Of a DNA stretch of 64,000 nucleotides, positions 1 through 64,000 are shown one piece after another. Where the stretch lies: assembly GCA_029834535.1 (NCBI GenBank), contig JAQMWT010000612.1:1-64000 (forward strand), read 5' to 3'. The notes under the pieces were generated by a model, which saw only the letters and a list, made by a program, of their open reading frames with translations, did not search any database and had not been told where the DNA came from. The translations under genes and the position numbers were made by a program. Source of the stretch: Chrysophaeum taylorii (taxonomy: Eukaryota; Sar; Pelagophyceae; Pelagomonadales; Pelagomonadaceae). Within the stretch, counting starts at the first letter, position 1, and every line of letters starts with the position of its first letter.

Positions 1-94
1 CGAACATTACATCCAGGAGTGATGGCGGCTTTGTGTCATCTGAGGATGATACGTAGTCGTCAAGATGTTGTGCCCACGATGAGCAACAGTATAA

Positions 95-820
95 TCACAT
101 GGTGGTATTTGAGGGCTTGAACATAGCCTGAGTTTTACGAGCCTGTGTTCGCACGAGAGTTACAAGAAAGTTAAGATGCTCCAGGTGCATCTGAGTAATA
201 AGCCGAAGATCCAGTGCGAATGGCAGTTGAGTGGTGGAGTCTGTGGCTGCATCGGTTACTGATAAGACTAAATGAGCAAGTGACGGATGTTGCGTTAGAC
301 TGCTAGTCAAGAGAGTATGTAGCTCCTTTGGCATATGATAGGTGCGTATGATGGTTGCGCGTATATGACAAGCTGAGCACTCATCACAGGGGGTTGGAAG
401 GAGTAGCATTACGCACATACGATAGGTTGTATACTGATCGGTGTTGTGACAAGCGCAACAAATGTTAATGGTGATAGTTGAGATGGGAATGTGACCATTC
501 TTCTTGTGGTCATCTGTGTTGAGGTGACTCAGCACTTCAGTGGGGAGTTCACTAGGTGCTTGTGACTTCGAATTATATGTGGTGGAGGCAAGAAATGTAG
601 GTTGCCCCAAATCGTTGAGGCATTGCGTACAGTAGGATGACAGAATGAAACGTTCACGTTTGGGGCCTCTGTAGCAGCCAATAGAAGCAATAGCAGGAGC
701 AGCTTCCCAAAATGTAGTAATGGGTAGGCGCATGGATATGAATGTTGTTAGTTCCACAAACAGTGAAAAGTCAGCAGATTCATAGATCGAGTTGAGTGCC
801 GTAGAGATTTCCGCTCGCAT
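95..820 (-). CDS. accessory 3' reading frame of copia A, cysteine-rich, unknown function
   Basis: A 241-codon frame downstream of RNase H, where ordinary copia elements have only the LTR. It is not a chance frame, because copy A2 has a clearly related protein (19316-19894) sharing long blocks such as LTQMHLEHLNFLVTL-like and DDHKKNGHIPISTIT. Cysteines occur as pairs (YCTQC, CCACH, CDECSACH), the spacing of a zinc-binding protein. I see no signal peptide or membrane span, so an envelope-like role is not supported. It is probably the C-terminal part of a longer product, since related sequence continues upstream toward 1131. Function unknown. Confidence 0.55.
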   Translation of the reverse strand: MRAEISTALNSIYESADFSLFVELTTFISMRLPITTFWEAAPAIASIGCYRGPKRERFILSSYCTQCLNDLGQPTFLASTTYNSKSQAPSELPTEVLSHLNTDDHKKNGHIPISTITINICCACHNTDQYTTYRMCVMLLLPTPCDECSACHIRATIIRTYHMPKELHTLLTSSLTQHPSLAHLVLSVTDAATDSTTQLPFALDLRLITQMHLEHLNFLVTLVRTQARKTQAMFKPSNTTM

Positions 821-1178
821 AAATGAAGAGATGGGGAGTAGGGAGCACGGAAGCTCTCAGAGAGAGAGATCCTCGTTCAATCAGGGCAAATCCATGTTGA
901 GGCCATCCTGGAGTGTTAGGATTGTAGAAAATATGTTCAGCTGGTGTCGGTGAGACAGTAGCAGCCTGGGAGGTAGTAGGAGTGACAGAGGCTATGGGTT
1001 GTCGCTTTTGCGACAACTTGGGAGAAGGCTCGGCCGTGGAAAGCGAGCGTGGAATTGTCCTTCGAACGACTGGAGAGATGCCACGGCCACGGCCACGGGA
1101 GTGCCAAGAAAAAGACATGAGCGACACTCACACGACACGTACAAAAAACATTGTGGCAAAAGAAGGTAAGGCCAGGGC

Positions 1179-1199
1179 TAGTTTAACGACGTTGCGGTC
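1179..1199 (-). other. SLNY junction motif, copy after RNase H (element A)
   Basis: On the element strand this reads ACCGCAACGTCGTTAAACTA. The same sequence, allowing two variable positions, occurs at other module junctions of A-type elements. Here it lies just past RNase H and before the accessory 3' frame, in the RNase H frame. Confidence 0.75.
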
Positions 1200-1216
1200 A
1201 CTAGAGTTAGGCATCT

Positions 1217-1830
1217 TCAATCCTGTAAAGGCTTGTCGTCAGAAGCATGATGCATACCGAGTAGAGAACGAAAAGTGGAGAACTCAGCAGCAAGTGGCTT
1301 TGTAAAACCATCCGCCACGTTCAGCTTGCCGGGAACATGATGGACTCGTATTTTCTGTAGCGAGATGTACTCACGGATTTTAAACCATCTGGTCGACAGT
1401 GCCTTGGATCGAGAGGACCCATCTGGGTTATTAGAGGTGTGAACAGCGGCAGCATTGTCAGACAAGAGAGGTAGGCTTCTGATGAAGCGCATATCTTCAG
1501 CAATTGGGTTGTCATTGTCATCGAAGTCAACAGGGTCAGCGGTGTTCTCACCATTAGCATTGTTGACGTAGAAGGTGGGGTTGACGACAAAGGAGAGTTC
1601 CAACAGCAGCTTGCGTAGCCAAACAGCTTCATCAGCACAAATACTGAGGGCAATCAACTCAGCTTCGTGAGTTGAGCAGGAGACAATCGGTTGAAGTTTG
1701 CTTTTCCAACCAATAAGGCAGTTGAAAAGATAGAAGACAAACCCGGTGGTAGATTTCCTATCTTCCTGTGCTAAGGAAGGGGCGTTGTCAGCGTCAACCA
1801 TGGCAACTAAGGGTCAAACTGTCCAGTAGA
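1217..1830 (-). CDS. RNase H domain of copia A
   Basis: C-terminal pol domain that degrades template RNA during reverse transcription. Recognisable copia RNase H blocks in order: VDADNAPS with the first catalytic Asp, then DRKSTTGFVF, GWKSKLQPIVSCSTHEAELIAL with the catalytic Glu, DNAAAVHTSNN with a further Asp, and the terminal HHVPGKLNVADGFTKPLA block found at the end of almost all copia pol proteins. A2 carries the same domain at 20720-21320. Confidence 0.9.
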
Positions 1831-1984
1831 TACATCCTGCGGTTGGTAGTCGACCACAGTGGATAGATCAATTCGATTAGCGGAGACAGTGCGAAGGTGA
1901 GCTTCAATGGCATTACCTTTAGGATGGAACCAGAGGCGAAGTGAGCGGTTTTCCGGCTTCTTGAGGTAGCGAAGCAAATGCTCT

Positions 1985-3200
1985 AGCATTTGGATGTGAA
2001 CATGCGTGGGTGCATGCACACCACGCGAAAATTTGCCCAAGACTTGCGAGAAGTCAGGTCTGCAGGCAACTTGCATGAACACCAGCTTCCAAGGAGGGTG
2101 GCAAAGTGCGAATTGATGTACAACTCTGTTTTAGAGCTGGGAGTGCCATCTTTATACTTGAAGGACGATGACATAGGATATTTAAGCGGGGTCAGTTGCT
2201 GCAAGACTGGGTGATCAGCGAAGAGTTCATCCAGCTTGGCTTGCACATCCAGAGAAATGGAACCGTCAGATGTGCGACACACACGCATGCCTATGAGGGT
2301 ATGGACAGGATCAAACTGCTCTACAGCATACCGTTTGTGGAGGGCATCCTGTAACTCGGTACGAAGAGGGTCATCATTGGACACAATAACAATGTCGTCT
2401 ACAGACAGACTGCATACGACGAACTTAGCATGTGCGGATACTCGAGCGTATAGGCAAGAATCCGAATGCAGGCATTAGTAACCAAGGCTACGGAAGAAGC
2501 CGTCTATCTCTTTGTTCCAAAGAGATGGTGATTGCCGAAGTCCATAACGTGACTTCAGCAGTTTCGGTAGACGTCGGCCCTTGTACTTTGCATCTTGGCG
2601 TGGGCGAAGTAACCATCGACGTGCGGGTAGCGGGCAAGTAAGTCAGTGCGCAACGGGAGAAGAAGACGAGCTAACAACGCATGTTCCCCCTCTGAGCAGA
2701 TAGCAGACCAGAGGATACCACCACCGAGATGAAGGGCGGAGAGGGCGGGAGACTTGAACGTAAGAAAGTGGTGGCGAAGATCCCAGCGGAAGTCGGCGAG
2801 TTTGCCACCAGCGGCTTTGTAAGCACCAATAGTAGACGCCTGTAACCGGGCTCGGATAGTTTTCATAGAAGTGGCCTTGCGGGTGTTGGGCTGTTTGGAA
2901 CCTGGGACAAGAATGAGGTCATCTTGTGCAAAAAGGTCTTTGTAAGAAGGAAGCAAGGGCGGCGGTGACATAGAGCCAGAATCGTCGGCGAGAGTGTTAG
3001 AAGAGGGAGAAGAGGCAGGAGCAGGGGACGAAGGAGGAGCTGAAGGAGGTGGGGAGTGCCCCCTCTGAGGATGAGGAGTCCGTGTCCCCCTCTGAATGAC
3101 ATGGTCTTGGATAGCGGTGTGGGGTGTGAGCGAGAAAGGCGCGGGAGGAGCATGATGCGGAGGAGCAAGTTCAGGATCAGGAGTAGGATGCTGGAGCATG
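1985..3200 (-). CDS. reverse transcriptase and its N-terminal linker, copia A
   Basis: The palm part shows DDPLRTELQDALHKRYAV and the GMRVCRTSDGSISLDVQAKLDELF block that precedes RNase H in copia. The YVDD-equivalent box is better seen in copy A3 as SVDDIV. The linker N-terminal to the palm is Pro/Ser-rich and contains QRG(T/H) and EGE peptides encoded by purine runs (see the polypurine finding). The linker also carries YKAAGGKLADFRWDLRHHFLTF, shared with B. The domain is a fossil with breaks and is less complete than the A3 and B copies. Confidence 0.85.
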
Positions 3201-3410
3201 TAGAGGAATTGCAGCTTGGACGAAACACGAATTTGTCCGTTTTCAGGGTTGAGGACGACGTCAGCGAGATGGTCGACGCGTGGGGAGACGAGCGGGTTTT
3301 GCGCGTTGGCGCAACAGAGATATAGATATTTGCGGCGGCACGGTTCCTACTTGTGGTGTTCATGGGGCTCCAATAGGAGGTAACATTCAGCGCCAAAAAT
3401 CTTGAGCATA

Positions 3411-4380
3411 TCATGTTGGGGAGTGTTGAGTTGGTTGTAGAGTAGCTGTTGCGGACTCAGGATAGCATGATGAATGCGCTCGAGCGTGGCGTTCGGGAGA
3501 AGGTTTGTAGCTTTGAACGGTGTGTATCACCGCCCATGGGAACATGATGGCTGGTTCCACGATCTTGGCGCCACGATAGTGAGCATTAAGGAGAGAACGA
3601 AGGCGAGTTGAGGAGGCGGAGGCGATGAAACCGATGGCGGACTCAACTTCAAAGTTAAAGTGGTGCATGTACGGCGGGAAGGCGATGAGTTGAATGCCCT
3701 TATCGACGCGGTACGGGGAGGTAATGTGCTGGCTAAAGTAGGGCTTGAAGGCATCGGAGTAGAGGGTGCGCATGTGCACGTTGAGTTGTGTACGACAAAA
3801 GTCATACACAAAATCCAGAGCTTGAGTGAACTCCGTGGCGTTGGTGGTGCGTGTAAAGTACACCAAGAGAAATTTCGAAATGAGTTCCTTGAAGACGATG
3901 ATATGTGTGAAGCCTCCCCATTCGGATGGGATGGTCACATAGCCGCCGTCGCACGCCCAGACTTCGCCGGCTTTGTGAGTTTGCTCAAAAGAAGGCTTGG
4001 TCGCATTGAAATGCTTGTGCGGGTGGCGCTTGTTGTGTGCGATGCAGTCGGTGCATAAGTCGCGATATGGTATGTCAGAAGCAGAGAATCCAGGGCGAGC
4101 AAGTACGTTGGGGGCCTTGGCAGCGACGTTGTCGGGGCAGTGATGCACCCGGTGGAAGCGATTGGCACGTTCTTTGGCATTGAGATATTCGGTGGATCCG
4201 TGTGCGAGGGACTTACGAGGAATGGGATGAGCGGGAATATGCCGTTTGCGCCGAACATCGAACTTGAGTTCGGTGTCTAAGGCAGGGGAAGGCGGTGCGT
4301 CGTCATCCTGGTGCGCAGCAGGGTCACTTGGAGGTGCATCCTCATCATCACGAGTAGCGAGAGTATCTTCGTAGGACGAA
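3411..4380 (-). CDS. integrase domain of copia A
   Basis: Inserts element cDNA into host DNA. The N-terminal zinc-binding HHCC part is visible as HRVHHCPDN and CTDCIAHNKRHPHKH (about 4040-4160). The catalytic core then shows the three acidic positions: WACDGGYV (about 3946), LYSDAFKPYFS (about 3755) and FNFEVESAIG (about 3645). The last two are about 35 residues apart, as in copia-type D,D-35-E integrases. It lies directly after the methyltransferase domain and one SLNY junction motif. Confidence 0.9.
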
Positions 4381-4386
4381 GATATA

Positions 4387-4407
4387 TAGTTTAACGACAT
4401 TTCGGTC
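4387..4407 (-). other. SLNY junction motif between methyltransferase and integrase (element A)
   Basis: Element strand reads ACCGAAATGTCGTTAAACTA, encoding TEMSLNY in frame between the end of the methyltransferase and the start of integrase. It has the same core as the gag/protease junction copy at 7400-7420. Confidence 0.75.
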
Positions 4408-4419
4408 AAGCAGTTGCTG

Positions 4420-6346
4420 GAAATAGACATCATAAAAGATTGTGCCAAAGACAAGGTATCTGTGCTGCACGTGGTGGAAGCTTGATCAACGGTCATGAAA
4501 TTGGATACATAGGATTTCTTCGTCACGGCAGCAGTATGTTGGAAGGTAGGGTCCAACATAAGGGATTTAATATCGGCAACGAGGAGCGAAAGGTGCTTGT
4601 ACAGAGTGCTGTACGTACCGGCAGGCAGAGCATTGCTGAGCATGTCACAGCAAAGGTCATGGCGTAGAGACAAGAGGAAAGATTCCTGTTGTTTGGTGTG
4701 GTTGTTAGCACGAATCAACTCCGGTCGAGTGGGGTAGCGTAATTTCCCGTTGCGAGGGTCGAGTAAAATAATATTGGCATACCCTCGGACGGTGGGCAAT
4801 GGAGCAAGCATGGAGTGGATTTTAGAGCCGAGTTTGCGGTCACTTCCACGAAGGTACCCTATATAGCGACTATGAGATAGGTGGTGATCTTCCAGAGCAA
4901 AATGAGAATCCTTGTAATCGAAAGAGTTGTCGGTGGCCTTGTAGGTAAGGCAGCCAGGCATCACAAGAGAGCATCTGGACAAGAGTTTTTGTATGGCGGT
5001 GCCATAGGTGGCAGCGGAGCCAACTTGGGGAAGGGCTTGGACTATCCACAAGTAACCCATAAACGGCTCCAAATATATGGACCTGTCCCGGTCGCGGGGG
5101 ATGTCGGAAGCAGTGAACGTATACGTGCTTCCAAAAGCGTCGATGGAAGTCGGATATTTGGTGGTGGCGTTCTCTATGGTGAGGTTGCCGTCGGAATGGT
5201 GGCCACCAGTTAAGAAGTAGGAGTTGTGTGATGTTGATGAGGTTGTAAGTAATAACCTGTGTGACGGTTGGTTAGTTTCGAAAACGGTTATGTAATAGGA
5301 CACAGGAGTGGGTGAGTTAGTGTGTAAGCTGGCAAACAGTTATAGAGGATTGTATTGACGTATAGCGTTGCAAATAAGTTGTAGTTTGTTGTTGACGTGT
5401 TTATGTTGGTTAGATGTGAATGTACACTCGGCTCCATAGAGGAGCGTTTAAAGCACAACTGATGATAAGTACACTCGGATTGAACAGAGTGAGTACGTTG
5501 CTCGTGAGCCTGTTGTGAGTGAAGGCGAAGCAGTAACATATTGAGGGATTCAAGGTCAGCCATAGTAAGCTGAGCAGAACCTGTGCGAGAGTAAGGTGCA
5601 AACGTTTTAGGAACGGGGATATATGGAGGATCGGGGAACACCCGGATCCAGTCTTTGGATACGTGTTTAGGTAGCCAAAGGCGCTTGGGAATAGCTTGTA
5701 GATCATCCACGATATTTAGGAAGGGGCGTGGATGGAGGATGGGCCACGATGATAGTTTAATTGGTCCAGTAGAATATCTGCGAGCGATGCATATCCATCT
5801 TTCTCTAGATTGGTAGTCGCCACAGAGGTAGGTCGGGAACCTATCAACAACATCGACACAGTAATCAAGTGTAGTATGGATAAGGTTGGCCACTGTGATG
5901 TGGTCTTGATGACAGTATTTGTGCGGAGGCGTCATCTCAGCCAGTAGTACCAAGGGCTGGAGTAACTTGATGACAGACAGCATGCTGTCGAAAAGAGAAT
6001 CGTCCAGCAGGCTGTGTAAGTCTTCTGTCTTATGCTGTTTTAGTAAATTCTTGTTCGTGCAGGGAGGAGTGATCTCAATTATATCACAATAGAATGTGCG
6101 CCTTTCCTCTGGTGAGATTAGGTGAAGATGGTTAATAAAGGCGGGGAGAGATTCAAATAATAATACAGTAGGAAAACGGTGGCGTAACATACGAACAAGC
6201 GTATCATCAGACTCAACAACAACTTTTACATTGATATTTAAGCCTAAGTCATTAGTGGCTTGAGACAGGAACGCCGGAGTTGACAAACCAGAACAAAGTA
6301 ACATGACAGAGGGTTTGCGGAGATTGGACTCTTGTGAGAGAAACAC
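4420..6346 (-). CDS. DNA (cytosine-5) methyltransferase domain inside copia A
   Basis: Expected to transfer a methyl group from S-adenosylmethionine to carbon 5 of cytosine. Motifs in canonical order: I-like LLCSGLSTPAF followed by a VVVESDD acidic turn (about 6190-6300); IV as IIEITPPCTN with the Pro-Cys nucleophile (about 6055); VI-like LLAEMTPP (about 5935); VIII as CGDYQSRERW, matching the QxRxR signature (about 5800-5825). A long variable target-recognition stretch follows, then IX-like RYPTRPELIRANN (about 4730) and X as LSNALPAGTY (about 4620), matching GNAVPP. It sits between protease and integrase. B and C carry homologues. Fossil with breaks. Family assignment rests on the motif series and their order; sequence specificity cannot be read. 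Confidence 0.85.
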
Positions 6347-6495
6347 TGGGCGTGAGTAGTCAGGTTAATGGCTGCGTATTTTGCTGAACAAACTTGTTCT
6401 GTTTCCGAAGATTGAGAACCAAAGGGCGAATCCACGGGCGATCTGGTAAAACTCTTTGGAGTAGGTAGTTGTAGTATGCCAGTAGATCCCTGTTT

Positions 6496-7399
6496 TCATG
6501 GTATCGCTTGAGGGGAAATGCGAGAGCGAAGTTCCAGCCGCTTGTCGCGCGCGATGTTGTAAGTGAGACAAGGGAGAGCAGGTAAATTAGCTGCTACATA
6601 GTGTATGGGTATACGTACATCTTTGTCTATGCGGCTCGTGACAGCGCTGAGCTTTGGCTCAGCTCGATCATTGAACACAGTGGTCAGGTTCGTCTGGTTC
6701 CACTCGAGCATGCTCAGGATAGCGAGATGTCGGTCATGCACTGGCTGAAGACATAAAGCGAAGTCGATCTTAACATAGCCAACTTGTGGATGATCTGGTA
6801 GGGGAATAACGATGTTGCGTGTTAACATCATGTGTGATGCCCGTTGTTGTCCTGTTGCCGTCTGAATAACAATCGGCGCGTATTTGGAGTCCAATGGAAT
6901 TATATGATTGGGTATTGCAAAATCGTAAGTGGACATCAATGAGATGGTAGCACAAGAGTCAAAATATAGAAAAGAGCAATGTGGAGGGACACTGTTTACC
7001 TTCATGTAGTTGGTGAGGAAGGCGTTTTCCGAATGTGGGCAAGTAGTGGAGAGGCTGGCTGTGAAGAAGTTCTTCAGCAATAACAGATTCGTTGGAATAA
7101 TAATCGGTTGAACAGGTGGTGATGGTTCGTCAGCCTCATCAGCCATGCCGTGCTTTTCATCAAATGACGATAGCGAAGTATGATCGGCATCCCTTTTGGT
7201 TTCGGCTTGTGATGGTAGGTTGAGGGCAGATTGGACCTGTGAAGATAGCGAGGACAATAATGCTGGTGGTAAAGCCGAGATGGCGGAAGCGGTAAAGAGG
7301 TTAGACACAGTATTGGAAGGATTACCCTGTGTGTTTGTAGTAGGAGGAGTTGCCTTTGGGGTGGGAGCAGTAACAACAGTATGGTGTTGTGGCTCCACG
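6496..7399 (-). CDS. aspartic protease domain of copia A
   Basis: Cleaves the element's polyprotein. The active site is FDSCATISLM (about 6930-6960), the copia D-S/T-G-A box with Cys in place of Gly. A following IVIQTATGQQRASH stretch and the LAILSMLEWNQ block resemble the flap and C-terminal half of copia proteases. B has the matching active site as ADTCASQHVI. It follows gag and the SLNY motif at 7400-7420. Cys at the third position is shared by both subfamilies, so it is an ancestral feature and not damage. Confidence 0.75.
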
Positions 7400-7420
7400 T
7401 AGTTTAACGACTTTTCGGTC
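7400..7420 (-). other. SLNY junction motif between gag and protease (element A)
   Basis: Element strand reads ACCGAAAAGTCGTTAAACTA, encoding TEKSLNYV in frame at the gag-to-protease boundary. The identical sequence occurs at the same place in copy C (57420-57440). Confidence 0.75.
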
Positions 7421-9221
7421 GAGGATAGATGAACGTCTACATCATAAATGATGTCTTCTGCAAACATGAGCTGTTCGTTTAGACGAAGTAAACTACTGTT
7501 GTCCTCAGTAGATGTCGTTGACAGAATGTCAGCTGATTGTAATAGAGTCTCAAATAACTTGTTGATATTCTGTTGTAGCTGAGCCGTGGTATCGTTATCT
7601 GTCACATGTTTCGTAAGTTCGCTACACTGTTCTCGCAGGGTGTTTAAGGTGTGGTTTGTTCGATCTAATAATTTCATGTTAGACCGAGAGGACCTGTCAA
7701 AAGTGCGGGGGTAAATTGGACGGTCATGGGACTGTCCGGCAGTTTTCTTGGTGACGTAAGAATCACCAGGACGATAATACGATAAATCGCTGCGAGAGAA
7801 AGGCTGGCGAGCATCATTAGAGTTACGCAAGCGTCTAGCATTAAACGTGGAAGATGTACCAGGTTGGGACGAAGTGATGAAGGCGAGTGTGTTAGCAGTT
7901 TGAGTCAGACTTTTGTCTGATGAGTCCAAAGTGTTTGTAAGTAGTAACTTTGGCTTTGGTTGAGATGATAAACCTTCGACATAGGGTTGCCAAGAAACAG
8001 GGCGTTCTAAGCGTCTTTTGTTCGACCCATTTGATACTACATTGTATAGGTCTAATGCGTATTCTAAAATGTAGCTAGGGTTGGTAGGGTGACACAATCG
8101 TTCAGCTTCTGGCACAGGCCGAGATGAAGATCGGGTTTCATACATATAACACCAATCTACCCAACCACGATCGTAACGATTGTTGCTGGTATTATCGGCA
8201 TAATGCCGATGTATCTCTTCATAGATTTTTCTACAAGAGTGCCAAAGTCGAATTGAAGGTCAGTCTCTTCCTGGTTAAGTTGGTAAGAGATTTGCCTAAA
8301 TGCTAGGACAGCTTCGATAAATACATGGACATACCAGTTAGGATTATAAACAACAGAGTTAAATTGCTGTTTCAAATAGGACACATCAGTAGTCGAAACA
8401 GACTCGTAGTGACTAAAGGCAATGAGCATAATAGCTCGAACCTTGTTGGGTAAATAAATTTTGTTGTATGCCTCATTGATGGCGGGCCAGGCCGCAGGTG
8501 CTGGTTTTCCAACACTTTCGAGATTGAAGTAAGTATGCAAGAATGTAGCATACGTGTTCTGATAAGTGTGCCAGTCAGCAGCAGTTAACGAAAACATGGT
8601 AACAGGGGCACGAACACGGGTGTCGAAAGCTAATGCCTTCGGGTGCGCGCGATTTAAGATTCGTTCCTCTTCTAAGAAACGGGCATTGATTTCAGGACGT
8701 AATGCCTTGACTTCATAGTCGTAACAGACAGTAGCTAGCTGAGCTACTTCTGCATCAGGTAAGTGGGGGAAAGCTTCGTTGGTGAAATGCCATTCCTGAT
8801 ACTCAGGGGGCAATTCATCAACAGCTAAACGGAGATCAGCAGCCCTATCGGTCTTCCATTCCAGGAAAACGCGATCGAGAATTTGATTCCGGAGGATCTC
8901 GTAGTCCTTGCATGACCGAGTATATGCTTCGTACGAGTCGTACTCGAGGAAGGCATCGGCATGACTGGACCGTAACAATTGCTTAATGTGCTTGATTTGC
9001 AAGGATACCTTGCGAGTCTGAAGCTGAAATCGATTTCCATCGTTAAGAAACTCAACTACAGGAGCTTCGAGCTTCAATATATCCGCACCTGTGATCGCCT
9101 TGGGTGCGGCTCGTGCTGCGTGTTCTGCCATAGCAGTTGACGGGGAACCTGTGGGTTCAGTCACGCAGTTGACACTGTCTAGACATTCTAAGGGGGTCTG
9201 TCTATCGGTGTCTATGTACAC
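7421..9221 (-). CDS. gag of copia A
   Basis: Forms the virus-like particle. The N-terminus (MYIDTDRQTP, or the internal MAEHAARAAP start) leads into a helical region. A capsid-like block follows: ADWHTYQNTYATFLHTYFNL, then LPNKVRAIMLIAFSHYESV and FNSVVYNPNWYVHVFIEAVL, shared with B at 10010-10380. The C-terminal part is Ser/Thr-rich with FDRSSRSNMKLLDRTNHTLN. I do not see a CCHC zinc knuckle. Assignment rests on position 5' of protease and conservation in A, B and C. Fossil with breaks. Confidence 0.8.
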
Positions 9222-9637
9222 TCATCGTTTTCGATGGAAAGATGTCTATTTGACGACTGTGCAAGCTGTGAGTCCAGAGTAGTGTCGCTAAGCGTAGTCA
9301 CTCAGGCAGCTGGTTAGTTTTGGTGCTCTCAAGGAGCTTGTTAAGTGCATTGCCATGGAATGTACGAGTGGACGTACCCAAAATATTCCATAACATGTGT
9401 GCAAGAGTACAGGTTAGCCAATTACACACACATCAACATTGACATGACAATACGATGCTATGAACAGGTGCACACAAGGTTACACGATCACGTGTGCAAA
9501 AAGTATTATATACAGCCCAATGGTAATGGCGCTGTATTCACAAGCGTGTTTACGTGGCGAGGCTGAGACGGCGCGGTAACAGCCCAATACCCATAGGTTA
9601 CGTGCACGTTTTAACACATGGTTTCTCAGGGACCCGC
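9222..9637 (-). other. 5' untranslated leader of copia A
   Basis: About 415 bp between primer site and gag start, without a convincing frame. The portion 9222-9500 is near-identical to 55327-55617 in copy C, which identifies it as element leader. Confidence 0.7.
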
Positions 9638-9651
9638 CTGGGCCCATAACC
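9638..9651 (-). promoter_or_regulatory. primer-binding site for an initiator tRNA-Met half molecule
   Basis: Element strand reads GGTTATGGGCCCAG immediately next to the LTR. This complements the anticodon arm of eukaryotic initiator tRNA-Met and not the tRNA 3' end. Drosophila copia is known to prime from such a 5' half-tRNA. The same 14 bases follow the LTR at 38699-39076. The site fixes the LTR edge and orientation. Confidence 0.85.
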
Positions 9652-9966
9652 TGCAGAGCATTTAGCAAGCAGTGGTAAGTCACCTGGGAAACCATCCCGT
9701 CTCATCATGAACGTCTGGAAGTATTTAATTCGGGGAATGAAAAGGTATGTTCCCTATATCCTCAGAACACGACAGGCGGCATCTAGAACTACACGAGAAA
9801 GGTAAAGTGTATAGTGCTACATACCTCGGGACGCGCTAGACCATGATGATGAGCGTAGGCACAAATCAGAGGACTATTTGATTGTGTAGAAAGGAAGAAG
9901 AAGGGTAAGGAAGAGATCACGTTCTCAACGGACGGATAAGGGTAAGAGGCAGCAGATTTCTCTGCA
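9652..9966 (-). repeat. 5' LTR of copia A (315 bp)
   Basis: Bounded by TGCAGAG and CTCTGCA, a 7-bp terminal inverted repeat with standard TG...CA ends. It is followed on the element strand by the primer site. A second copy (17694-18006) differs at only about a dozen positions by eye and forms the 3' LTR of A2. Because the two LTRs belong to different insertions, that difference does not date either insertion. Confidence 0.9.
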
Positions 9967-10009
9967 ACGTGTCCTCACTTTATTAGATACCCGATTCCCT
10001 AAATCAATT

Positions 10010-11278
10010 GTGTATGATTCATCTCTAACTAACATATCCTTTACAGGTCTCTCTAATGCCGATTGGATCAAACACTGCGAAACTTATGCTGGTTTCTTGT
10101 ACACATTCTTTAATCTAGAATCACAAGAGCGCCCCGCACTCGCTATGTGGCCTCAATTAAAGAAGATATATGCACTTACTGCACATCCTAATAAACTACG
10201 TGCAGTAATGCTTTTAGCTTACCATTACTATGAGACAGTGTCTTGTACAGATGTCACTGAGCTTAAATCTCAGTTTAATCGAATGTCCTTAAATGTTAAT
10301 TGGTATGCCCATGTATTTGTCGAACAACTCCTTGCTTTCCAATCTCAGGCAAAGCAATTAAATAATGATGAAGCATCAATCCAATTTAATGATTCCATAA
10401 TCACTCTCAAAGCTCACGAGGAGATCTATCGTCTATATGCTAATCCCTCGGATCACGAGCGCTATTCTCAATCTTTATTGGAATGGTGTAAACTCTACGA
10501 GACACGCTCTGGGAACAACTCGACTCACGATCCTGAAGTGTTAAAGCTAGTTGATCCTAACGACGTTCGTCCGTTATTGGAGTTCCTGTTAAAGATATAT
10601 AATGAAACAAAGTTTTCCTCTAACCGACGCTTGGATAAACCCGCTTCATGGATCCCTTACATCCCTGGTACTACCGCTACCAAGCCACCTAAGGTATTAT
10701 TGATGGATACTATTCATCAATCCCACGACTCTTTAAACAACGCTTACTCGTTGTTAGCTACTGTGGCTGGACAGTCTGGCTTCAACGCTCGTAAGCTTCG
10801 TAATGCAAAAGATAAAGCATCGACAATTTTACCTCGTGACACGTCGTACTATCGTCCACCTTCAAATTATAACGTCAAAGGTACCAGTTTCGATCGTCCC
10901 GTCTACTCACACTCCTCTAACCGTAATGCACGCTCTAATATGTCTCTTATGGACCGGGCTACTTATCAAGTTGATCGTCTTCGCCACCTGTTTGGTAAAT
11001 TGCAGGAAGCGAATCCCAATCCTTCTACCGACTCTAAAATGGTACAGGAGGAAATGAAAAGCTTATTGAGTACCCTCTGGACAACCGCTTCTCGAGCTTC
11101 GACACAGTCCTTAGATCCTGACGAAGCCACCCAAGTTCATCTCTACTTATCTCGAGTTGATACTATGTCCAATACCATATCGAACCTGTTAGAAGCCGAT
11201 AAGGAATCTCATGTTCCAGAAGAAAAGTATCAAACTGAAACATCTGCTCCTGAAGCGCCCCCCAGTGATGCGGAGTAG
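10010..11278 (+). CDS. gag, C-terminal two thirds, copia B
   Basis: Matches the A gag from its capsid-like block onward: SNADWIKHCETYAGFLYTFF, then PNKLRAVMLLAYHYYETV, LNVNWYAHVFVEQLLAF and later NRNARSNMSLMDRATYQVD. The N-terminal part present in A is absent because the element begins here. The C-terminal tail is acidic and Pro-rich. A purine run (11276-11287) lies at the end of this frame, followed by protease. Confidence 0.78.
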   Translation: MYDSSLTNISFTGLSNADWIKHCETYAGFLYTFFNLESQERPALAMWPQLKKIYALTAHPNKLRAVMLLAYHYYETVSCTDVTELKSQFNRMSLNVNWYAHVFVEQLLAFQSQAKQLNNDEASIQFNDSIITLKAHEEIYRLYANPSDHERYSQSLLEWCKLYETRSGNNSTHDPEVLKLVDPNDVRPLLEFLLKIYNETKFSSNRRLDKPASWIPYIPGTTATKPPKVLLMDTIHQSHDSLNNAYSLLATVAGQSGFNARKLRNAKDKASTILPRDTSYYRPPSNYNVKGTSFDRPVYSHSSNRNARSNMSLMDRATYQVDRLRHLFGKLQEANPNPSTDSKMVQEEMKSLLSTLWTTASRASTQSLDPDEATQVHLYLSRVDTMSNTISNLLEADKESHVPEEKYQTETSAPEAPPSDAE

Positions 11279-11302
11279 AGGGGGACTGCTAATACAGAGA
11301 AA

Positions 11303-12271
11303 ATGTTCCACACTTTTCTGTCCATTAAAGATGATAAAATCGATAACATCCCTCAGCCGCTATTGCAGCACATAAATGCTAAAGCTCAGAATGCTATCGT
11401 TCCTCGTCAAGCTCGGGAAACTTCCTCGCACTCCGAGCTCCCCAAAAATCTACCCAACGAAGATAATGAAGATGGTACAGACCCCCCTGTGTTGCTACCG
11501 AAATTAAGTGATGGTTTCACACTCGTCGTTGTGCCTTCCGAACAAACGCAAAGTTCCATGACACAGTACGTGTTTGGTCAAAGCTCGACACATGCCTGTT
11601 ATGCAACAATGCTTAAACTGTACGACGAGTACAATTTACCGCTAATGACTACGCCAGGATATGCTGACACATGTGCTTCTCAACATGTAATTAACTTTAA
11701 ACGTTACGCTGACCCCCTACACATTGTTAAGCTACCCGAGTCCTTGTCACCCGCTATCCAGACTGCTACAGATACGCAGAGTATCACACATGCCGTGATT
11801 ATAAGAACCGTCATTCCCGCTCTCCCAAAGCATCCAAATGTGGGATATGTAAAGCTAGACGTTGCGCTTTTCCTACCCAAGCAAAACGACCATAACGATC
11901 CCGATCTGCACATCATCAGCATGACTCAATGGGGAGAAGATAAACTTGGTATACATCTTTATGGAGTTGAATTTAAAGGACAATCATCTATCCAGAGTAA
12001 AATTGATGATAATGTCAAGATTACTTTGTTTAGACTCAGTAACCTGTTGCCAACTCTACCAATTTATTCGCTACAACAAGCAAAAGCGCGTAAAATGGAA
12101 CTTCGCTCACTACAGTTCAGACTATGTGCTTTTAATGAACAACGCGAAATGCTTAAACTATATTCCACCCTCATGGAACGCGTAATTTACGTCCCATGGC
12201 TCAAAACCATCTTGGAGTCAATGCATTCGCAGCTGCCTTACATACGCAAGCATTTCCCACCTCCTGTATGA
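11303..12271 (+). CDS. aspartic protease domain of copia B
   Basis: Active site GYADTCASQHVIN (about 11660-11690), equivalent to DSGAS with Cys replacing Gly as in A. It is followed by AIQTATDTQSITHAVI and a PNVGYVKLDVALFLP block that aligns with A's PQVGYVKIDFALCLQP. The end, LQQAKARKMELRSLQFRL, also matches A. Processes the polyprotein; lies between gag and methyltransferase. Confidence 0.75.
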   Translation: MFHTFLSIKDDKIDNIPQPLLQHINAKAQNAIVPRQARETSSHSELPKNLPNEDNEDGTDPPVLLPKLSDGFTLVVVPSEQTQSSMTQYVFGQSSTHACYATMLKLYDEYNLPLMTTPGYADTCASQHVINFKRYADPLHIVKLPESLSPAIQTATDTQSITHAVIIRTVIPALPKHPNVGYVKLDVALFLPKQNDHNDPDLHIISMTQWGEDKLGIHLYGVEFKGQSSIQSKIDDNVKITLFRLSNLLPTLPIYSLQQAKARKMELRSLQFRLCAFNEQREMLKLYSTLMERVIYVPWLKTILESMHSQLPYIRKHFPPPV

Positions 12272-12355
12272 CGCAAGGTTACGACACGTTTACTTCATAC
12301 AGTAACTACGTCTCCTAGTTCACGAACCCCTACTGTAACTCTACTTTGCTTTAGG

Positions 12356-14037
12356 ATGTCCACTCCTGCATTCTTGGCGTGCGCTTCTAATGAATTGCAA
12401 ATCAACATCAACGTTAAAGTTCTTGTTGAGAGCGACGACAATATCACGCACATGCTACGAAGACGTTTTGGTAATTCCATCGAAGTTTTCCCATCCCTAC
12501 CCGAGTTCCTTACATATCTCCATCGAGCATCGGACGTTGAACGTGCACGATATTACACTGACATAGTGGAATTGACATCACCATGCACAAATCGCAACAT
12601 AATCAATGGGAGATCCATTTCCACCTTCGAGCGTGATATGGATGATTCCTTGTTTCCAAGTGCTCTAAGTGTACTTGAGCTTTTAAAGCCGCTTGTTCTT
12701 TCATGGAAATGACACCACCACACTCCGCATCGTATGAAGATCATATACGAGTTGCTAATCTCATCTTCTCAACGATGCACTATACGGTGGATATATGTGA
12801 CCGATTTCCATGCTATCTGTGTGGAGATTATCAAGCCAGAGAAAGATGGATCCTCGTTGCACGCAAATATAACACCGGCCATCTTGATCTGCTTTCATGG
12901 CCTAACAAACGAGTCACTTCCTTTCTGGACATTGCAGACCACGCTAATTCCATCAGTCGCAAGTTAATAGTCGACGAACCTTGGACGCAGGTCTTTCCTG
13001 ACATACCATTCGTGTCCACACCTAAAACCTACAACATCTTCAGTCGTACAGGATCCGTGCGCTTAACTGTGACTGAGCTTGAAACCTTAACCATGCTGTT
13101 CCTTCGTCTGCACTCTAACAAAACAGTCGAACATCCCAGTCAAGATGAAATGGAGGGCATTTCTAACTTTCGCCTGGGATTCTTGACTAATTCAAGAAAA
13201 CCACTTGCTTGCATGAGATCTCCTATTGAACTCAAAGCTTTTGTGCTCCTCTACAATATTATGGGACGATTATTCCCTAAATCCATCACATTACCTGTGT
13301 CCTTTCGTATTACAACTATCGAATCTAACCAACCATCTCACAGGTTATTCTTAAATAAATCCTCTACTTCCTCCATCATTTACATCACCGGTGGAAGACA
13401 CACAGGTGGAGACATAACAGTTTCTAACTCCTCTTCTAAATACCAGGCACATATAAATGCATTTGGTGAAACCTATACCTTTCTAACACATGATGCCGGA
13501 ATCGATAAGACTGCTTCTCTCGATCCTGTTACCGGTTTTCTTTGGCTTTGCCAAGCATACCATCATAATAATGAAAATCAAGACACGCGTCGTCTAGTAC
13601 AAGCACTGGTTTCCTATACCTCTCCTGTATTTCACGATTCTTTTGTCTTCTACCCTCAGGAAAATCGTCTCGAATTTATCGATAAAATTTTTGCTTTAAG
13701 TGACATGCATTTGTCCCAAAGCAGATACCTTGGCTTTATTACATCAAGCGATAGGAAGATGGGTGCCAAAGTTCATTCTATATACACTCCCACTCCTACC
13801 ATTCGTGGATTTGCTAATATGCTCGTGTACGATCCACGACTCGATCGCATTCGACATTACTCAACTCGTGAATTGGCACGCGCCAATAACTTCACAGCGT
13901 ACCAAATCAATTTTCTTTTGTCTTTGTCCCCGGACCTATGCTGTGACATAATCGCTAATGCTATTCCGGCTGGAACATATCATGTAATTTATAAACATTT
14001 GTGTCAGCTTGTATTGTCTATGACTTGCGTAAATTAA
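12356..14037 (+). CDS. DNA (cytosine-5) methyltransferase domain inside copia B
   Basis: Second, diverged version of the domain in A. Motif I region STPAFLACASNELQININ followed by VLVESDD; motif IV IVELTSPCTNRN with the catalytic Cys (about 12585); VI-like MEMTPPHS (about 12705); VIII CGDYQARERWILVARKY (about 12820-12860). The target-recognition region, about 270 residues, includes SNQPSHRLFLNKSSTS and ITGGRH, shared with A. Motif IX RHYSTRELARANNFT (about 13860) and motif X IANAIPAGTYHVIYKHL (about 13955-13995) close it. All catalytic signatures survive despite wide divergence from A, which suggests the domain was under selection while the lineages were active. Fossil; not intact. Confidence 0.86.
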
Positions 14038-14299
14038 CGCTATCACCATCTTTTGACCCTGATCATGCTTCTCTAACCAAAAACTATAGGTCAACCTTTT
14101 TCACAAATATACTCCCAACGGATACATCCTTAATATTACACCAGAGTTCCATTACAATGTTATACATCTCTAATAAAAACATTTCATGTTGTGATAATCT
14201 TGCTTCTAACCACGAACTTCCATCTTTTCATCTCGATTCAGTAGCTCATGTCTTCCTCTCTAACACCTCATCCGCAGATATATCATCTCCTACTAAAGA

Positions 14300-15115
14300 A
14301 TGACAAATTCCTCTCATAACGCCAAGACAGCTCCATGAGAAGCATGCACCCTTCGATAAGAAAGTTCATGCCAGGGGCACCCTCGCATTTCGAGATGCGC
14401 AACAACGAGCTACCAATTTTCACAACATCCACCATTCTAGTGATTCTCAAGCTATAAAAGCTGTTCAGGTTATTGCCAGTCCTGGACACCACCCATCTGA
14501 CGTACCCTACCGTAAGTTCTGTGTGGATTGTACGATTCATAAAAACGCTTTCCTCATCCACACCACCTTACCAAGCAACCATCATTCGAAAAAATTTTTC
14601 AACCTGGTGAAGCCTGGGCATGTGACGGTGGTTACGTATCTGTGCTCTCGGAATGGGGATCCTTTCGACATATCATTGTTTTCAAGTGTCTCATTTCTAA
14701 ATTTTTGTTAGTGTACTTTTGTCGTAGCACTAACTCCAGCGAATTTTGTAACGCCCTTGAGTTTGTCCGCAATTTTTGCTCTACTTATGTTCATGTACAA
14801 CTAAAACAAATTTATTGTGATTCCTTTAAACCCTATTTATCTCAGCATGTTACAACTCCCTTTCGTGTTGAACACGGTATTAATATGTCCGCGTTCCCCC
14901 CTTACTTACATGTCTTTAATCATGAAGTAGAAGCCGCTGTTGGTCACATAGCCACTGCCGCGTCTACACGACTCCGGCATATGCTTAATGTATCCTATAA
15001 AGGTCACCCCCTAACAGATCCGGCACCACACTACCCGTGGGCTGTTATACATGCTATCCAATCGTATAATCTCCTCCCTAACGTTTCCTCGAACGTATTT
15101 ATAATAAAGTCCTAA
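14300..15115 (+). CDS. integrase domain of copia B
   Basis: Zinc-binding remnants (HHPSDVPYRKFCVDCTIHK) precede the catalytic core. The acidic triad lies in the CDGGYV-equivalent region near 14625, IYCDSFKPYLS (about 14815) and NHEVEAAVGHIA (about 14925), with D-to-E spacing about 35. The block HYPWAVIHAIQSYNLLPNVS follows. Closely matches integrase of A and B2. Fossil with breaks. Confidence 0.87.
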
Positions 15116-15129
15116 GCCCCCAACAAGTT

Positions 15130-17100
15130 TTGTTGGATCAATGTAATGTTCCCCAACAGGACTACCTCAAACCTTTTGGTTCTGTTTGTTATTTGCATTT
15201 GGAACCTAACGAATTTCATAAATATGAACCTCGATGTCGTCCTTACATCTACTTATGTGGTGCTAATGTCATAAACCCATTAATAACACCCCATGTTAAT
15301 CATTTAGCCGATGTTGTCCTTAATCCTGAAAACGGCCAAGTCCGTGTTTCTTCTAAACTTACCTTTCCTCATCTTATTTCTAAACCTCCTCCTGATTATG
15401 AACAACATCCACCTCCCGCACCTTCACCCGACATTCCCTTCTCTGTTCACAGCACCCCCAATGATGCGGCGCAGAGGGGGAATGCTATGCCTACCGACAC
15501 TGACCACGAGAGGGGGACTCCTTCTCCTCCTGCCCATGCTCCTTCTCCCGTTCCCGCATGTGCTCCAGATGCTTCCGCACCCGCTGTTCCTGTCACCACA
15601 CCTCCTACATCTGAAGTGTCCTCCAACACTTTGCCATTTTTACCATCTTATCGGTCTCTCTATTCCCAGGATGTCCTCCGTCTCACCCGTGGTCCTCATC
15701 ACCCTCAACCTCGTCGCAAAACCAATCTCAAGGATGTTCTTACTCGTATTGCTTCGCCTACTGTTGCCGCTTATAAACAAGCTGGTGGTACGCTTGCCGA
15801 CTTCAAGTATGACCTCTCCAAGCAGTACATAACTTTCTGCGACCCCACCCTCCACTCCCTTCATCTTGCTCATGGCATCCACTGGACGGCTATACCTCCA
15901 GAGGGGGAATTTACACCATCCCTTCATCACCATGTTCACCAAGCGCTTTCACAGTCCTCTTCAGTTATGTGTCATAGGAGCCATAGCCATCCATCGCCTG
16001 ATGCTCCTCACGTTCACTTCTGCGACGACGTCAACCTTGCAGACTTTCACCTTCCTCAAGCTCTCGTTCATCTCATTTCTGAACATGCTCACGCTTTTCA
16101 AGTTCCTCCCGCTCAATATGCTTATGCTTTGTTCACACCCCACTCCATTTTGGATCATAATGACGCTTCTTATGGTGCCTCCGAGCCTCATCTCTCCGCC
16201 ATCGAAGACTATATCACCGTGCAATCGCATTACATTGAGGCCCACCTTGGTGATGCTCCTCTACTAGTTGTTCAACTTGTCGAAGATCCCGATCACGCTC
16301 ATCTGCCCGATAATGTCGCTTCTTACGCAATTACTCATCTGACGACGACTCATGACCCCAGCACGGTTGGTTCGGACGAATACAAGATTCAAGCCAAAGA
16401 TATCAAAATTGATGAATATGAGTTGACCTGCCTCAAAGGTCTCTCAGACGCTGATCGCAAAGCTTATGTCGCTGCCATCTCCAAAGAGATTTTGACATTG
16501 TTAAGTTTGGCTGCTTTAAACTAGCGCTGCCAATGGTCAACTCAAAGCCTATTGACACCCGTCTCGTCCTACGTATAAAAACCAACGCTGCTGGTCAGTA
16601 CATTAAACATAAAGCACGCCTGGTACTACGAGGATTCTTAGCCTCTCTGGGCACCGATTTCTTCAACACATTCAGCCCTATGGCACAGCTTACCGGCATC
16701 CGTTGTGTTTTGGCGCTAGCAGCTCATCTGCGACTTCCCGTCTACCATGTCGACGTCCCTAACGCTTTTGTTCAAGCTCCCATCGATTCTCATGTCTATG
16801 TCAAACTGCCACAAGGCATTTACCTTCTCGATCCCGAAGATACTAAATACCAAGGCCGCCGTCTCCCAAAGCTACTTAAATCTCTCTATGGATTGCGTCA
16901 GAGCCCTGCCCTTTGGAATCAAACCATAAACGGCTTCTTTGATTCATTAGGCTACACACGATTTCGAACAGACACATGCATTTACGCTAAAGTCCAAGCT
17001 GACGCTACATTTCTAATTTGCACGCTCTCAATAGACGACGTCGTCATTACTTGTACTTCGGAAACTCTACGTCGTGAGTTCCACACCGATGTCACCATCA
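15130..17100 (+). CDS. linker and reverse transcriptase of copia B
   Basis: The N-terminal part continues copia integrase C-terminal sequence (QQDYLKPFGSVCYLHLE, YIYLCGANVINPL). A Pro/Ser-rich linker holding two purine runs (15472-15483, 15899-15910) follows. The reverse transcriptase has HKARLVLRGFLASLGTDFF, FSPMAQLTGIRCVLALAA, YHVDVPNAFVQAPI with the first catalytic Asp (about 16750), LPKLLKSLYGLRQSPALWN and the active-site box LSIDDVVITC (about 17030), copia's YVDD equivalent. Fossil with breaks. Confidence 0.9.
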
Positions 17101-17109
17101 ACCACGTAT

Positions 17110-17693
17110 AAAACTGGAGAGCCATCTTCTGATATGGACAAGTTTATTCTTCATACCTTCTCCACCTTACTCGGCAAACTTACTTTTGTCCAATTAGCTT
17201 GTCGCCCTGATTTATCCCAAAGCCTTAGTCGTTGCTCTCGAGGAATGCATAATCCAGCATTTCTGCATGTTCAAGTACTAACAGGAACGCTCCGCTACTT
17301 GCGCAAGCCCGAAAATCGTAATCTTCGCCTCTGGTACTACTCTGGTTCTTCCGCTCTAATGGACCATCTTCGACTTCTTATCGGTAATCGTACTGACATG
17401 GCCACCATGTTGGACTACACTAAAGAACAAGTTAATTCAGGTAATTTTGATCCACTGGTCGCATTCGTTGATGCCGATAATGCACCTTCTTATGAACAAG
17501 ACCGCAAATCTACAACCGGTTACGCTATCTTTTTGTTTGGTTCTCTCATCACTTGGAAGTCTAAGCTACAACCTATTACAGCTACTCCTACGCATGAGAG
17601 TGAACTTATCGCCCATAATATGTGTGCCGATGATGTGGTCTGGTTACGCAAATTGCTAACGGAAATGGCACGTTATAAATCCTCACTTCTATC
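17110..17693 (+). CDS. RNase H domain of copia B, 3' part missing
   Basis: Contains TLLGKLTFVQLACRPDLSQS, GTLRYLRKPENRNLRLW, FVDADNAPSYEQDRKSTTGY and ITWKSKLQPITATPTHESEL, matching A. It stops where the A2 LTR starts, so the last catalytic block and the terminal ADxxTK segment are not present. Confidence 0.87.
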
Positions 17694-18006
17694 TGCATAG
17701 CATTTAGCAAGCAGTGGTAAGTCACCTGGGAAACCATCCCGTCTCATCGTGAACGTCTGGAAAGGTTAATTCGGGGAATGAAGGTTATGTTCCCTATATC
17801 CTCAGAACACGACAGGCGACATCTAGAACTACACGAGAAAGGTTAAGTGTATAGTGCTACATACCTCGGGACGCGCTAGACCATGATGATGAGCGTAGGC
17901 ACAAATCAGAGGACTATTTGATTGTGTAGAAAGGAAGAAGAAGGGTAAGGAAGAGATCACACTCTCAACGGACGGATAAGGGTAGGAGGCAGCAGATTTC
18001 TCTGCA
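17694..18006 (-). repeat. 3' LTR of copia A2 (313 bp)
   Basis: Same sequence as the 5' LTR of A, with TGCA at both ends. On the element strand it is preceded by a short purine run (CGAGGG), the expected place for the plus-strand primer, and followed directly by element B sequence. Confidence 0.88.
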
Positions 18007-18244
18007 CCCTCGAGATGTCTTAAGCGCAAGGTGCGACTGTAGAGCATCTCTTGAGAAAGATGATGATGAAGAAAAAAAAAGGAAGGAATACGGTCTTGAT
18101 GGTCACAGAGGTCACATACGAAGCATCAAGAGTATAGAAGGGTCTTAGGACTTGGACTTGGACTTGGTGGAACTGAGAGTCGATTTGACCCTTTTGAACC
18201 GAACATTAAGAAACACAGATACAACAGACAGTGTGTTAGGATTA

Positions 18245-18697
18245 TTAATCATCGTCAGCTTCTGCTGTAAAGTGGTGAACACCAATAGCTGAACGATGTG
18301 GTGCCAAGAGAAGGGTGAGCGCAAGTAGAGCACTCTGTATGGATGGCGATAGAGAATCTAGTTGAAAGGCGTCCAGTTGGTTTTCCAAAAAGAAGGTTGG
18401 ACTTGGCGAACGAAGAACGAAGATAGAAGAGTCTTCAGATTCACATGAGAGCGGACGGAATGCTCTGAAGCATGAGAGCAACTTGACACGTAGATGAAGG
18501 AGGTGATCGTCCGGGGAGGAGTAGTTGGTAGCATGTTGATCATGAGCGGTGAGTATTAAGCGAGACAACAGCTCTGTGATCTTGAACGGTGTATAAGTAA
18601 CACGTGGGTGTTGGCTGTAGGAGCGAAGAGCCGGTTCTCCAGGGAGGTGTTTACTGGAGTTGGTCGACTTGTTGGCACAAGAAGTCGGAATCAACAA
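18245..18697 (-). CDS. second small 3' frame of copia A2, unknown
   Basis: A 150-codon frame between the last SLNY motif and the 3' LTR. Ser/Leu-rich with a polar acidic C-terminus (FTAEADDD). No family recognised and no second copy in the window to test conservation, because the window cuts A before this point. May be noncoding 3' leader. Confidence 0.3.
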   Translation of the reverse strand: MLIPTSCANKSTNSSKHLPGEPALRSYSQHPRVTYTPFKITELLSRLILTAHDQHATNYSSPDDHLLHLRVKLLSCFRAFRPLSCESEDSSIFVLRSPSPTFFLENQLDAFQLDSLSPSIQSALLALTLLLAPHRSAIGVHHFTAEADDD

Positions 18698-18765
18698 GCG
18701 AAGCAGAAGGCGTAGGTAACGGTGGCGAAGATATCTCCAGAGTAGCGTCTAGCGTGGAGTGTGAG

Positions 18766-18786
18766 TAGTTTAACGACGTTTCGGTC
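18766..18786 (-). other. SLNY junction motif between accessory frames (A2)
   Basis: Element strand reads ACCGAAACGTCGTTAAACTA, encoding LTETSLNYS. It lies between the cysteine-rich accessory frame and the small frame at 18245-18697. Confidence 0.7.
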
Positions 18787-18931
18787 AACGTTAAAAAAAG
18801 AAGGGGTGCAGGAAGCCTTAATGTTCTGCCTGAACATAAGTGTGGCCGAACATTACATCCCGGAGTAATAGCGGTTCTGTATCATCAGAGGATGATGCGT
18901 AGTTGTTAAGATGTTGTACACGCGATCAGAT

Positions 18932-19309
18932 CGCTTAAGATGTTGTACACGCGATCCTGATCGCCGACTGCGGTTGCGATGGAGGACGGTGCCTCATGAA
19001 TCCTGAGCCTTGCGAGGGCATCCGCCCTCCCGGCGTAGGTTGGCACCTATTCGCCTCCCGGGCGGGCCGGTTGGCAGCCGGAACGTTCGCAGTGGACGGG
19101 GTATGGCCGGGGGGCGAAGACGGAAGGTTATCGACGAGTTGGTTGTCAGTCACATCGCGGTCTCCTCGTTGCATGGCGACAAGCTTGATGGTCACTCTCC
19201 GCCGACCGACCTTTCGGCGCTCCTCGTCTACAGGCCCGTGATTCCGGACTGGCTCCTGTCGGTCCGGCCTGGCTCCCATGCTCGGGAGAGGTCTGAAGTT
19301 AGTTAGTTA
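18932..19309 (+). repeat. SINE-like GC-rich repeat, copy 1, with 12-bp target duplication
   Basis: Short GC-rich repeat ending in a TTAG/GTTA tail (AGTTAGTTAGTTA). Flanked by ACGCGATCAGAT on both sides (18920-18931 and 19310-19321), a perfect 12-bp target-site duplication inside A2. The first about 20 bases also repeat the neighbouring copia sequence. Tail plus duplication of variable length point to LINE-dependent retroposition. No tRNA-like promoter boxes could be assigned. Confidence 0.7.
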
Positions 19310-19315
19310 ACGCGA

Positions 19316-19894
19316 TCAGATAACAGTATGAATCACATGGTGGTATTTGGTGGGCTTGAACATAGCCTGAGTTTTACGAGCTTGTGTTTGCTCGAGCGTT
19401 ACAAGAAAGTTAAGATGCTCCAGGTGCATCTGAGTAATAAGCCGAAGATCCAGTGCCAATGGTAGTTGAGTAGTGGAGTCTGTGGCTGCATCGGTTACTG
19501 ATAAGACTAAATGAGCAAGTGACGAATGTTGCGTTAGATTCCTGGTCAAGAGAATATGTAGCTCCTTTGGCAAATGATACGTGCGTATGATGGTTGCGCG
19601 TATATGACCAGCTGAGCACCCGTTACAGGAGGGTTGGAAGGAAGTAGTATTACGTGCACATACGTTAGGTTGTATGGGCGCCTGATCGGTGTTGTGACAA
19701 GCACAACAAATGTTAGTGGTGATAGTTGAGATGGGAATATGACCATTCTTCTTGTGGTCATCTGTGTTAAGGTGACTCAGCACTTCAGTGGGGAGTTCAC
19801 TAGGTGCCTGTGACTTCGAATTATATGTGGTAGAAGCAAGAAATGAAGGATGACAGGATGAAACGTTTACGTTTGGGGCCTCAGTAGCAGCCAA
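19316..19894 (-). CDS. accessory 3' reading frame of copia A2, homologue of 95-820
   Basis: A 192-codon frame sharing with the element A frame the stretches FLASTTYNSKSQAPSELPTE, HLNTDDHKKNGHIPIS, NICCACHNTDQ, HIRATIIRTYH and DLRLITQMHLEHLNFLVTL. Conservation in two copies argues it is a genuine accessory product. CCxC/CxxC pairs hint at metal binding. Function unknown. Confidence 0.5.
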   Translation of the reverse strand: MAATEAPNVNVSSCHPSFLASTTYNSKSQAPSELPTEVLSHLNTDDHKKNGHIPISTITTNICCACHNTDQAPIQPNVCARNTTSFQPSCNGCSAGHIRATIIRTYHLPKELHILLTRNLTQHSSLAHLVLSVTDAATDSTTQLPLALDLRLITQMHLEHLNFLVTLEQTQARKTQAMFKPTKYHHVIHTVI

Positions 19895-20011
19895 TAGAAG
19901 TAATAGCAGGCGCAGCTTCCCAAAAATGTAGTAATGGGTAGGCGCATGGATATGAACGTCGTAAGTTCCACAAACAGTAAAGAGTCAGCAGATTCATATA
20001 TCGAGTTGAGT

Positions 20012-20381
20012 ATACCTTACCCTGATCGCCGGCCGCGTGGTTGCGATGGAGGACGGTGCCTCATGAATCCTGAGTCTTGCGAGGGCATCCGCCCTCCCGG
20101 CGTAGGTTGGCACCTATTCGCCTCCCGGGCGGGCCGGTTGGCAGCCGGAACGTTCGCAGTGGGACGGGGTATGGCCGGGGGGCGCAGACGGAAGGTTATC
20201 GACGAGTTGGTTGTCAGTCACATCGCGGTCTCCTCGTCGCACGGCGACGAGCTTGATGATCACTCTCCGCCGACCCACCTTTCGGCGCCCCTCGTCTACA
20301 GGCCCGTGATTCCGGACTGGCTCCTGTCGGTCCGGCCTGGCTCCCATGCTCGGGAGAGGTCTGAAGTTAGTTAGTTAAGTT
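20012..20381 (+). repeat. SINE-like GC-rich repeat, copy 2, with 8-bp target duplication
   Basis: Same repeat and orientation as copy 1, starting at the TACCTTACCCTGATCGCC head and ending in the GTTAGTTA tail. AGTTGAGT flanks it at 20004-20011 and 20382-20389. Element A at about 785-810 is the uninterrupted version of the site, which confirms the insertion. Confidence 0.75.
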
Positions 20382-20681
20382 AGTTGAGTGCCGTAGAGAT
20401 TTCCGCTCGCATAACAGAAGAGAGAAAGGGCGTGGCAGAAGTACGGAAGCTCTCAAAAAGAGAGAATCCTCGTTCAATCAGGGTAAAATCCATGTTGAGG
20501 CCATCGCTGGTGTCGGTGAGACAGTAGCACCCTGGGAGGTAGTAGAAGTGACAGTGGTTATGGGTTGTCGCTTTTGAAACAACTTGGGAGAGATGCCACG
20601 GCCACGGGAGTGTCAAGAAGACACGAACAACACTCGCCCGCGTACAAAAAAAAATGTGGCAAGAGAAGGTAAGGCCAGGGA

Positions 20682-20702
20682 TAGTTTAACGACGTTGCGG
20701 TC
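20682..20702 (-). other. SLNY junction motif after RNase H (A2)
   Basis: Element strand reads ACCGCAACGTCGTTAAACTA, encoding TATSLNYPWP in the RNase H frame, at the same place as 1179-1199 in A. Confidence 0.75.
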
Positions 20703-20719
20703 ACTAGAGTTAGGTATCT

Positions 20720-21676
20720 TCAATCCTGTAAAGGATTGTCGCGAGAGGCATGATGCATACCGAGTAGAGAACGAAAAGTGGGGAACTCAGCCGCAAGTGG
20801 TATTGTAAAGCCATCCGCCACGTTCAGCTTGCCGGGAACATGATGCACTCGTATTTTCTGAAGCGATATGTACTCACGAATCTTAAACCATCTAGTCGAC
20901 AGTGCCTTGGATCGAGAGGACCCATCTGGGTTATTAGAGGTGTGAACAGCGGCAGCATTGTCAGCCAAAAGAGGTAGGCTTCTGATGAAGCGCATATCTT
21001 CAGCAATTGGGTTGTCATTGTCATCGAAGTCAACAGGGTCAGCGGTGTTCTCACCATTAGCATTGTTGACGTCGAAGGTGGGGTTGACGACAAAGGAGAG
21101 TTCCAACACCAGCTTGCGTAGCCAAACAGCTTCATCAGCACAAATACTGAGGGTAATCAACTCAGCTTCGTGAGTTGAGCAGGAGACAATCGGTTGAAGT
21201 TTGCTTTTCCAACCAATAAGGCAGTTGAAAAGAAGACAAACCCGGTGGTAGATTTCCTATCTTCCTGTGCTAAGGAAGGGGCATTGTCAGCGTCAACCAT
21301 GGCAACCAAGGGGTCAAACTGTCCAGTAGATACATCCTGTGGTTGGTAGTCGACCACAGTGGAGAGATCAATTCGATTAGCGGAGACAGTGCGAAGGTGA
21401 GCTTCTATAGCATTACCTTTAGGATGGAACCAGAGGCGAAGTGAGCGGTTCTCCGGCTTCTTGAGGTAGCGAAGCAAATGCTCTAGCATTTGGACGTGAA
21501 CATATGTGGGTGCATGCATACCACGCGAACATCTGCCCAAGGCTTGCGAGAAGTCGGGTCTGCAGGCAACTTGCATGAACCAGCTTGCCAAGGAGGGTGG
21601 CAAAGTGCGAGTTGATGTACAACTCTGTTTCAGTGCTAGTTGATGTACAACTCTGTTTCAGTGCTCGGAGTGCCAT
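20720..21676 (-). CDS. RNase H domain and end of reverse transcriptase, copia A2
   Basis: Same blocks as A: LASWFMQVACRPDFSQALGR, LLRYLKKPENRSLRLWFHPK, MVDADNAPSLAQEDRKSTTG, DNAAAVHTSNNPDGSS and the terminal HHVPGKLNVADGFTIPLA. Fossil with breaks. Confidence 0.87.
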
Positions 21677-21727
21677 CTTTATACTTGAAGGACGATGACA
21701 TAGGACATTTAAGCGGGGACAGTTGCT

Positions 21728-21940
21728 GCAAGATTACCCTCGCTTACCCTGATCGCCGACTGCGATTGCAATGCCATTAGGGTGCGAGGATGGATGACGT
21801 CATTCACAGTATGCCCTAACACTCCCCCCAAACCTCAGCCTAAATCTAACAATATATGCCGCGTTTGGCTAAATTGACGTTCAGCCTACAATGCTGTAAA
21901 ATCCCAAATGTAGGTTTCTCGGACAATTATTAGGGTCGGA
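21728..21940. other. spacer with a truncated SINE-like head
   Basis: No gene. At 21733-21765 it contains the head of the SINE-like repeat (TTACCCTGATCGCCGACTGC) without the rest. The remainder is unique AT-richer sequence up to the Helitron edge. Confidence 0.45.
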
Positions 21941-23027
21941 CAAGTGCAGGCCAGTAAGTTCACCTAGTCCCAATCTCTAACCCCACTAAGTTCACCTTGT
22001 CCCAGTAAGTTCACCTGGTCAGTAAGTTCACCTAGTCCAAATCTCTAACCCCAGTAAGTTCGGCGCAAACCCACTCGTGCTCACGCCCACTCCTTTGAGC
22101 TCGTCGCTCTCACCCCCGCCAATCCAAGCTGCTTTGATCCGCACGCGCCGCCAACCCTTGAGTTTACTCTAAAAACCCCAGTAAGTTCACCTGGTCCCAG
22201 TAAGTTCACCTGGTCACTCAGTTCACCTAGTCCCAATCTCAAACCCCAGTAAGTTCACCTGGTCCCAGTAAGTTCACTTACAGTGCGCGTGTAGACGCCG
22301 GGAGGGGGCTTATCGGTATTGCGCAGCACGTGTGGGGTAGGGTGGAGTCGTCGACTCAGAAGAGCATATCCTCGGGGTTGCCGATCGACAGAGAGCCACG
22401 TAGAGCTGGACGTGACAGAAGACGGGCCTGGGCAAGAGGACGCCGACCTCGCGGGGCGTCTGGCCCTGGCTCTTGTTGATCGTTTGGCGTCGGCGGGCCT
22501 TAAGGGATACAGGTTGGAGGAGCCTCGGTGACAACGACACGATCGATCATGTATCTGGTACCGTTGCAGTGGCCGTGCGACGGGTCGAGGTTGCGAAGAC
22601 TTTAAGCTCGCGATCAAAGTCAGCATGCCGTTGGTTGTCAGGGAGTCGAAAACTCGACTGTAAAGAGCGAGGCGTCGTCTTCCGACCCAACCTAGTCAGC
22701 CGAAAAGAACTCCGACGCCTCGTCTCCGGGAAAAAAAGGCCGCGGTCATGCGCGCGTTGTCAGCATCGACAACATCGTTTCGACGGGGCGTGAGAATGGC
22801 GCGCTGAAAGAGCCGCCGCGGCTCGTGGAAATAGTCTGCGAGGTCGCCGTATACGGCTTGGAGGATCACTGTCTGGCTCTCGCGCCTGTACGTTATACCG
22901 CACATCACCTATCCAATATCCCTACCTGAACCTTACTCTCGCGCCTACCTGATCCTTACCCTAAATCGAGGGACAGACAAACAGACAGACAAACAAACAG
23001 ACAAACATCTGTCGATTAGTAGTTAGA
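21941..23027 (-). mobile_element. Helitron H1, non-autonomous, with helicase C-terminal remnant
   Basis: On the minus strand it starts TCTAACTACTAATCG, close to the Helitron 5' consensus, and ends GGCCTGCACTTG, with A before and T after, as expected for insertion between A and T. It carries a degraded Pif1-type helicase C-terminus: ILTPRRNDVVDADNARMTAA, then a TINKSQGQTPREVGVLLP block (SF1 motif V-like) and CHVQLYVALCR (motif VI-like), 22310-22800. A minisatellite of CAGGTGAACTTACTGGG units precedes the 3' end. No Rep domain, so it would depend on a complete relative. Confidence 0.8.
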
Positions 23028-23093
23028 TAAGAAAGCTCAAAACTAGGCCCTAGCCTACATTTCGAACACCAAACGAGAAACCCTCATTCAAAA

Positions 23094-23790
23094 GTGGATT
23101 GTCTCAGGCTATGTTTCAAACATAGCCTGCAAAATCACAAAATCGGCGTTCCGCCCATGGAATCGGCCGAAACGAGCAAAGAGTCGGCCCCGGGTCCTTC
23201 TGTAACCCCTGTGGACCCTTCGGTCCCGGCTGAGTTGACGAAAGTGTCGAAAAAACCCGCTGCCAAACGTCAACGGCGAAAAAACCTCTTGAGGGGAGAG
23301 TGCGTGTGCTGCGTAGCGAGGCTCGACGCCGACGAGACGGCCAGGGGCCAGCCGCTCGACCTGGAGCGACTCCTGAATATCGAGGGCGAGCTGCCCGACA
23401 AGTTCTACGTGTGCTCGAAAATGTGCCGGGACGACTTCACCCCGAGCAAGCTACACACGACGAAGGGCGCGAAGGCCGTTCTCGCCCGGATCTCCGCGTC
23501 GCTAACTAGGACTCTCAAGACAACCATCCGCAGCGGGGACGAGGTCCTCATCGAGCACGACTTCTCGGCGGGGCACAACATCCAGGGCGGCAACGGCGTT
23601 GTCCTGGGCCTAATCTACAACAACACTGTGTGTCGGGTCGAGTCATACGACGTGAAAACGATTCAGCAGGGAGAGATCCGCGTCCCGTTCTCCCACGTCA
23701 AGGCCAAGCCCGACAAGGAGAACGACACCCCCGATTCGGCGACTACCACCCGGACGGCCAGCGCGTCCGACGCTTGGATCGAGTGGGTCA
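23094..23790 (+). CDS. N-terminal part of a large DDE-type transposase
   Basis: The open frame beginning MDCLRLCFKH (or the internal MESAETSKES) has a basic patch (KKPAAKRQRRKNL) followed by a Cys-rich stretch CVCCVARLDAD and VCSKMCRDDF, a likely zinc-binding module, then SGDEVLIEHDFSAGH, which resembles a short beta-barrel. The frame changes somewhere in 23700-23830, where a Ser/Thr-rich linker leads to the coiled coil of the next part. GC-rich with strong third-position G/C bias, unlike the copia elements. The downstream exons identify the family. Confidence 0.6.
23105..23129. repeat. perfect 25-bp palindrome
   Basis: CAGGCTATGTTT, one central C, then its exact reverse complement. It lies at the start of the transposase frame and could form a 12-bp stem. 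Its role is unknown. Confidence 0.6.
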
Positions 23791-23829
23791 TCGGTTATCT
23801 CCACACTGTCGTCGTCGTCGGACTCGAAT

Positions 23830-25986
23830 GTGCGGATCTCGGAGCTCGAGAAGGAGGTGTCGAAACTCCGGAGCACGGTCGACAAGCTCACGGCGGCCAA
23901 GACGGCTCAGCACTCTCGCTCTGTCACCGCCGAACGCGAGACGAAAGAAGCCCACGCCGACGCCTTCGCCGCGGAAATGGCGGCCGCCAAGGCAGACGCG
24001 GCGCGTCTCGAGGCCAAGTGGAAGTACGAGGACGAGGTCCGGGATGCCGCACGTCGGGAGGCACGGCTCCAGGTCCGCATCGAACGCCACCAGGCCTCCA
24101 ATGAGAAGCAGCGCGACCGCGATGCCGCGAGGCTGCAGCGAGCCATCGACGAGCTCAACGCGACCAAGGCCCAGTCGAACGAGGCGGCGAGACAGGCTGC
24201 GGCGGCGGCCGAGTTTCGGGAGAGGAACCGACTGAAGAAATCGGACCCTCGGGCCATGCGACAACTCAAGAACAATTACGCCGCCCTCAACCAGGAAGCG
24301 AAGCAAATGGAGATAAAGCTCGCGGCTGCCGAGGACCGCGTCCAGGCCCGGGAGGAGGAGATCGAGCGGCTGCGGGAGCGGGTCGCGGTCCTCGAGAAGC
24401 AGAACGCCGAAGTGTGGGTACCGCGGAAGCCGTCCGGCAAGGGATCCGGCAAGGGCACTCCGTGGGACTCGAAGCTCAGGGTGCTGTGTATGAAACTGCT
24501 CGCCTCGCGGGTTGCGCCTGCGGAAATCCCCGAGGTCCTGGTCTCGGTCGTCGAGGCGGTCGTTGGCCCGGAGCGAGTGCGCGACATGGAGCTCCCGTCC
24601 GCACGCTTCATTCGCGACCTGCGCTCCGAGATGGGTGTCCTTCACGAGGCCGCCGTCGCCCTCGCCGTGGGATACGGTGACGTCGTCGACGCGGCGACGG
24701 ACGCGTCGCCGCTCGACGGCAAGGAGATCGCGACTACCCAACTTCGCGTCACACGCGGCGGCGTGACGGAGAACTGGACGCTGGGCGCGAGCGAGATCTC
24801 CGACCAGAGCGCGCCTGGCGAGGCCAAGGCGATCAACGATCGGTTTGGTGACCTGAATCGAGCGCTCCAGCTCGTTAATCAAGTTTACCAGGAGCTCTAC
24901 GGAGCCGACGCTGCTGCGGAGGCGCTCCCGGCCGCCGGCAGCGCCGGCGTGCAGAATCTCGCCGGCCGGGCCATCGTTACCGACAACGCCTCCGCCGCCA
25001 TCGCATCGGTCCGCGAGCTCCAGGAGCATGTCCTCGCGGCGGTGCAGAAGGAGATCGGGGAAGAGCTGTGGAATTTGATGACGCAAGACGAGCGCGACGC
25101 GAAGACTCGTGTCTTTCACGGGAACTGCCAGCGACATCTCGGTACGTCGTGCCGTCCCACCAGCAATTTGTTGAGCAGGCAACACATGGCTCGACGGCGG
25201 CGCCGCCGAGGAGGCCAAGATGCTCGACACGCTGCTGAAGGATAGCATCGAGAGCTCGGAGGCGAAGCACCTGCGCCTCACCGGCGAGTTGAACAAGGTC
25301 ATTCATGCCTTGTCCAAGTGTATCGGCGAGGGCGTGGATCGCTACGGGAAGGGCTTCGGGACCCCTCTCCGGGCATTCCTCGAGGAGAAGCACCCGTCGG
25401 AGCTCTACCTCACGCTCGGCCGCACGGACAAGGGGACGCGGCAGGACGCGTGCACCAACGCGGCCTGGGTCATCTTCCACAACCTCCCGTTTCTCGTCGA
25501 GTTCCTCGAGAACGCGAGCTACGCGCCGCAGAACATCCTCAGGAACAACCTCTTCTCGACCTTGTCCTCGCAGGAGGTCGCCGGAGCCATTCGAGCCCGA
25601 GCGATCATCGACGACAAGCTCACGGTGCCTTTCCGATTTTTCGCCGCATCGGACGCCCTCGAGGGTTGGTCGGTTCTCGACATGGCGGGCGTTCTCGAGC
25701 GAGTGCATGCCTTCTTCCAAGTCTGCCAGGATAATCCACAACTCGTTGCGACCGCCGGTTACGAGGCCTTCGACACTGAGATCGCCACCTACGCCCAGTT
25801 CCTCGAGACGCGGGCCGGGTCGGCGAAGCTGTCCGTCGACGGCCAGTCCACGATCCGCGACGTCGCGGCCGTTCGGGCGCGGCTCTACGCTCCGACTGAC
25901 ACCAATGATCCAGAGGCCAAGACCATGCTCGACGCGCTCCGGGCCTGGGGCCGCGGCATGCGCCGCACGTTCGAGGGGGGCAGTCT
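23830..25986 (+). CDS. central catalytic part of the DDE-type transposase (two exons)
   Basis: A coiled coil of about 190 residues (MRISELEKEVSKLRSTVDKL onward, many E/K/R/A heptads) is followed by the core: YGDVVDAATDASPLDGKEI (first acidic cluster), NWTLGASEISDQSA, GRAIVTDNASAAIASVRELQ (second acidic position) and FHGNCQRHLG. Across a 37-bp intron the frame continues NTWLDGGAAEEAKMLDTLL, TDKGTRQDACTNAAWVIFHN and YAPQNILRNNLFSTL. I recognise this as a widespread, uncharacterised family of large eukaryotic transposase-like proteins common in algae and oomycetes, but I cannot give it a confident superfamily name. A six-G run near 25975 marks a frame change to the last part. Confidence 0.6.
25142..25178 (+). 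other. probable 37-bp spliceosomal intron in the transposase
   Basis: Begins GTACGT after a G and ends GAGCAG. Removing it keeps one frame from FHGNCQRHLG into NTWLDGG, whereas reading through gives unrelated residues. Very short but with textbook GT-AG ends. A damaged coding segment is the alternative. Confidence 0.6.
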
Positions 25987-27309
25987 ATGCGCTACGTCGG
26001 CGACGGCGACCTCGCGGCGGTCAACCAGACGTCGGAGCTCCGGAGGGCCTTCGACGGCGCGCGGCGGAACTCGAACGAGGTCGAAGGCGAGTTTGGCGTA
26101 TTGAAGTATTACAACGCCTCCTACGTCAACATGAGCGTCGTGAACTGCGTCGGGGTCGTCGCGTGCCAACGGGACCACATGTTCGACCGGGCCGCCACGA
26201 GTTTTACGACCAAGCGCCGGCGACGCGTCGCCGACGAGGTCGCTGGTCGAACGACGACGAAGGCTCGAATGCGCGATCGAGTTGGTGGAGGACGTCTCGC
26301 CACGCTCGGCGACGACTTTCGAGGAGTGTTGATGGAGGCGGCTCGTCGTGGTCGGCAGAACCACAAGGAGCAGGCTGCCGCGCGCGCGGAGGCGGCGAAG
26401 GAGCACCATCGCCGTCGCGCCGCCGCGTTCGTCGAGAAGGCCCTCGAGCGCCAGGTGAACGACTACGCCAAGGCCCAGGAGGCCATGAAAGTCAAGCCTG
26501 TCGTCGACGAGCAGGCCCTCGTCGGGAGGACCCTGCTCTCGACGGTCAAGAAGCGACTTGATGCGGCACTTAAGCAGATCTCGAGCGACGCTGCGCGGTC
26601 GAAGGTCCTCAAGGAGAACATCGACAGGTACGTCGTCGGCATGGGCATGGGCGACCTCAAACCCAAGTCCTACACCTCGGGCAAGGACCCGACGATCGGC
26701 TCGGCCGGTTCCAAGGCCAACATCGAATTCCTCACCGCGCACCTCGAGTACGTCTACGAGCAGATCAAGACCAACTCCCGCGAGTTGGTCGCCGAGGCGG
26801 TAGTCCCGGGCGAGCGCCGACGGCAGCTGCCAGTGCTCGGGACCGCGACGGCCCAGCGTCTCGAACTCGACGCGAGGCGGCACTTGAGCGTTGACGAGCT
26901 CAAGGCCAAGGTTGAGGAGTGCCGCGCCTTTCGCCATCCGAGGAAGCGGACGCGGACAACGAGTGGCCGCTCGAAGCTACCGACGATTGACGTGGCGTTG
27001 GTCGGGTCACGCGTCGAGGTTCTCTGGGAGTTGTCGGGGCACCCGGGCTGCTACTGGATGCCCGGCACCATCGAGGCGGTATCCGACGAGAACTCCAAGG
27101 ACGGTCGCAAGAAACTCGGGCTGGGTTGGATCTTCGTTTCCTATGACGACGGTTTCAGCGGGTGGCTCCTCGCGAACCGCCCCACCTTCTTCAACGGCAC
27201 CAAGCCGGCCTCCTGGCGCTTCGTGTCCGAGGACAACGAATACGACGACGACGTTGACGAGGAGGAGGAGGAGGACGCGATGGACGTCGACGACGACGAC
27301 TACGCATAG
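25987..27309 (+). CDS. C-terminal part of the DDE-type transposase with Tudor-like domain
   Basis: A 440-codon frame. It begins MRYVGDGDLAAVNQTSELRR and contains SNEVEGEFGVLKYYNASYVN, the likely third acidic (Glu) position. A long Ala/Arg-rich helix follows, then RYVVGMGMGDLKP. Residues about 335-415 (VGSRVEVLWEL, CYWMPGTIEAVS, WIFVSYDDGFSGWLLA) have the pattern of a Tudor/Agenet-like chromatin-reading barrel. The tail is strongly acidic. A partial second copy on the minus strand (63279-64000) aligns with the middle of this part. Confidence 0.65.
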   Translation: MRYVGDGDLAAVNQTSELRRAFDGARRNSNEVEGEFGVLKYYNASYVNMSVVNCVGVVACQRDHMFDRAATSFTTKRRRRVADEVAGRTTTKARMRDRVGGGRLATLGDDFRGVLMEAARRGRQNHKEQAAARAEAAKEHHRRRAAAFVEKALERQVNDYAKAQEAMKVKPVVDEQALVGRTLLSTVKKRLDAALKQISSDAARSKVLKENIDRYVVGMGMGDLKPKSYTSGKDPTIGSAGSKANIEFLTAHLEYVYEQIKTNSRELVAEAVVPGERRRQLPVLGTATAQRLELDARRHLSVDELKAKVEECRAFRHPRKRTRTTSGRSKLPTIDVALVGSRVEVLWELSGHPGCYWMPGTIEAVSDENSKDGRKKLGLGWIFVSYDDGFSGWLLANRPTFFNGTKPASWRFVSEDNEYDDDVDEEEEEDAMDVDDDDYA

Positions 27310-27684
27310 CTGCGTTCGCGGGCCCCGACGCCGGTCTCCCGAGGGCGCCCGGAAAGACGAGGACACTAGAACTGGCCCCAGCGAACAAAAGGCGCCGTCT
27401 AAACGCCCCCACGACCCTCATTGGGCCTACGGACATTCCCGATGCGCCGGTTGTTGTATTTGGAGCCGATGGCGTCGTGCAGAGTAGAGCCACCTAGGCC
27501 CCCGCCTCCACCGAGGCGCCAAAATACCTCACTCCCAAGTAGATTCGCCAAATCGGCAGCTACGGACTTCGTTCCAAGATAAAATCGGCACCATTTTGGG
27601 TCAACTTGGCGACGGACAAAAAAGCCCGCCAATCCTTGGGGATTTTCGGCCCCGGCGCGGGACCCCCGAGTTCCTTATCCGACC
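27310..27684. other. 3' flank of the DNA transposon, no gene
   Basis: GC-rich noncoding sequence. No terminal inverted repeat matching the 23040 side could be paired by eye, so the element's ends are not defined. Confidence 0.4.
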
Positions 27685-27775
27685 CTACCACTCTCATTTC
27701 AGCTCGACGCTCTCACCCCCGCCAATCTAAGCTGCCTTGATCAGCGCACGTTCGCTAACCTTTGAGTTTACTCCT
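27685..27775 (-). mobile_element. Helitron internal fragment
   Basis: Matches the conserved stretch between minisatellite blocks in H1, H2, H4 and H5 (minus strand GAGTAAACTCAAAGGTTAGC through to the AGCTC end). No termini. Confidence 0.6.
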
Positions 27776-28514
27776 AAACCCTCCCGTAAGGCAGCTCGGG
27801 CGGCAGATGCTCGAGCTGCAGCCGATGCGGCGGCCGCCGCAGCAGAGGCGGAGGCAAGGCGAGATAGCGCTGCGGCCGGCGGCGGCGGCCGACGCTGCCG
27901 ACATTGCCGCGGCCGCGCGAGCTGCGGCCATGGCGGGCCGCACTGCCGCCGTTGCTGCAGCCCAGGCAGCGGCGGATCATCTTCGCGCGGCATATCCGTC
28001 CCCACCCCCAATGGCACGTCGGGATCCTGCGAATCCCTGGTCGGTTATCGACGAGCTCGACCTGGACCAGCTTCATGTCCTACCCCTCGCGGCAAATGTG
28101 AACCCATGCCGTCCCGACGTCACAGTGCGCTGGGCACGGGCGATGGTCGACATAACGCAGCGATGGAAGGACGCGGCCGACGATTTGGAGCGTTCGCGGC
28201 CGACGATTTGGAGCGTTCGCGGGCTATCAAGTGGCTGACTGTCGCGCACTTCCTCTTCTTCCGATCGGTTCGCGGGGGCGAGCGCGGCCGCGCGGCTGTC
28301 TCGGCCCGCTTTGACGCGTGGGAACGTCGGGACTACGAGCGTGTCTTCGACTGCTTCGTCCGTGACGTGGATAACGCACGTGCGCGCGGCCGGCGCGCTC
28401 CTCCGGCCCACGATCTGACCAGGGTCATGAGCCTCATTCATGCCGGTCAGTTGGGAAAGGCCGTCGCAAAAGGTGAGGGTAGTATATACCCCTGTGCGTC
28501 GCGCTTATTGTCAG
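27776..28514 (+). pseudogene. LINE N-terminal domain
   Basis: The region reads through an Ala-rich segment (AAAAADAADIAAAARAAAM), NPWSVIDELDLDQLHV and RWARAMVDITQRWKDAADDL. It continues in another frame with RAIKWLTVAHFLFFRSVRGG, FDAWERRDYERVFDCFVRDV and MSLIHAGQLGKAVAKG. The latter pattern is typical of the helical region upstream of the reverse transcriptase in this non-LTR family. The frame change is caused by the 23-bp tandem duplication at 28175-28220. Confidence 0.6.
28175..28220 (+). repeat. 23-bp tandem duplication breaking the LINE frame
   Basis: GGCCGACGATTTGGAGCGTT plus CGC occurs twice, head to tail. Not a multiple of three, so it shifts the frame; both copies are identical, so it is a recent event. 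Confidence 0.85.
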
Positions 28515-28515
28515 T

Positions 28516-29190
28516 TTGGGCGTCGCCAACGCCAGCGATGCCCGTGTTATCGCCCAGAAGGCAGCTAAACACCCGTCGCGCAATCGGCCGATTGGGGGCT
28601 TCGATCGCGGCTCCGCGCCGCGTATAGTCCTCGACCTTGCCGAGATATATCGCCGCTTGCCACCGAAGGCGGGGATCGGGCCCGCAGGGCTCCGGAACGA
28701 GCATCTCTCCGTTCTGGCGTACGAATTCCCCCGCCCGAAGGCCCTACGCGCCATGTCTCTAGTAAACGAGTTCGATACTGCGTACGTTGACGGCGAGCTT
28801 CCCGCCTGGTACTACACCTTCGTCGGTACCAGCCCCCTCGTGCCGCTCTTGAAGAAACCTCTCGAGTCCCCGGACGCGGTGCCGGACGCGCGTCCTATTG
28901 CGATGGGCTGCGTGCGCGCGAGAGCCACTGGCCGCGCTTTCGCGTTACAAATCCGTGACGATGTTGGCGCACATTGCTATCCAGCTCAGTGCGACGTCGG
29001 CGTGCCTCGCGGGATCTCTCAGTTCATCTTTGGACTGCGCTCTTTGTTGGAGCTACGTCCCGATTTTGCCATCATCAAGCTCGATGAGAAGAGCTGCTTC
29101 AACCGCATCGAACGCGCAACTGCGATACAGCGATGCTACGCAGCAGGGGGCAACCTTGCGTCGCTCGGGCGCCTTGCCGAGGCGAGTTGA
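28516..29190 (+). CDS. LINE reverse transcriptase, fingers and palm motif A
   Basis: Contains PKAGIGPAGLRNEHLSVLAY (non-LTR motif 1), PDARPIAMGCVRARATGRAF (motif 2 with RPI), VGVPRGISQFIFGLRSLL and FAIIKLDEKSCFNRIERAT, whose Asp is the first catalytic acid. This is the non-LTR type, not copia, because it has the GPAG and RPI blocks and no protease or integrase nearby. Confidence 0.8.
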   Translation: MGVANASDARVIAQKAAKHPSRNRPIGGFDRGSAPRIVLDLAEIYRRLPPKAGIGPAGLRNEHLSVLAYEFPRPKALRAMSLVNEFDTAYVDGELPAWYYTFVGTSPLVPLLKKPLESPDAVPDARPIAMGCVRARATGRAFALQIRDDVGAHCYPAQCDVGVPRGISQFIFGLRSLLELRPDFAIIKLDEKSCFNRIERATAIQRCYAAGGNLASLGRLAEAS

Positions 29191-30939
29191 CGCCCGTTTC
29201 CCCCATAGTTCTTGACGGCGACTTTGCCTCCTTCCGTTCAGAGAACGGCGGACGCCAGGGCATGCCCACCTTCCCGGCTGTGTGCGCGGTGGCTGCCTTC
29301 CCCGAGCAGAAGGCATCGGACGACCGTCTCAGCTCGCACGGGGGTTGTGCCCGCCTTTTCTTCGATGACGGCGTCATGGCTGGCCCCCCACGCGAAGCTG
29401 TGCTGGCTGCTCTGGCGTATGGGGAGGAGATCAAGGTGCGCAACGGTGCATTGCGGCTTGACAAGTCCTACCTCCACAGCCCGGCCCAGGGTCTTCGCGT
29501 TTTGGACGACCCCTCCGTCCAGGATCTAGTGGAATGGCGCGCAGAGGGCGGCTGCTCGTTTCGAACTCTCCGCGGCATTAGGGTCGTGAGTGAGGGCATC
29601 ACGATTGGCGGCATTGCGGTTGGCACCCCGTCGTTTGCCCGGCAAGAGGCGAGCGAGAAAATCGACAAAATGTGCAATAAGATTGAAACTATTCAACGTG
29701 CACTCACGTCACACTCGCGCCATGCCGCCCATGCTGTCATGTACTACTGTGCTACTTCTCTTGCTGACCACGTTACCCAGCACGCCTACCCGGCCGACTC
29801 GCGTGCAGCCCTCACCCGTTTCGACGCCGCGGCCCTTGACTCCTACTACACGGCGCTGGGCCCTGCCGGCGATATTGTGGCTGCGGACCCCTTTGCGACA
29901 CGCCGCCTGCGTTTACCCAGACGGCTGCGTGGCCTTGGATTGCGCTCGCGTGCCGATGTCGCTGATGCGGCTTTCGCTGGGACCGCCTGTGCGGTCCGCC
30001 CCCGCATGCTCAGCCGCTCTCCGGCCATGGCCGGCACGGTGCGCGGTTTCTGCGAGCAGCTCGCGCCCTTGCTGGGGCGAAACTCTTTCGACGAGGCCAA
30101 CATGAGCTTGCGCTTCGCGACCCTTGCGGCGTCCCAACCAACGTCCTTGCTGGCCCGCGCTTTCTGTGGCGCTTGGCGCCGTTTGCAGGCGGACGCCGGG
30201 AGGCCTGATGAGGGCCCATTGGCCGCGCCAGTACAATGCGCGGGCATTAACACATCGGCCGGAGCCCCGTACGGGAAGGTACAGCGGGCCGTGACGAGAC
30301 AACGCGAGGCTCTTCGCGCCGAGCGCCTTGAGGCGAGCCTTCGTGCTCTCCCTGCGCGCGACGTCCGCAAGGCGTCCTACCTGTGCACCGACAAGCTCTC
30401 CACCGCCTGGGTGGCTTCGTGGCCCTCGCGATCTCTGGCATTCTCGAACAGCGACTTCCCGGAAGCCGTTGCCAACTACTTCGGGCTGCCGTCGCCGGCA
30501 TGCGTACCGCTGTCCGGACGCGGCGTTCTTGGCGACACCCAGCGGGTTCTCGACCCGTACGGCAACGTCTTGCTCACGGACAGTCGCTTGGTCAACCGCA
30601 ACGGAGCTCGGTCCTGCATGCACGACTCGGTGCTATACGTGTTGAGTGGCCTCATGCACGAAGAGGGCGTCCGGCACACGGTCGAGCCCTTGGGCTTGTT
30701 CTGGAATTGCGTCCCACCCCTCGCCCGGCGTGCTTTCCGTTTTTTAAAGTCCACGTCGAGGCTCGTTCCTGACTTTTCAATCGCGGAACCACCGGGAACG
30801 CCTACTCCGGGCGGTCTCCGCCTCGGCGAGGTCAAGACGATCGTATTCTGCCCGTCGCGGTATGCGACCACTAACGTCAATCGCCGCCGCGATGGCACCC
30901 CGAGCCCAGTCGATAAGAGGGCCAACGACATCCAACATA
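29133..30939 (+). CDS. LINE reverse transcriptase motifs B-E, thumb and restriction-like nuclease domain
   Basis: Motif B is ENGGRQGMPTFPAV, motif C CARLFFDDGVMAGPP (FxDD, second and third catalytic acids), motif D region RLDKSYLHSP. RRLRGLGLRSRADVADAAFA is a block typical after the thumb of this family. The C-terminal part holds TSRLVPDFSI and LRLGEVKTIVF, spaced like the PD...ExK signature of restriction-like endonucleases used by early-branching LINEs for target nicking. The frame formally runs on to 30950, but the last few codons belong to the inserted long-TIR element. Confidence 0.75.
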
Positions 30940-31737
30940 GAGGACAGTAAAAATCACTGTGCCTGGAAGAGAATGATGGCAGTGGTAGTGCCACACTTGT
31001 TGGTCCTGTCTCTAACGACACAAAGAGCGGCACGGTGTTCGACACAGCGATTTGTTGGTTATTGGTGTGAGTGTGGGTGTGGGGGGGGAGGGGGGGTCCT
31101 AACCCTAAATGGAATTTTGTATCTCTACGCCCTCGCACATTGAACTCGGTGATGAGCGAAATCTGGAACAAACGAAACAAATGTCTGGCCAGAGACAAAT
31201 AGACGTTGAGTTGTGAGGAGGCGTGGAATAAGAAGTGTGCGAAGTGCATGAGAAAGATAGAATAGAGCGGAGTAGCAGGTGAGTGTGAGTGAGAAAGGAG
31301 AAGGAGCGCGAAGTTGGACGTGGAATAGGTCGAGAGGGGGAACAAAATGGAAAGGATATATTATATATATTGCAAGAGGAGGCGAATGATCAAGAAGGGG
31401 AAAGGCATCGATCGTAAGGAAGAGGGAACGTGGAGGAAGATGCAAGGTGGGCTAATGGCGAAGTAAGGCGAATTCTGTACAAGAGATCAGATCATCATCT
31501 TGTTCAGTGACTGATGAAATAAGGATGGAATGACAATATCGTGAAGAATAAGCGAGTGTACTAGTGTCATAGTTGAAGTCGAAAGTTGTATGCATTAAGT
31601 CGTGGGTGTTCCGTGATGTAAGACGACGGTGCGTGCGGGTGGATAAATCCTAAGTGACTGAGGGATCCTCGTAGTAGAGCGGGTGGTCTAACTGATAGCA
31701 ATAGTAGGGATCATGGGTCAGGCAGTCGTGAATTGTG
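30940..31737 (+). repeat. left long terminal inverted repeat
   Basis: Pairs with 36319-37101. Contains a poly-G tract near 31080 and a TAACCCTAAAT stretch. AG-rich on this strand. No convincing gene. Confidence 0.8.
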
Positions 31738-32110
31738 CAGCAGACCAATGATTGATCGAGAGGCGAATAGTGAGAATGGCCGTAGGGATGAGATTCTAGT
31801 GTGACTAAAGTTGGGCTAGTAAAAGTGTGACGATGTGACGGAGCGGCAGCGTTATCCCATGAAGAGATACGAACATTAACCAAATCGGCTTCGACATGGT
31901 AAGGTAATCGTCGTAGCGATAGCGAGTAAGGCGGAGCTGTTCCTGGAAGATGAGAGAACCAGAATTGTCTGTCACACACGTGTCGAAGCTGTCATCCGGA
32001 GTGTAGCGTGGGTCGGCTGAAGCTAAACCATGAGAGTCTAAAATAACATGCGGATGATCATGGTGTGATGTTGATATCGGGAGAAAGTTGTCTGGGGGTG
32101 GCCATAAATA
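31738..32110. other. interior left flank of the long-TIR element
   Basis: No recognisable gene. A minus-strand frame (31650-31979) partly overlaps the inverted repeat but has no family resemblance. Confidence 0.35.
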
Positions 32111-33677
32111 TCTTTACTACTAATCGGCAAATATTTGTCTGTCTGTTTGTTTGTCTTTAAAGGTCGACTGCTAAGAGGGGGGGTGTGTCTGTTAGTTTGT
32201 CTTTAAAGGTCGACTGCTAAGAGGGGGGTGCGTGTGTGGTGCATGAAGGATGTGGGTGGTTTTGTAACTGTTTGTTTGTCCACCCCTAACCCTGCGATCG
32301 CTAACCGTTGGTTGCGATGGAGGACGGCGCCTAACACGCTTGCTCCCTGCGGCGGCCCCGGCCGTCCCGGAGTGAGACGGTGCCTGCTCGCCTCCCGGGC
32401 TGGCCGGTTAGCACCCGGAAAGTCCGCGCTGGGATGGGGTTCGCTCGGTTGGGCAGAACGCGACGGACAGGTCGATTGTTCGTGGACCAACACGTTTGCG
32501 GCCTGCGACGCTTTTGCACGACTTCGCACAAGACCGCGCGCAGTGGCGGTCCGTCATCAACGAGTCCTCGTCCCTCGCCTCAGCCCCAACTGCGTGGTTT
32601 TCCTCTGTGATTCCGGATCGGCTCCTGCCTGTCCGGCCTGGCTCCCATGCTCGGGAGAGGTCTGAAGTTAGCTAGTTAGTGTCCCCCGACAGGGTAAGGA
32701 TCACGTAGGCGCGCAAGGCAGATATTGATCCTCCAAGCCGTCGACGGCAACCTCGCAGACTATTTCCACGACCCGCGGCGGCTCTTTCAGCGCGCCATTC
32801 TCACGCCCCGTCAAAACGATGTCGTCGATGCTGACAACGCGCGCATGACCGCGGCCTTTCTTGGAGACGAGGCGTCGGAGTTCTTTTTGGCCGACTAGGT
32901 TGGGTCGGAAGACGACGCCTCGCTCTTTTCAGTCGAGTTTTCAACTCCCTGACAACCAACGGCATGCTGACTTTGAGCCCGAGCTTATGGTCTTCGCAAC
33001 CTCGACCCGCCGCACGGCCACTGCAACGGTACCAGATGCATGATCGATCGTGTCGTGTCACCGAGGCTCCTCCAACCAGTATCCCTTAAGCCCCACCGAC
33101 GCCAAACGATCAACAAGAGCCAGGGGCAGACGCCCCGCAAGGTCGGCGTCCTCTTGCCCAAGCCCATCTTCTGTCACGTCCAGCTCTACGTGGCTCTCTG
33201 TCGATCGGCAACCCCGAGGGTATCCTCTTCTGGGTCGACGACTCCACCCTACCCCACATGTGCTGCGCAATACCGATAAGCCCCCACCCGGCGTCTACAC
33301 GCGCACTGTAGGTGAACTTACTTGGCCAGGTGAGCTTATTGGAACCAGGTGAACTTACTGGGGTTAGAGATTGGGACTATGTGAACTTAGTGACCAGGTG
33401 AGCTTACTGAGACCAAGTGAGCTTACTGGGGTTTTTAGAGTAAACTCAAAGGTTAGCGGCGTGTGCGGATCAAAGCAGCTTAGATTGGCGGGGGTGAGAG
33501 CGACGAGCTCAAAGGAGAGTGGGGTGAGGGGATGTGAGCACGAGTGGGTTTACGCCGAACTTACTGGGGTTGGAGATTGGGACTAGGTGAACTTACTGAA
33601 CAGGTGAGCTTACTGGGACCAGCTGAACTTACTGGGGTTAGAGATTGGGACTAGGTGAACTTACTGGCCTGCGCTTG
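32111..33677 (+). mobile_element. Helitron H2 with helicase remnant, nested in the long-TIR element
   Basis: Starts TCTTTACTACTAATCGG, preceded by A, and ends GGCCTGCGCTTG, followed by T; the flanking host sequence would rejoin as AATA-TGAA. Helicase remnants at 32720-33280 include ILTPRQNDVVDADNARMTAA-like and TINKSQGQTPRKVGVLLP followed by HVQLYVALCR. The 3' third is the GTGAACTTACTGGG minisatellite. A diverged SINE-like repeat (32286-32680) lengthens this copy. Confidence 0.78.
32286..32680 (+). repeat. SINE-like GC-rich repeat, copy 3, diverged
   Basis: Shares GGTTGCGATGGAGGACGG, CTCGCCTCCCGGGC and the end TGCTCGGGAGAGGTCTGAAG with copies 1 and 2, then a GCTAGTTAG tail. The middle is clearly diverged, so it is the oldest copy in the window. 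Confidence 0.6.
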
Positions 33678-34847
33678 TGAAAACTCTAAGTTTGCTATAG
33701 ACTTGGAGTTGTGATCTGGTGGAGGTCGCCAGTGGCTATCATCGAAAGATGATTGGACTGGGACTGAGGTTTGCGAGTGTATCGTGTATGATGGTGGATG
33801 CAGGCGTGTGTCCTGTGCAGAAGAGTCGGGCAACAGGGGGAAATGCCTGAAGGCGATGGACTGTTCGAAGATATTGTCTTTGCCTGGGGGAGAGTTAACT
33901 TCGAAGGTATGGTCGGAGTCGCATCTTTCGTGTTCTATTCGGCAAAGTAATCCTGAGTCGTGACAATCGATTGATCCAGTATTAATTTCATTTCCGGCGT
34001 CGTTTTCACCAGAATCAAACCTCCCTCGATGTACTAGCGCGAGGGAGCGTGGTGCATCCCTGGTGAATCGTGCAGTGACTGAAAGGTGAGACATTCGACA
34101 GAAGGGTGTTTTCGATATGCGAGTGCTGTGCAGTATACAACGTGTAGGGAGCGTATGTTTCAAGAGAGGATCAATCTGTGGACGGGAGATGTCCGAAGAG
34201 TGAGCATGATGAGAGGCAATGTCCGTAATGCGAGAACTGTCCGACAAGGAGTCATGCGAGACTGTGGCTGGCAGCGAGTGTGCGGGAATGAAGGAAGAGA
34301 TAGGCATGGCGGTTGACTTCCCTTGACTCGTAACTCTACTGGGTGGGGCTAGCGGTGTGCGGCAGTGACATCCGGTAGAATGCTGAGAGCAGAGCGCGTG
34401 TCCAACCTTTGGAGATTGGGGGCTATCCTCGCGGGTGCTACGGAAAGTGTCGACTGGGTTCGAATCGCAATGGCGGCTGTTGGGCTCAGCGTTCTGCAAG
34501 ATGGAACCTGCATTGTGAACGGAGAGGAACGAACCGGGTGCGTCATAAGAGCGTAATACGCGAGTGCAGTCTGAGCTGTGCCCGAAGCAGAATTCTGACA
34601 GTAATGTCGACAGATGCGAAACATGATCAGAACTGTGCGAGGATGTCGCGTGAAGTTGTGTTGTAACCGAACCATGGAGGTGCAGAGCTTCAACGTCAAG
34701 CATAGTGCTGGGAGGGACATTAGAAGAGGTGAGCAAAGGACTCTGCGTGCGGCTGTCATATAGTGGCGGGCATTTGTTGCGCGAGACTGGCGATAACTGC
34801 GACATGTGGCGTTGGCGTGACAGAACTTCATTTGCATATTGCAGCAT
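33651..34847 (-). CDS. hypothetical 398-codon frame inside the long-TIR element
   Basis: Ser/His/Pro-rich (for example HSSDHVSHLSTLL, RPQIDPLLKHTLPTR). No domain recognised. It overlaps another minus-strand frame (34349-35116), so part of its length may be compositional. Its last residues are encoded by the Helitron edge, meaning H2 interrupted it. It is the longest frame of this element and the best candidate for an element protein. Confidence 0.3.
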   Translation of the reverse strand: MLQYANEVLSRQRHMSQLSPVSRNKCPPLYDSRTQSPLLTSSNVPPSTMLDVEALHLHGSVTTQLHATSSHSSDHVSHLSTLLSEFCFGHSSDCTRVLRSYDAPGSFLSVHNAGSILQNAEPNSRHCDSNPVDTFRSTREDSPQSPKVGHALCSQHSTGCHCRTPLAPPSRVTSQGKSTAMPISSFIPAHSLPATVSHDSLSDSSRITDIASHHAHSSDISRPQIDPLLKHTLPTRCILHSTRISKTPFCRMSHLSVTARFTRDAPRSLALVHRGRFDSGENDAGNEINTGSIDCHDSGLLCRIEHERCDSDHTFEVNSPPGKDNIFEQSIAFRHFPLLPDSSAQDTRLHPPSYTIHSQTSVPVQSSFDDSHWRPPPDHNSKSIANLEFSQAQASKFT

Positions 34848-35290
34848 GCAGGATAAAATTGAGCGAGCTGAAACCTGAGAGGTGTGACCTGCAAGAGACG
34901 GACGTAAGAGCGTGGGAGGCTCGGAATTGCATTGATGACGGAACTCAGTGTCATCACAAATCGTCGGGGATTGAGTCGTCGGGAGTCGCGTCGAAGCGGG
35001 GAGGAACGACGAGTGCTCATCGGGTCTTGGCGTGTGACAGAGGTCCTTTGAAAAAGGGACTTCGGTACATGCCTTGAAGTGAGTTCCGATGTAGCCAGAG
35101 TAGCCATAGGAGACATGACCGATGCGAATCGAAACAGATCTTGTCGGCGGTGGAAAACGAATGTGCCCTCGTAATTCGAACTGGGTGAAATCTTCGAATT
35201 GCCGGTGAGGCCGTGGTTGCGGAACGAGCGCAGAGCCGGGCGGCGGTCGGAGGGGGCGCGTCAGCGGTGGCTGAGACGATAGTGTTCTGC

Positions 35291-35758
35291 TTATCCTGAA
35301 CCAAAAAGTGTTCGGGCATCGTACTGTACGACAAGCCGAGCGTGCATCTCAGTTGACTGTGAGTGTACCATGAGGATGGCGCGATATTGGTAGTCTAAAC
35401 CGAGAGGGGCGGTGAGCGTGCCGTCGCGAGTGCATAGGAGCCTGTGCGGTGTCTGGGCTGTAATCGGAATATGACGTATGACGTCATACAAGGCGATGGA
35501 AGCTGAATCAGACGTGATGGGACTGGCTAGTAGTGCCGGGAGCAGGATGTCGGGGGTAACGCTCAGAGATGAGGGTGGAACGCAGTCCACTTCTATCCTG
35601 GTTGCCGTATGTGGCGGTAATATGAGCGTAAACATCTGACGTGAAGGAAACGCTTTTGTCACAAACGATAATGCGGGTAAGGTCGCATGGGAAGGTTGCC
35701 TATTGTCTCTGCTGCAGTCAAGAGCTCTGGAGGAAACCAATGGAGAAACCGTGTGCAC
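35291..35758 (-). CDS. hypothetical 155-codon frame inside the long-TIR element
   Basis: Contains HATLPALSFVTKAFPSRQMF and YDVIRHIPITAQTPHRLLCT. No family recognised; same strand as its neighbours at 33651 and 35807. Confidence 0.25.
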   Translation of the reverse strand: MHTVSPLVSSRALDCSRDNRQPSHATLPALSFVTKAFPSRQMFTLILPPHTATRIEVDCVPPSSLSVTPDILLPALLASPITSDSASIALYDVIRHIPITAQTPHRLLCTRDGTLTAPLGLDYQYRAILMVHSQSTEMHARLVVQYDARTLFGSG

Positions 35759-35806
35759 ATGGGTGGCGTCTGGTAGCCAAATTTTCTATGGGATTGGCTG
35801 AGGTGG

Positions 35807-36340
35807 CTAGAAAGTAGGATTCCTTCTTGGGTATGACTCAAGCGCTGCGATGAGTTCGTGCTCGAGATCATGGTCGTCCAATAGATGACATGAGGTGATC
35901 GCGAATGAGCGATGCGTCAACCTGGTGTCAGGGGAGACCGAGGTGGTGCAGTGGCCTGTCTGGCTGAGGTGGCCGTGCTGGTAATATTCCAGCGGGTGCG
36001 CATAACTCTGGAGAGTGCTGACATTGGCTAGTGCCTGATCTGAAGTCGTGCAGGGAGGCGATATCGTCTGTGCTGATGCGGATTGCAGCGACAGGGGCGG
36101 GTCAGGTGCCTGGGAGGCTGGAAGGCGGCCTTTGTCTTCCAAGGGCGAAGGGAGCAAGCAAAGCTGTAGTTTCATCTCGTCATGATCAGATAGGCGCAAT
36201 GATCTGGTGCGCGTGATCGTGGTGCGCTCACCTGTATCTTGATGATGTACCTGTGTGTCCTGCGGTGGTACTTCTGTGAGCGGGACATATATGAAGGACT
36301 GATCCATCGGACGGGGTGACAATTCCCGACTGCCTGACAC
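35807..36340 (-). CDS. hypothetical 177-codon frame next to the right inverted repeat
   Basis: Begins MSGSRELSPRPMDQSFIYVP at the inner edge of the right repeat and contains DLEHELIAALESYPRRNP. Polar, Ser/Thr/His-rich. Could be the first exon or N-terminus of the element's product; no similarity recognised. Confidence 0.3.
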   Translation of the reverse strand: MSGSRELSPRPMDQSFIYVPLTEVPPQDTQVHHQDTGERTTITRTRSLRLSDHDEMKLQLCLLPSPLEDKGRLPASQAPDPPLSLQSASAQTISPPCTTSDQALANVSTLQSYAHPLEYYQHGHLSQTGHCTTSVSPDTRLTHRSFAITSCHLLDDHDLEHELIAALESYPRRNPTF

Positions 36341-37101
36341 ATGATCCCTACTGTTGTAATCAGTTGGACCACCTGTTCTACTACGAAGATCCCCCAGTCA
36401 CTTAGGATTTATCCACCCGCACGCACCGTCGTCTTACATCACGGAACGCCCACGACTTAATGCGTACAACTTTCGACTTCAACTATGACACTGTTACACT
36501 CGCTTATTCTTCACGATATTGTCATTCCATCCTTATTTCATCAGTCACGGAACAAGACGGTGATCTGATCTCTAGTACAGAGTTCGCCATACTTCGCCAT
36601 TAGCCCACTTAGCACCTTCCTCCACTTTTCTTCTTCCTTACGATCGATGCCTTTTCCTTTCCTTTATCATTCACCTCTTCTTGCAATATCCTATTCGTTC
36701 TCCTTCTCCTCTCAGCTTATTCCACTTTAAACTTCGCGCTCTTTATCCTTTCTCACTCACACTCATCTGCTATTCCGCTCTACTCTACCTCTCTCATGCA
36801 CTTCGCACGCTTCTCCTCCCATGCCTCCTCACAACTCAACGTCTATTTGTCTCTGGCCGGACATTTGTTTTGTTTGTTCCAGATTTCGCTCATCCCCGTG
36901 TTCAATCTGCGAGGGCGTAGAGATTCAAAATTCCATTTAGGGTTAGGACCCCCCCCCTTAGTCTCACACGCACACCTAAACACCCAAAATCGCTGTGTCG
37001 AACACCGTGCCGCTCTTTGTGTCGTAAGAGGACAGGACGAGTAGAGTGGCACTACCCTGCCACCATTCTCTACCAGAGGCACAGTGATATTTACTGTTCT
37101 C
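36319..37101 (-). repeat. right long terminal inverted repeat
   Basis: Reverse complement of 30940-31737 with scattered differences. CT-rich on the plus strand; ends ACTGTTCTC, then TA. Confidence 0.8.
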
Positions 37102-37849
37102 TAGCTATAGATGGCGGAGAATTCGCGAACGAACTCATGGTCCCTGGTTCAAATCTACTCCTGACTTATATGTCTCGATTTTCTTGCTCTTCCCCCGTGT
37201 CCAGACCGTCAAGCGTTGACGAAAACGTCCGCGAGGAATACGTTTCTGGCCGGGACGAAATAGCCTCCAAATTTACGCCGAGGCGGCGCCATGGTAGCGC
37301 CTGTGGCGAACGATCGAATCTGAGAATACCGCCGGGGTCGGCGTCCTTTCTTAAAAAGGGGGCGCCTGTGGCGGTTACTACTGCTTTATGTAGCGAAAAG
37401 TGTATGGTCAAATAGGCTAATCCGGAGAAGCCGCCCATACACACTTTTATACCGCTATAAGTCGCACCACCATAGAACGGACCACGTACCTCGCCCGGAT
37501 CGACTTCAAAGGCCGCAGCAAGCTCACGTCGAAGGCCCAAAGTTTTGACGCGCTGTGCGACCGCCTCAAGCTCGGCCCGCCACTGGCCGAGGAGTCCAAG
37601 GCTCGGACCACCGCGTCGGATTTGCACAAGTCGTCGGCCAGGCACGTGTGTGGCGCTTAGTATGTATCTATGACATCGTATGACGTGGTATACGCTAGCT
37701 TGAGCTTAAAAAAATTTTACAGCACCAAAAGTACAGAATGCATCTAAGACATCGTGTGACGTGGTGCGTGTAAGGGCAAGGCTCAATAAACCTGCCCGTT
37801 TCTGGAGCACGTGATGTATAGGTGAATCACGAGGAGTGGGTCCTCCTGG
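37102..37849. other. GC-rich remnant DNA with an inverted repeat
   Basis: Right flank of the long-TIR element. No identifiable gene, although frames such as TTYLARIDFKGRSKL (about 37480-37520) look like decayed coding sequence. AAAAGTGTATGG at 37396 faces CCATACACACTTTT ending 37448, a near-perfect inverted repeat. Two related blocks with CATCG(T)ATGACGTGGT occur at 37670 and 37750. Confidence 0.35.
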
Positions 37850-37940
37850 AGAACCTGAGTAATGTACTCGGTAGAGAAGAGGAGATATTCCTCCAAGTCA
37901 GATAGAGACGAGGACGTATATCCAAACTCCGATGATGACC
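37850..37940 (-). mobile_element. small copia linker fragment
   Basis: Matches the reverse transcriptase linker of A3 (DLEEYLL...STEYITQVL, about 41000-41090), diverged. Confidence 0.55.
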
Positions 37941-37984
37941 ACGGAGTATGGAGTATGGACGTTATAATCGTAGAGACAGAATAT

Positions 37985-38163
37985 TTGTTTTAGGGTTAGT
38001 ACCCTCCTATCCTAGGGTTAGCTCTCTCTTATTCTCACTTTTAATTCAGAAAAACGCTGTGTTATTCACACCGTGCTGTCCTCGTTGTTAGAGCACAGGA
38101 CGAGGGCAGACTACCACTGCTCTCACTCTGCTGAAGGGTAACACAGTTGTGATTACTGTTCTC
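37985..38163 (-). repeat. isolated end of the long-TIR family
   Basis: Aligns with the outer about 180 bp of the right inverted repeat, from the TTTAGGGTTAG stretch to ACTGTTCTC, and is followed by TA (38164-38165). It is more diverged than the two arms are from each other. Confidence 0.6.
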
Positions 38164-38189
38164 TAGGTCACGGGCACCAGTCCGGTCTC

Positions 38190-38698
38190 AGTAGAGTACC
38201 AGGATTTCCAGTCGAGTTCCGCTCCCTGACGTTCCTGAACCAAAACAAGATGCCAACCAGCCGTGCCAAGTACCTTTGCCATATTCTTTCTCTAAAGCGG
38301 TGCGAAGAGATGTGATTTTGGCGGTGTTGGTGCCAGTGATCAAGAGATCATCGACAGAGACGGATAGGAGAACCCATCTGTTAATAGATCGATCCCAACT
38401 GATATATAGACAAGTGTCGACTTGCGAGCGTTCAAACTCGTGTTGTCGAAGAAACGAGTCAAGCTTAATGTTCCACAACAAAGCTGACTGTTTGAGACCA
38501 TAGAGAGCCTTCACGAGTCGTAGAGCGAACTTGGACTCTGGGTGGTTCTTCTGTATCTGCAGGATAAAGTTCTGCGAGACACGAATTCCACGGGGCAAAT
38601 CGATTCATACCGGGAGATCAAGTGCCGATTGTATGAAGGCCTGGGGAATGTCCGCGTGCGCGACGGGAAGCTTGTGCTCCAGGGCGCTACACTATAAT
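38190..38698 (-). mobile_element. reverse transcriptase fragment of a third copia lineage
   Basis: Carries LEHKLPVAHADIPQAFIQ, FALRLVKALYGLKQSALLWN, RSQVDTCLYI and the active-site block LSVSVDDLLITGTN. These differ in nearly every block from A and B, so it is a separate family. Truncated by the LTR at 38699. Fossil fragment. Confidence 0.85.
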
Positions 38699-39076
38699 GT
38701 GTACGACACTGGAATTCCTTACTCCTTTCACACCTTTTCTACTTGAGGGTTTTCTCTCCGTAATACGGCTTTCCCTCTTTCCTTCCTTACCCTCCCGCAG
38801 TTATATATTTCATGACAATGAGAATCGTATGAAGCTTCTACCAACATGGAGTAGGCCTCCAGGCGCGTACCGTCAGGTACGGGGTTTTCTGTTTAATTAA
38901 CAGAGGCTTCGTTCCTCGTTGTCGGTGCAAACGCTTCTATGGGACTTAATGTCCTTAAGGAGCTAGGGCCCAAATCCCTACCTTGCGTAGTAGCATGTGA
39001 CGAGCGGAATGGTCAGTACACGCCTAAGACTGCACGCAGTCTCTACCATGTACCCGGAGAGGGTCAAATCTCTCCA
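38699..39076 (+). repeat. solo copia LTR containing the satellite ancestor
   Basis: Starts TGTGTACGAC, ends CTCTCCA and is followed at once by a GGTTATGGGCCCAG primer site, so it is a 5' LTR on the plus strand. Positions 38750-38985 are the reverse complement of one satellite unit of 43707-52576, including TTTAATTAACAG and the CGTACC...GGTACG hairpin. Confidence 0.75.
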
Positions 39077-39090
39077 GGTTATGGGCCCAG
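39077..39090 (+). promoter_or_regulatory. primer-binding site, initiator tRNA-Met half
   Basis: GGTTATGGGCCCAG, identical to the site of element A although the LTR sequence is different. Followed by about 130 bp of leader, then a SINE-like repeat. Confidence 0.8.
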
Positions 39091-39221
39091 ATGCGTAGGT
39101 GTGTCCGCCCAACTGTATTGTGCGTATAACTGGAGTGATCAATTTACGCCTGATCACGAGTACAATTCGACAATGTGTTTGGCGGTGGTCTATTGTACAT
39201 ATCTGTTGTGTGACGGTGTGT

Positions 39222-39428
39222 GTGGGGCGCAGACGGAAGGTTATCGACGAGTTGGTTGTCAGTCACATCGCGGTCTCCTCGTCGCATGGCGACAAGCTTG
39301 ATGATCACTCTCCGCCGACCCACCTTTCGGCGCCCCTCGTCTACAGGCCCGTGATTCCGGACTGGCACCTGTCGGTCCGGCCTGGCTCCCATGCTCGGGA
39401 GAGGTCTGAAGTTAGTTAGTTAGTTAGT
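39222..39428 (+). repeat. SINE-like repeat, copy 4, 5'-truncated
   Basis: Only the 3' half, from GGGGCGCAGACGGAAGG to the TTAG tail (TTAGTTAGTTAGT). 5' truncation is what retroposition produces. Confidence 0.7.
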
Positions 39429-39445
39429 GTGCCCACCAGCGTGTG

Positions 39446-39812
39446 TACCTTACCCTGATCGCCGACCACGTGGTTGCGATGGAGGACGGTGCCTCATGAA
39501 TCCTGAGCCTTGCGAGGGCATCCGCCCTCCCGGCGTAGGTTGGCACCTATTCGCCTCCCGGGCGGGCCGGTTGGCAGCCGGAACGTTCGCAGTGGGACGG
39601 GGTATGGCCGGGGGGCGAAGACGGAAGGTTATCGACGAGTTGGTTGTCAGTCACATCGCGGTCTCCTCGTCGTATGGCGACAAGCTTGATGGTCACTCTC
39701 CGCCGACCGACCTTTCGGCGCTCCTCGTCTACAGACCCGTGATTCCGGACTGGCTCCTGTCGGTCCGGCCTGGCTCCCATGCTCGGGAGAGGTCTGAAGT
39801 TAGTTAGTTAGT
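39446..39812 (+). repeat. SINE-like repeat, copy 5, full length
   Basis: TACCTTACCCTGATCGCC head to GTTAGTTAGTTAG tail; near-identical to copies 1 and 2 and in the same orientation. Its 3' edge abuts copia A3. Confidence 0.75.
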
Positions 39813-41545
39813 TCATACGTGGGTGCATGCATACCACGCTAACATCTGCCCAAGGCCTGCGAGAAGTCAGGTCCGCAGGCCACTTGCATGAACACCAGCT
39901 TGCCAAGGGGGGTGGCAAAGTGCGAGTTTATGTACAACTCTGTTTCAGAGCTGGGAGTGCCATCTTTATACTTGAAGGACGATGCCATAGGATATTTAAG
40001 CGTGGTCAGTTGCTGCAAGACAGGGTGATCAGCGAAGAGTTCATCCAGCTTGGCTTGCACATCCAGAGAAATATATCCATCAGATGTGCGACACACACGC
40101 ATGCCTAGGAGGGTATGGACAGGTTCAAACTGCCCTACAGCATACCGTTCATGGAGGGCATTCTGTAACTCAGTACGAAGAGTGTCATCATAGGACACAA
40201 GAACAATGTCGTCGACAGACAGACTGCATACGACGAACTTAGCATGTGCGGATACTCGGGCATATAGGCAAGAGTCCGAATGCAGGCGCTTGTAGCCAAG
40301 GCTACGGAAGAAGCCGTCTATCTCTTTGTTCCAAAGAGATGGTGATTGCCGAAGTCCATAAAGTGACTTCAGCAGCTTCGGTAGGCGTCGGCCCTTGTAC
40401 TTAGCGTCATCGGGGTCGATAAGCTTGATGCCGTCTGGAAACTGAACATGGACGTTGGCATCAATGTCAGACTGAACGAAGGCGTTTGGGACGTCTGCAT
40501 GGTAGACAAGCAATTGCTTGTATGCTGCAATCGCCAGTAGTACCCGGATTGCGGTCATTGTGGCCATTGGGCTGAAGGTGCCAAAGAAATCGCGCCAAGC
40601 GATGCTAGGAAGCCACGTAGCCTTGTGCTTAACGTATTTGCCTGCAGAGTCTGTTTTAATCTTCAGCACCATCCTGCTGTCAATAGGGCGAGAGACACCG
40701 TCGGGTAAGGAAAGTTTGAAGCAGCCAAAGCGGATAATGTCGTGGAATTCCTTTGCGATGGCCTTGGGGTAGGCGTGCCTGTTTTCAGGCGACATACCGC
40801 GGAGACACTTCAGTTTCTATTCGTCGAGGGAAACGCCCGCTTCTTGGACCTTATATTCGTCAGGACCAACAGTGGCCGGTGAACTATAGTTTAACGACGT
40901 TGCGGTCGAGGCGGTGTGCGCGACTTCGGGATAAGCGGAAACAGCGTCAGTAGGAGGAGTAGAAGAAGCATATACCAGTTGAATATGGATAGTAGGGTCG
41001 GCATGTAAGACCTGGGTGATATACTCTGTAGAGACCAGAAGGTATTCCTCCAAGTCAGCCAGAGATGCAGAACTAGCGCCAAACTCGGAGGAGTTGTGAT
41101 CGATAAAGCTGGTCGGCGCCAGATACGTAAGTGCATATTGTAAGGAAGAAATGCCAAAGGCAGCAGCGTGCTCAGTGAACGCAGCTAAAAGGGGCTGAGG
41201 AATGGGGCACGTAGGTGAGCCATCAGCAGTTAGAAAGGTTGCAGCTGGGATGCTGGATGCGCACTTGGTGTGGGCGAAGTAACCATCGACGTGCGGGTAG
41301 CGGGCAAGTAAGTCAGTACGCAACGGAAGAAGGAGGCGAGCTAACAACGCATGTTCCCCCTCTGAGCAGATAGCAGACCAGAGGATACCACCACGGAGAT
41401 GAAGGGCGGAGAGGGCGGGAGACTTGAACGTAAGAAAGTGGTGGCGAAGATCCCAGCGGAAATCCTCGAACTTGCCACCACCGGCTTTGTAAGCACCAAT
41501 AGTAGGCGCTTGTAACCGGGCTCGGATAGTTTTCTGTCCTATCCG
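39813..41545 (-). mobile_element. copia A3: linker and reverse transcriptase fragment
   Basis: Best-preserved A-type reverse transcriptase in the window: FGCFKLSLPDGVSRPIDSRM, HADVPNAFVQSDID, LPKLLKSLYGLRQSPSLWN, DSCLYARVS, the active-site SLSVDDIVLVS and GMRVCRTSDGYISLDVQAKL. The linker holds a purine run (41353-41364) and the SLNY motif. Joins B2 at about 41545. Fossil with breaks. Confidence 0.88.
40887..40907 (-). other. SLNY junction motif upstream of reverse transcriptase (A3)
   Basis: Element strand reads ACCGCAACGTCGTTAAACTA, encoding STATSLNYSS in the linker just before the GPDEYK block and the reverse transcriptase. Confidence 0.75.
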
Positions 41546-43706
41546 AATGGGGCTCTTTTCGCCACATTTTAGTTTTCAAATGTCTCATCTCTAAATTTTT
41601 GTTGGTGTACTTCTGTCGTACTACTAATGCTAGCGAATTTTGTAATGCCCTCGAGTTTGTTCGCAATTTTTGCACCGTCTATGTTCATGTACAATTAAAA
41701 CAAATTTATTGTGACTCTTTTAGACCCTATTTATCTCAACACGTGACCACTCCCTTCCGTGTTGAACATGGCATTAATATGTCTGCTTCCCCTCCCTGCT
41801 TGCATGTGTTTAATCACGAAGTAGAGGCCGCTGTTCGGTCATATAGCAACTGCTGCGTCTACACGACTCCGGCATATGCTTAATGTATCCTATAAAGGTC
41901 ACCCCCTAACAGATCCGGCGCCACACTACACGTGGGCTGTTATACATGCTATTCAATCGTACAATTTCCTCCCTAATGTCTCTCTCGAACGCATTTATAA
42001 TAAAGTCCTAAGTCCCCAACAAGTTTTGTTGGACCAATGTAATGTTCCCCAACAAGACTACCTCAAACCTTTTGGTTCTGTTTGTTATTTGCATCTGGAG
42101 TCTAATGAATTTCACAAATATGAACCTCGATGTCGTCCCTACATCTACTTATGTGGCGCTAATGTTATTAACCCTATAGTCACACCCCATGTTGACCACT
42201 TAGCTGATGTTGTCCTCAATCCTGAGAACGGCCAAGTCCGTGTCTCTTCTAAACTTACCTTTCCTCATCTCACTTCTACTTCTCCTCCTGATTACGAACA
42301 GCATCCCCCACCTGCGCCTTCACCCGAAATACCCTTTTCTGTTCACAGCACCCCCAGTGATGCGGAGCAGAGGGGGAATGCTACGTCCAACGACTTTGAA
42401 CACGAGAGGAGGACTCCTTCACCCCTCGCACACCCTCCTACTCCCGTTCCCGCATGTGCTCCCGCTGCTTCTGCCCCCGCTGCTTCTGTCGCCACACCTC
42501 CGGCATCTGAAGTGTCATCCACCACTTTACCCATTTTACAATCCTATCGGTCCCTATACTCCAAGATGTCCTTCGTCTCGCCCGCGGTCCTAATCACCCT
42601 CAGCCTCGTCGCAAGACTAATCTCACGGCTGTCCTCACTCGTATTGCTTCGCCAACTGTTGCCGCTTATAAACAAGCTGGCGGTGCGCTTGCTGACTTCA
42701 AGTATGACCTCCCCAAGCAGTATATAACTTTCTGCGACCCCACCCTCCACTCCCTTCATATTGCTCACGGCATCCACTGGATGGCTATGCCTCCAGAGGG
42801 GGAATTTGCACAAACTCTTCATCATCATGTTCACCAAGCGCTATTCCAGTATTCTTCTGGTATGTGTCATAGCAGCCTTAACCATCCGTCGGCGGATGCC
42901 ACTCTTGTTCATCTCCTCGACGACTTTAGCTTCTCGGACCTTCACCTTCCTCGCGCTCTTGTTCATCTATTTTCTGAACACGGCCAAGCTTTTCGAGTTC
43001 CTCCCGCTCAATATGCCGATGCTTTGCTCACGCCTCACTCCATTTTTGATCATAATGATGCTTCTTATGGTGCCTCTGAGCCTCACCTCTCCGCCATCGA
43101 AGACTACATCACTGTGCAGTCTCATTACATTGATGCACACCTTGGAGCTGACCCTCTACTAGTTATTCGACTTGTTGAAGATCCAGATCCCGATCATACT
43201 AACGCTATTGTTGATTCTTACACGATAATCCACCTTACTCGTGCTCAAGATCCCAGCACTGTTGGTCCGGACGAATATAAAATTCAAGCCACGGATATCA
43301 AGATTGATGAATATGAGTTGACCTGCCTCAAAGGTCTTTCTGATGCTGGTCGTAGGGCTTATATCTCCGCGATTTCCAATGAGATTTTTGACATTGTCAA
43401 GTTTGGCTGCTTTAAACTCTCGTTGCCTATGGTCAACTCCAAGCCTATTGATACCCGACTGGTATTACGTATAAAAACCAACGCTGCCGGCGAATACATC
43501 AAACATAAAGCGAGACTGGTCCTACGAGGGTTCTTAGCTTCCCTGGGCACCGACTTTTTTAACACATTTAGTCCAATGGCGCAGCTCACCGGTATCCGTG
43601 TGTTCTGGCGCTCGCAGACCACCTCCGACTTCCCGTCTACCACATAGACGTCCCTAATGCTCTTGTTCAAGCCCCTATAGACTCTCATGTCTACGTTAGA
43701 CTGCCA
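41546..43706 (+). mobile_element. copia B2: integrase end, linker and start of reverse transcriptase
   Basis: Near-identical to B over RTTNASEFCNALEFVRNFC, IYCDSFRPYLSQHVTTPFRV, ALHYTWAVIHAIQSYN-like, QQDYLKPFGSVCYLHLE and HKARLVLRGFLASLGTDFF. Purine runs at 42368-42379 and 42794-42805 occupy the same places as in B. It ends within reverse transcriptase, where the satellite begins. Fossil with breaks. Confidence 0.87.
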
Positions 43707-46700
43707 CGCACCTGGAGGCCTACTCCATGTTGGAAAAGAGCTTCAGGCTGGGTTCTTCATCGTCATGAAATATAATTGCGGAAGGGGAAGGAAGGAAGGA
43801 AAGAGGGAAAGCCGTATTACGGAGAGAAAACAAGGTAGGGATTTAAGCCCTAACTCCTTAAGGACATTAGGTCCCATAGAAGCGTTTACACTGACAACGA
43901 GGAACGAAGCCTCTGTTAATTAAACAGACAACCCCGTACCTGACGGTACGCACCTGGAGGCCGACTCCATGTTGGAAAAGAGCTTCAGACTGGGTTCTTC
44001 ATCGTCATGAAATATAATTGCGGAAGGGGAAGGAAGGAAGGAAAGAGGCAAAGCCGTATTACGGAGAGAATACAAGGTGGGGCTTTAAGCCCGAACTCCT
44101 TAAGGACATTAGGTCCCATAGAAGCGCTTACACTGACAACGAGGAACGAAGCCTCCGTTAATTAAACAGACAGCCCCGTACCTGACGGTACGCACCTGGA
44201 GGCCGACTCCATGTTGGAAAAGAGCTTCAGACTGGGTTCTTCATAGTCATGAAATATAATTGCGGAAGGGGAAGGAAGGAAGGAAAGAGGGAAAGCCGTA
44301 TTACGGACAGAAAACAAGGTAGGGATTTAAGCCCGAACTCCTTAAGGACATTAGGTCCCATAGAAGCGTTTACACTGACAACGAGGAACGAAGCCTCTGT
44401 TAATTAAACAGACAACCCCGTACCTGACGGTACGCACCTGGAGGCCTACTCCATGTTGGAAAAGAGCTTCAGACTGGGTTCTTCATCGTCATGAAATATA
44501 ATTGCGGAAGGGGAAGGAAGGAAGGAAAGAGGGAAAGCCGTATTACGGAGAGAAAACAAGGTAGGGATTTAAGCCCGAACTCCTTAAGGACATTAGGTCC
44601 CATAGAAGCGTTTACACTGACAACGAGGAACGAAGCCTCTGTTAATTAAACAGACAACCCCGTACCTGACGGTACGCACCTGGAGGCCGACTCCATGTTG
44701 GAAAAGAGCTTCAGACTGGGTTCTTCATAGTCATGAAATATAATTGCGGAAGGGGAAGGAAGGAAGGAAAGAGGGAAAGCCGTATTACGGAGAGAAAACA
44801 AGGTAGGGATTTAAGCCCGAACTCCTTAAGGACATTAGGTCCCATAGAAGCGTTTACACTGACAACGAGGAACGAAGCCTCTGTTAATTAAACAGACAAC
44901 CCCGTACCTGACGGTACGCACCTGGAGGCCTACTCCATGTTGGAAAAGAGCTTCAGACTGGGTTCTTCATCGTCATGAAATATAATTGCGGAAGGGGAAG
45001 GAAGGAAGGAAAGAGGCAAAGCCGTATTACGGAGAGAATACAAGGTGGGGATTTAAGCCCGAACTCCTTAAGGACATTAGGTCCCATAGAAGCGTTTACA
45101 CTGACAACGAGGAACGAAGCCTCCGTTAATTAAACAGACAACCCCGTACCTGACGGTACGCACCTGGAGGCCGACTCCATGTTGGAAAAGAGCTTCAGAC
45201 TGGGTTCTTCATCGTCATGAAATATACTTGCAGAAGGGGAAGGAAGGAAGGAAAGAGGGAAAGCCGTATTACGGACAGAAAACAAGGTAGGGATTTAAGC
45301 CCGAACTCCTTAAGGACATTAGGTCCCATAGAAGCGTTTACACTGACAACGAGGAACGAAGCCTCCGTTAATTAAACAGACGGCCCCGTACCTGACGGTA
45401 CGCACCTGGAGGCCGACTCCATGTTGGAAAAGAGCTTCAGACTGGGTTCTTCATAGTCATGAAATATAATTCCGGAAGGGGAAGGAAGGAAGGAAAGAGG
45501 GAAAGCCGTATTACGGACAGAAAACAAGGTAGGGATTTAAGCCCGAGCTCCTTAAGGACATTAGGTCCCATAGAAGCGTTTACACTGACAACGAGGAACG
45601 AAGCCTCTGTTAATTAAACAGACAACCCCGTACCTGACGGTACGCACCTGGAGGCCTACTCCATGTTGGAAAAGAGCTTCAGACTGGGTTCTTCATTGTC
45701 ATGAAATATAATTGCGGAAGGGGAAGGAAGGAAAGAGGGAAAGCCGTATTACGGAGAGAAAACAAGGTAGGGATTTAAGCCCGAGCTCCTTAAGGACATT
45801 AGGTCCCATAGAAGCGTTTACACTGACAACGAGGAACGAAGCCTCTGTTAATTAACAACCCCGTACCTGACGGTACGCACCTGGAGGCCTACTCCATGTT
45901 GGAAAAGAGCTTCAGACTGGGTTCTTCATCGTCATGAAATATAATTGCGGAAGGGGAAGGAAGGAAGGAAAGAGGGAAAGCCGTATTACGGACAGAAAAC
46001 AAGGTAGGGATTTAAGCCCGAACTCCTTAAGGACATTAGGTCCCATAGAAGCGTTTACACTGACAACGAGGAACGAAGCCTCTGTTAATTAAACAGACAA
46101 CCCCGTACCTGACGGTACGCACCTGGAGGCCGACTCCATGTTGGAAAAGAGCTTCAGACTGGGTTCTTCATAGTCATGAAATATAATTGCGGAAGGGGAA
46201 GGAAGGAAGGAAAGAGGGAAAGCCGTATTACAGAGAACAAGGTAGGGATTTAAGCCCGAACTCCTTAAGGACATTAGGTCCCATAGAGCGTTTACACTGA
46301 CAACGAGGAACGAAGCCTCTGTTAATTAAACAGACAACCCCGTACCTGACGGTACGCACCTGGAGCCCTACTCCATGTTGGAAAAGAGCTTCAGACTGGG
46401 TTCTTCATAGTCATGAACTATAGTTGCGGAAGGGGAAGGAAGGAAGGAAAGAGGGAAAGCCGTATTACGGAGAGAAAACAAGGTAGGGATTTAAGCCCTA
46501 ACTCCTAAGGACATTAGGTCCCATAGAAGCGTTTACACTGACAACGAGGAACGAAGCCTCTGTTAATTAAACAGACAACCCCGTACCTGACGGTACGCAC
46601 CTGAGGCCTACTCCATGTTGGAAAAGAGCTTCAGACTGGGTTCTTCATCGTCATGAAATATAATTGAGGAAGGGGAAGGAAGGAAGGAAAGAGGGAAAGC

Positions 46701-49700
46701 CGTTACGACAGAAAACAAGGTAGGATTTAAGCCCGAACTCCTAAGGACATTAGGTCCCATAGAAGCGTTTACACTGACAACGAGGAACGAAGCCTCTGTT
46801 AATTAAACAGACAACCCCGTACCTGACGGTACGCACCTGGAGGCCTACTCCATGTTGGAAAAGAGCTTCAGACTGGGTTCTTCATCGTCATGAAATATAA
46901 TTGCGGAAGGGGAAGGAAGGAAGGAAAGAGGGAAAGCCGTATTACGGAGAGAAAACAAGGTAGCGATCAAGCCCGAACTCCTTAAGGACATTAGGTCCCA
47001 TAGAAGCGTTTACACTGACAACGAGGAACGAAGCCTCTGTTAATTAAACAGACAACCCCGTACCTGACGGTACGCACCTGGAGGCCGACTCCATGTTGGA
47101 AAAGAGCTTCAGACTGGGTTCTTCATTGTCATGAAATATAATTGCGGAAGGGGAAGGAAGGAAGGAAAGAGGGAAAGCCGTATTACGGAGAGAAAACAAG
47201 GTAGGGATTTAAGCCCGAACTCCTGAAGGACATTAGGTCCCATAGAAGCGTTTACACTGACAACGAGGAACGAAGCCTCTGTTAATTAAACAGACAACCC
47301 CGTACCTGACGGTACGCACCTGGAGGCCTACTCCATGTTGGAAAAGAGCTTCAGACTGGGTTCTTCATTGTCATGAAATTTAATTGCGGAAGGGGAAGGA
47401 AGGAAAGAGGGAAAGCCGTATTACGGACAGAAAACAAGGTAGGGATTTAAGCCCTAACTCCGTAAGGACATTAGGTCCCATAGAAGCGTTTACACTGACA
47501 ACGAGGAACGAAGCCTCTGTTAATTAAACAGACAACCCCGTACCTGACGGTACGCACCTGGAGGCCTACTCCATGCTGGAAAAGAGCTTCAGACTGGGTT
47601 CTTCATAGTCATGAAATTTAATTGCGGAAGGGGAAGGAAGGAAAGAGGGAAAGCCGTATTACGGAGAGAAAACAAGGTAGGGATTTAAGCCCGAACTCCT
47701 TAAGGACATTAGGTCCCATAGAAGCGTTTACACTGACAACGAGGAACGAAGCCTCTGTTAATTAAACAGACAACCCCGTACCTGACGGTACGCACCTGGA
47801 GGCCTACTCCATGTTGGAAAAGAGCTTCAGACTGGGTTCTTCATCGTCATGAAATATAATTGCGGAAGGGGAAGGAAGGAAGGAAAGAGGGAAAGCCGTA
47901 TTACGGAGAGAAAACAAGGTAGGGATTTAAGCCCGAACTCCTTAAGGACATTAGGTCCCATAGAAGCGTTTACACTGACAACGAGGAACGAAGCCTCTGT
48001 TAATTAAACAGACAACCCCGTACCTGACGGTACGCACCTGGAGGCCTACTCCATGTTGAAAAGAGCTTCAGACTGGGTTCTTCATCGTCATGAAATATAA
48101 TTGCGGAAGGGGAAGGAAGGAAGGAAAGAGGCAAAGCCGTATTACGGAGAGAATACAAGGTGGGGATTTAAGCCCGAACTCCTTAAGGACATTAGGTCCC
48201 ATAGAAGCGTTTACACTGACAACGAGGAACGAAGCCTCCGTTAATTAAACAGACAACCCCGTACCTGACGGTACGCACCTGGAGGCCGACTCCATGTTGG
48301 AAAAGAGCTTCAGACTGGGTTCTTCATCGTCATGAAATATAATTGCGGAAGGGGAAGGAAGGAAGGAAAGAGGGAAAGCCGTATTACGGACAGAAAACAA
48401 GGTAGGGATTTAAGCCCGAACTCCTTAAGGACATTAGGTCCCATAGAAGCGTTTACACTGACAACGAGGAACGAAGCCTCTGTTAATTAAACAGACAACC
48501 CCGTACCTGACGGTACGCACCTGGAGGCCGACTCCATGTTGGAAAAGAGCTTCAGACTGGGTTCTTCATAGTCATGAAATATAATTGCGGAAGGGGAAGG
48601 AAGGAAGGAAAGAGGGAAAGCCGTATTACGGAGAGAATACAAGGTGGGGATTTAAGCCCGAACTCCTTAATGACATTAGGTCCCATAGAAGCGTTTACAC
48701 TGACAACGAGGAACGAAGCCTCTGTTAATTAAACAGACAACCCCGTACCTGACGGTACGCACCTGGAGGCCTACTCCATGTTGGAAAAGAGCTTCAGACT
48801 GGGTTCTTCATCGTCATGAAATATAATTGCGGAAGGGGAAGGAAGGAAGGAAAGAGGGAAAGCCGTATTACGGACAGAAAACAAGGTAGGGATTTAAGCC
48901 CGAACTCCTTAAGGACATTAGGTCCCATAGAAGCGTTTACACTGACAACGAGGAACGAAGCCTCTGTTAATTAAACAGACAACCCCGTACCTGACGGTAC
49001 GCACCTGGAGGCCGACTCCATGTTGGAAAAGAGCTTCAGACTGGGTTCTTCATCGTCATGAAATATAATTGCGGAAGGGGAAGGAAGGAAGGAAAGAGGG
49101 AAAGCCGTATTACGGACAGAAAACAAGGTAGGGATTTAAGCCCGAGCTCCAGGACATTAGGTCCCATAGAAGCGTTTACACTGACAACGAGGAACGAAGC
49201 CTCTGTTAATTAAACAGACAACCCCGTACCTGACGGTACGCACCTGGAGGCCTACTCCATGTTGGAAAAGAGCTTCAGACTGGGTTCTTCATCGTCATGA
49301 AATATAATTGCGGAAGGGGAAGGAAGGAAGGAAAGAGGGAAAGCCGTATTACGGACAGAAAACAAGGTAGGGATTTAAGCCCGAACTCCTTAAGGACATT
49401 AGGTCCCATAGAAGCGTTTACACTGACAACGAGGAACGAAGCCTCTGTTAATTAAACAGACAACCCCGTACCTGACGGTACGCACCTGGAGGCCGACTCC
49501 ATGTTGGAAAAGAGCTTCAGACTGGGTTCTTCATAGTCATGAAATATAATTGCGGAAGGGGAAGGAAGGAAGGAAAGAGGGAAAGCCGTATTACGGAGAG
49601 AAAACAAGGTAGGGATTTAAGCCCGAACTCCTTAAGGACATTAGGTCCCATAGACGCGTTTACACTGACAACGAGGAACGAAGCCTCCGTTAATTAAACA

Positions 49701-52576
49701 GACAACCCCGTACCTGACGGTACGCACCTGGAGGCCGACTCCATGTTGGAAAAGAGCTTCAGACTGGGTTCTACATCGTCATGAAATATAATTGCAGAAG
49801 GGGAAGGAAGGAAGGAAAGAGGGAAAGCCGTATTACGGAGAGAAAACAAGGTAGGGATTTAAGCCCGAACTCCTTAAGGACATTAGGTCCCATAGAAGCG
49901 TTTACACTGACAACGAGGAACGAAGCCTCTGTTAATTAAACAGACAACCCCGTACCTGACGGTACGCACCTGGAGGCCGACTCCATGTTGGAAAAGAGCT
50001 TCAGACTGGGTTCTTCATTGTCATGAAATATAATTGCGGAAGGGGAAGGAAGGAAGGAAAGAGGGAAAGCCGTATTACGGAGAGAAAACAAGGTAGGGAT
50101 TTAAGCCCGAACTCCTGAAGGACATTAGGTCCCAGCGTTTACACTGACAACGAGGAACGAAGCCTCTGTTAATTAAACAGACAACCCCGTACCTGACGGT
50201 ACGCACCTGGAGGCCTACTCCATGTTGGAAAAGAGCTTCAGACTGGGTTCTTCATTGTCATGAAATTTAATTGCGGAAGGGGAAGGAAGGAAAGAGGGAA
50301 AGCCGTATTACGGACAGAAAACAAGGTAGGGATTTAAGCCCTAACTCCGTAAGGACATTAGGTCCCATAGAAGCGTTTACACTGACAACGAGGAACGAAG
50401 CCTCTGTTAAATAAACAGACAACCCCGTACCTGACGGTACGCACCTGGAGGCCTACTCCATGCTGGAAAAGAGCTTCAGACTGGGTTCTTCATAGTCATG
50501 AAATTTAATTGCGGAAGGGGAAGGAAGGAAAGAGGGAAAGCCGTATTACGGAGAGAAAACAAGGTAGGGATTTAAGCCCTAACTCCGTAAGGACATTAGG
50601 TCCCATAGAAGCGTTTACACTGACAACGAGGAACGAAGCCTCTGTTAATTAAACAGATAGCCCCGTACCTCACGGTACGCACCTGGAGGCCGACTCCATG
50701 TTGGAAAAGAGCTTCAGACTGGGTTCTTCATCGTCATGAAATATAATTGCGGAAAGGGAAGGAAGGAAGGAAAGAGGGAAAGCCGTATTACGGAGAGAGA
50801 ACAAGGTGGGGATTTAAGCCCTAACTATTTAAGGACATTATGTCCCATAGAAGCGTTTACACTGACAACGAGGAACGAAGCCTCTGTTAATTAAACAGAC
50901 AACCCCGTACCTGACGGTACGCACCTGGAGGCCTACTCCATGCTGGAAAAGAGCTTCATACTGGGTTCTTCATTGTCAGGAAACATAATTGCGGAAGGGG
51001 AAGGAAGGAAGGAAAGAGGGAAAGCCGTATTACGGAGAGAAAACAAGGTAGGGATTTAAGCCCGAACTCCTTAAGGACATTAGGTCCCATAGAAGCGTTT
51101 ACACTGACAACGAGGAACGAAGCCTCTGTTAATTAAACAGACAACCCCGTACCTGACGGTACGCACCTGGAGGCCGACTCCATGTTGGAAAAGAGCTTCA
51201 GACTGGGTTCTTCATCGTCATGAAATATAATTGCGGAAGGGGAAGGAAGGAAGGAAAGAGGGAAAGCCGTATTACGGAGAGAAAACAAGGTAGGGATTTA
51301 AGCCCGAACTCCTTAAGGACATTAGGTCCCATAGAAGCGTTTACACTGACAACGAGGAACGAAGCCTCTGTTAATTAAACAGACAACCCCGTACCTGACG
51401 GTACGCACCTGGAGGCCTACTCCATGCTGGAAAAGAGCTTCTGGGTTCTTCATTGTCAGGAAACATATTTGCGGAAGGGGAAGGAAGGAAGGAAGGAACG
51501 AAGGAAAGCCGTATTACGGAGGGAAACAAGGTAGGGATTTAAGCCCGAACTCCTTAAGGACATTAGGTCCCATAGACGCGTTTACACTGACAACGAGGAA
51601 CGAAGCCTCTGTTAATTAAACAGACAACCCCGTACCTGACGGTACGCACCTGGAGGCCGACTCCATGTTGGAAAAGAGCTTCAGACTGGGTTCTTCATCG
51701 TCATGAAATATAATTGCGGAAGGGGAAGGAAGGAAGGAAAGAGGGAAAGCCGTATTACGGAGAGAAAACAAGGTAGGGATTTAAGCCCGAACTCCTTAAG
51801 GACATTAGGTCCCATAGCGTTTACACTGACAACGAGGAACGAAGCCTCTGTTAATTAAACAGACAACCCCGTACCTGACGGTACGCACCTGGAGGCCGAC
51901 TCCATGTTGGAAAAGAGCTTCAGACTGGGTTCTTCATTGTCATGAAATATAATTGCGGAAGGGGAAGGAAGGAAGGTAAGAGGGAAAGCCGTATTACGGA
52001 GAGAAAAAAAGGTGGGGATTTAAGCCCGAACTCTTAAAGGACATTAGGTCCCATAGAAGCGTTTACACTGACAACGAGGAACGAAGCCTCTGTTAATTAA
52101 ACAGACAACCCCGTACCTGACGGTACGCACCTGGAGGCCGACTCCATGTTGGAAAAGAGCTTCAGACTGGGTTCTTCATCGTCATGAAATATAATTGCGG
52201 AAGGGGAAGGAAGGAAGGTAAGAGGGAAAGCCGTATTACGGAGAGAAAACAAGGTGGGGATTTAAGCCCTAACTCCTTAAGGACATTAGGTCCCATAGAA
52301 GCGTTTACACTGACAACGAGGAACGAAGCCTCTGTTAATTAAACAGACAACCCCGTACCTGACGGTACGCACCTGGAGGCCTACTCCATGTTGGAAAAGA
52401 GCTTCAGACTGGGTTCTTCATCGTCATGAAATATAATTGCGGAAGGGGAAGGAAGGAAGGAAAGAGGGAAAGCCGTATTACGGAGAGAAAACAAGGTAGG
52501 GATTTAAGCCCGAACTCCTTAAGGACATTAGGTCCCATAGAAGCGTTTACACTGACAACGAGGAACGAAGCCTCTG
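43707..52576 (-). repeat. satellite array, about 37 units of about 242 bp, derived from a copia LTR
   Basis: Head-to-tail array. TTAATTAA, or one variant, marks 36 unit boundaries at about 242-bp spacing (43917 to 52338), plus a partial last unit. Each unit has a GGAAGGAAGG microsatellite, the TTAATTAA palindrome and the CGTACC-TGAC-GGTACG hairpin. Units are very similar, with shared variants marking larger duplicated blocks. It is the reverse complement of the LTR core at 38750-38985. No coding capacity; a 60-93-codon frame that recurs is a by-product of the repeat. Confidence 0.95.
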
Positions 52577-53448
52577 GCGACCCGCGGCGGCTCTTTCAGC
52601 GCGCCATTCTAACGCCCCGTCGAAACGATGTTGTCAATGCTGACAACGCGCGCATGACCGCGGCCTTTTTTTCCCGGAGACGAGGCGTCGGAGTTCTTTT
52701 CGGCTGACTAGGCTGGGTCGGAAGACGACGCTTCGCTCTTTACAGTAGAGTTTTTTTTCAACTCCCTGACAACCAACGGGATGCTGACTTTGAGCGCGAG
52801 CTTAAGGTCTTCGAAACCTCGACCCGTCGCACGGCCACTGCAATGGTACCAGATACATGATCGATCGTGTCGTTGTCACCGAGGCTCCTCCAACCTGTAT
52901 CCCTTAAGGCCCGCCTACGCCAAACGATCAACAAGAGCCAGGGCCAGACGCCACGCGAGGTCCGCGTCCTCGTGCCCACAAGCCCGTCTTCTGTCACGTC
53001 CAGCTCTACGTGGCTCTCTGTCGATCGGCAACCCCGAGTATATGCTCTTCTGAGTCGACGATTCCACCCTACCCCACACGTGCTCCGCAATACCGATAAG
53101 CCCCCTCCCGGCGTCTACACGCGCACTATAGGTGAACTTACTGGGACCACGTGAATTTACTGGGGTTTGAGACTGGGACTAGGTGAACTGAGTGACCAGG
53201 TGAAACTGGGACCAGGTGAACATACTGGGGTTTTTAGAGTAAAGGGTTTTTAGAGTAAACTCGAAGGTTGGCGGCGCGTGCGGATCAAAGCAGCTTAGAT
53301 TGGCGGAGGCGAGAGCGACGAGCTCAAAGGAGTTGGTGTGAGCTAGGTGAACTTACTGACCAGGTGAACTTATATGAAACTTACTGGGACCAGGTGAACT
53401 TGGTGGGGTTAGAGATTGGGACTAGGTGAACTTACTGGCCTGCACTTG
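52577..53448 (+). mobile_element. Helitron H3, 5'-truncated
   Basis: Begins inside the helicase remnant (RRLFQRAILTPRRNDVVNAD) directly at the satellite edge. It contains INKSQGQTPREVRVLVPTSP and ends GGCCTGCACTTG, after which H4 starts. Confidence 0.78.
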
Positions 53449-53473
53449 TCCTAACTACTAATCGACAGATGTT

Positions 53474-53504
<31 letters not shown>

Positions 53505-54290
53505 TTGTTTGTCCCTCGATTTAGGGTAAGGATAGGCGCGAGAGTAAGGATCAGGTAGGCGCGAGAGCCAGACAGTGATCCTCCAAGCCGTCTACGGCGA
53601 CCTCGCAGACTATTTCCACGACCCGCGGCGGCTCTTTTAGCCAGCGCGCCATTCTCACGCCCCGTCGAAACGATGTTGTCGATGCTGACAACGCGCGCAT
53701 GACCGCGGCCTTTCCCGGAGACGAGGCGTCGGAGTTCTTTTCGGCCGACTAGGGTCGGAAGCCGACGCCTCGCTCTTTACAGTCGAGTTTTGAACTCATG
53801 GACAACCAACGGCATGCTGACTTTGATCGCGAGCTTAAAGTCTTCGCAACCTCGACCCGTCGCACGGCCACTGCAACGGTACCAGATACATGATCGATCG
53901 TCGTTTTCACTGAGGCTCCTCCAGCCTGTATCCCTTAAGGCCCGCCGACGCCAAACGATCACCAAGAGCCAGGGCCAGACGCCCCGCGAGGTCGGCATTC
54001 TCTTGGCGAAGCCCGTCTTCTGCCACGTCCAGCTCTACGTGGCTCTGGGTGTTAAGAGTGAACGCAAAGGCGAGCGGCGTGTACGGATCAAAGCAGCTTA
54101 GATTGGCGGAGGTGAGAGCGACGAGCTCGAAGGAGAGTGGGGTGAGTGGATGTGAGCACGAGTGGGCTTACACCGAACTTACTGGGGTTAAAGATTGGGA
54201 CTAGGTGAACTTACTGGGGCCAGGTGAACTTACTGGGGTTAGAGATTGGGACCAGGTGAACTTACTGGCGAACTTACTGGCCTGCACTTG
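53449..54290 (+). mobile_element. Helitron H4, non-autonomous
   Basis: Starts TCCTAACTACTAATCGACAG with a GTCTGTCTGTTTGT tract and ends GGCCTGCACTTG. The helicase remnant (53560-54050) is shorter than in H5. Directly abutted by H3 and H5 in the same orientation. Confidence 0.78.
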
Positions 54291-55326
54291 TTTACTACTA
54301 ATCGACAGATGTCTGTCTGTCTGTCTGTCTGTTTGTCCCCAGGGTTTAGGATCAGACAAACAATCCGTACTCAGAGAAGTGAGGAAGGTTAATAAGGTGA
54401 TCATCCAAGCCGTCTACGGCGACCTCGCAGACTATTTCCACGACCCGCGGCGGCAGTTTCAGCGTGCCATTCTCACGCCCCGTCGAAACAATGTTGTCGA
54501 TGCTGACAACGCGCGCATGACCGCGGCCTTTCCCGGAGACGAGGCTTCGGAGTTCTTTTCGGCCGACTAGGTTGGGTCGGAAGACGGCGCCTCGCTCTTT
54601 ACAGTCGAGTTGTCAACTCCCTGACAACCAACAGCATGCTGACTTTGAGCGCGAGCTTAAGGTCTTCGCAACCTCGACCCGTCGCACGGCCACTGCAACG
54701 GTACCCGATACATCATCAATCGTGTCGTGTCACCGAAGCTCCTCCCACCAAATTTGTATCCCTTAAGCCCCGCCTACGCCAAACGATCAACAAGAGCCAG
54801 GGGCAGACGCCCCGCCAAGTTGGCGTCCTCTTGCCCAAGCCCGTCTTCTGCCACGTCCAGCTCTAAGTGGCTCTCTGTCGAGTCGGCGAGTCGGCAACCC
54901 CGAGGATATCCTCTTCTGGGTCGACGACTCCACCCTACCCCACACGTGCTGCGCAATACCGATAAGCCCCCTCCCGGCGTCTACACGCGCACTGTAGGTG
55001 AACTTACTGGGACCAGGTGAACTTACCGGGGTTTGAGATTGGGACTAGGTGAACTTAGTGACCAGGTGAACTGACTGGGACCAGGTGAACTTACTGGGGT
55101 TTTAAGAGTAAACGCGAAGGTTAGCGGCGTGTGCGGATCAAAGCAGCTTAGATTGGCGGGGGTGAGAGCGACGAGCTCGAAGGAGAGTGGATGTGAGCGC
55201 GAGTGGGTTTGCGCCGGGTTAGAGATTGGGACTAAGTGAACTAACTGACCAGGTGAACTTACTGGGACCAGGTGAACTTACTAGCGTTAGAGATTGGGAC
55301 TAGGTGAACTTACTGGCCTGCACTTG
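54291..55326 (+). mobile_element. Helitron H5, non-autonomous
   Basis: Starts TTTACTACTAATCGACAG and ends GGCCTGCACTTG, followed by T. Helicase remnant: IIQAVYGDLADYFHDPRRQF, ILTPRRNNVVDADNARMTAA and FPGDEASEFFSAD (54397-54570), then CHVQL (about 54850). A minisatellite precedes the 3' end. Its 3' flank is the leader of copia C. Confidence 0.8.
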
Positions 55327-55617
55327 TATAGCATATTTTGCACACGTGGTCGTGTAACCTTGTGTGCACCTGTTCATAGTATCGTATTGTCATGTTAATG
55401 TTGATGTGTGTGTAAGTTGACTAACCTGTACTCTTGCACACATGTTATGGAATATTTTGGGTACGTCCACTCGTACATTCCATGGCAATGCACCTAACAA
55501 GCTCCTTGAGAGCACCCAAATAACCAGCTGCCATGAGTGACTACGCTTAGCGACACTACTCTGGACTCACAGCCTGCACAGTTGTCAAATAGACATTTTT
55601 CCATCGAGAACGCATGA

Positions 55618-57419
55618 GTGTACATAGACACCGATAGACAGACCCCCTTAGAATGTCTAGACAGTGTCGACTGCGTGACTGAACCCACAGGTTCCCCGTC
55701 AACTGCCATGGCAGAACACGCAGCACGAGCCGCACCCGAGGCGATCTCAGGTGCGGACATACTGAAGCTCGAAGCTCCTGTAGTTGAGTTTCTCAACGAA
55801 GGAAATCGATTTCAGCTTCAGACCCGCAAGGTGTCCTTGCAAATTAAGCATATCAAACAACTCTTACGGTCCAGTCATGCCGATGCCTTCCTCGAGTACG
55901 ACTCGTACGAAGCATACACTCGGCCATGCAAGGACTACGAGATCCACCGGAATCAAATTCTCGATCGCGTTTTCCTGGAATGGAAGACCGATAGGGCTGC
56001 TGATCTCCGTTTAGCTGTTGATGAATTCCCCCCTGAGTATCAGGAATGGCAATTCACCAATGAAGCTTCCCCCCACTTACCTGACGCAGGAGTAGCTCAG
56101 GTCGCTACTCTCTGTTACGACAATGAAGTCAAGGCATTACGCCCTGAAATCAATCCTCGTTTCTTAGAAGAGGAACGAATCTTAAATCGCGCGCACCCGA
56201 AAGCATTAGCTTTTGACACCCGCGTTCGTGCCCCTGTTACCATGTTTTCGTTAACTGCTGCTGACTTGCACACTTATCAGAACACGTATGCTACATTCTT
56301 GCATACTTACTTCAATCTCGAAAGTGTTGGAAAACCAGCACTTGCGGCCTGGCCCGCCATCAATGAGGTGTATAACAAAAGTTATTTACCCAACAAGGCT
56401 CGAGCCATTATGTTCGTTGCCTTTAGTCACTACGAGTCTGTTACGACTACTGATGTGTCCTACCTGAAACAGCAGTTCAACTCTGTAGTATATAATCCTA
56501 ACTGGTATGTCCATGTCTTTATCGAAGCTGTCCTATCATTTAGGCAAATCTCTTACCAACTTAACCAGGAAGAGACTGATCTTCAATTCGACTTTGGTAC
56601 TCTTTGTATAAAAATTTATGAAGAGATACATCGGCATTATGCCGATAATGCCAGCAACAATCGTTACGATCGTGGTTGGGTAGATTGGTGTTATATGTAT
56701 CAAAATCGATCTTCATCTCGGCCTGTGCCAGACGCTGAACGATTGTGTCACCCTACCAACCCTAGCTATATCTTAGAATACGCATTAGACTTATATAGTG
56801 TAGTATCAAATGGGTCGAACAAAAGACGCTTAGAACGCCTTGTTTCTTGGCAACCCTATGTTGAAGGATTGACACCACAACAAAAGCCAAAGTTACTACT
56901 TACAAACACGCTGGATTTAGCAGACAAAAGTCTGACTCTAACTGCAAACACACTCGCGTCCATTACTTCTGCTCAACCTGGAACATCTTCCATGTTTAAC
57001 GCTAGACGCTTGCGTAACTCTAATGATGCTCGCCAGCCTTTCTCTCGCAGCGACCTATCCTACTATCGTTCTGGTGATTCTTATGTCACCAAGAAAACTG
57101 CTGGACAGTCCCATGACCGTCCAATTTACCCTCGCACTTTCGACAGGTCCTCTCGATCTAACATGAAATTATTAGATCGAACGAAGCACACCTTAAATAC
57201 ACTGCAAGAGCAGTGTAGCGAACTTACGAAGCACGTGACAGATAATGATATCACGGCTCAGCTACAACCGAACATCACCAAGCTATTTGAGACTCTATTG
57301 CAATCCGCTGATATTCTGTCAACGACATCTACTGAGGACAATAGTGACTTACTTCGCTTAAACGAACAACTCATGTTCGCAGAAGACATCATCTAGGATG
57401 TAGACGTTCATCTATCCTC
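55618..57419 (+). CDS. gag of copia C
   Basis: The most continuous gag in the window: one frame of 592 codons from MYIDTDRQTPLECLDS to LNEQLMFAEDII. The capsid-like block ADLHTYQNTYATFLHTYFNL, NPNWYVHVFIEAVLSFRQIS and the FDRSSRSNMKLLDRTKHTLN segment match A. No CCHC knuckle seen. Followed by the SLNY motif. Confidence 0.82.
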
Positions 57420-57440
57420 GACCGAAAAGTCGTTAAACTA
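57420..57440 (+). other. SLNY junction motif between gag and protease (element C)
   Basis: ACCGAAAAGTCGTTAAACTA, identical to the copy at 7400-7420 in A, encoding TEKSLNYVEPQ. Confidence 0.75.
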
Positions 57441-58498
57441 CGTGGAGCCACAACATCATACTGTTGCTACTGCTCCTACCCCAATGGCAACTCCTCCTAC
57501 TACAGATACCAAGGATGCCTCCGACACACAGGGTAATCCCTCCGATATTGTGCCTAACTTCTTTACTGCTTCCGCCATCTCGGCGTTACCTACCACCAGC
57601 GTTACTGTCCTCGCTATCTTCACAGGTCCAATCAGCCATCAACCAACCACCACAAGCCGAAACCATAAGGGATGTCGATCATACCTCGCTATTTGATGAG
57701 AAGCACGGCATGGCGGATGAGGCTGACGAACCATCACCACCTGTTCAACCGATTATCATTCCAAATCACTTGTTATTTCTGGAGAACTTCTTCACTGCCA
57801 GCCTCTCCACTACTTGCCCGCATTCGGAAAATGCACTCCTAACCAAATATATGAAGGTAAACAGTGTCCCTCAACATTGACCCTTTTTATATTTTGACTC
57901 TTGTGCTACCATATCCTTGATGTCCACGTCCGATTTTGCAATACCAAATCACATTATTCCACTGGATTCCAAATACGCGCCGATTATTATTCAAACTGCC
58001 ACAGGACAACAACGTGCCTCTCATATGATGCTAGCACGCAATATAGTTGTTCCCCTACCAGATCATCCACAAATTGGCTACGTCAAGATTGACTTCGCCT
58101 TATGTCTTCAGCCAGTGCACAATCGACATCTCGCTATCCTGAGCATGCTCGAGTGGAACCAGACGAACCTGACCACTGTGTTCAATGATCGATCTGAGCC
58201 AAAGCTCAGCGCTGTCACAAGCCGCATAGACAAAGATGTGAGTATTCCCATACACTACGTAGCAGCTAATTTACCTGCTCTACATTGTCTCACCTACAAC
58301 ATCGCTCGCGACAAGCAACTCGAACTACGCTCCCTCGCATTTCCGCTCAAGCGATACCACGAAAACAGGGATCTACTGGCATATTACAACTATCTTCTCA
58401 AGAGAGTTTCACCAGATCGCCCATGGATTCGCCCTTTGGTTCTTAATCTTCGGAAACAGAACAAGTTTGTCCAGAAAAACACTACGCCATTAAAATGA
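57441..58498 (+). CDS. protease region of copia C
   Basis: Acidic linker (DEKHGMADEADEPSPPVQP) then the protease half with STSDFAIPNHIIPLDSKYAP, IIQTATGQQRASHMML and HLAILSMLEWNQTNL, colinear with A. Ends with LELRSLAFPLKRYHENRDLL. Fossil with breaks. Confidence 0.75.
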
Positions 58499-58513
58499 AT
58501 ACTTCCTCATCCA

Positions 58514-59757
58514 GTGTTTCTCTCACAAGAGCCCAATCTTCGCAAACCCTCTGTCATGTTACTCTGTTCTGGTTTGTCAACCCCAGCGTTTCTGTCTCAA
58601 GCCACTAATGACCTAGGCTTAAATATCAATGTAAAAGTTGTTGTTGAGTCTGATGATACGCTTGTGCGCATGTTACGCCACCGTTTCCCTACAGTATTAT
58701 TATTTGAATCTCTCCCCGCCTTTATCAACCATCTTCACCTATTCTCACCAGAGGAAAGGCGCAAATTTTATTGTGATATTATTGAGATCACTCCTCCCTG
58801 CACCAACAGGAATCTAGTAAAGCAGCATAAGACCGAAGACTTACACAGCCTGCTCGACGACTCTCTGTTTGACAGCATGCTGTCTGTCATCAAACTTCTC
58901 CAACCCTTGGTACTACTGGCTGAGATGACACCCCCCCACAAGTACTGTCATCAAGACCACATAACTGTGGCCAATCTCATCCATGCCACACTCGATTACT
59001 GTGTCGATGTTGTTGACAGGTTCCCAACCTACCTCTGTGGCGACTACCAATCCAGGGAAAGATGGATCTGCATCGCACGCAGGTATTCTACTGGACCAAT
59101 CAACATATTGTCATGGCCTATCCACCATCCACGCCCCTTCCTTAAGATCGTGGATGACATACAAGCCATTCCTAAGCGACTTTGGCTACCCAAACATATC
59201 GCCAAAGACTGGATCCGGGTGTTCCCCGATCCTCCACATGTCCCCGTTCCTAAAACTTTTGCACCCTACTCTCGCACAGGTTCTGTTCAGCTTACTATGA
59301 CTGACCTTGAAACGCTCAATATGTTATTTTTGCGCCTTCACTCACAACAGGCTCTCGAGCAACGCACTCTGTTCAATCCGAGTGTACTTATCATCAGCTG
59401 TGTTTCAAACGCTCCTCCATGGATCCACTGCCTCATGCAACTCACCCACTACATGTCAAGGCTTTTACAATCCTCTGTAACGTGTTTGCCAGATTGCAGA
59501 CTAACTCACCCACTCCTGTGTCCTATTACATAACCGTTTTCGAAACTGACCAACCGTCACATAGGTTACTACTTTCAACCTCATCAACATCACATAATAT
59601 CTACTTCCTAACCGGCGGCCGCCATTCTGACGGCAACCTCACCATAGAGAACGCCGCCACCAAATATCATGCTTCCATTGACGCGTTTGGAAGCACGTAT
59701 ACGTTTACTGCCACCAACGTCCCCCGCGACAGAGACAGACCTATATATTTGGAACGA
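58514..59757 (+). CDS. DNA (cytosine-5) methyltransferase domain of copia C, 3' end missing
   Basis: Motif I region CSGLSTPAFLSQATNDLGLN and VVVESDD; motif IV IIEITPPCTNRN with catalytic Cys (about 58797); VI LLAEMTPPHKY (about 58920); VIII CGDYQSRERWICIARRY (about 59040-59075). The target-recognition region is present (for example TGGRHSDGNLTI), but motifs IX and X are absent because the element is cut by the gypsy-like insertion. Closely matches A. Confidence 0.85.
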
Positions 59758-61058
59758 TAGTGGTCTGGATGGCCGCTCCGCATAGTCCGGCGTCGGGTCC
59801 GTAAGTCCTTAGATTCGAGTCCACTGATAAGCTGGTCGACGATATCCACGTCGTCCATCGTGCGTCCGGATGCGGTGCAAAATGCGAGCGCCTCCGTCTG
59901 AAACTTTGTGCAATACGTCTGCACATGTCGTTCTCCGCTTTTCTTGGGAACTGAACGCTGGGTGACCTTGCGCAGCTGGTCGAGGAGCTCTTGCGGCGTA
60001 CTCGGCGGCCGGCAGGTCGATTTAAAATAGTCTAAGACTCGATTGCAATAATGCTTTTTCAGACGTCGGAGTCGACGAACCTCGGATCCGTGGTCCTTGT
60101 CGTCCGCGTCGAACCGTAAATAAAACGACGGAGGGTGCGCCAAATCATCGCAGAGCTCCTCGAACTTCTTCAAATGCTCCTCGAAGATCGGGCCAACCGT
60201 ATCACGTAAATGCACGGGTAGTAAGTATCGTAGCTTTTCGACTGAATAGTGTTCATCCGCTAATGTGTTCATCACTGCGGCAGAGTCGAGGTTGAATTGT
60301 CGCTGATCGCGACCGTCTATGACCAATTTAAAGTTGTCGGCCTTCAGGCCGGAACTCGGGCGGCGGGTTCGATTTCGATCGACCTTTTCGAAGGCGTTCG
60401 TAAAGGTTTCCGATAGTCCCTTGAAAAATTCCGCACCTCGGTCTTCGGGTTCCGCCTTATCGTCGGTTCCCGTTTCGGTCCTGGAACGGGGTTCATCCCT
60501 TGATTCCGTGTTCTTTTCCGATTCGGTCCGCATCGCGGGAGATCGACTCTCCCGCTCCGTACTACGTGATCGTCTCGCGGACCGTTCGTTGCTGCTAGAT
60601 CGTCGAGCGGCTCTTTTTTCTTCTCGCTCGGCTTTCAACGCTTCCTGATTGCGTCGGAACTGGTCGACCTGCTCGCGCAAGGCCTTGGAGTTCGCGCGTT
60701 CCTGGCGTAGCGCCTCTTTTAACTCGACAAATTCTTGTTGGCGTTCTCGTTCTAATTTTGCTTCTGCTTCTGCTCTTTCACGTGCGAATTCCGCGGATAG
60801 GTGTTCATTCTCGCGCCGGATCCGCTCGAGGTCCTCTCGAATCTGCCCTCTGCGGACCGTCTCCCTCTCGGTCGTAGGGCGTTCACCGCGGTCGGGGGTT
60901 GCCGTACTTAACGGTAAAAAAATCGCGGTCTCTGCAGGTACTTCATTCGCGTCGACGTCTTCGTCGTCGCTAACGCCTCTCTCCACGCGGCTTGCTTCTG
61001 CGGCTGCGGGAGGCACTGGAGGTTGTTCTTCTTCGTGCTCGTCAGCTTCCTCCATCAT
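59758..61058 (-). mobile_element. gag of a gypsy-like LTR retrotransposon, fragment
   Basis: Minus-strand frame starting MMEEADEHEEEQPP. An acidic N-terminus, a long coiled coil (REDLERIRRENEHLSAEFAR onward), an Arg/Ser-rich segment (RRSRSTERESRS) and a folded region FNLDSAAVMNTLADEHYSVE, PPSFYLRFDADDKDH, FKSTCRPPSTPQELLDQLRK and FQTEALAFCTASGR, which resemble retrotransposon gag domains. It is cut at the copia C junction. No pol is present. Fossil fragment. Confidence 0.6.
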
Positions 61059-61332
61059 GTCGATGATGATGAATCTATAGGCCGAGCTAGGATTCGTTCA
61101 CTCGTCGTAGCACACGTCGTAAATATTGACGTGATCTTCCACTGCCCAATCCAAATCAGGGAACAGCGGGTGCGGAACTCTTATCCGCTCGGTACACTTT
61201 TGATACCGCGTGGGTAGCGAGCCCACCTGCTAACAGCTTCCGCCGTTCAGCAACCTTCCCGGGTTTCGTGCTGCGATTACCGACTCGCGCGTGTTCGTCG
61301 TCTCTCGGGACGTACGAACGAAATAAGTTTCG

Positions 61333-61368
61333 CGTGGAAATTTCCGAGCTGCGTTGGAAATTTCCACG
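61333..61368. repeat. perfect 13-bp inverted repeat, 10-bp loop
   Basis: CGTGGAAATTTCC, loop GAGCTGCGTT, then GGAAATTTCCACG. Each arm carries the palindrome GGAAATTTCC. Location in the likely LTR or leader suggests a transcription-factor pair or RNA hairpin; untested. Confidence 0.75.
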
Positions 61369-61810
61369 TAGTAGTGCAATGCGAGCACTAGTTCGTTGGC
61401 GACCGGTATAGTCGCACAATCTCAAACTCCTCCACTTCTTGTGGTGGTTCTAAAAACGTTCCCGACCCGTGGACACTGGGGATACTCACCAACACGCCGG
61501 AGACCTCTGCACTCAAGGTAGGCTCGGGCTTGGGGGTCGGCTACGCGTCGCCATACAACTTGTTCACGCTCGTCAAGCCCCTCAACTCGAGGCTGGCTAG
61601 TTCCTTTATGATAACAAGATACTCTTGACAGAGAAAACAGTGTGACGACATCATAAGAAAAATGGGGAAAGGCGACCCGTTTAACGGGCGTAAAGCCTCG
61701 AGAAGTGGGGTAAGCCCTAGGGAGCAGGAGTTGCCGCCACAGGGCTCCTGGCCGCGCACCTGCGCCTACGCGCCTGTCTCTAGCAATCGCTACTCGCAAG
61801 GAGGTCTCAT

Positions 61811-61912
61811 ACGCGAGGGTTAACCTGCCTTGCTTGCCAGGCGCCCCGGTCTTCAGAGCTAACGCGAGGGTTAACCTGCCTTGCTTGCCAAGCGCCCCGG
61901 TCTTCAGAGCTA
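61811..61912. repeat. 51-bp tandem duplication, two copies
   Basis: ACGCGAGGGTTAACCTGCCT through to TTCAGAGCT occurs twice with one visible difference. Confidence 0.85.
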
Positions 61913-62112
61913 CCATTCTACGGACCGCCGCTAACTGAGGCTCGGCGGCTCTGTCGGGGGGGAGCGCCTCTGACAGCCTCGCGCTCTTCTCAGGCACGGG
62001 CGTTGAAGGCTCGGATCGGATCACTGTGCCGTAGCCAAACGCGCGACTCCGAGCCGTAATACATGACGAGGTACCGAATGCGACCTGTTTTCGGCTCGGA
62101 CCGCCTACTTTC

Positions 62113-63278
62113 TACAGTTTAAGGGATGCTAAGATCGGCCGCGATACATGAGGGGCATGCCCAGGGTCCAAGCAGGACTTCGGTGAGCCCCGAGCACTCG
62201 AGATGTGCACCCGTGGGGCTTCCTCGTGGTTACCGTCGCACGCCAAATCCCTCTCTCCAGCCCTAAATGCCCTGTTGATCTGTGCCTTGACGAGTAGAGA
62301 GTGTCTGGCGCAGCATTGCCAGTCGTCCCGGGGACGGGGTCCGAGACCCCCAAGCGCCACTGACAAGCTCCAGGGAGGAGGTCACCGCCCCCTAGGGCCA
62401 AATTTTCATGCTGGGGGGGGTGTTTTGTCGTGTCCTCGCGCCCCCCCCACCCGGAAGCGCTCTTCGCCCAGCCTAGTACCAAGGGACGGAAGACTTGCTG
62501 CCTGCAAATAGAGCGGCTTGACGCCAATAAAAAAGCTAGTGACGGTGCCGCGGCCCATACGGATGATATGTTCGGGGATGCGGCGGGTGCTGCCAGGAAC
62601 AGAGCCCTGAGCTGTGCGAGTAAAACAGAATGAAGCGCCACCATCAACCAAGCAGAAAGCCGGACCTGGTCCATTGCATCCATGGAGGGATTGAGTCTTA
62701 GTATAGGACTCGGATGGGGTGCTGAAGGTGGATATGAAACTCACGACTTCGGAGGACAGAGTCGAGAAATCAGGGAACATACCCAAGTAGTAATTGTTTA
62801 CCTGATTCTCCAGATGAAGGTTGACGGCACAGGCGGCGTCGGCAACCAACAAGCTGACTCTGATGGAGGGCCTTGATGCAATCTTCATGGCGCTAGATGT
62901 AGGCATCCATTGAGTCTTGGGGCTGGTCGATTTCGGTAGCTGGATCATCGTAGAGAAGGCCAAGTTAAAAGCCTGCGCTGCCGTCGTCTATGACTTCCCC
63001 TGCAGCTTCATCATCCGGCGATGGGTCGTCGGCGGATAGGAGCTGGAGGAGTTCGGCGGCTTCATGATCGGACTCGATAAAGAGAGTTTCGTCAGAGATG
63101 GAGGTGACGGTATTCGCGAGTCGAGTCATATGGTCTTTATTGTGAGTGTTCCGCTTGGCATCCTTGCACAGAGAGCGAATGGTCTGCAGTATGCGGTGAA
63201 CTTCACGAAGAGGGATCTTGAAGCGCCGGTCAGGCGTGTTGGGCTTTGGAAATGAGTCTTCGTTTGGAAAATGGCGTC
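62113..63278 (-). mobile_element. decayed copia-type gag-like sequence
   Basis: The part 62965-63270 encodes REVHRILQTIRSLCKD, THNKDHMTRLANTVTSI and FIESDHEAAELLQLLSADDP, which resembles the C-terminal helical region of copia A gag (LDRTNHTLNTLREQCSEL, LQSADILSTTSTEDNSSLLR). The remainder down to 62113 has no firm similarity. It interrupts the DNA transposon copy at 63279. Low-certainty assignment. Confidence 0.4.
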
Positions 63279-64000
63279 GCCACGTCGATCGTCGGTAGCT
63301 TCGAGCTGCCACTCGTCGTCCGCGTCCGCTTCCTGGGGTGGCGAGATGCGCGGCACTTCACGACCTTGGCATTGAGCTCGTTAACGCTCAAGTGCCGCCT
63401 CACGTCGAGTTCGACACGCTGGGTCGCCGCGGTCACGAACTCTGGCAGCTGCCGTCGGCACTCGCCCGGGACCACTGCCTCGGCAACCAACTCGCGGGAG
63501 TTGGTCTTGATGTGTTCGTAGACGTACGTGAGGTGCGCGGTGAGGAATTCGACGTTGGCCTTGGAACCGGCCTGGCCGATCGTCGGGTCCTTGCCCGGGG
63601 TTTATGACATGGGTTTGAGGTCGCCCATGCCCACGCCCATGCCGACGGCGTACCTCTCGATATTCGCCTTGAGGACATTCGACCGCGCAGTGTCACTCGG
63701 GAGCTGCTTAAGTGCCGCGTCGAGTCGCGTCTTGACCGTCGAGAGCTGGGCCCTCTCGAAGAGGGCACGCTCGTCGACGACAGGTTTGACTTTCATTGCC
63801 TCCAGGGCCTTGGCGTAGTCGTTCACCTGGCGCTCGAGGACCTTCTCGACGGCCGCGGCGGCGCGACGGCGACGTTGCTCCATCGCCGTCTCCCGGCGCG
63901 CGGCAGCCTACGCCTTGTGTTTCTGCGACCACGACGAGCCGCCTGCATTTACGCTCCTTGAGCGTCGTCGCTGAGCGTGGCGAGGCGTCCTCCATTAACT
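63279..64000 (-). mobile_element. second copy of the DDE-type transposon, partial
   Basis: Aligns with the C-terminal part of the first copy (about 26330-26995): RRRRAAAAVEKVLERQVNDY, AMKVKPVVDERALFERAQL, YAVGMGVGMGDLKPMS, then a VELDVRRHLSVNELNAKV equivalent and SSKLPTIDVA. It is cut before the Tudor-like domain by the copia-type sequence and continues beyond the window end. Carries frame changes relative to the first copy. Confidence 0.8.

Follow-up and report, generated by a model that had tools for sequence, protein, structure and literature searches.

C5-cytosine methyltransferase domains in the pol region of Copia retrotransposons from the pelagophyte Chrysophaeum taylorii

The window (the whole 64-kb stretch of Chrysophaeum taylorii DNA analysed here) contains three related elements with a methyltransferase (MT) domain: element 1 on the minus strand, element 2 (9651-18006) on the plus strand, and element 3, also on the plus strand. 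These are Ty1/Copia LTR retrotransposons that have a C5-cytosine methyltransferase as a regular part of pol, located between the protease and the integrase. All MT-bearing copies within the window are broken. An uninterrupted copy of the element 1 lineage (lineage A), locus L029, encodes MT, integrase, and reverse transcriptase (RT) in a single frame of 1691 residues.

Domain organization of element 1

The domains of element 1, the feature under study, were placed by tblastn, using domain pieces from other copies as queries. Its gene order on the minus strand is GAG, protease, MT, integrase, RT, and tblastn gives the identical order for element 2. The GAG region (8047-8975) is 94 to 98% identical to the GAG piece of locus L030 and has a frame break near 8.23 kb. 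The protease region (6637-7116; 95.6% identity to the L030 piece) includes a DSCAT motif. A UGA codon in the context UGA CUA (6360-6362) marks the site that divides GAG-PR from MT-IN-RT in other copies; here the codon is flanked by frame breaks, one in the protease-UGA interval and one directly past the UGA. The MT consists of three parts. The catalytic half with motifs I, II, IV, VI, and VIII (5762-6316) is defined by tblastn, a chain of homology to PF00145, and the fold match of L029. The middle part, which links motif VIII to motif IX (4887-5761), is delimited by tblastn and open reading frame ends, with a frame break near 5340-5350, and the segment with motifs IX-X (4587-4886) is 100% identical in tblastn to that of L029, the VIA alignment of whose model reaches residue 591. 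The integrase (rve, 3446-4106) is recognized by tblastn and by a PF00665 match of 6.7e-4, below the cut-off. The Copia-type RT (2217-2630; tblastn, and RVT_2 at 2e-5, below the cut-off) is partial and lacks the ~98 initial residues of the RT query piece. With its frame broken several times, this copy cannot make a whole enzyme.

C5-cytosine methyltransferase motifs I, II, IV, VI, VIII, IX, and X are encoded at 6316-4587 on the minus strand. They read VMLLCSGLSTPAFL (motif I), VVVESDD (motif II), DIIEITPPCTNKN (motif IV), LVLLAEMTPP (motif VI), GDYQSRERWICIARR (motif VIII), RYPTRPELIRANN (motif IX), and SNALPAGTYSTLYKHL (motif X). The usual forms of motifs IV and VI in C5 methyltransferases are PCQ and ENV; in lineage A these are altered to PCT and EMT. 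The first-pass annotation had listed the hallmarks of this family, in order, between the protease and the integrase of a Copia retrotransposon, and motif reading, tblastn, and a 13-row alignment confirm them there.

The Copia assignment holds as well. The L029 frame matches RVT_2 at 7.7e-42 (residues 1431-1651), which identifies it as Copia type, and rve at 7.6e-3, below the cut-off (residues 784-866). Direct repeat pairs of at least 100 nt are absent from 18 of 20 lineage A loci (loci of at most 10 kb); L034 and L032 do show such pairs, of ambiguous nature. Among the best 60 of 150 listed RT matches in the genome, 22 have an MT match 1.5 to 8 kb upstream on the same strand, compared with 1 of 60 for an MT match on the wrong strand (lineage B left out of both counts). 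A search of the genome with the rve family returned other elements.

Element 1 has, 3' of its RNase H region, open frames of 115 and 253 amino acids with Cys/His pairs (95-1127, minus strand). Similar frames near 19322-20591 suggest a possible additional 3' gene of MT-bearing elements.

Elements 2 and 3 and neighboring repeats

Element 2 represents a separate lineage, A'. It is flanked by LTR-like direct repeats of 316 nt (TGCAGA...TCTGCA; 9651-9966 and 17693-18006, 95.6% identical), with no target-site duplication seen. In tblastn comparisons with lineage A, its GAG (9980-10597, N-terminal part not found) shows 42% identity, the protease region (11660-11947) 37%, the integrase (14543-15088) 59%, and the Copia RT (16512-17084) 65%. 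Its MT, with motifs I-X (12329-14001, frame break near 12700), shows 53 to 66% identity in motifs I-VIII, 40% in the middle part, and 56% in motifs IX-X. An in-frame UGA (UGA CGC, 12269-12271) is read in the protease-MT interval. The catalytic parts of the MT have thus diverged about as much as the integrase and RT. Judged from these sequences, the MT diverged in step with its neighbors, so its acquisition probably predates the split of lineages A and A'.

Element 3 spans from about 55.6 kb and is truncated near 59.75 kb. By tblastn, it contains GAG and protease (55864-58219) and an MT (58544-59754) that ends before motifs IX-X; an in-frame UGA (UGA AUA, 58496-58498) is read in the protease-MT interval. 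A 931-nt block at 54397-55327 was considered as its LTR and ruled out, being a separate repeat. This repeat of ~930 nt is found, partly as nested copies, at 54397-55327, 32726-33678, 21940-22869, and 52578-54269, and also in loci L031, L032, L039, and L044; it adjoins MT-bearing elements and is not their LTR.

The window also includes a tandem satellite of ~242-nt units (43706-52576), which aligns with its own shifted copy at 95 to 99%, adjoins a truncated element-2-type RT at 43408-43706, and has a single inverted unit at 38749-38985. More Copia integrase and RT fragments are located at 41524-43706 and 38278-40723; one is 36% like the lineage A RT.

Family identity of the methyltransferase domain

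The MT domain almost certainly belongs to the C5-methyltransferase family, an assignment made through relatives and the predicted fold because single-sequence searches find nothing. Used alone, the window MT sequence has no match among Pfam or NCBIfam families or among the methyltransferases of PDB. Neither a lineage A-only profile nor one of lineage A with the outside relatives P0001 and P0002 but without lineage B retrieves a methyltransferase from PDB, and hhalign comparisons of narrow alignments are not significant. On the window, a lineage B-only profile scores the best lineage A frame at E 0.27, behind an unrelated frame at 0.054.

Lineage B was found by searching the host genome (70.8 Mb, 697 contigs) with PF00145, which gives 57 matches. 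Two of these (L009 and L010) resemble stand-alone genes. From the other 55, 18 loci were translated, and 17 yield a frame in which EN comes after PCQ, L015 being the exception. All 11 of these lineage B frames that were aligned match PF00145 (best, 5.1e-12). A DGGAS protease-like motif is found upstream in the same frame and, in the longest frames, the start of an integrase downstream; the lineage B frames examined extend no further than that.

The stand-alone host DNMT-like frames are at L009:1498-2577 (plus strand; PF00145, 4e-19) and L010:1006-3537 (plus strand; 8e-18). An SNF2 search at E 1e-10 leaves the contig of L010 without a match, and L010 therefore does not look like DNMT5. PF00504, the chlorophyll-binding family, is matched 84 times in the host genome, which points to a photosynthetic host.

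Protein searches covered 5.8 billion proteins, with the best 8000 candidates by word sharing scored. Among these candidates, the joint alignment recovers two outside relatives, P0001 and P0002, a third search returns the same two, and lineage B alone gives no match. P0001, from an MMETSP transcriptome, shares 42% identity with L029 across 352 residues, and its PF00145 score of 4.4e-4 is slightly under the cut-off. P0002, from an ENA contig, is a relative at 37% identity and matches PF00145 above the cut-off (6.1e-5). In IMG/VR, no relatives of P0002 or of a lineage B piece were confirmed.

Profiles that combine these lineages do retrieve the family from PDB. With a joint profile of lineages A and B, all 22 matches are C5 methyltransferases (best, 9.2e-5). 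A 13-row profile with the lineage B rows first gives 48 matches, of which the top 35 are all C5 methyltransferases and the remainder includes 5 Rieske proteins with E values of 1 or more. Adding P0001 and P0002 to lineages A and B places C5 methyltransferases in the top 9 of 25 matches (best, 3.2e-5); among the others, unrelated chains are interspersed from E 0.4 upward. The enzymes retrieved are bacterial ones, DNMT1, and DNMT2, with no DNMT3; M.HhaI and a bacterial-type enzyme (8yf3) rank above DNMT2. In the 13-row alignment, which combines three element lineages with the two outside relatives, C101 is the sole invariant column, gaps aside, and P100, E50, E142, and R188 are among the near-invariant ones. 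Motif IV is PCT in lineage A and PCQ in P0002 and lineage B.

Two AlphaFold models were obtained, both of low confidence (mean pLDDT, 45 for L029 and 50 for the other). The L029 model, at this mean pLDDT of 45, matches M.HhaI, DNMT1, and DNMT2 in Foldseek and VIA. It is predicted to have an M.HhaI-type fold, including the C-terminal motif X segment: VIA aligns residues 16 to 591 with M.HhaI residues 11 to 327. The two top Foldseek matches are DNMT2 structures (9hgm, 1.1e-6; 4h0n, 1.5e-6), and DNMT3B appears lower in the list. The VIA scores are 13.7 for M.HhaI, 13.5 for DNMT1, and 12.4 for DNMT2, which are small differences; identity to C5 methyltransferases is 11 to 18% over 162 to 227 aligned residues.

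It is extremely unlikely that the domain has another Rossmann-type or an unrelated fold. The failure of single-sequence searches to find a family would agree with such a fold, but the joint-profile PDB matches and the PF00145 match of P0002 speak against it, and another SAM-dependent or unrelated fold was rejected on the Foldseek and VIA matches of the L029 model. The first-pass annotation had suggested a PF00145 search, with the lack of a family match or a better match to another fold counting against its reading. Searched singly or through narrow profiles, the domain indeed matches no family, whereas the relatives (P0002 and all 11 lineage B rows) and the predicted structure place the domain among C5 methyltransferases.

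Copy number and selection

Lineage A accounts for at least 116 match rows in the genome, or about 110 or more copies, and lineage A' for at least 100 rows, or about 90 copies, some rows being pieces of one copy. Lineage B has up to 55 copies, counted as PF00145 matches, 18 of which were examined. The catalytic Pro-Cys, Glu, and both Arg residues are intact in 20 of the 20 lineage A copies examined, a sample drawn from the best matches, many of them chosen for long frames, and hence biased toward intact catalytic sites. Comparison between domains within the same copies is less affected by this choice. Pooled over the 20 loci, pN/pS is 0.124 for MT motifs I-VIII, 0.067 for motifs IX-X, 0.312 for the MT middle part, and 0.266 for the integrase; it is 0.252 for the RT (17 copies), 0.196 for GAG, and 0.168 for the protease (19 copies each). 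The two catalytic segments of the MT thus have the lowest values of the seven, although the interval of the protease overlaps, and a second run with a coverage threshold gave similar values. The MT is under purifying selection, tighter than that on integrase or RT in the catalytic parts and not so in the middle part.

A chance open frame is excluded by this constraint and by the copy number. A host DNMT gene struck by an insertion was likewise rejected, since in the loci examined, from several lineages, the MT is flanked by protease and integrase or precedes the RT.

The UGA codon and expression

A TGA codon is found at the same site, the junction of GAG-PR and MT-IN-RT, in 18 of 20 lineage A loci (L033 and L039 are without the site), in the further copies L007 and L008, and in all three window copies. 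The 18 contexts are TGA CTA (11 loci), TGA ATG (3), TGA ATA (2), TGA CCA (1), and TGA CTG (1). In lineage B, TGA CTA precedes the protease in L025 and L026; L020 and L014 have CGA CTA there. UGA CUA is a known leaky context, and TGA ATG would allow re-initiation too. In the six sequences analysed, no RNA structure beyond chance is found 3' of the UGA (z from -0.83 to +1.0), and a stem-loop at this place was rejected.

The conserved codon suggests, with somewhat better than even probability, that the MT is made by UGA readthrough. Most ribosomes would halt at the UGA and yield Gag-PR, and the few that pass it would yield Gag-PR-MT-IN-RT, placing the methyltransferase in the particle beside RT and integrase.

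Possible targets of the methyltransferase

Once in the particle, the methyltransferase would methylate cytosines of the element's own cDNA (or of an RNA-DNA hybrid) before integration, and new copies would thus enter the genome already marked. This proposal as a whole, a leaky UGA and a particle-packaged MT that marks the element's own cDNA, appears moderately probable. As to its parts, the MT is likely to be enzymatically active in living lineages, and the chances are evenly balanced that its main target is the element's own cDNA.

The first-pass annotation had suggested that the element could methylate its own DNA and thereby hide from, or exploit, silencing by the host. The window copies are broken, and comparison of copies shows no overall excess of C/T differences at CpG: C/T (or G/A) differences affect 0.0485 of CpG sites and 0.0484 of sites elsewhere. 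Fourfold sites are mixed, with C/T at CpG of 0.118 versus 0.125 to 0.175 and G/A of 0.153 versus 0.08 to 0.12. CpG observed/expected ratios are 0.92 to 0.97 in lineage A and A' stretches, 1.03 to 1.10 in four lineage B loci, and 0.99 to 1.26 in three other non-satellite stretches of the window, whose GC content differs from that of the element stretches. CpG self-methylation visible as a mutation bias is not supported, given the equal rates and mixed fourfold sites; with no CpG-specific decay, neither is persistent, decaying CpG methylation. Non-CpG marks, transient marks, or RNA methylation may be involved.

A C5 methyltransferase acting on RNA, either the genomic RNA of the element or the tRNA primer, as DNMT2 acts on tRNA, is an unlikely alternative. 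The missing CpG decay between copies would fit an RNA target, as would the DNMT2 structures at the top of the Foldseek list, whereas VIA scores M.HhaI and DNMT1 above DNMT2 and the sequence profiles prefer M.HhaI and 8yf3, both by small differences. Less probable still is a catalytically dead domain that plays a structural part or binds nucleic acid, either in the particle or during integration. It would account for the departure of motifs IV and VI from the textbook form and for the loosely constrained middle part (pN/pS 0.31), but it sits poorly with the retention of the catalytic Cys, Pro, Glu, and both Arg in every lineage A copy examined. Nor would it be expected from the alignment of three lineages with P0001 and P0002, where the Cys is the sole invariant column, or from the lowest pN/pS of seven segments in motifs I-VIII and IX-X (with the overlapping protease).

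We also regard it as improbable that the MT acts mainly on host DNA or against host silencing, altering the host methylome, rather than on element cDNA. With more than 250 match rows, the abundance of MT-bearing elements in this genome would favor such an activity, and stray effects on the host have been suggested for Symbiodinium (PMC5890265); fusion to pol, however, predicts confinement to particles.

Comparison with known systems

The MT resembles M.HhaI, DNMT1, and DNMT2 in predicted fold, motif order, and the positions of the catalytic Pro-Cys, Glu, and Arg. It differs from them in the PCT and EMT variants of the window lineage, in a middle part of ~280 residues, and in its fusion to a retroelement polyprotein. 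Murine leukaemia virus is a Gag-Pol readthrough retroelement, with an in-frame stop between Gag and pol. In the elements described here, an in-frame stop similarly separates Gag from the pol part that follows, and readthrough would be needed to pass it. As differences, the stop codon here is UGA, it follows the protease (lineages A and A') or precedes it (two lineage B copies), and no downstream RNA structure is found.

Retrotransposons with a DNMT carry the enzyme class that is used to silence them, and in the Copia case it has persisted while at least two sublineages diverged. This suggests a recurrent association of DNMTs with retrotransposons and a benefit of the enzyme to the element. With the MT located in pol and uninterrupted copies available, its role, whether a cDNA mark, an RNA mark, or disarming of host silencing, is directly testable. 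It is possible, and proposed here tentatively, that these elements form a large and old Copia clade whose pol permanently includes an MT, flanked by protease and integrase, that is produced by way of a leaky UGA and pre-methylates the element's own cDNA, perhaps outside CpG. A relative would then be expressed in at least one marine transcriptome, and the clade would extend self-marking retroelements beyond LINE, DIRS, and Gypsy, through a separate origin or one that is ancient and shared.

DNMT-bearing retrotransposons have been described as LINE, DIRS, and Gypsy cases in two algal lineages (de Mendoza et al. 2018, PMC5890265). According to this paper, Symbiodinium Copia elements are without any DNMT domain, an isolated Symbiodinium DIRS DNMT domain methylates CG in yeast, and the methyltransferase of KnitGypsy-Dnmt3 is under purifying selection (Ka/Ks < 0.2). 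One sentence in Mol Biol Evol 2025 msaf176 (PMC12344493) mentions "LTR Copia" and DIRS with embedded DNMT3, the passages concerned giving neither structure nor species, and cites de Mendoza et al. 2018, which describes Gypsy and not Copia; it might be a slip or a further case. No other Copia element with a cytosine methyltransferase was recognised in searches of open-access literature, including that on Copia elements in Aureococcus, and none is present in passages of PMC12477816, PMC9998398, PMC3145265, and PMC6338049.

The first-pass annotation had read the window element as the same phenomenon as the Symbiodinium and Klebsormidium cases or as a further independent capture. The element is of the same kind, a DNMT-bearing retrotransposon, in another superfamily, and may or may not stem from a capture of its own: Copia is added to the LINE, DIRS, and Gypsy carriers described in PMC5890265. 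SymbioDIRS-Dnmt3 and SymbioLINE-Dnmt are likewise retrotransposon-borne DNMTs with hundreds of copies, but they are DIRS and LINE elements, as described in the same paper. KnitGypsy-Dnmt3 of Klebsormidium nitens, as presented there, shares with the window elements the LTR retrotransposon type, a C5 methyltransferase in pol, many copies, and purifying selection; it is, however, a Gypsy element of a charophyte with a Dnmt3-type enzyme, whereas the elements of the window have a Copia-type RT and an MT located between protease and integrase.
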